A DNA stretch of 64,000 nt from contig CP136069.1 of NCBI GenBank assembly GCA_032622095.1, positions 126,189,450 through 126,253,449 on the forward strand, in the 5' to 3' direction. The position numbers were made by a program, and so were the translations under genes. Below are positions 1 to 64,000 of the stretch, piece by piece. Every line of letters starts with the position of its first letter. The first letter of the stretch is position 1. The stretch is from Siphonodentalium dalli (Eukaryota; Mollusca; Scaphopoda; Gadilida; Siphonodentaliidae). A model generated the notes under the pieces. The model made no database searches. It had not been told where the DNA came from and worked only from the letters and a program-made list of their open reading frames with translations.

Positions 1-448
1 AATTACATAGAATATATGTTGAACAAGATAATAATTAATTAAAAGTTATCTGAAATCATAATATAATAAACTTATCTGACTATTGAATCCATGCTTTGAT
101 TTCCTATTTTAGCTGGCTTATATAGCATACATTGGAATGTTTACCGTAACATACCTTAAATATGCAAATTTGACAGGTGTAGTATAAATTATTCGTTTTG
201 TAAGGACGGGTCGTTAACGAATGCGTTCTTTGAAATATGATCCAAGCTAGGTAGCCTAGTTGAATAAATTAGTCGCCTTGTACAGATATATGTCGACATG
301 AATTATATTATTCATGTCGTGGGATAAAATGGGAGGGTACATTATGATAGGCATACGAGGACATTTAACAAGATAGCTCGACTTCACTTTTTGTGACTAT
401 AGATAGATTGAGTAAATTAATGTGTTACTGTATATAACTAGAGCTCGA

Positions 449-862
449 CATGAATTCTCGACGAATGATATTAGATTATTCGACTTGGGTCGTATGACAT
501 CATTTTGTTGAGAGTAAAGATAGAATGAATGTTTTTTTATATAAACAGATACATTCGGATAGGTAAAATTGAGACAGTATTATACTTTGATGGATTATCT
601 GTTCTTTGATGAGTAAGTAAGTCTTGTTATGTTAAACAGAGTCGGATATGAATTCTCGACGAAGACCTCATCATGTTTTGTGATATATGTTGGTAGATTA
701 TTCGACTTAAAGAAAGATTCCTCGAATGACATCATTTGCTTGGGACTAAAGATAGAATGTTTTTTCCTTATATAAACAGATACATTCGCATAGGTAAAAA
801 TTGAGAGAGAATTGTACTTCGATGGATCTGTTCTTTAGTAGGCAAGTAAGTCTTGTTATGTT
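449..862. repeat. Diverged tandem duplication, about 200 bp unit
   Basis: Two consecutive copies (about 449-643 and 648-862) share the order ATGAATTCTCGACGA, ATTATTCGACTT, ATGACATCATTT, ATATAAACAGATACATTCG, then AAGTAAGTCTTGTTATGTTA. Small indels separate the blocks, so the duplication is old. Confidence 0.75.
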
Positions 863-1459
863 AAAACAAAACATTTATTTAACTTTGGTTGTGCGACTTT
901 TGATGTTTAAAAAGATTTGGAATATCAGTTGTTTGCGTTAACAGTCAACAATGTTTCAAAAATTTGTTTTGCAAATAAATGGATTAAAGTTTTATTTAAT
1001 TTTCATTTTTTTTTTACATATAAAGTTTGTGCTTGAATTTTTTTGACTATGATTATAATATTTTTATATTTTTTTTTATTAAAGACAAAACATTTATTGT
1101 GTTTTACGATTATTGTGGGAATGAAAAAGGACTTTTGATACTTGCTAGCAAAACAGATAAAGATTTTTTTGTTGTTAAATTGTTTCCGTTAACATTGAAA
1201 TTGTTTTTTTTTAAATTTGGCTTTCAATTGAGATATTTGATTTTCATATTTTGATTGATTTTGAAGCATTATAACATATAACTTCAATTTTGTTGACGAA
1301 AAAGTAAATTAAATTGTGTTTTAATTGCTTTATCGTGCTTTTACATTTAATATTTCATTAAAAGGGAGATATTTTTTTATATTTTTGAAATATTGAATTT
1401 GTGTTGGAACTGAAATACGTTGTCTTCATATAAACCGAAAATACTCCCGTCATTCATAA

Positions 1460-2395
1460 TCATTAAAGGAACCGATAATGGTTATACATTTCGATTTCTA
1501 TCACTATGAAATGGTGTTTTTGAAATGTGTTGCCTACTAATCTACAGAAGAACGTTCCTAAAAAAGTTCAATGTGTTTAGACCTGTGGTTTTACATGCAT
1601 AGGTTTATTCGCTAACGAATATATCACTGTATCATTCATTAACATATATAAATCGTTTAACATCTATATTGAACTTAATAAAACAGATTATTCAAATGCA
1701 CAGGGGAGCTAACTCTGTTCTTTATATTCCAATTAATATTTGTAGATTTAGTTTACAACTCTGATATTTTTGATTAACCTAAAAATAGTTTGCCTGAGTA
1801 TAACCCATAGCCTAGAAGTAGTAATTTTATGACCAACTTATAAATAAATAGTTTGACTTTAAATAATGATTAATTTTAATACTGTTACAATTCACAGGGG
1901 GAGCTAACTCTGTTCTTTATATTCCAATTAATATTTGTAGATTTACTCAGTATATTTTTGGAAATGTTTGAATAACCTAGAAATTGTTTGTTTGAGTATA
2001 GCCTAGAAGAGGTATTTAAACACCAACCTAGAAATAGTTAGTCTGACTTTAAATATTGATACATTTTTTTTTTGCCAGAAGATATTTCGACGGGGAGACC
2101 AGACTGTCCATATCTTAAAAAAAGATTGATTTGATTATGTTTTTTTGATATCTGTTTGTATACTAAGATTTATTCATGTACCATTTATATTCATTAAAGG
2201 AACTAAAGTGTTGGGTTCCACATTTCGTTTTCTACGAGACTCTGTAATATCGAGTTTTATGAGATCGAATAGTGTTACCTACAAATCTACAATAACGAAG
2301 AAACAGTTCCGACACTAATAAATAATCCATGTGTTTTAGCCTTGTGGTTTTTTACATGCACGAGGTTATTCACTAGCGAATAATTCATCTCATTT
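1460..2395. repeat. Diverged direct duplication, about 730 bp apart
   Basis: The segment 1460-1632 (ATTCATTAAAGGAAC, then a shared GTGGTTTTACATGCA-like block and a GCTAACGAATA-like end) recurs at about 2191-2395 in the same order. Between them the block GAGCTAACTCTGTTCTTTAT occurs twice almost exactly, at about 1707 and 1901. No open frame is conserved between the copies. Confidence 0.65.
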
Positions 2396-2661
2396 AGGAC
2401 TATTATTTTACTAACCTATCATAACTAACCTACATATCAATACATGTATTCAATCGTGCGTAATAATCCTTCAAATAGTTACTAGTTAGCCTGACTATAT
2501 CATCTGCCTAGAAATAGTTTGCTTTACTATACCATCTGAAATAAACATACATCATTACCTAACATAAAATAGGTCGTATTGTAGCTTGGATGTGCTTTTA
2601 AAGTAGTTACTATTCAGTATGACTATAAGATCTGCCTTGTAAAAGAGCTCATTTTTGATAC

Positions 2662-2832
2662 ACTTATATAAATTAGTCGTTATTGTAACGTTTACATTCG
2701 TTAAATACTATTTACGAAATCCCGTGGGGGTGGGGATTATCAGACGACGACTACACCTATATAAATTAGTCGGTATTGTATCGTTTAACATTCGATAAGT
2801 AGTATTTATGAAATCCCGTGGGGGTGGGGATT
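2662..2832. repeat. Tandem duplication, about 88 bp unit
   Basis: Two adjacent copies begin TATATAAATTAGTCG and end AAATCCCGTGGGGGTGGGGA. The conserved G-rich end is notable in an otherwise AT-rich stretch. Confidence 0.75.
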
Positions 2833-2944
2833 CAAAATGACCACACCCTAATGCTCAGTGATATATATATCAATATTCCCTCTACTTAATACTACTTATA
2901 CCATTCAGGCCTGTGCGTTTCATTCTCATTCTTCACAAATTCTG

Positions 2945-5536
2945 CACTGTGTAGGAACTGTTACATCGGAAGTCGTTCTATCGCCGGTTTGTGATGGTTC
3001 TCGACTGATTTGTGACGGTTCCTTATGATCTAAATTATACATATTCGCGACTTATTTTTTGACAGTTAAAACGCAATTTTGGAGCCATCTGGTTGATAAT
3101 TCGATTATTTTTTCCATTCCCCTCACAATCGGTGGCCCCAACGAGCGTAATAATAACGAAAATTTCATTGTGCGAGTCATAACAACGGCGAAAACCGCCA
3201 ATTTTGATATTTGTTTTTGGTTCTCTCCTGATCGAGTCGGTTCTCTCCGCATTTAATCGGTTTTATACGGGTAATACTGTTGTTAATATATGGCAGGATA
3301 ATGGTTCAAACTTACCATGTGGTGAAATTAACCAAAGATAAACACAACACAATATGCATTAAGTTGAAATTTGCACAATTGTCATAAATTTCTATGAATT
3401 ACACTGCTTCCTTATGCTTATTCAATAACCTGTGTTACGCTTATCAAAATTCACCAAGTCGCCAGTCAGTTTGAAAAATAACGCGTTTTGCAGGCCCAAC
3501 ATTGCCATGAATCAATAGCCGGTTAAATATATTGTAATTTCATAGCGCTGCACTTCGGAAAGCGTGAGCGTATATAGACGGGATATATAGAGTTATCTGT
3601 CTTGTATTTTATGTTGTCTATTTTCGTAGGCGCATTTTAATCAGCAATAAGCCAAAAAATAAGACGTTATAAGTTTGTTGACACCCATACATTGTTCTGA
3701 TTACGTAATTTATGAAGTTTATGTTGGGCATCCCTTTGTTAGGTGTTGGTTATATAGGTTAGATGCTAGAATTCGATATTTCTCTATCTCCCTTGTTTTG
3801 CTGTTCGGGATAATCTGACCGGCAATCACTCATGGTTTGTTCTAACTTCTAAACTTCTAAGTGAAGCCATGCTATTCAGATTCCTTTTAAGAAATACCTG
3901 ATTACAACCAATCATGCAATCAATTGTATCCACCCGCCTGTAAGAGGAAATACTTGTTTTATACTATTAAATGCTATCTTTTGTAATATTAAATAAAATA
4001 AAAATTGGATGAAGTGAAGGCAAAAATTATTTGGTCACCCACCTTTGACTTACTATAGCAGTCGCCCCGAACATGCAAGATCACCCCCGGAGCAATTGGT
4101 CTTGGGCATGAGTAGTCACGCATCACCAGGGATATTCCTGAACGTATATACGGGTACCAATACTAAGCCAGTAAAAGTAACTCAATCAGCCAATGGAAGT
4201 TTTACAAATCATGTGACTATTGGTCAAAAGAGTACAAGTGAAATCGGCCCCATGTGAAATCGACCCCATATGAAGACCCAAATACGAAGACGACCCGATG
4301 CGAAGTCGACCTGAGAGAAGTCGGCCACGGTGATTAGATATGAATTACACTTTAAACGAACACATTATTATTACAATGTGTGTATATACATAAAGGGGAC
4401 AGTCTTTGTTGTAAAATCAAACTAGGGGAACAATTTCAACATATTGTTGGTATGAAATTTCCAACCAATCTAATGTAAGGTATGAAATGTGTAACTGTTG
4501 ATAAATTTTACCAAAGTTTGGGGCATACACCAATTAAGCAACCCCCCCCCCCTGTCCCAAGCCCCGCCCTCCCAACCACGCATATCCCCCGGTCACGCCA
4601 TAACATATCAATGATTCAGTTGAACGTGATTTCATAATATATGTTCATGTCTGGGCTACGAACATGCGTAAATGTCCCTTAGGCGGGACATTCGAGGAAG
4701 AAATATGTTGGTGCTGGCATCGAAACATTGTCCCACCTGGATCTTTCAATCATGGCCCTATATTTATTAAATGAATAACATCTCATAATCTCCTGAGTAG
4801 ATTTATATTACCATTGTTATTTATATAGGCAGGCATGATTATGATATTATACCCCTCGGGACTTTCAATATTTGGTTTCTGCCAATTGTTGTCACTTACT
4901 ATTATTATTAGGTATTTATTATATTATTTCTTAATATACCTGATGTATTATGTAACTGGCATAAGCTAAGTCATTATCTGGTTTACAATGTCAGATACAT
5001 AAGACAATATTCGGCCCAAAGTGCAGAAATCGTTCGAATAAATATTATGTATAGAACCGTCACAGCCATGATTGGCTTGAAATAGAACCGAAACACACAC
5101 GTGTTGATTACAAGGCTACTGTTCCAAATTATCAACCGCTATCAGGATATTTTCTCAGATATTTTACAGAAGAATAACACGTGTGTACCGTGCACTCAGT
5201 GTTCGTGTTCAGAATGAGTTTCATATTTTATACGCCACCAAAAACAAAGGAATTGCGTTTACTTGGCTTGATTTTCAGTGATAATATGTTGATATTTATG
5301 CGTTAACTCGCTAATTCCGAGTTAATTGTGATCTAGAGTTCACGGTTCGTTAATACGTCACTTCTGCAGCCTCTGTTCATTCAGGAAAGTATAATATATT
5401 CAAGATATCTATAACTATGTGTGATTTTGTCCCGAAAATTATTATTTGTAATCATAAGGAACCGTAACAAATCTGTCAAGAACCATCACAATACCGGCGA
5501 TAGAACGACTTCCGATGTAACAGTTCCTACACAGTG
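2945..5536. mobile_element. hAT-like non-autonomous DNA transposon, about 2.6 kb
   Basis: The ends are inverted repeats of about 85 bp with only a few mismatches: the left end starts CACTGTGTAGGAACTGTTAC at 2945, and its reverse complement ends at 5536. The flanking 8 bases match at 7 of 8 positions (AAATTCTG at 2937-2944, AAATTTTG at 5537-5544), the target-duplication length typical of hAT elements. The 2.4-kb interior has no transposase and only short chance frames (e.g. 4045-4257). It includes a C run near 4541 and GAC/CGA-rich text near 4250-4330. The assignment to hAT rests on target-duplication length only. Confidence 0.75.
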
Positions 5537-5599
5537 AAATTTTGACGAGTATCCATAATACTTTATCATGGAATAAGTGACTGACCATATAACTAAGAG

Positions 5600-6185
5600 C
5601 ACCTGATACAGACCAATGTTACTCTGTAGTAATACAAAACTATTAGTTAAAATTACTCAGTGATAAAGGGTATGTGGCATGCCACGCCAGCCGTTGAGGC
5701 ATGCCAATATCCCATAATATGTCAAATATAGCGAATTATCGAAATATGAAATACCACGAAAAAGCGAAATAGGAAAATACAGCGAAATTGCGGAATAAAA
5801 AATGCATCGAAATGACGAAATAGCGCGAATTATGAAATAAGAAATTATTTTTATTAACTAAATAACGGAGATATTTGGAGAAGTTTTCTAAAGAGCGTAC
5901 CCCAAACCTCCCCCAAGCCCACCCACCCAAGAGAAGAATTTTACTTATATTTCACCACAGTTGATCTATTGTGGTGTTGTTATTTCTAATACAAATCGCC
6001 GTTATTTCGTAAATATACATTCTTTATAGAGTTATTACCCTGTGGCAATGTTACGATTTTAGCTTGTCAAAGAACATGTGGCATGCCTCAACGGCTGGCG
6101 TGGCATGCTACATACCCTATATCACTGAGGAATTTTAACTAATAGTTTTGTATTACTACAGAGTAACATTGGTCTGTATCAGGTG
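5600..6185. mobile_element. hAT-type MITE with perfect 8-bp target duplication
   Basis: A 586-bp element bounded by the exact duplication ACTAAGAG (5592-5599 and 6186-6193). Terminal inverted repeats of about 105 bp start CACCTGATACAGACCAATGT and run through GGTATGTGGCATGCC. The interior is rich in short GCGAAAT/GAAATA motifs and carries no coding frame. The exact duplication and near-identical ends suggest a younger insertion than the neighbouring 2.6-kb element. Confidence 0.88.
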
Positions 6186-6317
6186 ACTAAGAGTTGATAT
6201 GATTATCCAAGTCGTGTGTTTCATAATTTCGTGCACGATCACCTATATCTATTGTTGAGTAAAGTTTGGCGGATTTATTGCATGGCATGTTGTTTAATAA
6301 ATACTCGGGACAATCAG

Positions 6318-6423
6318 ACAATATGCATTAAAGATAACTTGCTTACTGACGTACAGTGGTCAGTCTATTCCGACATGCATGCTGAGCAAAATGCAGTGAA
6401 GTGCATGTTGTCTCAATCCAACG
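6318..6423 (+). other. Possible host exon with strong splice donor
   Basis: An open frame ends at a consensus donor (ACG followed by GTGAGT at 6424). The reading includes DMHAEQNAVKCMLSQSN and looks less biased than surrounding chance frames. The proposed acceptor (AATCAG at 6312-6317) has a weak pyrimidine tract, which is the main argument against it. No family was recognised and no neighbouring exon was found. Confidence 0.18.
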
Positions 6424-6825
6424 GTGAGTAATATAATTACTTATTTCGCTCAACGGTATTGTTGTTTTAAAAAAACCAGCGCGCTCATAACGCATTCGCT
6501 CGTCGGTGTCATTGACGTGCTGCGGTCTTTCCACAACATCAATACCTATAGCTCAGTAGGTAATTATTACTTAATTAGGCTGTTATCAGGTTTCGCAAGC
6601 GTCTCGTGTTTCACGACGACAAATTATTTAATTGCCACTAATAGATATAAAGGATGGCCACCTGGTGATCACAATTTATGGTCATAATCTCAGAGTCTTC
6701 TCCCACATTGAGGAGCTAAGTACTAGTAACGATCGCAAACTGATTACAATATTATGTATATGTGAGTTTTGTTGGAAACCCGAACCTGTAGTCCTAAAAA
6801 CGAATAGAGAAAAACGACAACGAAT

Positions 6826-8332
6826 ATGTGACCCGCCATATAAAATCCAGTCGTAAGTCGGGATTTTTTTACCCTGCGCCAATGGATTCTCTTATATATG
6901 CGAGTCGACCATAGGTCGCCTCGCATATATAAGAGAATGCATTGGCCTAACAATTTTTTTTAATTTTTTTTTTAATAAATGTTTCTTACAATTTTTAGGA
7001 CATAAAATAAAAAACATCCATTACCCTGCAGGGAGCCACACACATATATAGAAGCATATAGAAGAGTGTCGTCTGCTCATGTTTGTCTGGGGCTCTGTAT
7101 GGGTGAAATTATAAAATTGTTAAAGAATTATAGAAAAAATTATTAAAATTGTAAAAAATTGTTAGGCCAATGCATTCTCTTATATATGCGAGGCGACCTA
7201 TGGTCGTCTGTTACGCCGAGTTATGTAGTAACTGACGAGTTTTGTGGTAGCTCACGAGTTATGTAGTAACAATCGACGAGTTTTGTGGTAGCTCACGAGT
7301 TTTGTAGTAAAATCGACGAGTTATGTAGTAATTTGGGTTACGAGTTTTGTAGTAAAATATCGACGAGTTTTGTAGTAAAAAACAAGCTAACGAGTTTTGT
7401 AGTAATACTCGTCGAGTTTTGTAGCAACAATTTTTAGTCAGTTTCAAAGGCGGGTTTGGACTTAATAAAATCGTATATAGTAAATGCAATGTGTTTTTGT
7501 GTAAGTGTTTGTGTGGTGGACGTTAATGACGTTGTAGCTCAACTTGACGTTGGTCCCTGAACCTGGCCCCCATTACGTCAGACGCCGCGTCCTATTTCTT
7601 AATACCATGTTGTATTGGTGAAATAGAATAAACTATCTATCTTGGTGGAAAACCAAATGTGGTTCGTCATTTTTCTCTCAGTGCATAATGGATTCACGGC
7701 TTGTGCACTCTAAGAAATAAACGCAACCACATAAATAACATGGCCACAACACGTCTATGTACCAAGTTTCGAACTGATCTGCCGATAAACTGCGGAGGAG
7801 TGACGAGGGACCATCACCGAGTTGAGCTACAGCGTCATTAACGTCAGAACGCGACGTCTGGTGTAATGGGGACCAGGTCCAAGTTAATAACATGGCCATA
7901 GTACTTCTAGGTACGAAGTTTGGCGCAGATCTGCTGCGAAACGGCACAGCAGTGACGAGGGACCAACATCAAGTTGAGCTACAGTGTCATCAACGTCCAC
8001 CACACAAACAATTACACAAAAAACATTGCATTTATTAAACGCGCCTTTGAAACTGACTGAAAATTGTTGCTTGTTTTTTACTACAAAACTCGTCGATATT
8101 TTACTACAAAACTCGTAACCTGAAATTACTACATAACTCGTCGATTTTACTACAAAACTCGTGAGCTACCACAAAACTCGTCGATTGTTACTACATAACT
8201 CGTGAGCTACCACAAAACTCGTCAGTTACTACATAACTCGGCGTAACATCAACTCGTATATATAAGAGAGTGCATTGGCACAGGGTACATAAATCCCGAC
8301 TTACGACTGGATTTGATATGGCGGGTCACATA
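6826..8332. mobile_element. Foldback-like element with tandem repeats in both arms
   Basis: Left and right ends are reverse complements: TATGTGACCCGCCATAT at the left and its complement at the right, followed inward by TCCAGTCGTAAGTCGGGATT. Each arm then carries CTCTTATATATGCGAG, an array of ACGAGTTTTGTAGTAA units (about 7211-7432 left, 8075-8240 right) and a unique block containing a GTTGAGCTACA-like motif. Arms of about 0.5-0.8 kb face a short centre (about 7600-7800). Possible TA duplication at the ends. There is no transposase. The layout matches Drosophila-style foldback elements; the family is inferred from architecture. Confidence 0.72.
6880..6960. repeat. Short palindrome inside the foldback arm
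   Basis: The sequence TTCTCTTATATATGCGAG is followed within 20 bases by its reverse complement, ending at GCATTGGCCTAACAAT. The same module reappears at 7160-7205, 8245-8280 and several times between 8835 and 9375, so it is a mobile terminal module rather than a local accident. Confidence 0.7.
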
Positions 8333-8466
8333 TAAAGAACACAAATTATATAGTGACGTAGTCTCCTATTCGTTATAATTATTTGTTTTCGTTCAAAATT
8401 CGAAAGGTCTCTGTTATTTGTCAAATCGGATCCTTTATGTTCAAGTTGAACGACAAATTCACTTAC

Positions 8467-8623
8467 TTAGTACAGATTGTCGCCATTTTCTGAAATACCT
8501 CTCCAATCCATGTTGTAGCTGGGGTTGTAGCAGTCAAATTTATTCCTATAGCAGCCGAGAACGTTTCAAAATGCCCATCGAATGTTGTTTCGTCGCATGC
8601 CGCCTGTGCCTGGCTAAGGCATA
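8467..8623 (-). other. Possible host exon, minus strand, 157 bp
   Basis: On the minus strand a run of T plus CAG forms a good acceptor at 8624, and the segment closes with the consensus donor GTAAGTG at 8466. The frame between is fully open. It reads CLSQAQAACDETTFDGHFET then a Thr/Ala-rich stretch (INLTATTPATTW) and ends KMATICT. It has three cysteines and a plausible N-glycosylation site (NLT), which would suit an extracellular protein. The length is not a multiple of three, as expected of an internal exon. No homologue was recognised. Confidence 0.33.
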
Positions 8624-8834
8624 CTGAAAAAAAATATTTTAAAAGATGCATTCGAGGTTTCATGCTAACTTTTGCAGAACCTACTTTACATTTGATGTAT
8701 ATAGTAGCGTATAAATTAACATGTATGAAAGAGAAGCGGCACACGAAGGACACTATTTTGATTGATATTGAATTTTCTGTGCATTCATTTCATATCATGA
8801 CTGGAGGTTCCTGAAATTTTGCGAAAACCCTGTG

Positions 8835-9375
8835 CTTTCTCTTATATATGCGAATTGCCCATAGAGAATGCATTGGCCTAACAATATTTACCTTGACCTT
8901 GTAAGCCACTCTTATATATGCGAATTGCCCATAGACAATGCATTGGCCTATCAATATTTACCTTGACCTTGTACGCCACTCTTATATATGCATATATAAG
9001 AGAATGCACCGGCACATGGTATTTAATGCTGCACCAGCGCAGCTCCCGTCATGAAAGGGTTAATTTTCCAGTAACGAAATTATTTTCTTTGTTATTTATA
9101 GTTCCAGTTTATGCCACATTTAGTATTCAACATTTGTTCACCGGACCACAACAGAAAACGACGCTAAATTAGATTTGTGTTTTATGTTGTTGTAACCAGA
9201 GGTCTGGGAACTGAACAAGTTTTTAACCCTGTCATGGCGGGAGCTGCGCTGGTGCAGCATGTGCAAGTGCCTTCTCTTATATATTGGTGTCTCCCATAGG
9301 GAGACTTGCATATATGAGAATGCGCACGGTCAATATTAATATTGTTAGGCCAATGTATTATCTTGGATATGCGAG
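8835..9375. repeat. Cluster of MITE terminal modules and an inverted repeat
   Basis: The block CTCTTATATATGCGAATTGC followed by GCATTGGCCTA occurs at about 8838 and 8909 as a near-exact tandem pair. Partial copies lie near 8980 and 9270-9375. Between them 9020-9062 and 9219-9262 form an inverted repeat (GCTGCACCAGCGCAGCTCCC and its complement). This is best explained by nested insertion of elements related to the 6.8-8.3 kb foldback element. Confidence 0.6.
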
Positions 9376-9630
9376 GCTCCCTTATGCCACCGGTATATAA
9401 TATGTTAAAATATATAACTAAACTTCGTTCTTTGCAACCGGGAAATATAATGCACGATTCTATCAGAGCATCTCTAGATGTCGTGTAATCTTCCGACGTG
9501 GGACATACATCTTATGAAAAGTGGTATTATATATCACAGTCTAATACAACTCTAATAGGACTCACAGACAAACTTATCACCGAAAGGCTAAACTCAGAAG
9601 AAAGCAACAACATATAAAAAAATATTTGTA

Positions 9631-10753
9631 CCTTTATGACAAATCAAATAGCGCTAATAAACTATACGTACTTCAGGCCTAGAAAAATCAGGCCAACTAC
9701 ATTTAAAATAGGCATACTATGCCGATCTAAATTATTACGCGTTTCCTGATGAGATTCCGCGTTATCGCTAGTATACTATAGTGAAAAAGTGAATCGAAAC
9801 ATATGCTCAATTTAAATTATGACCATCCGGGCAATGTAGGAACATGGGATACAGACCACTAGTCTGTTGGTGATTGTTGAGTATATTTCACAATCAAAAA
9901 TAAAAAAAATTGTTGAGTATATTTCACAATCAAAAATTCAAAACATATAAAATGTCGACTTATTTAATTAAATCGCCTGTCCCTGATGAGTAGTCGGCGA
10001 ATAAAAATAGACACGAAACACTAGCTTATAGTGACTATCCAAATTCATAGCATAGTGTCGGGCACCATGGTACATACGCTACCTCCAGTCAATGGCTTTC
10101 GGTTGGATGTACATACACCATCTTATATACAAACTGGACATTCAATGTGTCAGCCCTAGTAAAGCGCTGTTGTAAAGACAGGTCAAGCCATTCTAGGTTG
10201 CATATAATATGCAAATACATAACAATTTCTGCATCTAAAATGCAACAAATAGGCATAAACTATGCTGGTTTAAACTATGACTGTCACATTACTAACTCAT
10301 TTGACTCAAAGTGCAAAACTTGGGTGTGATACGACCGACTGCTCTAATGAAATAAGCAGCACGATGGAATCTATAAACTCCGAGCTCAGAATACTCATTA
10401 AAGTGGCATATCATATGCCGAATTATAAAATTGGCACATATCGTGCATGCCCAAAAATATTGGGTGCTTCTGGCCTAGAAAAATCAGGCCAACTACATTT
10501 AAAATAGGCATACTATGCCGATCTAAATTATTACGCGTTTCCTGATGAGATTCCGCGTTATCGCTAGTATACTATAGTGAAAAAATGAATCTAAACATAT
10601 GCTCAATTTAAAATATGACCATCCGGGCAATGTAGGAACATGGGACACAGACCACTAGTATGTTGGTAATTGTTGGGTATATTTCACAATCAAAAATTAG
10701 AAAATATGTTTTCCTTTATGACAAATCAAATAGCGCTAATAAACTATACGTAC
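9631..10753. mobile_element. Interspersed 0.5-kb element, partial copy plus full copy, between 41-bp direct repeats
   Basis: A full copy spans about 10141-10700 and a 3'-only copy about 9676-9940. Both end with CTAGTATACTATAGTG, GGAACATGGG and TATATTTCACAATCAAAAAT. A third full copy lies at 26041-26541 inside the Academ-like transposon. The whole block is flanked by a perfect 41-bp direct repeat (9631-9671 and 10713-10753, starting CCTTTATGACAAATC), far longer than a normal target duplication. This suggests unequal exchange or tandem insertion. No protein is encoded. Confidence 0.7.
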
Positions 10754-12351
10754 GTACAGAACGTTCAAAGACAAATATGAAATAGAATCATACCTCAAAC
10801 ACTGACTTGAGGAAAGAATTATTTGTTGTTGCTCAAAATTATAATTTACAAACATGAACAATGATGATAAATTAATTTCAATAATGAAAATAATTATAAA
10901 TTCCGTGTGCAATATATGATCTGGTTATTCTTCCAAAGGAGAATAAATGGAAAATGAATTGATTGGGGCGTATTTGATCAAGTGAGTCACATGTAGGGTA
11001 TAGTTATAGACTTGTTGAATGTTATATGTATATCTTTAACTATAGACGTATTCGGGTGCATGGAACTGACAAGTTTGTATGCAGGCGACATGACAACTTG
11101 AGGAATGTACAATTTCAAACAAATCGACCGCACCACTCCGTAGAAAACATCGTCTGAACTACGCTCATTTGTAAATATTTATGTCTCGATTCGGGACGGA
11201 ACTATCGGTGATAAACTGACGAAACGTTTTATCCACCGAGAGTCACTGCATTTAATTAATTTATAAGAATGACGATGTGTGTTGTAAATTTGGATATGAT
11301 ATTTGGAAAAATTATTACTTTGAGCAAGATTATTCTCCATGTATATCTGATTACCCTATCGGAGCGTTTCACACCACTTTAACTTATCATGTACGATTTG
11401 TTGTTTGCAACTTCATATAACTATTATATAAAATATTATCTTATAATAATACTAACCGGTGATAAGCACAGCAATGATTATCGGCTTCATGGTTTGTATC
11501 AGATTATACTGTATATCTACAGAATATCGTAATGCGGGAGAATCCGAATTGATATTAGTCCGCACAAAATGACAACCAAATGTAATGCCTAAATGACAGA
11601 TGTCTTATATGACCAACTTTCCATTCCATTGATTGGCCAAGCTTTGTATGTGTTTATGTTTATTATTTACATTCAACTAATGTTTGAACGAAATTAATGT
11701 TTCAAAATATACCCTTTCAATTAGTCGTTGCTTGGCCACATGTCAAAGAATGCGCGATCTGTATTTCCACACAATAGTTCTATATTAATCTATTCAGTTC
11801 TGGAACGCTCAATTTGTTCTGTGCACTGAGAGAGATAGTTACCTGCTCAAAGGGCACATGACAGTGGGTCACAGGTCCTCTTGTTAAGGTTCGCATGACA
11901 CTGGATTTCCAGGGGCCTATACTATAGAATACAATTTTTGTAATAGCAGGCTTATTTGAGCCGTACAGAACGCGTCGAGTACTATAGACCACTTTAATCT
12001 AACAGTGAACATGATTTCTTGTAAATCACAAGAAGACGGCAAATCGAGTACTATCGACCACAGTTCGTTAATAGCACATCCAAACATTTGTGATTTTGTC
12101 CAGGGAAATTACTCTAATGATATCTGCGAATGATATTGCAATGCCTATTTCTGTCAGTTGGTGAGTGATTTAGTTGATGACTAAAGGTACATTATATATG
12201 TGTGACTTGTTTCCGATACTTGGGTTATTTTGATCACAATTGCGCACGATGAAAAGCAATTCCTTCGGTATCATGTGGAAGACTTACCATTTTCAGATGT
12301 TTTATGTTACATAGTTTGCTGATTTGTTTTCTCGCTCTCAATTAAGAAATT
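10754..12351. other. Unassigned AT-rich stretch
   Basis: No supportable gene. The only repeat noticed is GGGCCTATACTATAGAATAC at about 11913, which recurs at about 17945 with the same following bases; it is probably the end of a dispersed element. Confidence 0.5.
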
Positions 12352-12487
12352 ACTTGCAGATCGATTGGGGTAATTGGATTTTGAGTGGCAAATTAAGCAA
12401 AGTGTGTGAATCCCGAAGGGATTTCACGAACTTTCTTTAATTACTCTGCAGGTCAAAAGCGATGAACCTAATCGATCTGCAAGTCAT
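12352..12487. repeat. Imperfect 135-bp hairpin
   Basis: ACTTGCAGATCGATTGGGGT at the left pairs with its near-complement ending at about 12486. The centre contains AATCCCGAAGGGATT, itself a small stem-loop. This is the form of a hairpin MITE; no target duplication was identified. Confidence 0.6.
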
Positions 12488-14004
12488 TCTTATAAACATA
12501 TACCAGAACATTTTAATAGAACATTAATAATTTGAACAACTTTTCAAAACTACCGCAACGATTGTAAGTACTAGTAACATAATTATATTGTTCAAATTCC
12601 AACAGTCTCACAATAACAACTCGCAGCAAGCGCGTGTACACTGTTAGAAATTACTGCCGATTCGACGGTTTCGGGCCGTCACAATCGACGCTCCCATACC
12701 GTTTCATCAGTTTGACAGTGTTTTACCGTTATTTTATGTGCCCATGAAAATTGTCTAAATTCAATATTTTCGTGATTCAAAGTCATGCCGTAAAAATTCA
12801 ATGGTATTTTTTTTATCGGCGACCATATTTTATACGGCAATGACTCCATACAGTATGACTGAATCTTACTCTACTGATATTTAATATGTATACAATATCG
12901 GCATTCATTCTGTGTTAATCGGGTCGGTACGTATATTGATGAGTACGTAAATCTCATTCCGGGGTTAAGTTCCCGCTTTAGCACTAAGATCATTTTTTCG
13001 CCATTTTTATTTGGCGTTGCATATTTAATCGCAAATTATTGTTTTTTGGGAAGCTGTTACCTTTTCCATTGTGGACAGTTGTTAAGACAGTCTGATTTCG
13101 GTTCCTTTGATAACCGGACAAGTTTCAATTCTGCGAAAATCGGCTTAATCATTGACAATTTCCACTAAATTAGAGAGCAAATATTCATGCCAATCGGTTC
13201 ATGGCACGATCGGGGGTCCGACTTCATTCGGCTCAGTAGTGATGTTGAAATTGATAGTGTTGTGACTTAGTATCAAAACACTGGCACATTTACTGACACG
13301 AAACGATACAGGTACAATTAACACAAGCTTCGATGTCAACCAATAGTGACAATAATAACAACGACTCAACGAGCAGCTATTACTATTAGAATGTTGACAA
13401 TCCAGTTGACAGTGTTCTGAATCTGATTGTTTCAAAGTACATGCATGTACATTTACAAGAGAGGATAAACATGTACATGTACTGTATGCACCAGTGTAAT
13501 TCACAAGAGCTTCAGTGCCAACAACAACACCGTAAACAATGAACTGACGCCGCGCAGTGACGGATGATCACATATTCACAATTCCAACAAATACACGCGA
13601 CAGATGCAACAAATGCATTTTTGGTAGTGTGCTATAATCACGCCTTTTTTCTAAATTAAGCACGCTCAATATCGCAATAAAGGTGCGCCTAAAAATACCA
13701 CTTCTTCTGACTGGTACTGTATTGTCACGATGTACGGATTCACCTGTTAAAACAAAAACTGTGTTTACAAGTGACTGGACAATTTCACGCCTTACATGTT
13801 ACCAAAAAGTATGCCATTAAGATATTTTACTTTTACATGTACACAAATTTGAGTTTTAACTGTGAAACATGTAGCTTTGTTCTTTTTATGGCTTAAAAGG
13901 TCGTGCCGATTCATGTTTTAGAATGGTCGAAATTAGTATTACTCATAACTGAATAGTGATGGGTTGGCTTATCAGCTATTACTAGTATCGTTTTTTATTT
14001 ACAG
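12488..14004. other. Unassigned stretch
   Basis: No supportable gene or large repeat. Open frames here (e.g. minus strand 13199-13504) are rich in Ser/Cys/Thr from low-complexity text and show no recognisable domain. Confidence 0.45.
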
Positions 14005-14153
14005 CTATATTCACACTGTCCAATCGGCTCGCGGAATACCAGCGAACGTCAGAATACCAGTGCCCCACAGGAGAATATCAGTGTTTTAAGCGACATAATG
14101 GTATCATAATTAGAACTGGACGGCTAAATGACGACACAAAAGACAATGGAAAG
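14005..14153 (+). other. Possible host exon, 149 bp
   Basis: A strong acceptor (TTTTTTATTTACAG ending at 14004) opens a frame that remains open to GGAAAG followed by GTATAT at 14154. The reading is NRLAEYQRTSEYQCPTGEYQ, then CFKRHNGIIIRTGRLNDDTK. The CPTGEYQC spacing is reminiscent of small cysteine-rich extracellular modules but is too short to assign. The other two frames contain stops. The donor is only moderately good. No flanking exon was found. Confidence 0.32.
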
Positions 14154-14556
14154 GTATATACGATCAATTTTGCATTTATCCAGTGGAGGGGTCACCTGAT
14201 GATGTTCAGTTCACTCCATATCAGGAATAGACTAACACGGGACACACTTTATTGTTCTATGCCGTGCACATGGATGTTGTTTGTGGGTGTGTTAAACTTA
14301 GTATTGTTTATGACTTCAATGCGTCTTTCTGTGACATATAATGCCCGTAAAATGTAGTTAAAGTATTACTCGACTTCATTCGAAAAGTTGTCATATCCAG
14401 AAGATTTTCTGTTTTTTTTAAGTTTAACACAATTAATTACTTCACATGCTTCTATAGCACTCGCACCAATGTTTAAAGTTGGGGGTTCGTTCACATTAGT
14501 ATGTTCTGTTCTATCCAAAGAAACTGTCTCTTTACAGAGCACTTTCTTGAAAAAGT

Positions 14557-14735
14557 CTACACTTGTTCATCTCGTTTCTTCCTCAGTTCGTTTATCACTC
14601 GCCAATATTCGGACGTATGTTCATTTTCTATGTTATCAACTAGGTTTGCTAACTCTTGGAAATGTAGTTTAGATTTGTTCTTAGTTTCTTTCTTATAAGC
14701 TTTCTGGGCTGCGAAAAATATATATCCACTGCTTA
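14557..14735 (-). pseudogene. LINE fragment, endonuclease-to-reverse-transcriptase linker
   Basis: The minus strand reads AQKAYKKETKNKSKLHFQEL then ENEHTSEYWRVINELRKKR. This basic, amphipathic pattern ending in YW..I.ELRKKR is typical of the region between the endonuclease and reverse transcriptase of CR1/L2-like non-LTR retrotransposons. Neither catalytic domain is present, and the fragment abuts an oppositely oriented LINE tail, so it is a truncated relic. The identification rests on motif memory. Confidence 0.5.
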
Positions 14736-14739
14736 AGGA

Positions 14740-15190
14740 AGCGTAACCTGAATAACATGTCTTGTGATTCTGCGTCATATGAAAAGTCCTTCCTCCCTTC
14801 ATCGGTGGAATTGTGGAACTCACTATCATCTAGCATACGCGATTGGGCAAAGCGATTGAGTTCAAATTAGCAATTGGTAGCAGCGATTATAACAATAGGG
14901 AACCTTACATATATCACTATTATCACTACTCATGCCCTTATGTGTAACCAAATCATTTATGCGCATGTGGAACAGAAGAAACGGCATCTCATTTCCTATC
15001 GCATTGTCCGATATACCGGAGACAACTAAATGAATGCTTCTCCAGAACTTTTTGAAAGTTTACTCTCGAGTCTGCACTGAAAGGAACAACTACATGTTTA
15101 AGCGAAAACCATAATGTTACCATATGTATCTTTAATATAGTTCAGAAAAATTATAACTATGACAGAACTTTTTTCGAACTGAAATGATGA
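14740..15190 (+). pseudogene. LINE 3' fragment (CR1/L2-like C-terminus)
   Basis: Pieces in two frames give RDSASYEKSFLPSSVELWNS-like text (about 14775-14835) and then CACGTEETASHFLSHCPIYR (about 14960-15020). The second is the Cys-rich C-terminal motif common in these LINEs (C.CG..E...HFL..CP.Y). Frameshifts and stops separate the pieces. A near-identical SASYEKSFLPSAVEMWN segment occurs in the LINE at 58.7-59.5 kb, confirming the family. Only the last part of the reverse-transcriptase ORF survives. Confidence 0.65.
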
Positions 15191-15939
15191 AGAACATAAT
15201 CATATATATTGCTCTCATTGTTTTGTTTATATTCAATCCAAATGTACACATAAAATGATAAATTAACGCATACATTCCCTGCCTCTGAGGAGTTGAAAAC
15301 GCGTCCAAATGAGATATGGTCACGATTGGAGACGGCAAATATAAGGAATAGAGGCTTACGGCCGAATCAACTTCCTCATTCTACACAAGGAACACAATAT
15401 AAACTATGCTATTGTATTCTAAATCATATGGTTTGAATGGAATAAAATATTATTGAGCCAAAATAAGTCTGAATGGTACATTTGTTTTGACCACACATGT
15501 GCTGACGGGTATACACACGATTCGCTGTGGTGTGCTGAAGAGTACACATGTTTTGAACTCGAAATGCCGTTGTTTAGTTGTATGTCCTTGTGTGATATTT
15601 TATCTGCATTCAATCTATCAATGGAACATTATGACAAACTTGCACTGGATATCATTGAGCAAATATGCAGTGTATAATTATCTTTAGAAAGGTATATGTC
15701 ATTCTATATATATAAACAACAACACACAAGACCATTACGTCAGTGGATTACATGCGTAAATGGTAAGTATAAAGACGTCCGATTACATTCAGAAAGGTCA
15801 ATGAAATGTGGTTACCATAAATGGGGTGAAATAGAATCTAATCAGATATAATATGTATCTTCTGAAAAAATTGGTGCAGAACACTTTCTTTTGAAATCTA
15901 CGGCAGCGTAGAACCACCACGCCATTTTTATTTACTATC
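15191..15939. other. Unassigned stretch with one small open frame
   Basis: The plus-strand frame 15423-15677 reads KSEWYICFDHTCADGYTHDS and ends DKLALDIIEQICSV before a TAA. It contains several Cys and Trp and looks less biased than most chance frames, but it has no recognised family, no clear start and no clear acceptor. Nothing else is supportable. Confidence 0.25.
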
Positions 15940-16125
15940 TTGATAAATAAATGTACTATCTTGATTAATCAACTTAGCAATCTTGTTTGATCAATTTGGC
16001 TTTCTTGATTAATCAACTTACTATCCTGCTTAATCAACTTAGATATCTTGATTAATCAACTCAGCTATATTGACTAATCAACTAACTTTATTGATTAATC
16101 AACTCAGCTACTTTTATTAATCAAC
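15940..16125. repeat. Minisatellite built on a 12-bp palindrome
   Basis: About eight imperfect units of 22-24 bp. Each is centred on TTGATTAATCAA, a perfect palindrome, separated by CTTAGATATC-like spacers. Several units have single-base changes in the palindrome. Confidence 0.85.
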
Positions 16126-16184
16126 TTAGATATTTCGAGACGTAGCGTACGGTATGTAACAGACGACAACCATGTATATTCCTT

Positions 16185-17150
16185 TTCCGTGATCAGACAG
16201 CTAGGGGATTTGAGTGCTGTGTCTTTATTTGTGTTTACGTGCCTGATGGCGGAACGGGCTGTAAATTAGGGGTTAACAATGGCGTCTCCGTTCGAGCTAC
16301 GGACTTGGGGAATGGAACTTTGGTACGTACATGTCTATTCTGCACGATAGTGCAAGAACCATCTCGTTCGAACTCCTGAGGCGGTACGGTCGGGTGGCAT
16401 CCTTGGTGTTTTTTGCGCGCATGTATATCCGACCGTAGCGTATGGTTTAAAGGCCCACTTAATTTTCGAACCCCCAGATTACATTTTAGCTCCAAAACAT
16501 TGTATTATCAACTTATCCGGTGTAATAAACTATGGACATGTTGTTTTTGTTGAGTTGCCAACGCGTTTTGTTTTTCAATGCAGCGGGAATAACTCTATAT
16601 ATTTAAGATAGAGTTCTTCCCCTTCCATTGAACAAGTTTGAATTCTGTTGCATTCTGGGTGACAGAGGGGGGGGGGGCGTCTTCTATTTATCTGTGGGCA
16701 TCTTCTGAGACACAGATATTTCAAACAGTGGTGAATTATAGCATTTTAATCATATGTTATGCCATAGGATGTTATTAAAACCGTATATCAAGTCACTATA
16801 AAAAAAATTGGCGACTCGAAAATTAAGTGGGCCTTTAATATATCGAGTTCCGACTTGCACGTTTTGCAACTTGTCCGATCATCCAGGGATGAAGTGGGTA
16901 TTGGGTACATGATAGTATATCACTTTCAGTGGTCAGATAGCTAGGGTATATATGCAATTATGCATATATTATAGGTGCGTCGGTGCCTTTTTTCGTATTT
17001 GCGTTCCTGACGGAATCGGTCGTAACAATGCATGGCGGTTCCGCTCGAGCTACGGACTTGGATAAAGGAACTTACATTCAGGTCTATTCTGCACGATAGT
17101 GCGAGAAACATCTCTTTCGGAGTCCTTCGGGTGCGGTCGTGTTTCAGTGA
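16185..17150. repeat. Direct duplication interrupted by a MITE
   Basis: The blocks 16185-16440 and 16925-17150 share GAGCTACGGACTTGG, GTCTATTCTGCACGATAGTG and a GATAGCTAGGG-like start. The second copy carries an added TATATATGCA stretch. Between them lies the TTAA-flanked element listed separately. No frame is conserved between copies. Confidence 0.75.
16451..16834. mobile_element. TTAA-flanked MITE, 384 bp
   Basis: Terminal inverted repeats of about 19 bp (AGGCCCACTTAATTTTCGA) are flanked on both sides by TTAA (16447-16450 and 16835-16838). TTAA duplication is characteristic of piggyBac-type transposition, but the termini are too short to assign a family. The interior is non-coding and contains a G run near 16667. 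Confidence 0.78.
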
Positions 17151-17406
17151 GACCGCTTTCGCTTGTTCACAGAAGTACAGTGGTATTGCTGTTTCATATT
17201 TACAAATACGTATGGAACATATAATACGTTCCATACGCATCTCGTTGACGTAAAACGACGTACATGACGTTCGCCTCAACCATGAAACCGGAACTATAAA
17301 ATAAAAGCATCATCACACATGACAAAACACGCCCTCTATGTGCCTAATAAACCTTCCAAGTCTGTATTTTTAATGCACGGATTCTAGGACGCGAAGCGTG
17401 TAATAA

Positions 17407-17565
17407 ACACAGAACGATACGACGTCTAAATGGGTTTGTCGATACGGCACTCGTGCTGTCGCGGAAGGATAGATCTAGAGGCGCAAGCGCCTCTCTTTCT
17501 ATCCTTCCGCGACAGCACGAGTGTCGTATCGACAAACCCATTTACACATCGTGTCGTTCTGTGTA
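17407..17565. repeat. Nearly perfect long hairpin, about 157 bp
   Basis: The left arm (ACAGAACGATACGACG then AAATGGGTTTGTCGATACGG) pairs with the right arm over about 65 bp with few mismatches. The central loop is a second stem, GAGGCGCAAGCGCCTC. Open frames on both strands here are products of the symmetry. This is a hairpin MITE or similar palindromic element; flanks show no clear duplication. Confidence 0.8.
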
Positions 17566-18589
17566 TATATTACCAGATAACGATCTTCTAAATTCCCCAT
17601 GAACAGCAACATAACTTAATAGTATGTAAGCACTCCCATAGTATGGACTTATTCTTCACACGCGACCGGAAAAGACCCTCCCCCATAAGATGTGCTTGGT
17701 GTCGGATCCCCTCCATATATACAATTAATATTCATTCATCATATTTGTGTTGTGCATAGAGTATACACGTTGATTTATATGGAATAATTACTGTCTTTTG
17801 TTATCATATCGCACATATTTGTGACAAGGAAAATGGTCAGGCGGATGGTCAATTGCGCACGCGAAGGTTCCAAGATACACAGATCAAGTTAATCCGGCTT
17901 CTGAATATAGTAATTATGCGCTATGTTTCGTGTGACTTAACATCTGGGGCCTATACTATAGAATACAATTTGTGTAATATCAGCGTTAATTTGTGATTTT
18001 GTAATACATATTTTGTGTTCTATAGTATTCGACTGTATTTCTATCAGTGTATTTCTTTCATTGTAGATTGAAACTCAACATATGCCCAAAACTCTTTATA
18101 TACCAAATATATTGACATGTAATGACATATATGATCTTTTTTGGTGAACCATCTATATACTGGGATTCACTTGACCGGAAAATCTTTGCATTTGGTAGAG
18201 AAAAAGGGGGCCTGAATGTTTCATCTTTGCATGTTTTCATAGTACTCGAACGCTACAGCTTTGTAATATGTAAAAAATCGCAATATGGACTGATAAAGTA
18301 CTGGTTACGCGGGTTCTATAGTACAGCAATAATACCATTTTTGTAAAAATTCATTATTAGGTTACAACTGAATAGGCTACATTATTGATTTTTCACGCCG
18401 TCATCACGACGATTTTTCGTGTGGATAATGGTGAGTGCGATTAGCTGTGTACATGTTCTTTGTAATGCGGTCACCGAATCTCAATTGTTAACCCATTGAG
18501 ATGGTTTACTCTCAATGGAGTTGAAAGGAGATAGCCATGTCAGCGGCATAGATTTTAATTATGAATGGAATTAAAGAGTTACAGTAAAT
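17566..18589. other. Unassigned stretch
   Basis: No gene is supportable. A second copy of the GGGCCTATACTATAGAATAC repeat lies at about 17945, and its complement-like TGTTCTATAGTATTCGA follows at about 18014, forming a loose inverted pair. Confidence 0.45.
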
Positions 18590-19375
18590 TATCGGGCTTG
18601 TGCTCAAAACGTATATATATTGTGCGAAGGTACACATATAATCCCAAATAAGTGTTCCTTTAACTTTGACATTCCAAAACTCACGGAAATTATTGATAAA
18701 ACTGATTAGTATTTGAAGAAAATTCAACACACTATTTGTGATAGTTTCAAGGTTGACCATGTGTCGTGTTTCAGAAGAGATATATATAACGATGAAAAAC
18801 CATCAGGTAAGAACAAATTGAGGGTGTATAGAGAAATAATAAGTGATTACCGATTGGAGCCATATTTGGACATAGTAAAAAATATCGAAGTAAGAAAGAT
18901 CTTCAGCAAATTGCGGATTAGCAATCATACTCTAGAAATTGAAAAAGGGCGCCATAAACAACCGAAGATTCCTGTAGACAAGAGAATATGCAGAAAGTGT
19001 GGATTGGAAACGGAAACCGAGGAACATTTTATTTTAAAATGTCCTATTTACAAAAGCATTCGTCTCCGTTTCTTTGACGAAATAGATAAAGTAAATCACA
19101 AGTTTATTAATATGACTGATGCCCAAAAATTCATTTTCATACTGCGAAATGACAAAACAGAAACGTGCAATATCATCTGTAACATGGTCCGTCTCTTTTT
19201 CCACAAAAGGTCTGAAACACCAGATTTTCAACAACAAACATGAAATTTTTTCCATTTTAATTCTGATTACAATTGTGTATACTTATTGTATCATATATAT
19301 ATTTATTGTTATTTATGTTGTGGCATCGGCCCCGTGTGGGTGTAATTGTCAATAAACTTATCTTATCTAAACTTA
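18590..19375 (+). pseudogene. LINE 3' end (non-LTR retrotransposon C-terminus)
   Basis: A 176-residue open segment (18713-19243) with an upstream in-family piece (NKCSFNFDIPKLTEIIDKTD, about 18640-18712, ended by a TAG). It reads GKNKLRVYREIISDYRLEPY, then FSKLRISNHTLEIEKGRHK, then CRKCGLETETEEHFILKCPIY. This is the C-terminal end of a non-LTR retrotransposon ORF2, with the Cys/His knuckle C..C......EHF...CP. The 3' tail runs to CAATAAACTTATCTTATC, a short-repeat terminus with a polyadenylation-like AATAAA. The reverse transcriptase proper is absent (5' truncation). It is the least damaged LINE piece in the window. Confidence 0.75.
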
Positions 19376-20888
19376 TCATATACGGGTGAATCGGGGGTGG
19401 TGGCATTTCGTGTTGAAACAGTTACTGATAATTTCAGGCTAAGTTACGTTACGAATCAGTAGACCGCAAATATTTACAATGACATTATGTAACATATTTG
19501 AACCGCATGGCATTTGTGCACTGTGCTCAAGAAGTTTGCGTTCACATTGTGGTCTAAACCATTTAATTTGGCCAATAGTGCCGCACAAAATGTTCCATGA
19601 GTTAATTCTTAGAAAAATCGGGGTCCCCTGATCCTGAACTTACCAATGTAGTAGTGCGCGTTGGTTATAAACAAAATGTCATATGTTTACATAAATTCAG
19701 CCGCTTAGTTGGGTATAAATTGAAGGTACGGATAATTAGGTATAGTTTAAGTAGGTGGTGCTATATATATGTTTTAAAATCGAGATTGGATGTCCCCCCC
19801 CCCCCCCGAGACCCTGGACGAGGGAGTGTTGGTCCACATTGGAATTTCCAAATGAACGCCCATCTTTGACACAGGTCGAAAATACCAAGTCCGATAACAG
19901 CCATCGCACCCCCATCACGGGTTGAATTTTTCCAGCTGCATGGTACCTCAAACTTATCAACTATTAAGGTCTAGATGTTCCAACTTCTAATATTTCAGCC
20001 GCCATCCTTGCCCAAAGCTAGCTAGACAAATCAGGTTCCACCCTTGCTATATATAAAGTTGATGTGGCCATTTGAAGGGCAACCGATATGTGTGTTTGCC
20101 GACCTTTTTCGACAACCCGTTAAGAAATATGCATGAACCACGAAGAGTTCATGCGGATTTGAATGCTTATCGCTGTCAAAACTTATGACCACGTTGAATT
20201 GGCCGCTTATTACCTATATATATACAAGGGGATTACCCGTCAAAACATGACGGGTGACACTCATGACATGCAGGCACATTGTGTGAAGAACTAATAATAA
20301 TAAATGCTCTTTATTGCTAATTATTAGTGCATATTTAGGTCATCTGAGGGCAACGGGACCTATCCCGTGACATTTCCCATATCATGTTATCTCTGTGTAC
20401 CAATTTTCAAAATATTTTAGAACCTGATCATAAACGTTCTTTAATATATTGATCATGCAATTGATCAGTTCCCCTTAAAGTTTACGTCATCTGAGATCAA
20501 AGGCGACTACCCTATGACATTCCCCTGGTAATGTGACCATTGTGTACCAATTTCCTACATGTCCTGATGTCAAAATGACCAACATGACATGCAGGAAAAT
20601 CTCGTCATGGCTGCACCACCGCACCGCTGATCGCGATATGACAAAGAAAGCCGGCAAATTAAACGCTGTGCGGAGTTTGTCCGGAATTTATGACGGACGC
20701 CGCTGAAACCACATTAGTCTTCAGAGAAAGTAACGTATTATATCAGTATACATATCGCCTTGACAAACTTTCTTTGGGAAATGCGTTATATCTAAGGTTG
20801 TACCGATTGCCCTGAAATTTCCGTGTCATATTCTAAGGCGTGCCTCAGACAACATGGTCAACATTCGGGTAAAATCGTTAAAGATATA
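19376..20888. other. Unassigned stretch with a diverged duplication
   Basis: No gene is supportable. A loose duplication (GTCATCTGAG, TGACATT, TGTGTACCAATTT) is seen at about 20338-20405 and 20486-20550. A C run lies at 19794-19807. A recurrent AATGCTCTTTATTG motif lies at about 20302. Confidence 0.45.
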
Positions 20889-21034
20889 GATAGAACAGCA
20901 TGAGTGTCTGGATTGTGACGAAATTATCGCACGAGATTTGTTGGTGGAGCGATACATCGAGAGGTAACGCGTTCCGCCAACAAATCGAGTGCGATAATTC
21001 GTCAAAATCCAGACACCCATGCTGTTCTATTTTC
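20889..21034. repeat. Imperfect 145-bp hairpin
   Basis: GAACAGCATGAGTGTCTGGA at the left pairs with its complement ending at about 21029. Further paired blocks include ATTATCGCACGAGATTTGTT. The loop is about 30 bases. It is similar in size to the hairpins at 12.4 and 17.5 kb but unrelated in sequence. Confidence 0.72.
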
Positions 21035-22290
21035 ATTACATATCTCCGTATCATAGTAAGTTGACTCACAATCGTACATCTCCGGTACAGAAAATGTGAA
21101 TTTAATTGAGTTTTGACGGCATTTTAGGGTTAACGCAACAATCAGACAGGGAGCCCGTCTATCCGCGAGTGACATTGACCCATCTTTAATGATGCGTTTG
21201 AAATTAAATTCTGTGCCTCGACAAACGTATTCTTGAAACGAAACTACTTGAATGAATCATCTCATCGATTGATCGCTTATTGTTTCTTTATTGTCGTGAT
21301 TGAAAAATTAAAAATAGTAACGGCGAGAACCAGTCTAACAACACTGAATGAAATAGTTCCGTCGACAGATTGCACTAGTGCGATTCTGAGAATGATCACA
21401 CGCCTGGAAACTCGTGCGATCATGCGAATTACGTTGATAGATATGTAATAAAAACACATACAAACAGCTTTTATGCAGATAGATACTTAAAATAATTATG
21501 AATTAAGATTGTTTTTTTGTCATTCCAACTATTTATTCAACTTCAATTGGACCCGTGGTGTTCAAGTCAGATGGTTCATTTTGTGTTGGAATCCTCGCTT
21601 TTTAGAAAACCTATAATTCAAGGTTTGGATTGATAACCCCGTGCATTCATTGTGGGGGGGGGGGGGGGGGGCTGTTTATGTCGATTTATTTTTCTGGTCA
21701 AATTTTCCAGGCCAACTTTTTGTAACCCCCCCCCCCCCAATTTAGTAAATAAAACCATAATATGACAAACATGAAACACAATTATATCAGCCTGGTTCTT
21801 TCTATCAATTATTTTTGAACATATTAATACAACACACAGACAGTGAAATAGTTTAAGCATCATCATAGAAATATAGGTATCTACTTCCCATCTTTTTGTC
21901 AACATTGAAATACCTCCCAGTGAATATATTAAAATATGCATTATGTATGGGATATCATCTTATGTCTATATGGCATTCACCCCACAATTCAAATGGTGCG
22001 TGTGCACATATAGTGTTCTAGTTTGTTGGCCAATGCATCCTAATGGACTGCGCAGTATATCAGCAATTGTCTGATTGCTTGTGTGTATACATCATACATG
22101 TGCATGGTCTACCATCATATACAAAATAAGACTGTTGTAAAGGACTTGCGGAGGTCACGTTTTGGCATTCAAAATGGGTTTATATTTTATATGTGTAACC
22201 ATGTCTAGGACTGATGGTATATGCTTATTGACTTGAATCAAGTTGAATATCGACTAGCATAAATACTGCGTAATAATAAGACATTGATAG
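21035..22290. other. Unassigned stretch with G and C homopolymers
   Basis: No gene is supportable. A G run of about 18-20 bases (around 21652) and a C run (around 21727) flank a short segment and make open frames of Pro/Gly that should be ignored. Confidence 0.45.
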
Positions 22291-22311
22291 CCAGTGCCGG
22301 GAGTAGCGTAC

Positions 22312-22444
22312 TAGTCCAGGCACATTATGCGTGAATGGGGAAAAGTAAGGAAATAAATCCCGGAAAGCTGATTTTTTTATATTATTTTGGCCATAACATC
22401 GCGGATGCGCCACGAAAAGTCCCCTAAAATCCGAGTTGAGCTTT
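22312..22444 (+). repeat. Left terminal inverted repeat of the Academ-like element
   Basis: About 133 bp that matches, with gaps, the reverse complement of 30054-30177. The strongest blocks are at 22312-22327, 22353-22369 and 22414-22444. Similarity may continue weakly outward to about 22292. Confidence 0.78.
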
Positions 22445-23404
22445 CGGAGTTAACCAAAATAAATCGTTGTGACTATCATGGAAATAATTGGATGCTGTGA
22501 CAATTTATCAGACTAAACATATACAGTTGACACTTAATATTGTTCAATACAAAATTCCCCAACCATAGATACTAGTTTAAAGGGGAACTTCGAATGAATT
22601 TCGCACTTTTGGATATGAAATATCATTATAACCCCAAAATATGCCGTTTTTTCAGGCAAACTGTCCTATTTAATGTCGGATTTCTCGCGCATCTCAAAAC
22701 ACCGAGATGAGAAATATGTTTTATAAACTGCACAGACATTACTTCTTCACAACAGTATGTGACATTAGCGACTACGCATATCATAAGTGGTCAATACTTG
22801 TAAAATCATAACCCTACCCCCTAAACTGGTTCTCATCGACATAATCACCTTTCGCTATTCTACATTCCTTAATCGAAATTGGGGTTCTGTCTTTGACAAC
22901 TTCGTAATGGAGTTTTTCTGGTGTTGTTATAAACACTAATATAAACACAATATCCATAAATGAACTGCAATTAATCAACGCTCTTTATTGAAGATGTTAA
23001 TGGTCGCATAATCGCATAACGCTCTTTATTCTGCTGCCAATATAATAAAACGCGTACACCTTATCAGTTGGCTGTCTGCTCTCTTTGTATATTGTCAATA
23101 ATTTATCTCATTGTGATCAACTCTCTTGCGAAAGCTTATTTAAATTGTTGTTGGCTTTTGTTTTTTATATTCATATGCCGATAATCGACTCCTGTTGATA
23201 CCTTACGGTGACAACGAAGCAGGGGCGATTTTTCTGGTGTTCTTGTGTTACTATTCAACTCATGCTACGACTCATTTAGTTCTGATACGTTCACACTAAT
23301 TAAATACTGGTATACTGAACAATATTGAATAGGTTTTGAGATAGATATCAGTTTTAGGTCATCAAGTCTTTGCGTCAGGAAATAAAGCAAAGAACTCCTT
23401 TCTT
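22445..23404. other. 5' non-coding part of the transposon
   Basis: This lies between the left inverted repeat and the first codon. It contains two copies of AACGCTCTTTATT (about 22979 and 23026) and GTTTAAAGGGGAACTTCGAA near 22575. It may hold the promoter; nothing more definite is visible. Confidence 0.4.
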
Positions 23405-24858
23405 ATGAAAACAGATATGGAGAAATGCTGAAAATGTCAGGGGGAACTACAGGACCCTACACAAATAGTGACACTTGGCAGCCGAGGTGTACAAGCGTTG
23501 ATATCTGCGAGCATGAAGCTTTGTGATAATCTGTGTGTGGGGTCAGATGAACCAGTTGATGGTTCCAAAATACACCGAGATTGTTACAAAAATTATACTC
23601 GGCCAAGCACCACAACGAGCAAGATAAGAGCTAGTAGTGATGCCGGAATGATTGATATGATTCCGTGTACATTGCTAAAACTACGCTCTGACCAACCTAC
23701 ATGTACATTCGATTTTAAGATCCACTGTTTACTATGTGGACAAGAAGCCGACAAACAACTGAGAAAAGAAGAAGACAAGTGCATGAGGTCGTGACACTGT
23801 CTTTCATTGATAGCATCAGAATATGGTGTCGAAAACGCAACGACGAGTGGGGTGAAATAGTGCTGACTCGTATTGAGCATGCAATTGATTTAGTTGCAGA
23901 AGAAGGGCGTTACCACCATGATTGCCATCATAATTTCACCAGTAAAACATTCGAGACTCACTCGCGGGGTAGGCCGGTGACAAACAAGAAATCACTCGCA
24001 TTCAATGAGTTGTGCACTTTCATGGAGAATAGCAATGAGTGCCAGTTTTCTCTGAGTGAATTAGCAGAAACTTTTGAAACATATTTGGGCGATGAAGTCG
24101 GTTACACCATAAGATATCTGAAGGTAAAGTTAATGGAGCATTTTGGGAGAAGAATCTCTATCACAAACTTGAGATCCCTTAAAAATGTGGTGACATTCAG
24201 GGAGTCATCGGACAGAATACTGTACGATTCGTGGTACACGAGTAAATGTTCCACTGAAACTGATGAACGCATGCGTATTGTCAAGAAAGCGGCTGCTATA
24301 GTTCGCGATGATATTCGGTCAACCATATACGATTGTGATGTGTACCCAAAACCAGACTATTTATCTGTGTCGACTGAGTTACTACCTGATACATGCACTC
24401 CAAGCATTTTTGCAGGGTGTCATAGCTCCACCACGGCGTCGGGCAAAGGATGAGATAGCCAGTCAGAGCAACCAGAGACACGTCACATCAATAGCTCATT
24501 CTGTGATAAGTGCATGCCGAAAACGGTCTTTTGTCTCGCCATTGCTGTTGTCAATTGCAGTCTATATACACCGAAAATATGCATCGAGGGAAATAATTGA
24601 CATTTTAAATTGGCTTATGTTTTCTTCGAGCTACCGAGAAGTTCAGCAATATATATCGTCAATTATGCTTCACAAGGGACCATCGCCCAGACTGGCCAAA
24701 TTCACACAATTTGTTTTCGATAATGCAGACTGTAATGTACGCACAATAGATGGCAACAATACATTCCATAGTATGTGGGAATTGCCTGTATTACCCCGGC
24801 TGGCTCTCCCAAAGAAGTGTCAATTAAACGATTGACTGGCAATCTTGGTAATGTTGGT
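23405..24858 (+). pseudogene. Academ-like transposon protein, N-terminal part (broken)
   Basis: The first ATG in the family-like frame is at 23405. The reading is MKTDMEKC, an in-frame TGA at 23429, then KCQGELQDPTQIVTLGSRGV; the stop falls inside a CxxC pair. Zinc-binding-like motifs follow: IHRDCYKNYTR, CTFDFKIHCLLCGQEAD and GRYHHDCHHNF. Frameshifts near 23790, 24400 and 24775 join three frames, the last containing RKRSFVSPLLLSIAVYIHRK and PRLAKFTQFVFDNADCNV. The segment ends ITPAGSPKEVSIKRLTGNLG just before an insertion at about 24859. The role of this part in the family is unknown; DNA binding by the Cys/His motifs is inferred. Confidence 0.75.
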
Positions 24859-26540
24859 CTACTCTAGCTCTGGAAAGACAATCATTTCCAACTAGCAATG
24901 TGTGTGCTCTGTATATAACATATATTATACAAAACGAAATAGCAAAATGTATTCAACATACACGGAAAATAAATATACTCTACATGTATATGTAACATTT
25001 CAAGGACCCGCTTACCACCGGGTTTGCGCCAGCCTTGGTGTTTGGAAATTCTAAACGAATAAACTTACAGCAATTAGAAGATTGAAATCTTCACGTGATT
25101 ACACACGATAAATAGTAATAAAACTAATTGTACATGGTAATGTACTGTGACATTATTGTCTCGAAGTATAAACTCTTCATCCACAAACCTGAAAATTCCA
25201 AACTGAAATGGCCTGAAAAATTGGTCTACTCTAGCTCTGGAAAGACAATCATTGCCAACTAGCAATGCGTGTGCTCTGTATATACATGAGGGCCTACTGA
25301 TACTAAAATTGAATTCATCCATTTATTTGGGAAATTCAATGGGTACCATGCCAGACTTTCCTGTAAGACATATGGGGCCCACTAATTTCTTATGATATTA
25401 TGCTCTGTCTTGCTTAGTTATATACACATGCGAGCCTACTAGCCTGCACCATTATCTCAAACCATATATATGAGAAGAGTGGTGTGTTCTATGCTTGATC
25501 ACGCTAATATGGATATATATATACAATGTATATGCTCGATGTGTCAAAACATCTAAAAACTAAACTATGGAACTGTTGGGCCTATTCCCCAAAATAACAA
25601 CATAAAATCTTCCACAAACAAATTTGAAATCTCTGTAATATATTCTCAAAAAACAGAGGCTATACTTGCCCTGGAATTATTCCCAGTTCACCCTGGCAGA
25701 TTATGCAATGTAAACACCGTTGCAAGCAAATCACAAAGTGATTAATTACCACTGGAACTCCAACAGAGTAAAAGTGTCAAATTTGACATTCCAGAATCGT
25801 TAACATTGATGAGCGCTGAATTAAAACAAACGCGCCGATTTATACTGACACAACAGTTATACCATAATGAGATCACACCATTGAAGCACATCGTGAATAC
25901 ATGATTAATTATCGGCTCGGACAGTAGCGGTATCAAATCTCGCAAAATCAAAGCTTCATGCCGTGCATGTGCGAATTGCTCATTATCTAGCAAGTTTGTC
26001 GTACTCAGTGCATAAATGCTGGAGCTTTCATCAGTGTTTCACACTCAATGTGTCGACCCTAGAAAGCGCTGCCTAACAGGCAGGTCAAGCTGATCTAGGT
26101 TGCATATAATATGCAAATTATAAAATAATTAATACGTACATCACTGACTCAAAGTGCAAAACTTGGAAGTGATACGATCAACTGCTCTCGTAAAATTAGC
26201 AGCACAATGGAATCACTAAAATTCCGTGCTCAGAATTGCTAATTAAAGTGGCATATAATACGCTGAGATATAAAATTATCACACACTGGGTACTACCACA
26301 GTAATGGCACTACCGGCCTCAACAAATTAGGCCAATCACATTTAAAATAGGCATATATTATGCCAAGATATTTAAACGTGTTTCCTGACGAGATTCCGCG
26401 TTATCGCTAGTATACTATAGTGAAAAAGTGAGTCGAAACATATACTCAATTTAAAATATGACCATCCGGGAAATGTAGGAACATGGGACACAGACCACTA
26501 ATCTGTTGGTGATTGTTGAGTATATTTCACAATCAAAAAT
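24859..26540. mobile_element. Composite insertion splitting the transposon ORF
   Basis: The family-like protein reading stops at about 24858 and resumes at about 26541 with KYIPLKSYNRPTQSGLD, leaving about 1.68 kb of foreign non-coding DNA. Its right third (26041-26541) is a full copy of the 0.5-kb element also seen at 10.1-10.7 kb. Its left part contains a direct repeat (CTACTCTAGCTCTGGAAAGA at about 24860 and 25225). This is therefore at least two nested repeats. Confidence 0.7.
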
Positions 26541-28530
26541 TCAAAAATATATTCCCCTGAAAAGTTACAACAGACCCACACAATCAGGTTTGGATCTGAT
26601 CGTGATGAAAGATCTACTTCATCTGGGTGAATCGGTTCCCAAAACACTGAAGCATGCCGAGTCTGTCGATTCCCTCTGGTCGCTGGGCTATGTGCTTGGA
26701 GTCCCCTCTTGTCCTTCGTGGTCTGGTTATATGCATGTTGTGACCAAAGAAGAACATTATGAGACAAGTGACATTGAAATATTGCCCTTCATAAATTTCG
26801 ATCCGTCAAACGTCAGTACCATATACACAGCACTCATGTTCGCGCTAACCGAATGTGAAAAACAAGGACTAAACGTTTGCCCAGTGACTTTTGATCAGCC
26901 GCTATATATCAAGGCGGTTGAGATAGTAACATCCTCTGATGAGTTTACAAAAGTCTGTGTGATGCTTGGAGGATTCCATATGATTATGTCTTATTTGGGG
27001 GCAGTGGGCTCTATTATGGATGGAAGTGGTCTTGATGAACTTTGGGCCACTGTTTATGCTGGAGGTTCAATCCATCATATGATTAGTGGCCATGCATACT
27101 CCAGGGATGTCCGTGCTCATATGCTAACCAAAGTTGCTATGACTAGACATCTCTTTGAAGAAAGTCGCGTGCTTGATAACGTGGACTGTGCCACTTTGAA
27201 AGCAACATGTGGCGATCTCGTCGCAGGTAATTGCACAACAGCGAAAGCTGTCATTCAAACTGACGTCATCAGTTTGTTAGATCTCCTTGATGGCCTGCTC
27301 CGCGATGCCGCGGATGGACGGACCGGGAAATTGTGGGCGCAGTATCTCAAACAAATCAGTCTTCTACAATTGTTCCTGAGAGCAGAGCGCACTGGAGACT
27401 GGGCACACCATACTTATTGTGTAAGACTGATGATACCAATTTACCATGCTGGTGGTCATTTTGCATACGCTAAGTCTGCCCATCTCTACCTCCAACAGAT
27501 GGAAGATCTCCCCCGAACAATGCCCGTGGACGACTTCAAGGCGATCACGGAGAAGGGATTCTCCACTATCAGAAGATCTGATAAGTTCTGGGATGGGATT
27601 TATTCCGACCAAACCACAGAACAGTGCCTTATGTGGATGTTCAAGATACCTGGCGGTCTCACACGTGGCAGGGAAATAACGGAGAGCACTATTGCGAAAT
27701 AGGTTCACGCCCTTCCCCTCTGTCTGCCGATATGCAATGCTCTTGAAAACTTTGTTCAAGTCCACGCTGGCCACAGTGACCAACACCGGGACCTTCGCAA
27801 GAGCGCTCAAGCAAATGACATCAGTGATATTAACAAATTCCTCAACCGGTTGAGAGCGCATTCTCCGTTCGGCAATAGAGACCCACAGTTAGTCTCATTG
27901 TCATCTGGCATTGTGGCAGACAAATCAGTCAACTGTGACCAGGTTGTTACAGTTGGTAATGTGTGCGTATTAAAGGTTGTAGGGAAAGCATTCAGCAACA
28001 TCAAACTGCGTCGGGCCGACACTGTCAAATCAATCGCATCAATGGCCAATTCTATCAAAGTACGTGGAGATGAAGTGGTAATCGATCCCACGATACTGTT
28101 CAGCCGCATCACATGTGTGATTCAGTCCCAGTCCGAAATGGAGGGATATCTAAAGTATGAGCTTGCACCAAAACCGCCGGCACTGTTTGATTCTGGTGGA
28201 ATGAGAAAGACACAGAAGAGCGTCTTTGGTAAATTACTCAAGTAATATGCCACTGAACGGAAATACCTTCCCGGAAGCCCTGTTTTTGTCATAGATGGTG
28301 GCTTTTTGTTGAGAGCAGTCGTTTGGCCCAAGCATTCATCATATGGAGATATCTGCACCTCATATTCAAATTATATAATGAAACATGTTGGATCCTATGC
28401 CATTGCTGTATTTGATGGCTATGAATGTGATATGTTAACAAAGGGTGTGGAGCAAGCACGCAGAGCTAAGGGTAGATATTCCGCAGATATCAACATCTCG
28501 CTTGACCTGCCAGTAACCACCTCCCAATCT
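26541..28530 (+). pseudogene. Academ-like transposon protein, central part (two in-frame stops)
   Basis: One continuous frame of about 660 codons with only two stops: TAG at 27700 (AK*VHALPLC) and TAA at 28243 (LLK*YATERK). It contains CPVTFDQPLYIKAVEI and, about 30 residues on, MLGGFHMIMSYLGAVGSIM. This DQ...FH arrangement resembles the RNase H-like core of some eukaryotic transposases, but the residue before FH is Gly where related families carry Asp, so catalytic function is uncertain. HMISGHAYSRDVRAHML and VHAGHSDQHRDLRK follow. The end begins the nuclease domain: VFVIDGGFLLRAVVW (about 28280) and AIAVFDGYE (about 28405), two acidic positions of a PIN/FEN fold. A frameshift at about 28530 leads to the next segment. 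Confidence 0.8.
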
Positions 28531-29449
28531 GGCCAATAGTCGGAACAAAACACAACTAATCCGTCTGTTAATGCAGGAATGTTCCCACATCGATGTCCAG
28601 TCGAAACAAGCAAACGCAGATGCTGATGTTCTGATCGCTGAGGTAGCATTGGACTTGGCTCAGAAGGATAAAACCAATGTTGTAGTTCTTGGAACAGACA
28701 CAGACTTACTTGCTATCATAACGTCTCGCTATCACTCAGGCTAGAACATATACATGATGTTCTCTGTCGCACCCAAAGCCCTCTTCTCAGTCAGAGAAAT
28801 TTCGATCAAGTTGGGTAAGTCAAAGGGAAATGTGTTGCTGGCACATGCTATCAGCGGTTGTGATACAACTTCGGCACTCTTTCGTCTAGGAAAAAAGAAA
28901 GTCTTCAACATGATGGTCTCTGAAATTGCTGGAGATTTACAAAACTACATTGACTCTTTCACGGCACATGACAGCACAAATAAAGAAATTGCCTCGTCGG
29001 GGGAACGAATTATAATGGTGTTATACGGAGCGAGAAAGTTCGCTTCCCCCGACCATCACCGATACGTTGCTTATAAGCGTTATGTAGCCAAAACTAAGCT
29101 GAGTAAGTGCATTCAATTTGCTTCTCTTCCACCAACCAGTTGTGCAGCACATCAGCATGCCTTCCGAGCATACCTACAGATTCAGGAATGGTTAGGGTAC
29201 TCGCTGTTTTCAACAGATTGGGGCTGGTGCATGAGCAATGGCGTTTTTAGACCAACTGCAACAACACAGCCCTTCGCGCCTGAAAATCTCTTGAATTTGA
29301 TCAGTTGTGGGTGTAAAAGCGGTTGCAGTAAGAGATGTGGGTGCAAGAAAGCAGACTTGTCGTGCTCCGGGTTGTGCAGGTGTAATTTGGATTCTTGTAG
29401 CAATCACAGACTCACAGATCCAACCGACACTTCTGAAATTGACGAATAA
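28531..29449 (+). pseudogene. Academ-like transposon protein, XPG-like nuclease end plus CXC domain
   Basis: The nuclease continues: NADADVLIAEVALD (about 28613), VVVLGTDTDLLAII (about 28680) and AISGCDTTSALF (about 28847). In order these match the acidic motifs of FEN1/XPG nucleases (the paired-acid helix, the D.D strand and the GCD turn). A TAG at 28742 interrupts between the last two (YHSG*NIYMM). The C-terminus (about 29304-29410) reads CGCKSGCSKRCGCKKADLSC then CRCNLDSCSNH, a nine-cysteine CXC/tesmin-TSO1-like or Cys8-type zinc module. The ORF ends naturally at TAA 29447-29449. XPG-type nucleases cleave branched DNA; a role in processing transposition intermediates is inference. Confidence 0.85.
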
Positions 29450-30053
29450 CCATGTAGATATTTGTTTGATTGGACATCCTTGAATATTCACTTTTCAGTG
29501 TTTCGGATCTCGTCTGTTTGCTGATATTCAATATGTTTTGTCAGCATCGTCGTCGTTGGACACATCGGAACATGTTATCAGTCCTGCTGTGGTCTTCGTA
29601 TGGGCAGCTTTTCTGACATTTTTGTTATGTGGTCTTTTTAGGCTTTCAGACATTCGACGGCATGGTGCAAATTTATGGGGTAGGGTTAAGTTTTCGGTCG
29701 TAAAATTATCAGAGTTGTGACTTTTCGGAATTAACCTCTGTTCCAGTAGAAGGGTTCATATTTCAACTCATTGCCATCTCATTATCTTTACTCACTCTCT
29801 TTTGTGTGACAAATTATGAATCGTCATGCAATTCCTGTGCTCTCTTCGGTAATAATGTCATCACACTTACGGAATATGAGTGGTAGTAAGCTCAAACATC
29901 AATTTCACATATCTAGCGACACCTGCACCACGATAGGAGGCGTGTAATTGTGAAGATTGAGTACCTAAATTAGTATACATATGACTGTATTCGCATTGGC
30001 TTGATGGAATTGCGTCAGAATTTGAACCATTCCGAAAAATCAAGATATCTCAA
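29450..30053. other. 3' non-coding part of the transposon
   Basis: This lies between the stop codon and the right inverted repeat. CTTTTCGGAATTAACC at about 29720 resembles CTTTCGGAGTTAACC just inside the left inverted repeat (about 22441) in direct orientation and may be a subterminal binding motif. Confidence 0.4.
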
Positions 30054-30177
30054 AAAGCTTAACTCGGATTCTAGGGGACTTTTGCCAAGTTGTTCATAAA
30101 CATGTTCTTATTAATCCCTGAAAAATTCAGCTTTCCGGGATTTTTTGCACTAGTGAAACCTAATGTGCCTGGACTAT
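30054..30177 (-). repeat. Right terminal inverted repeat of the Academ-like element
   Basis: The reverse complement matches 22312-22444 in three conserved blocks with similar spacing (see left repeat). Local open frames here are incidental. Confidence 0.78.
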
Positions 30178-30197
30178 ACGGTTTTTCTCCTCAACTG

Positions 30198-31984
30198 AGA
30201 TACTCAGAACAGTTGACTGCTGTGTTTATTATATTTTCTATACCAGTTTGCTACGACCCAGACAACAATGAAACACACGGTTAGACCTAATGCGTGTTTA
30301 AATCGATACATCACCAGCCATTTCTGTTAAAATAGGGCGCAAGTATACCGAATGACGCAAAGATTGACGGCATGACGCAGTGCTGAGAGTAGGATAACAA
30401 GAGAGTAGGATAACATCTTGAGAGTAGGATAACATCTTGAGAGTAGGATAACATGTTCTGTCTTCTGGGAGTGGGGATGTGATTTATAATTTATAATTTG
30501 ACGTAAAAAGTTGATTAAAATATAATAAAGGCTGAATAATATCATTTAATGCCTGAAATGATTGGAATTGTTGCTTGAGGTAGCTTTTTAAATCCGCCAA
30601 CTCAATATCTACACAGCTGGGCTACACACACTAGTAATATAATGTAACCGACCTGGTGATGTCCCCAATATATATAGTCACGAGTATGGTCATATCGTAC
30701 TCAGAACTGATGCAACATGTTAACATAGTAGAAAACTAATTGATATAATTCCAATATCGTAACGGTGCCTAATTTATCCTTGATAAATATGTTGATTGGA
30801 AAACATTTGCCTCACACATTTTTTCCGACCTCGAAACAACAAAGCGCCCCGTCCCTCTGTCTGGACTTTTTTTTGCAGATCCCCGGTCAATAATTGTTGG
30901 GAATCTGTTGACGGAAAGCGGAGAAAATCAATTTCGAAGTTGAGTACCCATTCGACAAAATGTCAGGTTTCATTTTAAATAAGTATAGACATTTCAAGAA
31001 CGTTCATTTGAAACTAACAAGTTTTGGTTGTTCTGCCATAAGAATATTCTTGTGAAGACTGGGGAATATAGAACATGAAAGAAAATAAATTAACAATTGA
31101 TTCAGAAAAGTATGGCTATTTTAACTGCAGAGCTTAGTAACAAGAAACGTATGTACAACGTTGCTCGGTTGTGCATCTGTCTGTGTTGTAGATACCAACG
31201 TCATAACAATAATATGATAATATGCAATGCATATATAGAACGACCCCGACATAATAGTAAGAAGAATGACAATGGAAAGGATCATGTATATGGTCGTGGA
31301 ACTATATGCCAATCGTTTTGGACGCCAGTGGACTTCGATAAGTACATTATGCCCTAATAGTAACCTCATCGGGCCGAATTGGTATCACCTCTGTGTGCAA
31401 TTTATCTCACAATGAAATGGTCAAATCACGGAATCGGCAGTGCACCAGCGGGTGATTATGAAATTAGCAACTTCAGTTTTTCCGAACAACTCCTATGTGA
31501 TTTAGGCCTATAAATTAGTTTAATTTTGGCCAATTTCGTTGCTTAGCTCAACGAAAACCAGCGAAGACGTCATGACATGGTCCATGACGTCATTTGCGTC
31601 ATTTGGTTTTGTGGGCCATAATCCAGACACATTTGGTCTCCGCTGAAGACACTGATTTCACATCACTACACTAGACATCATGAAATATACACATACACAC
31701 ATCTATAGAGGCTCTATCAGCACCGCGTATAATCGCTTTTGTTATAAATTCGGAAACAGCTTATTTAATGTATATTTGTCTTTAATAAGCCTTTTCTATT
31801 TCCTGCGTGTATCGATCTTTTTTAGTCGCCAGTACGCAAATGAATGCTTTATTGCAAATACACAAATCAATCAGTAACACGCATAACACATATACATTTT
31901 ATATTCAACATGTACACAATAAATATGGGACCCCCTCCCTACACACGTGGGGTCGGTTTGTTTGGTTTTCTTTGTTCATTGAGT
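30198..31984. other. Unassigned stretch with a short minisatellite
   Basis: No gene is supportable. It contains the 19-bp minisatellite below and a CRE-like palindromic pair near 31567-31595 (GACGTCATGACATGGTCCAT then GACGTCA). Short frames at 31097-31369 overlap on opposite strands and show no domain. Confidence 0.45.
30383..30455. repeat. Minisatellite, 19-bp unit, about four copies
   Basis: The unit GAGAGTAGGATAACATCTT repeats head to tail; the first copy is shortened and the last runs into ATGTTC. Confidence 0.88.
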
Positions 31985-32565
31985 GCAGCGCGGTGTCGGT
32001 GTATCGCAGTTCAATTGCGCTTGAGTGCAGCGCAACGTTGCAAAATCGCAGTGCAATTGCGCTTGGGTGCAGCGCAATGTATCCGCACCGAAGTGCAATT
32101 GCGCTTGAGCGCAGCACAATGTTTCCGCGTCGCAGTGCAATTGCGCTTGTGTCCAGCGAAATGTCGCCGGTCGCAGTGCAATTGCGCTTGAGTGCAGCGC
32201 AATGTCTTCGCAGTACAATTGCGCTTGAGTGCAGCGCAATGTCTCCGTGCAATTGCGCTTGAGTGCAGCGAAATGTCGCCGCGTCGCAGTGCAACTGCGC
32301 TTGAGTGCAGCGCAATGTTTTCGCGTCGCAGTGCAATTGCGCTTGAGTGCAGCGCAATGTCTCCGCGTCGCAGTGCAATTGCACTTGAGTGCAGCGAAAT
32401 ATCGCCGCATCGCAGTGTAATTGCGCTTCAGTGCAGCGCAATGTCTACCACCGCAGTGTAATTGCGCTTGAGTGCAGCGCAATGTCTCCGCGTCGCAGTG
32501 CAATTGCGCTTGAGTGCAGCGCAATGTCTCCGCGTCGCAGCGCAATTGCGCTTGAATGCAGATGC
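31985..32565. repeat. 42-bp minisatellite, about 14 copies
   Basis: The unit reads GCGCTTGAGTGCAGCGCAAT then GTCTCCGCGTCGCAGTGCAA then TT. Later copies are nearly identical and the first few are more diverged; some have short deletions. The GC-rich unit contrasts with its AT-rich surroundings. Because 42 is a multiple of three and the unit lacks stops in several frames, open frames up to 189 codons appear on both strands (rich in Cys-Thr-Ala-Leu on the minus strand); these are periodicity artefacts. Degenerate sequence continues to about 32690. Confidence 0.92.
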
Positions 32566-32699
32566 AATACAGTGCGATTGCGTTTATGTATATTGCAATG
32601 TCGCTGCAACGCGGCGAAATTTGGATGCCTTGCTATTTAGTGCAATGCAGCGCAATCGTGAGTAATGTGCAATTTTGCGCCTCAGCCAAATTTTACTTA

Positions 32700-33307
32700 A
32701 ACGCAGGACAATTGACCTTGATAACGGCGTAATAGCACTCTAGCACTCTAGTACTGTGTCCGTGGGGTTGTTATTTATTATTAAGATGCAATGAATGTGC
32801 TGGATGAAGTTATGAACGGATTGCAGCCATGGAACGTCAATAGAATGGACATAATCAACAATGTTTTTCGCTGACCAATGCGAGTATTCGCTCCCAATTT
32901 TATTAGAATCCATTGGAGAACGAGCGAGAAAAACCGACTTCACACCGCGTATGTGACCTTGGCGCCATCGGGTTACACCTTTTATTGACTGCCCGAATGT
33001 CATCCATGCGGAAATCGCACGCAACATGTGCGCCTTCGCAATACGAGTTCTTAGAAAGAAATATCATGCGAATCGGCCCAATAGAAGTGGAGATAATTGG
33101 ATTATTGCCCTTCGCTTGGAAGCTTGATGACACCACGTGACCCTGACTTTAAGTCCGGCTTGTTCGTAAACTAATAGGAGTTCCACCAAACCGATTACAT
33201 GCCTGGGTCAGCTTTCAACCATCTTTCCAGCAAAATAAAATTTTGCGGTATTACCGTTCGTTTGAAATTTTGTTAAAATATCGACAGAAAAGTTCAGGGA
33301 AAAGTAA
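32700..33307. other. Unassigned stretch
   Basis: No gene or repeat is supportable. Overlapping frames on both strands at 32740-33140 are short and mutually exclusive. Confidence 0.4.
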
Positions 33308-33312
33308 CGACC

Positions 33313-36300
33313 CGAGGGGGCAGCGGCTATTCGCCATCGGATGGCAAATAGCGATTCTACCGATATGCGCTATTTGCCATCCGATGGTATTTTAAATAAA
33401 AGAAAACATATCATATCATCACAATACGCTATTATAACGAGGATTCCTACCGCCTTCGTGATCATTAGGCCCAGTTGACCGTCGGTTGACCACCTACAGA
33501 TATCATGGGGGGATGGCAAATAAGAAATCGACAAAATTTGAAGGAAATTTCGTATAGTTTGAACATTTAGTGGCACAAGCTGTCGCTATATGGCCACATA
33601 ATCATCATTTGTACCCGCCTTACTGAAAACCCGGACCAGTTGACCGTCGGTTGACCACCTACAGATATCATGGGGGATGGCAAATAAGAAATCGACAAAT
33701 TTTGAAGGAAATTTCGTATAGTTTGAACATTTAGTGGCACAAGCTGTCGCTATATGGCCACATAATCACCATTTGTACCCGCCTTACTGAAAACCCGGAC
33801 CAGTTGACCGTCGGTTGACCACCCACATATATCCTGGGGGGATGGCAAATAAGAAATCGACAAATTTTGAAGGAAATTTCGTATAGTTTGAACATTTAGT
33901 GGCACAAGCTGTCGCTATATGGCCACCTAATCATCATTTGTACCCGCCTTACTGAAAACCCGGACCAGTTGACCGTCGGTTGACCACCCACAGATATCCT
34001 GGGGAGATGGCAAATAAGGAATCGACAAATTTTGAAGGAAATTTCGTATAGTTTGAACATTTAGTGGCACAAGCTGTCGCTATATGGCCACATAATCATC
34101 ATTTGTACCCGCCTTACTGAAAACCCGGACCAGTTGACCGTCGGTTGACCACCTACAGATATCATGGGGGGATGGCAAATAAGAAATCAACAAATTTTGA
34201 AGGAAATTTCGTATAGTTTGAACATTTAGTGGCACAAGCTGTCGCTATATGACCACATAATCATCATTTGTACCCGCCTTACTGAAAACCCGGACCAGTT
34301 GACCGTCGGTTGACCACCTACAGATATCATGGGGGGATGGCAAATAAGAAATCGGCAATTTTTTAAGGAAATTTCGTATAGTTTGAACATTTAGTGGCAC
34401 AAGCTGTCGCTATATGGCTACATAATCATCATTTGTACCCGCCTTACTGAAAGCCCGGACCAGTTGACCGTCGGTTGACCACCCACAGATATCCTGGGGG
34501 GATGACAAATAAGAAATCGACAAATTTTGAAGGAAATTTCGTATAGTTTGAACATTTAGTGGCACAAGCTGTCGCTATATGGCCACATAATCATCATTTG
34601 TACCCGCCTTACTGAAAACCCGGACCAGTTGACCGTCGGTTGACCACCCACAGATATCCTGGGGGATGGCAAATAAGGAATTGACAACTTTTGAAGGAAA
34701 TTTCGTATAGTTTGAACATTTAGTGGCACAAGCTGTCGCTATATGGCCACATAATCATCATTTGTACCCGCCTTACTGAAAACCCGGACCAGTTGACCGT
34801 CGGTTGACCACCTACAGATATCATGGGGGGATGGCAAATAAGAAATCGACAAATTTTGAAGGAAATTTCGTATAGTTTGAACATTTAGTGGCACAAGCTG
34901 TCGCTATATGGCCACATAATCATCATTTGTACCCGCCTTACTGAAAACCCGGACCAGTTGACCGTCGGTTGACCACCTACATATATCATGGGGGGATGGC
35001 AAATAAGAAATCGACAAATTTTGAAGGAAATTTCGTATAGTTTGAACATTTAGTGGCACAGGTTGTCGCTATATGGCCACATAATCATCATTTGTACCCG
35101 CCTTACTGAAAACCACCTACAGATATCATGGGGGGCACAAATGATGATTATGTGGCCATATAGCGACAGCTTGTGCCACAAAATGTTCAAACTATACGAA
35201 ATTTCCTTCAAAATTTGTCGATTTCTTATTTGCCATCCCCCCAGGATATCTGTGGGTGGTCAACCGACGGTCAACTGGTCCGGATTTTCAGTAAGGCGGG
35301 TACAAATGGTGATTATGTGGCCATATAGCGACAGCTTGTGTCACTAAATGTTCAAACTATACGAAATTTCCTTCAAAATTTGTCGATTTCTTATTTGCCA
35401 TCCCCCCATGATATCTGTAGGTGGTCAACCGACGGTCAACTGGTCCGGGTTTTCAGTAAGTCGGGTACAAATGATGATTATGTGGCCATATAGCGACAGC
35501 TTGTGCCACTAAATGTTCAAACTATACGAAATTTCCTTCAAAATTTGTCGATTTCTTATTTGCCATCCCCCCATGATATCTGTAGGTGGTCAACCGACGG
35601 TCAACTGGTCCGGGTTTTCAGTAAGGCGGGTACAAATGATGATTATGTGGCCATATAGCGACAGCTTGTGCCACTAAATGTTCAAACTATACGAAATTTC
35701 CTTCAAAATTTGTCGATTTCTTATTTGCCATCCCCCAGGATATCTGTGGGTGGTCAACCGACGGTCAACTGGTCCGGGTTTTCAGTACGGCGGGTACAAA
35801 TGATGATTATGTGGCCATATAGCGACAGTTTGTGCCACTAAATGTTCAAACTATACGAAATTTCCTTCAAAATTTGTTGATTTCTTATTTGCCATCCCCC
35901 CAGGATATCTGTGGGTGGTCAACCGACGGTCAACTGGTCCGGGTTTTCAGTAAGGCGGGTACAAATGGTGATTATGTGGCCATATAGCGACAGCTTGTGC
36001 CACTAAATGTTCAAACTATACGAAATTTCCTTCAAAATTTGTCGATTTCTTATTTGCCATCCCCCCATGATATATGTAGGTGGTCAACCGACGGTCAACT
36101 GGTCCGGGTTTTCCGTAAGGCGGGTACAAATGATGATTATGTGGCCATATAGCGACAGCTTGTGCCACTAAATGTTCAAACTATACGAAATTTCCTTCAA
36201 AATTTGTCGATTTCTTATTTGCCATCTCCCCATGATATCTGTAGGTGGTCAACCGACGGTCAACTGGTCCGGGTTTTCAGTAAGGCGGGTACAAATGATG

Positions 36301-37407
36301 ATTATGTGGCCATATAGCGACAGCTTGTGCCACTAAATGTTCAAACTATACGAAATTTCCTTCAAAATTTGTCGATTTCTTATTTGCCATCCCCCCATGA
36401 TATATGTAGGTGGTCAACCGACGGTCAACTGGTCCGGGTTTTCAGTAAGGCGGGTACAAATGATGATTATGTGGCCATATAGCGACAGCTTGTGCCACTA
36501 AATGTTCAAACTATACGAAATTTCCTTCAAAATTTGTCGATTTCTTATTTGCCATCCCCCCATGATATCTGTAGGTGGTCAACCGACGGTCAACTGGTCC
36601 GGGTTTTCAGTAAGGCGGGTACAAATGATGATTATGTGGCCATATAGCGACAGCTTGTGCCACTAAATGTTCAAACTATACGAAATTTCCTTCAAAATTT
36701 GTCGATTTCTTATTTGCCATCCCCCATGATATCTGTAGGTGGTCAACCGACGGTCAACTGGTCCGGGTTTTCAGTAAGGCGGGTACAAATGATGATTATG
36801 TGGCCATATAGCGACAGCTTGTGCCACTAAATGTTCAAACTATACGAAATTTCCTTCAAAATTTGTCGATTCCTTATTTGCCATCCCCCCAGGATATCTG
36901 TGGGTGGTCAACCGACGGTCAACTGGTCCGGGTTTTCAGTAAGGCGGGTACAAATGATGATTATGTGGCCATATAGCGACAGCTTGTGCCACTAAATGTT
37001 CAAACTATACGAAATTTCCATCAAAATTTGTCGATTTCTTATTTGCCATCCCCCCAGGATATCTGTGGGTGGTCAACCGACGGTCAACTGGTCCGGGTTT
37101 TCAGTAAGGCGGGTACAAATGGTGATTATGTGGCCATATAGCGACAGCTTGTGCCACTAAATGTTCAAACTATACGAAATTTCCTTCAAAATTTGTCGAT
37201 TTCTTATTTGCCATCCCCCCATGATATATGTAGGTGGTCAACCGACGGTCAACTGGGCCTAATGATCACGAAGGCGGTAGGAATCCTCGTTATAATAGCG
37301 TATTGTGATGATATGATATGTTTTCTTTTATTTAAGATACCATCGGATGGCAAATAGCGCATATCGGTAGAATCGCTATTTGCCATCCGATGGCGAATAG
37401 TCACTTC
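33313..37407. mobile_element. 4.1-kb foldback element made of 165-bp satellite units
   Basis: A giant inverted repeat. Outer arms of about 150 bp (CTATTCGCCATCGGATGGCA inward to CTTCGTGATCATTAGGCCCA) are near-perfect complements at 33328-33475 and 37250-37400. Weaker similarity (CCGAGGG) extends outward. Inside, about ten head-to-tail units of about 165 bp (GACCAGTTGACCGTCGGTTG start) run one way to about 35115. About thirteen units run the other way from about 35126. The junction is only some tens of bases. Units are very similar, implying recent amplification or homogenisation. There is no coding capacity. It matches the architecture of foldback transposons. Confidence 0.88.
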
Positions 37408-37969
37408 CACCCTCGGACGGAGAACTTTGCAAAATGTAAACAAACTTCCCATTTGATTGAACTTTTTTTATTTCTGGACGAATTTCGTCGAGTAAAGTAT
37501 CGTTTTGTTCGAAATTTTACATAGCATCTTATGGCGTAAGCGAAATAGAAATTCGAGAAGAGGTTTTACTGCTATATACTAGAATCGAAATCCAATAAAA
37601 AATGATCAATCCAGACGACTGCAGACGCGCTACATGAATCGACGCACCTGCTGTTAGAGGCAGTTATATCTCATCTCTCCCTCTGCATAACACAATACAC
37701 GATGCGGGGCTTTAGTCTTCCATGCCATCTTATGAATCACAATATTGAGCCATGGCGTGCCTGCCAGAACCTGGAATCCATTGAAGAATTGGGGCATAAT
37801 ATGTATCTAATCACCTATCTCTATTATTCTTTCAGGTGCACTGACAAGATGTGTTACATTCAAGAAATTTACACGATTCAGAAGATTGAAGACTGTAATA
37901 TGTGTTTCCATAATCTAATATATAAATATATGTAACTCAATCATGGTTACACCGTGTCATCTTGGGATC
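37408..37969. other. Short unique stretch between satellite blocks
   Basis: No gene is supportable. An open frame at 37702-37935 ends in a TAA and contains CYIQEIYTIQKIEDCNMC but has no recognisable family. Confidence 0.35.
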
Positions 37970-40890
37970 CCATGGGGGTGTGATTTCAGTCCCTGTTAGC
38001 ACAAATAAAGGGTCAAATGTGCAATTTACACATTCATTTTCATCCCATTTGATGAGTTCCAACATGAAATGATCACCTCTTTAGCAAGAATATTGCCTAA
38101 ATTGACAAAGATGGTTGCATTCTGGCTCTGTGCTCATGCCCAGGGGACCCATGGTGTGTGATTTCATTGATTTTTACCACACATGAAGGGTTAAATATGC
38201 AAATTACACTTTTTCTGACAGAATTGTGGCCAACAAAGGCACTATAAGATGCTTCCATTGCCATGAATCAGAGATTTTAGGGCTCACTAAGTGTCTGTTT
38301 AGCCATTTTCATCCCATTTGATGAGTTCCAACATGAAATGATCACCTCTTTAGCAAGAATATTGCCTAAATTGACAAAGATAGTTGCATTCAGGCTCTGT
38401 GCTCATGCCCAGGGGACCCATGGTGTGTGATTTCATTGATTTTTACCACACATGAAGGGTTAAATATGCAAATTACACTTTTTTTGACAGAATTGTGGCC
38501 AACAAAGGCACTATAAGATGCTTCCATTGCCATGAATCAGAGATTTTAGGGCTCACTAAGTGTCTGTTTAGCCATTTTCATCCCATTTGATGAGTTCCAA
38601 CATGAAATGATCACCTCTTTAGCAAGAATATTGCCTAAATTGACAAAGATGGTTGCATTCAGGCTCTGTGCGCATGCACAGGGGACCCATGGTGTGTGAT
38701 TTCAATGATTTTTGCCACACATGAAGGGTTAAATATGCAAATTACACTTTTTCTGACAGAATTGTGGCCAACAAAGGCACTATAAGATGCTTCCATTGCC
38801 ATCAATCAGAGATTTTAGGGCTCACTAAGTGTCTGTTTAGCCATTTTCATCCCATTTGATGAGTTCCAACATGAAATGATCACCTCTTTAGCAAGAATAT
38901 TGCCTAAATTGACAAAGATGGTTGCATTCAGGCTCTGTGCTCATGCCCAGGGGACCCATGGTGTGTGATTTCATTGATTTTTAACACACATGAAGGGTTA
39001 AATATGCAAATTACACTTTTTCTGACAGAATTGTGGCCAACAAAGGCACTATAAGATGCTCCCATTGCCATGAATCAGAGATTTTAGGGCTCACTAAGTG
39101 TCTGTTTAGCCATTTTCATCCCATTTGATGAGTTCCAACATGAAATGATCACCTCTTTAGAAAGAATATTGCCTAAATTGACAAAGATGGTTGCATTCGG
39201 GCTCTGTGCTCATGCCCAGGGTACCCATGGTGTGTGATTTCATTGATTTTTACCACACATGAAGGGTTAAATATGCAAATTACACTTTTTCTGACAGAAT
39301 TGTGGCTAACAAAGGCACTATAAGATGCTTCCATTGGCATGAATCAGAGATTTTAGGGCTCACTAAGTGTCTGTTTAGCCATTTTCATCCCCTTTGATGA
39401 GTTCCAACATGAAATGATCACCTCTTTAGCAAGAATATTGCCTAAATTGACAAAGATAGTTGCATTCAGGCTCTGTGCTCATGCCCAGGGGACCCATGGT
39501 GTGTGATTTCATTGATTTTTACCACACATGAAGGGTTAAATATGCAAATTACACTTTTTTTGACAGAATTGTGGCCAACAAAGGCACTATAAGATGCTTC
39601 CATTGCCATGAATCAGAGATTTTAGGGCTCACTAAGTGTCTGTTTAGCCATTTTCATCCCATTTGATGAGTTCCAACATGAAATGATCACCTCTTTAGCA
39701 AGAATATTGCCTAAATTGACAAAGATGGTTGCATTCAGGCTCTGTGCGCATGCACAGGGGACCCATGGTGTGTGATTTCATTGATTTTTGCCACACATGA
39801 AGGGTTAAATATGCAAATTACACTTTTTCTGACAGAATTGTGGCCAACAAAGGCACTATAAGATGCTTCCATTGCCATCAATCAGAGATTTTAGGGCTCA
39901 CTAAGTGTCTGTTTAGCCATTTTCATCCCATTTGATGAGTTCCAACATGAAATGATCACCTCTTTAGCAAGAATATTGCCTAAATTGACAAAGATGGTTG
40001 CATTCAGGCTCTGTGCTCATGCCCAGGGGACCCATGGTGTGTGATTTCATTGATTTTTAACACACATGAAGGGTTAAATATGCAAATTACACTTTTTCTG
40101 ACAGAATTGTGGCCAACAAAGGCACTATAAGATGCTCCCATTGCCATGAATCAGAGATTTTAGGGCTCACTAAGTGTCTGTTTAGCCATTTTCATCCCAT
40201 TTGATGAGTTCCAACATGAAATGATCACCTCTTTAGAAAGAATATTGCCTAAATTGACAAAGATGGTTGCATTCGGGCTCTGTGCTCATGCCCAGGGTAC
40301 CCATGGTGTGTGATTTCATTGATTTTTACCACACATGAAGGGTTAAATATGCAAATTACACTTTTTCTGACAGAATTGTGGCTAACAAAGGCACTATAAG
40401 ATGCTTCCATTGGCATGAATCAGAGATTTTAGGGCTCACTAAGTGTCTGTTTAGCCATTTTCATCCCCTTTGATGAGTTCCAACATGAAATGATCACCTC
40501 TTTAGCAAGAATATTGCCTAAATTGACAAAGATGGTTGCATTCAGGCTCTGTGCTCATGCCCAGGGGACCCATGGTGTGTGATTTCATTGATTTTTACCA
40601 CACATGAAGGGTTAAATATGCAAATTACACTTTTTTTGACAGAATTGTGGCCAACAAAGGCACTATAAGATGCTTCCATTGCCATGAATGAGAGATTTTA
40701 GGGCTCACTAAGTGTCTGTTTAGCCATTTTCATCCCATTTGATGAGTTCCAACATGAAATGATCACCTCTTTAGCAAGAATATTGCCTAAATTGACAAAG
40801 ATGGTTGCATTCAGGCTCTGTACTCATGCCTAGGGGACCCATGGTGTGTGATTTCATTGATTTTTGACACACATGAGACATGAGGGCTCA
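37970..40890. repeat. 269-bp satellite with a four-monomer higher-order repeat
   Basis: About eleven head-to-tail monomers of 269 bp beginning CATCCCATTTGATGAGTTCC and containing GGGACCCATGGTGTGTGATT. The first monomer is diverged and the last truncated. Diagnostic variants recur every fourth monomer: CGCATGCACAGG at 38671 and 39747, TTAACACACATG at about 38983 and 40059, CAGGGTACCCATGG at about 39215 and 40291. The resulting 1,076-bp period is a higher-order repeat. No coding frame. Confidence 0.9.
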
Positions 40891-42094
40891 CTAAGTGGTT
40901 TTTTTTGTTGCAATTGTTACCAGAAGTCACGAGGGCACACCAATTGTGTTTTCAAGTCAACATCATATTTAATTCATCACATAATAGTCTATATGCAATA
41001 CGATATGTAATTAAAAGTATTAATGCCCCAAGCAACAGCATACAAAAGACCACCCAATAAACAATCTGGGGTCCACGGTTTGATGCATAGTAAATATAAT
41101 TCCGAATAAATTTACATTCTGTATCACCCGAATCTAGTAATCATGGTCAAACCATTGCTCATTGACCGCCATCCTTCACGAGGGTTCTCAAATACAATAT
41201 AATAATACGCTTCACCCGAGCCTTTATCGCAAAAGACGATGGGGTGGCTTTATGGCGTATATATATGCGTGATGGGTTGTCATACATATAAGTATAATGT
41301 CGCAAAGATTATATGTAAACTAAACATAACGAAAACATGCCTGCTTCAATTTAAATTAACACTGTACAATAGCCAAGGCAATGACCTTTCAACTGATGTA
41401 TGACATGGCCACATAATTTATGACATTGTCATGTTATCGCGCTTTGGAATAGTGCGCCCGCTTAGCGGGGAAGGGATTTCGCGCCAGACAAATTTTTCAA
41501 TGAATCCTCCGCCTAACAGGCGGAATTATCTTTCAATAGATTTCCGTCTCGCCTTGTCTCGCTATAGGTTCAGTGGAGCAGATATTTCACGGCAGGCGAT
41601 TTCGCTCGAGATAATTTAATTGAAGCAATCTAGTCTAACACGCGAGCGATACTCACGTATTTGTCCGCGGCAACACAGTTGGCGCATTGCCAGGTAAATT
41701 AACTCAACATCGTCACGCGGGTGTTTTTTGGAGATCATCTGTCGATGCCGGTGGCAGCGACCAAGTCAAATTGTATGTCGATCAAAACATGGGTCGCCTC
41801 GACAGTAGAAGATGAAATTTGACATCAATCAAATTTGTTGTCAAGTTGATGTGGGGGTCTCATATGACCTTGACTTTGACACTAAAACCACCTTGACCAC
41901 CATTGAAAGACATCTCACTTAAAGGGCCATTCTGCTAGATATGTGTTGCGATTGTACGCATTTATGTCAATATTCAGAGGCATTGTCCTTGATAGATATA
42001 CCGGTAATAAGTCCCTACATACTTGAGTATGTATTTGACAAACAGAAAAATGGGACTACGATATCGATTTGAACTTGACCTACATAGAGAATAT
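40891..42094. other. Unassigned stretch
   Basis: No gene is supportable. 41431-41640 contains small hairpins (GCCCGCTTAGCGGG, CCGCCTAACAGGCGG) that generate an Arg/Ser-rich frame. TTAAAGGGCCATTCTGC at about 41920 resembles MITE termini but no partner was found. Confidence 0.4.
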
Positions 42095-45000
42095 AATATA
42101 CATGTATACTTAGGGATTTTTGTCTGTTTGTCTGTTAACTATGGCCGGGAAAGGCGGATTTCAACGAAATTTGATACCTAAGGATACTTTTAGTCGGGGA
42201 GCCAATAAGGTCCACCTGCACCCCCCCCCCCCCCCGATGATTACAAATAACCTTATTTTTATTGTTCCCTATGGTATCCAGATAAAGAATCCGGAATTCA
42301 CCGAAAAATAAAGGTGGCCCTACTGGGTGCTAGAGCCATTTGAATCCAAGATGGCCGCCATTTCCTCTAACTCCGACCAGATGTATTTAATCGTTGTAAT
42401 AGATCGGTTGTTAGCAAAAGACACAGACAAAATGTATGCCATTTTGTTGGTATGATGTCCTTCAAAATGACGGCAAATAATTTCGAAAAAAATTCAAAAT
42501 GGCCGCCGAAAAATGACGTCATATGCACGAAGATAGGAAATTTAATTAATATTTCACCATATCTTCCATTTTTCTTCACATTAATCATTAGTAAATGGCA
42601 ATGTTTTTGAGACAGTCGTCAAGCGTGATATTATAGCGTCATTTTAAGACATTTGCCATTGACGAGCGTTCAGTAATAGATACAGAAAGAGGATTTGAAA
42701 AATAGGGGTGAAATTTTCGATTTTTTTTGCAAGACGATTTTGATGTATTTAATCGTTGTAATAGATCGGTTGTTAGCAAAAGACACAGACAAAAAGATGT
42801 ATGCCATTTTGTTGGTATGATGTCCTTCTTCAAAATGACGGCAAATAATTTCGAAAAAAATTCAAAATGGCCGCCGAAAAATGACGTCATATGCACGAAA
42901 ATAGGAAATTTAATTAATATCTCACCATATCTTCCATTTTTCTTCACATTAATCCTAGTAAATGGCAATGTATTTGAGACAGGCATCAAGCGTGATATTA
43001 TAGCGTCATTTTAAGACATTTGCTATTGACGAGGGTTCAGTAATAGATACAGAAAGAGGATTTGAAAAAGAGGGGTGAAATTTTCGATTTTTTTGCAAGA
43101 CGGTCTTGATAGTCATTTTAACGACAAACCACACAGGATGTTAATATAGAATGTCAACAACTATGTGCTTTATTTTATTGGACGGATGTTTTACTTCAAT
43201 GGGAATGAAATTGGTGTAGAACATTTCCAAAATGGCCGCCGAAAATATGAAAAATGGTAAATATTGTCCCAGGGTGTCCTGCAATGGCTTACAAGTTGTG
43301 GTTGATATATACAATTTGCTAATCTGTATTATATACATTGAATACTTACATGTCTGATGCACCATGGATCATTGTTTCTATTGTCACCACTGACATCACC
43401 ATAAATATTGGATATTTCTCTCACAAACTTGACATAAATATCGGCAAAAATTGAACAATTGGACAATTGGACAATTTTTAAAAGTAAAATGCAACTATCA
43501 TTGGTATCAAAGGTATTTATTGCTTTGGTCTATCTTAAATGTTTCACACTACGGTGTTTATAGACCAAATTGCTCAAGATGGCTTCCAAAATGGCAACCA
43601 AATTTGTAAAAAGTTATTTTTTTACATATATCCCGAACATTATTCTCTGCGTTATCCGACAAGGTATTAAATTGTGACTCACTTGGTTATTATACGTGTT
43701 AGTTAATTAGCTGACAACCACGTTCTATTATGTTTGTTCCAGTTCCGTATGGGGCATGACAAATTCATTTTAAAGTTGCAGTATGAAATTTGGCGGAGAA
43801 CCTCTTTTGTGATTCTTGTCATATTATTGAAAGGAAATGGGCAGAACTTTGAAACGGAACTGAGATGAACCATAATATGTGGCTATTCTGGTCCATTATG
43901 ATAAAACATATCAACTGGATATAGGGTGAATGCCAGGGAGTTACTATATGATCATAGGTAAGGTGAATATGTATACAGGGAGTTATTGTATGGTCAATGG
44001 TGAGACGAGTACATGTATGTATACAATGAGTGACTGTATGATCATAAATGTAATGAAATAGGAAATTAAATAGGAAATTTAATTAATATCTCACCATATC
44101 TTCCATTTTTCTTCACATTAATCCTAGTAAATGGCAATGTATTTGAGACAGGCATCAAGCGTCATATTATAGCGTCATTTTAAGACATTTGCAATTGACG
44201 AGGGTTCAGTAATAGATACAGAAAGAGGATTTGAAAAAGAGGGGTGAAATTTTCGATTTTTTTGCAAGACGGTCTTGATAGTCATTTTAACGACAAACCA
44301 CACAGGATGTTAATATAGAATGTCAACAACTATGTGCTTTATTTTATTGGACGGATGTTTTACCTCAATGGGAATGAAATTGGTGTAGAACATTTCCAAA
44401 ATGGCCGCCGAAAATATGAAAAATGGTAAATATTGTCCCAGGGTGTCCTGCAATGGCTTACAAGTTGTGGTTGATATATACAATTTGCTAATCTGTATTA
44501 TATACATTGAATACTTACATGTCTGATGCACCATGGATCATTGTTTCTATTGTCACCACTGACATCACCAGAAATATTGGATATTTCTCTCACAAACTTG
44601 ACATAAATATCGGCAAAAATTGGACAATTGGACAATTGGACAATTTTTAAAAGTAAAATGCAACTATCATTGGTATCAAAGGTATTTATTGTTTTGGTCT
44701 ATCTTAAATGTGTCACACTACGGTGTTTATAGACCAAATTGCTCAAGATGGCTTCCAAAATGGCAACCAAATTTGTAAAAAGTTATTTTTTTACATATAT
44801 CCCGAACATTATTCTCTGCGTTATCCGACAAGGTATTAAATTGTGACTCACTTGGTTATTATACGTGTTAGTTAATTAGCTGACAACCACGTTCTATTAT
44901 GTTTGTTCCAGTTCCGTATGGGGCATGACAAATTCATTTTAAAGTTGCAGTATGAAATTTGGCGGAGAACCTCTTTTGTGATTCTTGTCATATTATTGAA

Positions 45001-48000
45001 AGGAAATGGGCAGAACTTTGAAACGGAACTGAGATGAACCATAATATGTGGCTATTCTGGTCCATTATGATAAAACATATCAACTGGATATAGGGTGAAT
45101 GTCAGGGAGTTACTATATGATCATAGGTAAGGTGAATATGTATACAGGGAGTTATTGTATGGTCAATGGTGAGACGAGTACATGTATGTATACAATGAGT
45201 GACTGTATGATCATAAATGTAATGAATAGCTATGCAGGGAGTGACTAAATTGTCATGTGTCAGGTGTATGAGTATACCCGGTGTTCCTGCTTGGTGACTC
45301 GTTGCGGTATGGTCATGTGTAGGTTATACGGGCATACGCATGTGTTGCTATATGGTCATGGGCGAGGGGTATGTGTATATAGCGAGCGGCTATATGGCCA
45401 TGGATGATGTGCATATGCATACATGGATTGAATATACTGACATGGCTGGGGAGTATTAGTATATCTTGAGTGGCTATTCTGCTATGGTGTGACAAATAGG
45501 GATACAGGGAGTGACATGGCCAAGGGTGAGGTGAATATATATACAATGATTGACCATGATCATGTATGAATGTTTTGAATAGGTAGACATGGTGTGACTA
45601 TATGGCCATAGGTCAGATGAAGGAGTATACCAGGTGCCACGGATGAGGGTATGTGTATGAAGCGAGTGGCTATATGACCATTGGTGAGGTGGATATGTAT
45701 ACCCGAGGTGACTATATGGTCATTGTTGCGGTGTTGATGTAAATATTGAATGTCTATTTGACCATGTGTGTGTGGAGAATAGGTATACATGGGATGACCG
45801 TATGGCCAATGGTGAGATGAATGGGTATACAAGGAGTGACTCTATGGTTATGGGTCATCTTTTGGATTATACCCGGTGTACTTGCATTGTGACGCATGGC
45901 TGTATGGCCATCCACGGTCATGGGTCAGGTGTACGTTTATACAGTTGGTCACTATATTGTTATGTATGTGGTGTTTATGCATATATGGAATGACTGTGTG
46001 GTAATGGGTGGCTATCGCTTTTCACGTTTAAAGTTCCCCATGTACACAAACACTATCAAGGTGGAGAACTCTTTGACATGACCTCTCTATTGATTAACAT
46101 ATCCTTGAGTTATTGTGGAAAGCGATAGCCACCCAAATTATACATGTACAACGCATCCCATGACCTCATATGTACATACACACCACACAAATGACAATAT
46201 AGTCACCCACTCTATACACGTACACCTGGCCATACAGCCTTATTTGGCTATACCGGTACATGCCACAAATGACGATACAGCCATGAATCACCATGCATGA
46301 ACACCAGGTATACTCCTACACCTGACCATATAGTCACTCTATGTATACATATTATTTCACATTCACGATCATACAGTCACTCATTTTATACCTATTCATC
46401 TCACCATGGACCATACAGCCACTACATGTATATCTATTCGCCATACCCATGACCATAGAGTCAATTCAGATATACATATACACCTCACCCACCAATGGTG
46501 AGCCCTTCCAAATATACCAATACCCGCACACACGACCACTCATAAGTCTCATACTTGCATATACACCTCACACATGACAATTAATCAACTCACTGTATAC
46601 TCATACACGCCATCCATGATCATTCATCTACACCATATACACCACCGATGATAATACATCCACAACATATATAAATATACGACCCACCCGTTACCAAAAT
46701 GGCACTCCCTATATAGCCACACGCTCGTCAATAACCATAAAGCTTATTCCAGGTATGCATATAACTTCAATCTTGACCACAGGCATACCATGTTCACCTA
46801 TACACATTACCCATAACCATAAAATCACACCCTATTTATCTACGCAATCCATCCATGATCATACAGACAGACCAAAACAATAAATACCTTTGATACCAAT
46901 GATAGTTGCATTTTACTTAAAAAAATTGTCCAACCCTGAAAAGTTAATTTTTGCCGATATTTATGTCAAGTTTGTGAGAGAAATATCCAATATTTCTGGT
47001 GATGTCAGTGGTGACAATAGAAACATTGATCCATGGTGCATCAGACATATAAGTATTCAATGTATATAATACAGATTAGCCAATTGTATATATCAACCAC
47101 AACTTGTAAGCCATTGCAGGACACCCTGGGACAATATTTACCATTTTTCATATTTTCGGCGGCCATTTTGGAAATGTTCTACACCAATTTCATTCCCATT
47201 GAATTAAAACATCCGTCCAATAAAATAAAGCACATAGTTGTTGACATTCTATATTAACATCCTGTGTGGTTTGTCGTTAAAATGATTATCAAGACCGTCT
47301 TGCAAAAAAATCGAAAATTTCACCCCTCTTTTTCAAATCCTCTTTCTGTATCTATTACTGAACCCTCGTCAATGGCAAATGTCTTAAAATGACGCTATAA
47401 TATCACGCTTGACGACTGTCTCAAAAACATTGCCATTTACTAATGATTAATGTGAAGAAAAATGGAAGATATGGTGAAATATTAATTAAATTTCCTATTT
47501 TCGTGCATATGACGTCATTTTTCGGCGGCCATTTTCATTTTTTTTCGAAATTATTTGCCGTCATTTTGAAGAAGGACATCATACCAACAAAATGGCATAC
47601 ATTTTGTCTGTGTCTTTTGCTAACAACCGATCTATTACAACGATTAAATACATCTGGTCGGAGTTAGAGGAAATGGCGGCCATCTTGGATTCAAATGGCT
47701 CTAGCACCCAGTAGGGCCACCTTTATTTTTCGGTGAATTCCGGATTCTTTATCTGGATACCATAGGGAACAATAAAAATAAGGTTATTTGTAATCATCAG
47801 GGGGGTGCAGGTGGACCTTATTGTCTCCCCGACTATTTTGTCCGGAAAGTGTTTTGGACAGGTCAAATCGTGACCCCGACCTGACCTTGATCTTCAAAAT
47901 GGTCAATTCAAGGTCAAATCGGTTAAAACTGGCGGATTTAGACGAAATTTGATAGATAGGGGCTGTATTGGACGGGTCAAATCGTAACCTCGACCTGACC

Positions 48001-48145
48001 TTGACCTTCTAAATGGTCAACTCAAGGTCAAATCAGGTATAATTTTGCATGTGACCGTGTCCTTGCTCGTATACGCTCATATAGAGTCATGTTTCGGGCA
48101 AAGAAATGCCTAAATAGCCATGACGAAGTCGGGCCCACCAGCTAG
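42095..48145 (+). mobile_element. Large inverted-repeat composite with a Helitron-like 3' end
   Basis: Two arms (about 42193-43470 and 46880-47835) are reverse complements, starting AGTCGGGGAGCCAATAAGGT at the left. The left side holds a 350-bp tandem duplication (42360-42720 and 42740-43080). It also has a second direct copy of 42895-44060 displaced by 1,169 bp to 44064-45230. Outside the arms, GGCGGATTT...ACGAAATTTGATA is found on both sides (about 42155 and 47933) in the same orientation, so the inverted structure appears to sit inside another repeat. That outer repeat ends GACGAAGTCGGG...CACCAGCTAG followed by T at 48146, as a Helitron 3' end would. The 5' end is not resolved. Confidence 0.6.
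45230..46860. repeat. Diverged minisatellite in opposite orientations around a small stem-loop
   Basis: Loose units of about 50 bp (TGACTATATGGTCATGGGTGA-like, with GTATACA blocks) run plus-wise to about 46015 and minus-wise from about 46125. The turning point is flanked by GGGTGGCTATCGCTTTTC and its complement, with a loop of about 85 bases. Tandem-like plus-oriented units already begin near 43920. Open frames here read as His/Tyr/Ile-rich repeats and are not genes. Confidence 0.7.
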
Positions 48146-49194
48146 TAACATAGAAGACAGGTAAAATTGTGGGTAGAATCGCGATTTCGAGATGCGCATG
48201 TTAACGGGATCTGTTTATTGAATAAAATGTGCTCTGCCTCGTGTCACACAGACCCGACCCAGTGAACTATATAACGTAGATAGTGCCTCCGGGACCTACC
48301 ATATTCCACATATACACGCATCTTGCACCATGCCCGTTCTAACTGAGATGATGCTTAATTTGGCATCGAGAATATTCCGAGTGAAACACCTCCAAAACAA
48401 AGTAACTAGATCCGACAAAGCATCGCGTGTGATAGACCCGTTACGTGTCACATATGGTCATGTTATAGCCTATAATGTAGACAGTAAGTGCTATAGACTA
48501 CAATGTATGTCGCTGTGATTAAGCGAAGACGACACAACGCGTCCAGTCATGTCTGGATTCTGCCCCGCAGGGACAAATAACGTTTTTACGTCACGACACC
48601 ATAACTACCTTCAATTAGCTAACATATGGAACTGAACTAATATTAACATTTGCAGGATATATTCATAAAACTTACTGTTTATCAATAAATAAATACTTCA
48701 GTGGTCCATTGCCACATATATCGGAAGTTGTGATGTATTAAATTCGTTTAATTGCTGATTCCGCGATTTTGTGAAACCACTGCCGGAAGTCACGTGATTT
48801 TTCCACCAAAAAATTCTACTTTTACGGTATACTGTAATTTATGTGTGACGGCACAAGTACGCGCGCCCACCTGTTACCTATACACGACCCGAGCTCGGGC
48901 GCGCAAGCGCGCCGAGCGGGGTCGTTACTAATGTGCACACATTTGTTCCACTATAATTGTATGACTATTCGGTGCATTAAGGTTTCGGCCATTATCGGCG
49001 CTTACCGGAGAATCGATTTCGAAATGACACATCGCGATTATTTATAGTAGGTTTTCATCCTTCTAGATGGCTATACTAGCTATGTTGTGCATTTGAAGAC
49101 GTTTTAAGTGGGAACCGATAGATGATTTGTATACCGGTTCGTCTATACATATCGATATTATGACACAAGTGAAAATTAACATGTGAAAACATCG
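48146..49194. other. Unassigned stretch with a GC-rich hairpin
   Basis: No gene is supportable; the frames at 48330-48518 and 48841-49047 lack any recognised family. The second overlaps a GC-rich stem-loop at 48886-48927 (CGACCCGAGCTCGGGCGCGC, loop AA, then its near-complement). Confidence 0.4.
48886..48927. repeat. GC-rich stem-loop
   Basis: An imperfect stem of about 18 bp around GCGCGCAAGCGCGC. The loop core GCGCAAGCGC is shared with the larger hairpin at 17.5 kb. Confidence 0.7.
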
Positions 49195-49795
49195 ACGACT
49201 TTTCTATTTCTGACCACCAATTTGGCCACCATCTTGGATGTGAGTATGAACAGCCAAACTCAAACGAATACGCCGTATCACTGCTCCGTGCGCATACTTG
49301 AATGGTATAATCCGCGTAACAATAACGCCCATTGTCAGAAAGTAAAGAAATACAGGTGTTTTAAAATGTATGTCACCATTTTAGCCGCCATCTTGGATTT
49401 GGGAACAATTTATTGGATGTAATGTAAGGCAATTACTTCGTCTCAGTATTCCCAACTCAACTGTAAGCATGGGTGGAGTTGTCATGACAATAAGGCCCAC
49501 TGATGTGAATATGAGGGATTTTCGGTGATTTTTCAAAATATGTCCACCATTTTGGGCGCCATTTTTGATTTGGGAGCATTTTATTGGATGAGATATAAGG
49601 AAATTATTTCGCCTCAGTAATTCCTACCCATACCAGTAAGCATTGATTGAGCTGTCGTGACAATAACGCTCACTGATGTGAAAATCAACAATTTGCGGCG
49701 ATTTTGCGGCGAATTTTCAATTTCTGGTCTCCATTTTGGCCGCCATATTGGATTTGGATGAATATTCGTATAACTCTAGTATAAGAGGATTCATA
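49195..49795. repeat. Tandem family of about 180 bp with CCGCCAT-TTGGAT motifs
   Basis: Three to four diverged units each contain a CCACCATnTTGG/GCCGCCATnTTGGATTTGG block (about 49206, 49381, 49550, 49730) and CACTGATGTGAA. The motif, in reverse, is AAnATGGCGGC, the consensus bound by YY1-type factors in animals; binding is not implied by sequence alone. Confidence 0.7.
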
Positions 49796-49879
49796 GTCGG
49801 GGTATTTCTTACACATATGTATGCATTCATGGAGTTATAATAACAATAACACCAACATAATCCGATGCTCAGATCAATG

Positions 49880-50350
49880 AGCTGGACGAATTAGTGGTGT
49901 AAAACGCCGAATATTCAGACCGAAAGTCGGCCGGTGTTCCCGGGGGTTTCAAACCGCACCTAGGGTTTGTTGCGTTTTTCGGTAGATTAGAAGCCGAAAT
50001 ATCGCCAGTTCGAATGCCTATGTTATGGTGATATACCCCACCAAATATATATGCAGAAAGAACAGGCCATTGGTCCATTATGGGAGCGTAATTCTTTTCC
50101 TAAAATGTGGCGAAAATGCAGAATATTCAGACCTAATGTCCGCCGGTGTATCCCGGAGTTTCAAACCGCACCTAGGATTTGCTGCGTTTTTCGGTAGAAT
50201 GAAAGCACAACTGAGACCAGTTCAAAGGCATGTGTTACGGTGATATACCCTACGACATATAGTTATTAGGAGCGCAATTCTTGTCACAAAATAAGATGGG
50301 GTTTCAAACCGCACCTACAATTTGTTGCGTTTTGTATGTGGATTAAAAGC
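49880..50350. repeat. Tandem family of about 190-210 bp, with a copy at 58.1-58.3 kb
   Basis: Units share AATATTCAGACC, GTTTCAAACCGCACCTAGG, TTGCTGCGTTTTTCGGTAGA and GGTGATATACCC. There are two full units here plus a partial third near 50297. A dispersed copy at about 58075-58345 starts GTGTAAAACGCAGAATATTC and contains the same order. Confidence 0.75.
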
Positions 50351-51334
50351 ACAAAGGACCCCATTTCTGGGACAAATGTCATCGTATTCTACCCCACAAT
50401 AGGCTTATGTTGAAATACAAAAATTTGATCCAAGTCAAAAGAGTTTAAATCCAACTTAGGATTTGTTTTATTAAAGAGAATTTAATATGATCATACGCAA
50501 GCGTAATTAACGAACCAAAGCTAAAACAATCACATAGGGGTTTCTGCATGTAGCCTTTAAAACAATTCTTGTCAAAATCACTTTATAGATTCCCACCAAA
50601 TAAGATTCAAAGGCATAAGGCTTATGTTTGGTTGGGTAATTACAAATAGTTGTTGTCGAGAGTGCATGGAACAGAAACTGAAACTCCGCTTTAGATACTC
50701 AGGTTGTTCTTTTCATTCATGACATGTTATCATGTCGATTTCAACGATAGTCGACAAACAACGTCATCGTGTAACTTTAACCATTGACCGAATTCGCGTG
50801 GAACTGAATGTATCTTCTGCTTTGTTCATAATTATGTATGTGTTTTCACTCTATTCAAGATTAATAAGATATATATGGATTATCAGATACATGTAATTAT
50901 GCAGACTTATGATAACAATCAAATCCATATTAAATATTATCTTATTTTCTTTCGCACGGTATAGTCTCTACAGAACCATGCAGTATTCATCAACTACTGT
51001 GCATCAGTTGGACAATAAAGCTTTGAGATACACGTATATAGATCGTGTTGAGTTGTGGTGATTTTAGTTTATTTAAAAAAATATTAAAACTTCCTAGGGT
51101 CGATGATTTGATCCAGTAGAGTGCCGGAGTAGACCCGTTAACAATTTATTATGGACCTACTTTTCCTTATAAATAAAAACAAATGATTTATGACGTTTAT
51201 ATAAATAGGAGAAGGTTGCACGTCGACTTGTTTGGGTTGGCCCCTTGACAGCCGGTTACGACATTAATGCTTTAAGCCCACCGATCTACTGTGCGACATT
51301 CGCGCTCGCGAAATCCAAAATAACAGCGTCGTAT
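50351..51334. other. Unassigned AT-rich stretch
   Basis: Nothing supportable as a gene or repeat was seen. Confidence 0.4.
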
Positions 51335-51406
51335 TACAGACAAGAAAACCATAATCAGAAATGGTAACGCCCTCAAGATCATATTATTAGCCATAAATAT
51401 ATATTA

Positions 51407-52158
51407 CTAGAAGGTGACCCGACTTCGTCCGGGCTTTGATCTTGAATTGTCCATTTTGAAAGTCAAGGTCAAGTGGGGTCACGATTTGACCAGTACACAA
51501 CACTGCCCGGACAAAAGTACCCGACAAACGTGCCCGTCGAAATCCATCTGGTTTTACCCGATTTGACCTTGAATTGATCAGTTTGAAGGTCAAGGTCAGG
51601 TCGGGGTAACGATTTGACCCGTCCAAAACACTCAGTGGACAAAAGTAACCCTATGTATAAAATTTCGTCCAAATCCCATCAAAATTGGCGATTTGACCTT
51701 GAATTGACCCGATTTCAAGGTCAAGGTCACGTTGCACGGGCAAATGAATATGCTTATAAGACTCCCCATACGAAAGTACCCCCACATACCAAGTTTCATC
51801 GAAATCCCGTGATATTCGGGCGTTTGACCTTGAAATGACCCGATTTCAAGGTCAAGATCACGTCGCACGGGCAAATTAATAGGTTTATGCCACCCCCGAC
51901 CGAAGGTACCCCCACATACCAAGTTTCATTGAAATCCCGTGATATTCGGGCGTTTGACCTTGAAATTACCCGATTTCAAGGTCAAGGTCACGTCGCACGG
52001 GCAAATTAATAGGCCCATGTCACTCCTCACACCGAAAATACCCCCACATACCAAGATTCGTCGAATTCGGCTCGGCCGTTTTCGAGTCCATCGATTACAG
52101 ACAGACACACACACAGACACAGACACACACACACAGATCTTCCAAAATATATAATAGA
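51407..52158 (-). mobile_element. Non-autonomous Helitron, 752 bp
   Basis: On the minus strand it begins TCTATTATATATTTTGGAAG and ends with the hairpin CCCGGACGAAGTCGGG, then TCACCTTCTAG. TC at the 5' end, CTAG at the 3' end, a hairpin about ten bases before it, and an A on the outer side of CTAG (T on the minus strand) are the Helitron hallmarks. There is no Rep/helicase. The interior is a tandem of GGTCAAGGTCA-type blocks that also occur at 47840-48010. Confidence 0.78.
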
Positions 52159-52724
52159 CGAGCCGATGAGCCCGACGTTGTCCGGGCTATTCAAAAACCA
52201 ATTTTCAAGTCGATAGCTCTACCCAGCCCGACGTTGTCCGGGCTATTCAAAAACCAAATTTCAAGTCGATAGCTCCACACGTTTCCGAGATCCGGTCTGC
52301 GCATGCGCGAAGCTGGCGTCGCACGGGCTCGGCGACCCGATAAAATTCGTATCCGGGGCAAGATACATTCACACACCAAATTTCAAGTCGATAGCTCCAC
52401 CCGTTTCCGAGATCTGGTCTGCGCATGCGCGAAGCTGGCGTCGCACGGGCTCGGCGACCCGATAAAATTCGTATCCGGGGCAAGATACATTCACATAGCA
52501 AATTTCAAGTCGATAGCTCCACCCGTTTCCGAGATCTCGTCTGCGCATGCGCGAAGCGGGCGCCGCACGGGCTCGCCAATACGACAACGTCCACCGCCTG
52601 GTCAAACTACACACACGTACCAAGTTTCGTCCCGATCGGTCGAGAATCGTAGATTTGTATAAATGACATACAGACAAACATACATACAGACAAACAGACA
52701 GAGGTCTTCAAAATATATATGAGA
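52159..52724 (-). mobile_element. Second Helitron abutting the first, 566 bp
   Basis: This follows directly on the previous element. Its 3' end is CGAG on the plus strand (one change from CTAG), next to the hairpin GCCCGACGTTGTCCGGGC, which is present twice (about 52171 and 52227). Its 5' end on the minus strand is TCTCATATATATTTTGAAGA, followed on the plus strand by T at 52725. The interior holds 122-bp tandem units (GTCGATAGCTCCACCCGTTT start, containing TGCGCATGCGCGAAGC). Open frames on both strands here are repeat artefacts. Confidence 0.72.
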
Positions 52725-53029
52725 TAATATAAGATATATTGGTTACATGAATGCATCGGTCCGCCTCAGAATTCCGTTAAAGCAACTAATCCTTCAAATT
52801 ATTACAAAAAACTACGGCGTATTACTGCAGGTTTCTCATTCACCACACCAGAAAGCTTCTAAATGCGGATCAAAAATCGGAGGCATTGTGATCCCACCAA
52901 GAGTGCATGGCCCAGCCACTGTTCATACCTAAACATCGAAAGCAATTAACGCGGTCATAATAGTTACATACTGCAACTATAAGACATCCAGCGAATACAC
53001 ACCCCACGAAAACCCGAAATGTGTTGTCC

Positions 53030-53600
53030 TGCGAGAAATCTCATCGCTATAGCTCAATTTGACACGGCCAGATTAGCTTCTTACAATATCCTAAAACGAT
53101 AAAGCTTCTCAAATCATCGGTATAGCCAACATAACATTCACGAACTTGGACATCGATACTTTCTAATCGCTCTACATAAGCATGGTCAGACCTATCATCG
53201 AATACTGTAACTCTGCATGGAGCCCACATCACAAATATCAAAGCATTGTGTTAGAGAAATACAAAGAAAAGCAACGAAACTAGTTCGTCAAATCAAGACT
53301 CAATCTGATGTCTTTAAAATATCGAATATTTAGAGGAGATCTAACCGAGGTATATACACCGTTGAATGTTCATTACAATATCAATGCCTGTGACCTATTA
53401 GAAAGACATTCATCAGGGGGAACAAGAGGACATACTAAAAAGCTACAGATGCCCATGATTGTTAACAGGGCAATATGAAAATATTTCTTCACGCAGATGG
53501 TGGTAAATATAGCTGGAACTCTTTGTCAGACTTCGCTGTTTAGGCTCCGACACTCGATCAATTCAAAATATACATAGACTCATTCTTCTATTATATAAGA
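53030..53600 (+). pseudogene. LINE reverse-transcriptase C-terminal fragment (CR1/jockey-like)
   Basis: Pieces in several frames read SQIIGIANITFTNLDIDTF, MVRPIIEYCNSAWSPHHKYQ, LKYRIFRGDLTEV, NINACDLLERHSSGGTRGHT and KKLQMPMIVNRAI, in the correct order for the end of a non-LTR reverse-transcriptase ORF. They are interrupted by at least four frameshifts or stops. This is a different subfamily from the 58.7-kb LINE (which reads PILEYASPIWDNC at the equivalent point). The fragment ends where a Helitron-like terminus begins. Confidence 0.8.
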
Positions 53601-53604
53601 TACT

Positions 53605-54555
53605 ATATATATCAGGTTAGCCCGCCACTGGCGGCATTCGTCCCATGGCTTTGTTCGAAAAAGCAATTGCAACAGGTTCCGAGACACTTGTGCTGCATTT
53701 GTACCAAATTTCGTCAGAAACATTACATTTTTTTTAATTATTTTGTTTTTATTTATTTTGGTTTTTTATTTTTTAATATGAATTTAATGTTTTTTAAATT
53801 TAATATATTTTTTTTCTGAATTGTTGTTTTATTTTTAAATTTTTTTTATTTTAAATTGTTTTAATTAAATTTTTTGTTTCTGGCGGAAAAATTAACCCGT
53901 AGAAATCCCCCCCCCCCCCTTCCTAGGAACGACAGACAACGCATTCTTTGTTTTTTCTCTTTTTTTATTTAACCTGCCCGTACCCGTCCTAATGTCGTGA
54001 AATCTCTCTGCATAATATTTCGAGCGATAACATTGCATTGAATTGAAAACAAACACTTCCCGTCGTGAAATCTCTCTACGATAACATTGCATTGAATTGA
54101 AAACAAACGCTTCCCGTCGGGAAATCTCTCCGCATAATATTTCGAGTCTGCCGTACCCGTCCTAATGTCGTGAAATCTCTCTGCATAATATTTCGAGCGA
54201 TAACTTTGCATTGAATTGAAAACAAACGCTTCCCGTCGTGAAATCTCTCTGCATAATATTTCGAGCGACAGGCTACAGACTCCCGTCATACAGATAAGTA
54301 GATAGCGAAAACGACGCTCTTTATATAGACACTGCGGAAAACGAACGCTCTTTATATATCAACGCTATTAACCCATAAGTGCCGATTGCGGTGATTTTGA
54401 TGATTGGGAAGGGAGAAACGGTGCTCTGAGCTTCTCCAAAACGCGATCACGGCGGTGTCCGTGGGATTTTACACTTATATACGAAATTTGAGCTCAATCT
54501 GTCCAACCGTTTCGATTCCATGAAGTACACACAAACACACACACACACACACATA
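53605..54555 (-). mobile_element. Helitron-like element, diverged, minus strand
   Basis: The right portion (54300-54550) is homologous to 57230-57470. Shared blocks are GAACGCTCTTTA, TTAACCCAT, a CTC-GTGTTTTTAC-like block, GAGCTCAATC and CCGTTTCGA. The left end carries GGTTAGCCCGCCACTGGCGG, equivalent to the 3' hairpin of the 56.9-kb element, although the terminal CTAG is not preserved. The interior contains a T-rich stretch (53725-53890), a C run near 53909 and the minisatellite below. Confidence 0.55.
53993..54272. repeat. Minisatellite, about 67 bp unit, five copies
   Basis: Units begin GTCGTGAAATCTCTCTGCAT and include CATTGAATTGAAAACAAACG. The second and third copies are shortened. A 16-base piece, TACCCGTCCTAATGTC, occurs twice at unit boundaries. 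Confidence 0.85.
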
Positions 54556-55433
54556 TCTATTATATATTTTGAAAGATCTGTGTGTGTATGTGTTTGTTTG
54601 TTTGTGTGTGTGTGTGTGTGTGTGTGTTTGAAATCGATGGACTCGAAAACGACTAAGCCAATTTCGATGAAATTTGGTATTTGGATGTGTTTTCGGCCGG
54701 AGACGAACATAGGCATATTTATTTGTCCGTGCGAGGTCAACTTTTCACGTGCGGAGGTCAAATCTATTTTTACGCCGTTTTTGCGCTAATATATTTCAGT
54801 TCGGTGCTCACAAATCGATTCGATATAGCGCGAATAATAAATTGCCAGTCATATAATTTGCACGGTTAGAATCTGTGTGGCTTCATCTTTCCAACGATAT
54901 ATAATATGTATGTATCCGTTTTAGTTATCTGCCTCAATTATTAGGTACAAGTGGTACGATGCTTTTATCAGGATAAAATCAATGCGTAATTTCTATGACG
55001 TCGTCAGAGGTCATAAAGTTAGATTACGTTAACTCTCACCATGCCGATGCATTTGACTGTGTCGCGTTAACTCGTCACCGGCCGAGGTATCCGCAAATGA
55101 CATTGGGCTATATATCTCGGAAACGGGTATAGCTATCGACTTGAAATTTGGTATGTGAATGTATCTTGCCCCGGATACGAATTTTATCGGGTCGCCGAGC
55201 ACGTGCGACGCCAGCTTCGCGCATGCGCAGACGAGATCTCGGAAACGGGTTGAGATATTGACTTTAAATTTGGTATGTGAATGTATCTTGCCCCGGATAC
55301 GAATTTTATCGGGTCGCCGAGCACGTGCGACACCAGCTTCGCGCATGCGCAGACCAGATCTAGGAAACGGGTGGAGCAATCGACTTGAAATTTGGTTTTT
55401 TAATAGCCCGGACGAAGTCGGGTCACCTTCTAG
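54556..55433 (+). mobile_element. Non-autonomous Helitron, 878 bp
   Basis: It starts TCTATTATATATTTTGAAAG after an A and ends GCCCGGACGAAGTCGGGTCA then CCTTCTAG, followed by T. Inside are a GTGT tract, the block GAAATCGATGGACTCGAAAA, a central unique region and two 122-bp units (TGCGCATGCGC). No protein is encoded. Confidence 0.82.
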
Positions 55434-56916
55434 TCTATTATATATTTTGAAAGATCTGTGTGTTTGTGTGTGTGTTTGAAATCGATGGACTCGAAAACGA
55501 CTAAGCCAATTTCGATAAAATTTGGTATTTTAGGGTATTTTCGGCCGGAGACGAACATAGGCATATTTATTTGTCCGTGCGAGGTCAACTTTTCACGTGC
55601 GGAGGTCAAATCTGTTTTTACGCCGTTTTGCGCTAATATATTTCAGTTCGGTGCTCACAAATCGATACGATATAGCGCGAATAATAAATTGCCAGTCATA
55701 TAATTTGCACGGTTAGAATCTGTGTGGCTTCATCTTTCCAACGATATATAATATGTATGTATCCGTTTTAGTTATCTGCCTCAATTATTAGGTACAAGTG
55801 GTGCGATCTTTTATCAGGATAAAATCAATGCGTAAATTCTATGACGTCGTCAGAGGTCATAAAGTTAGATTACGTTAACTCTCACCCTTCGATGCATTTG
55901 ACTGTGTCGCGTTAACTCATCACCGGCCGAGGTATCCGCAAATGACATTGGGCTATATATCTCGAAAACGGGTGTAGCTATCGACTTGAAATTTGGTATG
56001 TGAATGTATCTTGCCCCGGATACGAATTTTATCGGGTCGCCGAGCACGTGCGACGCCAGCTTCGCGCATGCGCAGACGAGATCTCGGAAACGGGTTGAGA
56101 TATTGACTTTAAATTTGGTATGTGATTGCTCCACCCGTTTCCTAGATCTGGTCTGCGCATGCGCGAAGCTGGTGTCGCACGTGCTCGGCGACCCGATAAA
56201 ATTCGTATCCGGGGCAAGATACATTCACATACCAAATTTAAAGTCAATATCTCAACCCGTTTCCGAGATCTCGTCTGCGCATGCGCGAAGCTGGCGTCGC
56301 ATGTGCTCGGCGACCCGATAAAATTCGTATCCGGGGCAAGATACATTCACATACCAAATTTCAAGTCGATAGCTACACCCGTTTCCGAGATATATAGCCC
56401 AATGTCATTTGCGGATACCTCGGCCGGTGATGAGTTAACGCGACACAGTCAAATGCATCGAAGGGTGAGAGCTAACGTAATCTAACTTTATGACCTCTGA
56501 CGACGTCATAGAATTTACGCATTGATTTTATCCTGATAAAAGATCGCACCACTTGTACCTAATAATTGAGGCAGATAACTAAAACGGATACATACATATT
56601 ATATATCGTTGGAAAGATGAAGCCACACAGATTCTAACCGTGCAAATTATATGACTGGCAATTTATTATTCGCGCTATATCGTATCGATTTGTGAGCACC
56701 GAACTGAAATATATTAGCGCAAAACGGCGTAAAAACAGATTTGACCTCCGCACGTGAAAAGTTGACCTCGCACGGACAAATAAATATGCCTATGTTCGTC
56801 TCCGGCCGAAAATACCCTAAAATACCAAATTTCATCGAAATTGGCTTAGTCGTTTTCGAGTCCATCGATTTCAAACACACACACAAACACACAGATCTTT
56901 CAAAATATATAATAGA
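55434..56916. mobile_element. Palindromic Helitron duplication, head to head
   Basis: It begins directly after the CTAG of the previous element with the same 5' end (TCTATTATATATTTTG) and ends with that 5' end in reverse (at 56911-56916). Arms of about 690 and 790 bp are near-identical complements meeting near 56125, and neither contains the 3' hairpin. The right arm keeps one extra 122-bp unit. It looks like two 5' halves joined at their interiors. Confidence 0.8.
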
Positions 56917-56920
56917 TAGA

Positions 56921-57477
56921 CTAGCAGATTAGCTCGCCACTGGCGGGATTGGTCCCATGACTTTGGTCGATCCATTTTTTTTTTCAAGGTAACCCCGTAC
57001 AGGCACGCCGACAGTATGCTATCAAAAATATTCCCCGTCCCAATTTGACCATACATAAGAAATTTCACGTCGATGTCATCGCTGACGATCGCCCAAGGTC
57101 ATTTGTGGGTACCCGTTTCAAGGTCAATGTCACCTTGGTCCTTGGAAGCACTAAGTACGAAATTTCGTCTCGATATCCCCAGTTTCCGAGACGGTCGATT
57201 GAGCCGTATTTATACTCGTGTATATAAACGCTCGTTAACAACGACACCGCAGATGCGAACGCTCTTTAATAATTAACTCATTAACCCATCAATTCAAACG
57301 ACGGTGGCAGGGCGAAGGGTGAATGAGTGCTCGGACGTTCTCAGAAGCGGTGCGATGACACTTCTCGTGTGTTTTTACCCTTAGATAGCAAGTTTGGGCT
57401 CAATCGGTTGAGCCGTTTTCGAGTCTATAAAGGATATACACATTTATATACGGAAGTCTCAAAATATATAGGAAACG
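56921..57477 (-). mobile_element. Helitron of a second subfamily, about 0.56 kb
   Basis: Plus-strand CTAGCAGATTAGCTCGCCAC, then TGGCGGG, is the reverse of a 3' end with the hairpin CGCCAGTGGCG and terminal CTAG, preceded by A. The opposite end is near AAAATATATAGGAAACGA. The internal CAATCGGTTGAGCCGTTTTC block is shared with the first subfamily. The 5' boundary is uncertain by several bases. Confidence 0.65.
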
Positions 57478-58739
57478 AGTTCGACGACAAGTAATATGTT
57501 CAAGTGACTCACAAGTAAATATCGAATGACGATACATATATTTGTAAACAAGCATTGCAAATAATGTTATTGGGACGAAAAGTCGCTAGACTTGTTCCGT
57601 ATTATGATTATGACGATGATGATTGTGATGATGATATGATTGATAGAACAAACCACTATTATGAAGATCGTGTCGTTATTTGTTTAAAATACGTATCAAT
57701 TGACATATACGCATCCGTTCCCCAATTAAAAGCAACACATTTCGATAATTTTAGGGGAACTCCGCGAATTCGGGGACATCCGCAAATAGACGTCCGCAAA
57801 TAGCGACCTACTGCGAATTGTCATATTATCTATTTATAAAATGCCCAGCGAACCACAGCTTTCTAAAATCTGTACCACAGTATAGACCCGAGGGGCGCTA
57901 ATAATAATTGGTGACGTCACAAAATCAGATATTGTCTATATACGACCCAAAGCGTCCGGCTTTGGTTCGTTATTATCTGGTACCTGTGATTCTGTGTTTC
58001 TTGTAAATATATCTCCAAGCCGTAACAGTCTCGACACATGTACATGCTCAGGACAATGAGCTCGACGACTTAGTGGTGTAAAACGCAGAATATTCATACC
58101 AAAATTCGGCCTGTGTACAAGCGGTTGCAGTCTCGACACATGTATAATGTAATTCTCAGTTCAAGTGAATGAAAGTCCGCCGGTGGTTTCAAACGGCATC
58201 TCGGATTTGCTGAGTTTTTCGGTAGAATAAAGGCCCAAAATAACGCCAGTTCGAAGGCACATGTCATGGTGATATACCCCACGACATTTAAATATCGAAA
58301 GAGCACGCCATTCACGCATGTCAGGAGCGTAATTCGTGTCCGAAAATATGGTCACACGGGGGAATCGATCGAAAAAATCGATTATTTTACACGGACAAAT
58401 ACACTACTTGCTATTTACGATTAAATGTACCTGAAGCCAAATATTACCCTAAGCCGCCCCAGAAATTTTAGCCCAAAATTCTCCAGAATAACCATCCAAC
58501 GGAGTTAAACGGGAAGGGTGGTGTAGCGATGATTTGTCAACGAGGCTGAACGGTGATAGTCAACCATGCAGATCCCCACGAGTAACCATATATAGGAGTA
58601 CGATTATCAAAATGGAGTTTTACGTTTTGGTTTATAAAATCACACTGCTTTAAACCGAGTTTCTCTGACTCGCGAATTATATACTTCTTGGTGATGGAAG
58701 ATGGGACAATTCACATATCGTAAATAGCGAGTACTGTAT
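57478..58739. other. Unassigned stretch containing a dispersed 190-bp family copy
   Basis: No gene is supportable. 58075-58345 is a copy of the 49.9-50.3 kb tandem family. A palindromic CRE-like GTGACGTCAC lies near 57911. The Asp-rich frame at 57555-57803 is a low-complexity (GATGAT) product. Confidence 0.45.
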
Positions 58740-59540
58740 TTTTCCGTGCAAAGTAATGGATGTCTTATCAACAGTCTATGATAATATCGCGAAAAGATAA
58801 CAAACCTATACACAAACGTTTAATAGTCCATGGGCGATGAAGTAATAGAAACTGTGTCTACGTATAAACATATAGGAGTGGCATTTTATATTTAACAAAA
58901 AAGGTAACTGGAGCCATCATGTAATTGAAATTCAAAAGGGAGAAACCAAAAAAGTGTCTTTGCTTCTAAGAGCAAATTTATCCATGACAGGAGAACCATC
59001 GAAAGAATTTATTTTGTTTACATACGTCCTATTTTAGAATATGCCTCTCCTATCTGGGACAACTGTACTAATAGCGAAAGCGACATGCTCGAAAAATGAG
59101 GCAGCGAGAATAGTAACGGGAGCAACAAAAAGCTGCAGTAATGAAAACCTCATAAAGGAAACTGGATGGGAAAAATTGTCTGAATGTCGGAAAATCTCCA
59201 AATTATATATGCCAATTCTATAACATGTTCTATGAAATGACACCATCATATCTATATACCTTAGTTCCGAGATCAACAGAGAATATGCACCGATATCCAC
59301 TGAGAAAGCATAACCCAACTAACCCCTCTCGTGATACTGCGTCATACGAAAAGTCCTTTCTTCCTTCAGCCGTCGAGATGTGGAACACACTCCAAGACAA
59401 GAAACCCAATGTCAGAAATGATAACGCGCTCAAGATCATATATTATATACCCATGTTTGTAATTATAGAATATAAAATATATTGGTTTCGCGAATGCCCA
59501 ACTCAAAATTCCGTTAAAATAACAATAACAACCAGCACCT
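58740..59540 (+). pseudogene. LINE 3' fragment (CR1/jockey-like)
   Basis: In order, across several frames: ETVSTYKHIGVAFY, RRTIERIYFVYIRPILEYAS, PIWDNCTNSESDMLEK, EAARIVTGATKSCSNENLIK, ETGWEKLSECRKISKLYM, LVPRSTENMHRYPLRK and TASYEKSFLPSAVEMWNTL. This is the typical C-terminal end of a CR1/jockey-like reverse-transcriptase ORF. Roughly four frameshifts break it, and the catalytic YADD-type core is upstream of what survives. The tail after about 59460 matches the split LINE at 51.3/52.7 kb. Confidence 0.85.
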
Positions 59541-60619
59541 AATTAACGAACCGGCGACCGACTCGGCCGTCTCCGACCACAACCCCCAGTGGGCTGCAAA
59601 ACGAAAAATGTCTATAAAAGTTGAAATATAAGACTTACAAATTATCTTTTTCATTTCTTTTATTTGCAATTGACATAGCTTGTACCAAACCATAAATCAA
59701 TATTATTGACATAATATTGTAGAGGACAATAAACGAAATTGAAATTCCCAACTACACCTTTTACCGGACTCGGCCTCCGGGTCGCGCAGTCCGACTTTTA
59801 AATCCGTCCCAAAAATTCCCATTTCTATAAAAAAAAAACCCAGCGCAAACTCCAGCGCCCAGGCGAAACAAGAATTTGTACATTAGTAAACGAATGTTTC
59901 TCTGGAAATTTGGAAAGAACAACAATTGAGAGCGCACTGAAAGGCACGATTTAATATAGTCTGAGGGAAAATATTTTAATATTTAAAACAGTCCAGCTAT
60001 TCATAATTATGACAGAACGGTTTTCGAGCTTATATACGGAATGTACGGCACTGCTCAATAATAATTGTATTATTGTCATAGTAAATATCCAATATGTGGA
60101 TTGATTAAATATAGCTGCAATGTTGTATATATGTCTGTGTCTGTATTGCTCTTATGACACCCATTCTATGATACATTAGACACGGCGTAAACATATAGCA
60201 CACACATATACAAATGCATTACCTGTCTCCAACAACTCAACGGCGGGACACGACTCGAATTATGCAGCATAATATTGCTTGCTTTGTCACGACATTGTTG
60301 TTTTATATGATGTCCACAGATGAAGCGGTCATGTGTGGAGACGGCAAATATAAGCCACTCCCATAATATACATAAAGAACATGGTAACATGTATCATGTA
60401 TTACCAATATAGTATATTATATTGTAATTCATATTCTGAGTGGGAATCAATATTATTAAACCAACAGTGTCGGTATTTTCGTCATGGCTGACACACTTAC
60501 AGCATTATGATCCATTATGTATCGTTTTCTCTGTCGTTCCACTATTACTGGGCAAACCTAAAATAGATAATAAATACCTCTCCATTTGTCCGGAATCTTT
60601 GGTTCAGTGTGGAGTTCTA
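59541..60619. other. LINE-like 3' debris and unassigned DNA
   Basis: 59930-60040 (AGAGCGCACTGAAAGGCAC, then TTATGACAGAACG and TTTTCGAGCT) resembles 15070-15185 downstream of another LINE tail, so it is probably the same 3' region. The rest shows nothing supportable. Confidence 0.4.
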
Positions 60620-61175
60620 AATTCCTGTCTCAAAAAATGACTCATAAACTCAGAGTGCCTCGTTGGCTGCTCGGAGCGGCCTCCGATTGCTCGGAGCGGC
60701 CTTCGGTCGACTCCATCGTGTGCGTGTGGTGGTGGAAAACGGAGAATGTACGGAAATGAGAAATGAACTATATGAAGTAATGAAAGTGCAATATAATGGA
60801 TTTAGCGCTATGTCAGGCAATTCAATTAGATTCTCAAAAATGAAAAACCAGATTCTTGTTATAAAATATGCAAACTTGATTAGAAAATGTTTTGATCGAA
60901 GATCCCAGCAGTAGCAACTATATGTAGAGTAATATTCAACCAAACTGCATGGTTGCTTCCTATACATATGTATATAAATGTATATAAGGTAGTTTTCATT
61001 TTAAAGTATTAAGAGGCACTTATATATATATATTATATTGTATATGAAATACTAAATAACTAATTATATATTCAATGAAATAACTACATCACTTGTTGTA
61101 TATTACTTGTTGTATTGTTATTGTGTGCATACTGCCTTACATGGTGTTTTATGCTAATAAATGTTATGTTATGTT
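60620..61175 (+). pseudogene. Probable LINE 3' end with TTATG tail
   Basis: An open segment to the TAG at 60912-60914 reads MRNELYEVMKVQYNGFSAMS and KNQILVIKYANLIRKCFDRR. The sequence then runs to AATAAATGTTATGTTATGTT, a short tandem tail of the sort that terminates CR1/RTE-type LINEs. The amino acids alone are not diagnostic; the tail is the main evidence. A 20-bp duplication (GCTCGGAGCGGCCT) lies just upstream. Confidence 0.4.
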
Positions 61176-61307
61176 ATGCATTAGGGACTGCAACTGTCAT
61201 CAGATCATGTCTTTTACGAAAAACCGTGGTGAGCGAATTTAATGTGCGTGAAAAATAGTACTGCGCGAATTTAAATACGAGTAAGGTATATATATATATA
61301 TATATAG

Positions 61308-61355
<48 letters not shown>

Positions 61356-62600
61356 CTCTCTCTCTCACATAATTATGTGTATTACATTTCAAGAAAGGTC
61401 TATGTGCAACGTGAAGAAAGGACTATGCGCAACGTGCCGTATCAATACAAATATCGCCTCGAAATTGGGTCATAATTTTAATTTACTCTAGCATATCGGA
61501 AGGTTTAAAGGCACATGAGGCCTTAGTTGTCGAAAATATTCATATTTGTTCTAATCACCGTAAACAGAAAAACATTAAAGCGCATACAGTTTCGTTCATA
61601 TATGCCATGACCATCACGTAAACAGCATGTTATCATAGAGACCTACTGTATTTTACCTAAGCAAGAGCCTGATTGTGTTACAGAAGACAGCACAATGCTA
61701 CTGGCTAATCACACTCAAATGGCATAAACGCTCTTTATTAGTTCCATATCAGGAATTCACCAACAAAGAACGCTCTTTATGTTTACCATCATAATATAAA
61801 CAAACACCAGAAAAGTAACTTTTTATGCTTTTGTTTACATAACAATGGTCAAACATTTGACAATAACATACTGTGTATGCGATATTTCTTATTTGTATAC
61901 GGACAAAGTCTGTCTACATTTTGATGTTCTTTCTGTTTGTGGCGGTTTTTGACGGGTGGAAATATTTTCACAGGATACCCACCGCCAAGGCCAACCGTAC
62001 CTTTAAATAGATGAGAATAGTAATCGGTTTTATTTTATTAAATTTACGTTTTTTAAAAGGTTATCATTGTCAAAATATGTTTATTGTATCGATAGATGCT
62101 TACAGTTGATAAGTAGGTTAACAGAGCTCGCTAATAAGTCAAGTCATTGAGATAGTGATGTAACACACATTCCACCGGCCGTTAATTTCCCGGGGGTTAG
62201 GCACTTCTGTGTACAAATTGCTGGTTTGGACAGGGACTGTCCGCGTCATGCGAAACAGACATTACGTTATTATCGTATTAGAGATACACGTTGATTCATT
62301 TAAATAAATCGCCAAGAATACAATTTCAATTCAGAATTTTATTAATTCCAACTCGAAGTTTGCGTTATGTGCTGACAATGTCATTGGACATTATCTGGTC
62401 TTCGGTGAAAAGGACAATTTACTTGAACGATTCTGGCTAATTCGGTAGACGGGCTTTTCCATCGTATTTGTAAATTGATAAAGTGGTTTTAAGAGTTTCC
62501 AAAAAAAAACATTTCGCTTTCAATAGTAACTTCATTTTAATAATGACAACCGGGGGGTATAAATCTCCAGAGGAATTCCGAAATATCCATGCAGAACGTG
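61176..62600. other. Unassigned stretch with microsatellite
   Basis: No gene is supportable. It contains the TA/CT microsatellite and two AACGCTCTTTAT motifs about 40 bases apart (61729 and 61769). Confidence 0.4.
61288..61366. repeat. Compound (TA)n-(TC)n microsatellite
   Basis: A TA tract broken once by GC, followed by about seven TC repeats. The Tyr/Ile-rich frame across it is an artefact. Confidence 0.97.
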
Positions 62601-62634
62601 TATCAAAATGATATCCCCTTTATAGTCGGATTCC

Positions 62635-63530
62635 TTATGTCGAAAAAGATTGTCGCGCGTTTTCAGAATGTTAAAAGCGATATGAGAACAGTTTATATAG
62701 CACCAATGTGTCTATTTTCAGAATCTACCTGTTTCCAGCTTGATATTTTAGTGGAAACAGGTTTGTGTGAGGCTTTTGTTTGTGTACCCCTCTATTTTTT
62801 TTTCCCGTCCACCTGGTAATAAAAACATGCTATTACGCATAGCAAGTTCGGTAAGTGGCTTTCTTTGTTCTTGGATATCGAAAAACATGGGGAGATCTTG
62901 CCAAAAATTACTTAATTACATATCTTAATGTGGAATTTTATCAAAATTCATCAGACGAATTGCATTTATGACTGCATTTTCAATTTTCTTTCCCAAATAT
63001 TAAGGTATTGTATATTCTTAGATTCAGCTATATCACATATAGACGAACATGAACAATCTGCAAGGATATCTTGATCATATGCCACAAACAAAACTTCGAT
63101 ACATCGGATTTTGGTGAAGATATCGCAGAAAAGCTAACCCCCACCCTCGCTGATTTCACAAGTCAGATTCCTTTGGTCGAAAACAACGGTCGCGCCATTT
63201 CGGATTGTCTAAGACGACATGCGAACGGTTTATTTATCAATAGCATGTCTACTTTCAGAGTTTACCTGTGTCCAGTTGAAATTTTATTGGAAAACAAGAG
63301 TTTTTGGACTGTTTTAAGAATTTAAAGAGCGTTTACTTATTATACACATATTAATCCTCATAACTGACCTTCTGGTGGAGTCTGCGAGTTGAAATTAACA
63401 AAGGTATCAAATATGGCGGTCTACTTTCAGAGTCTATTTGTTTCCAGTCTGGCATTTTAGTGGAAACAAATTGTTTGGACGGTTTTAAAAATTTAAAGAG
63501 CGTTTCCTGATTATACACATAGTAACTAAC
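62635..63530. repeat. Diverged repeat family, three copies
   Basis: Blocks at about 62690-62765, 63230-63350 and 63415-63520 share CTACTTTCAGAGTCTA, GTTTCCAG, ATTTTAGTGGAAAC and, in the last two, TTTAAAGAGCGTTT followed by TTATACACATA. Frames are not conserved between copies, so coding exon duplication is unlikely. Confidence 0.65.
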
Positions 63531-64000
63531 ACCATTATCCTTTTCATGAATTGTGTAAGTTGAAATTGTGCACATATGTCAAGTATGACTCTGAAATGTA
63601 TTTTTGAGAATGGTGTCGTCGGACAAGACTCCGCTGGTACAGTACTACAGTTGCGAACAAAACTATCGTTGGACCCTATAGAGAGTTTGACAATTTACTC
63701 AAATATTCACAGTGATGGAACTTAATGTCTGTCATATATGCATGGCTCTTACATATGATCTATCGTAACTACATGTGATTTTACAAAATTAACATGCAAT
63801 ATAGTCAGGCCACCAGATACAGTAGTTGATAAAAAATGTGGTTCACATCAATCATATACATCACAATCACGTGATTCGGTGATAATGTCCAGCTATTATA
63901 CAAATGCAATGTTTATCAAGACTAAAGTTTCAGGATGTTATTGTAAAATTGATTGATGGTATTTTTTTCATCAATTGACAAATTTAATGTGTATTGCCAG
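63531..64000. other. Unassigned AT-rich end of window
   Basis: Nothing supportable was seen. Confidence 0.4.

Follow-up and report, generated by a model that had tools for sequence, protein, structure and literature searches.

A degenerate DNA transposon with inverted ends and a putative XPG-like nuclease domain, probably from the AcademX lineage

Academ transposons and the element under study

In the X lineage of Academ (AcademX), the closest described system, the encoded nuclease is presumably of the XPG type. The passage of PMC10045372 on the two lineages names just a 'nuclease'; it gives a target site duplication (TSD) of 3 or 4 bp for AcademX and a longer one, of 9 or 10 bp, for AcademH, and ties this difference to the encoded nuclease and helicase. 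Academ is counted among the superfamilies with a DDD/E transposase in a passage of PMC9587614, a RecQ helicase in Academ is mentioned in part of PMC3627910, and the superfamily is also treated in sections of PMC8905726, PMC8290104 and PMC9783078. In bivalves Academ has been amplified, and the mean length of the curated elements is 5,565 bp, as stated in a section of PMC10294476. A literature search retrieved no paper joining an XPG nuclease to transposons, a CXC domain to XPG, or a Tesmin TSO1-like CXC domain to a transposon.

In this study, we report the analysis of a unit of 7,865 bp that is bounded by inverted repeats and located at 22312 to 30176 of a 64-kb stretch of DNA (the window). We consider it, with reasonable though not full confidence, to be a degenerate copy, no longer mobile, of a large DNA transposon of the autonomous type that most likely belongs to the AcademX lineage. 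As described, AcademX is a DNA element bearing terminal inverted repeats (TIRs), with a duplication of 3-4 bp and a nuclease; the unit reported here is alike in having 3-bp flanks and a nuclease-like domain, and differs in being a single broken copy with a secondary insert, the comparison being one of description and not of sequence. The positions of all features are collected in Table 1.

Table 1. Features of the element, in positions of the window
Feature	Position	Strand	Basis or remark
Left copy of 3-bp TSD, TAC	22309..22311	.	same TAC at both tips
Left terminal inverted repeat	22312..22452	+	end alignment, identical tip
N-terminal coding piece, frame 0	23465..23791	+	HCLLCG at about 23723-23740; no Pfam family
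Second coding piece, frame 2	23734..24450	+	YHHDC at about 23911-23925; no Pfam match over cut-off
Third coding piece, frame 0	24308..24832	+	by eye, protein reading from about 24440; no Pfam family
Non-coding gap, interpreted as one or more secondary insertions	24854..26553	.	window-internal repeats
Central coding piece, frame 2	26560..28530	+	two internal stops; putative XPG-like domain begins at its end
FVIDGG	28285-28302	+	end of central piece
AVFDG	28405-28419	+	end of central piece
C-terminal coding piece, frame 0	28541..29449	+	one internal stop; later acidic motifs
DADVL	28619-28633	+	C-terminal piece
LGTDTDLL	28688-28711	+	C-terminal piece
SGCDTTSA	28853-28876	+	C-terminal piece
Nine-cysteine CXC-like motif, CxCx3Cx3CxCx6Cx3CxCx4C	29306..29398	+	spacing pattern
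Right terminal inverted repeat	30046..30176	-	end alignment, identical tip
Right copy of 3-bp TSD, TAC	30177..30179	.	same TAC at both tips

Element ends and broken coding region

The original prediction had described inverted repeats flanking a reading frame between 22292 and 30197. Paired ends beyond chance were found, and their limits were corrected to 22312 and 30176. The tip of the element, TAGTCCAGGCACATTA, is 16 bp long and has two exact, identical occurrences in the window, at 22312-22327 on the plus strand and at 30161-30176 on the minus strand; at 3 mismatches two more sites were located in the window, where on average 0.47 sites with 3 or fewer mismatches would be expected by chance. 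Across 152 aligned columns, gaps included, the inverted repeats are about 68% identical. Alignment of the 200-bp ends gave a score of 70, which was reached by none of 2000 dinucleotide-shuffled pairs (maximum 37) and by none of 2000 equally spaced end pairs elsewhere in the window (maximum 31); in a looser control, with the element itself left in, the score was reached by 1 of 1000 end pairs. Lone inverted ends beyond chance were not seen elsewhere in the window, where the best score was 29 and the null maximum 32 (3000 trials), and no second copy of the element was found within the 64 kb, so that the multi-copy character suggested for proteins of this type was not seen in the window.

The trinucleotide TAC lies directly outside both tips, a 3-bp flank match that would arise by chance about once in 64 cases, and the flanks of 2 bp and of 4-11 bp are not identical. 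This TAC/TAC pair falls within the duplication length of AcademX (3 or 4 bp), and TIRs are likewise a trait of that lineage; the 9- and 10-bp flanks, which would correspond to the AcademH duplication, differ. Because long coding remnants lie between inverted ends that are themselves flanked by a 3-bp duplication, the unit between 22312 and 30176 is supported as a mobile DNA element.

Translation of the three forward frames revealed one protein in pieces, which follow each other in frames 0, 2 and 0 and, past a gap, in frames 2 and 0, with the reading ending at 29449. An open reading frame of about 1,400 codons had been predicted; the pieces do total roughly 1,400 codons, but the reading changes frame three times, has three further in-frame stops and is interrupted by a non-coding insert of about 1.7 kb. 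The in-frame stops are at 27700, 28243 and 28742, and another is located at the last frame change. Between 26560 and 28545 just 3 stops occur in the coding frame, the last of them where the frame changes, as against 37 and 41 in the other two frames, and 500 shuffles of this segment gave a mean of 32.4 and a minimum of 12. A stop count so far under that of the shuffles indicates that the reading is real coding sequence. The copy is dead, as its broken reading cannot yield a protein. The intact protein would have had about 1,400 residues, with a zinc-binding N-terminus, a putative central transposase core, a FEN1/XPG-like nuclease and a CXC-like C-terminus.

The non-coding gap carries repeats that are found elsewhere in the window. 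Its segments 26041-26118 and 26145-26553 match 10138-10216 and 10302-10710 with 82-84% identity, and segment 26309-26547 matches 9670-9908 at 88%, which implies a second repeat family within the element. A direct repeat of 64 bp, its copies 97% identical, was identified towards the left of the insert, at 24854-24917 and 25221-25284. The presence of a repeat that also occurs elsewhere in the window favours an insertion over an intron as the origin of the gap of about 1.7 kb. That the gap is instead an intron of the transposon gene would explain why coding picks up again past it and why both halves need joining, but this appears quite unlikely given that the gap holds a repeat occurring twice elsewhere in the window as well as the 64-bp direct repeat, and given that a simple search located neither a GTRAGT donor in 24780-24930 nor a polypyrimidine-YAG acceptor in 26450-26600. 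The predicted 'intronless' character of the gene is thus favoured by the repeat content of the gap, with a small probability left to the intron. Without the putative insertion the element would be about 6.2 kb long, which is near the 5,565 bp mean of the curated bivalve Academ elements given in a section of PMC10294476.

Nuclease-like domain and cysteine-rich ends

The five predicted acidic motifs were all found, in the predicted order. In a read-through of 227 residues, the seven-acid scaffold of FEN1/XPG nucleases is whole and ordered, with the acids at residues 12, 52, 120/122, 146/148 and 201; in the FEN1 of M. jannaschii (1a76) they are at 27, 80, 152/154, 173/175 and 224. The successive spacings are therefore 40, 68, 2, 24, 2 and 53 in the element as against 53, 72, 2, 19, 2 and 49 in M. 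jannaschii FEN1, and the FEN1/XPG (Rad2) nucleases have the same order and approximately the same spacing of the seven acidic positions as the element. The pair E152/E154 of M. jannaschii FEN1 is Glu-x-Glu, whereas the element has Asp-x-Asp. A loose pattern of this scaffold was matched by 4 of 5 FEN1 sequences, but by none of 18 bacterial Pol I nucleases and none of 20,000 shuffles; since the pattern was composed after sight of the element sequence, the shuffle count makes the evidence look stronger than it is. The FEN1 test set consisted of M. jannaschii and four chains which we take to be archaeal.

Profile searches were performed with several cuts of the region. The best nuclease match in Pfam was PF02739 (E 0.021, 28541-28930), at 12-15 bits against a cut-off of 34.3, and the E value was 0.077 when the entire last piece was searched, 0.037 with the read-through as query and 0.16 in an initial scan; the weak match sits on the same motif as the acid scaffold. 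A 54-residue cut around the best motif gave no Pfam match, and neither XPG_N nor XPG_I was reported at E up to 10 with HMMER filters on. With custom HMMs, 29 of 2000 shuffles (FEN1) and 83 of 2000 (Pol I) scored at least as high as the element, where 1319-1320 of the 2000 shuffles were scored and the remainder counted as lower, and the element was not clearly separated from shuffles by either the FEN1 HMM or that from bacterial Pol I nucleases. AlphaFold models of two contiguous pieces, from single sequence without alignment, had mean pLDDT values of 33.1 and 32.1. Of the predicted XPG-like nuclease, the motif scaffold is therefore present and a significant profile match, in Pfam or with the custom HMMs, is not; on the order and spacing of its acidic residues, the nuclease domain is likely XPG-like.

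XPG relatives are host repair genes, and a single copy is visible in the window, as would be expected of a FEN1/XPG-related host gene or pseudogene that lies between inverted repeats by chance. This origin is highly improbable, since the tips are identical over 16 bp and adjoin a direct repeat, the coding part stops 0.6 kb inside the right inverted repeat, and sequence searches of PDB at E up to 10 returned either nothing or chance matches (ankyrins and others), with no FEN1, XPG, EXO1 or GEN1 chain among them.

Both cysteine-rich ends that had been predicted were located. The N-terminal Cys/His motifs are present as CxxC and HxxC, with HCLLCG in the first coding piece and YHHDC in the second, and the nine-cysteine C-terminus was found in the last coding piece, where the spacing of its first eight cysteines has one occurrence in the six frames of the 64 kb. 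Nine cysteines in CxC-type spacing are common to this tail and to the CXC/TSO1-type cysteine-rich DNA-binding domains. The loop lengths in the tail are unlike those of the TSO1/tesmin pattern, and a Pfam search of 29297-29446, with filters on and E values up to 10 allowed, returned 0 families and no CXC/TCR profile match. The assignment of a CXC domain consequently holds for the spacing pattern, without a Pfam match, and the tail is referred to here as CXC-like.

Family assignment, proposed mechanism and surrounding sequence

No Pfam family was over its cut-off in any of the coding pieces; 53-BP1_Tudor, with E 0.0093 in one piece, was below its cut-off and was taken as chance. Likewise no helicase family was recognised in the Pfam-scanned pieces of the broken copy, in which nothing else was recognised either. 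Searches of NCBIfam and PHROGs with four proteins gave chance-level matches alone (E 0.026 and 0.15). The plasmid and phage collections were each queried with part of the element only: no relatives were found by tblastn for 26506-27699 against plasmids or 28595-29446 against phages, or by DNA search for 22292-24860 against phages or 26553-30197 against plasmids. Two window proteins were compared with viral contigs, one of which gave a pattern match without a tblastn relative and the other no match. Degenerate DNA patterns, loosened from animal proteins presumed to be of this kind, matched one viral contig whose frames, by eye, were unlike the window protein, and one genome contig within a bacterial gene, presumably that of glutaminyl-tRNA synthetase, which was taken as chance; further patterns of this type had no match in the viral contigs.

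The filing under AcademX, made by TSD length, architecture and presumed relatives and not by measured homology, is probable. The unit could also be a TIR-bearing DNA transposon of another or unnamed superfamily that likewise makes a 3-bp TSD, its XPG-like scaffold being convergent or separately acquired, as the XPG profile support is not significant and the AcademX filing is by description; we regard this as unlikely, since many animal proteins appear to have the same motif order. The nuclease-like scaffold and the 3-bp TSD, taken together, also fit the description of AcademX in the passage of PMC10045372. The earlier assignment to the X lineage of Academ is accordingly compatible with the 3-bp TSD, and short of significant profile support for the nuclease. 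The element probably belongs to an already described transposon group, of which it would be a further example and not a new type.

A mechanism may be proposed for the intact element. The long inverted ends would be bound by the zinc and CXC parts, a DDE-type core located centrally would cut and join the transferred strand with a stagger of 3-4 bp, and the XPG-like domain might trim or cut the non-transferred strand, or a flap left at the ends. No DDE-type catalytic core was detected in the central coding piece, its expected place. It seems very doubtful that the XPG-like domain acts as the sole catalytic nuclease, cutting the long inverted ends in a structure-specific manner (at flaps or junctions) and without a DDE core. 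The role of the nuclease in Academ transposition is a fair question, which one dead copy cannot make testable. The value of this copy lies mostly in annotation: animal proteins of this kind may stand as uncharacterised host proteins in genome listings, and in this copy a protein of that sort is associated with inverted ends and a duplication of 3 bp.

The window is rich in tandem arrays and interspersed repeats, which give it a eukaryotic look, and is probably from an animal; no tRNA or Rfam family was over threshold in it. A 176-codon open frame at 18713-19243 (+) matches zf-RVT (PF13966) weakly, with E 0.012 and a score below its cut-off, and may represent the tail of a LINE reverse transcriptase. 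At 20890-21030 a foldback of about 140 bp, with arms 87-94% complementary, may be a small hairpin element. A 42-bp tandem repeat of about 14 copies (31979-32561) has overlapping open frames on both strands and is a source of spurious ORFs. Two 165-bp satellite arrays in opposite orientation occupy 33471-37256, with a junction around 35.12 kb and units 96-97% alike, and a 269-bp tandem repeat of about 10.6 copies, 97% alike, lies at 38035-40876. An inverted repeat of about 1.5 kb at 55429-56920 is 95.9% identical to its own reverse complement. A direct duplication of about 1.16 kb (42899-44057 and 44068-45226), parts of which are inverted at 46.9-47.7 kb, is 99.3% identical and hence appears recent.
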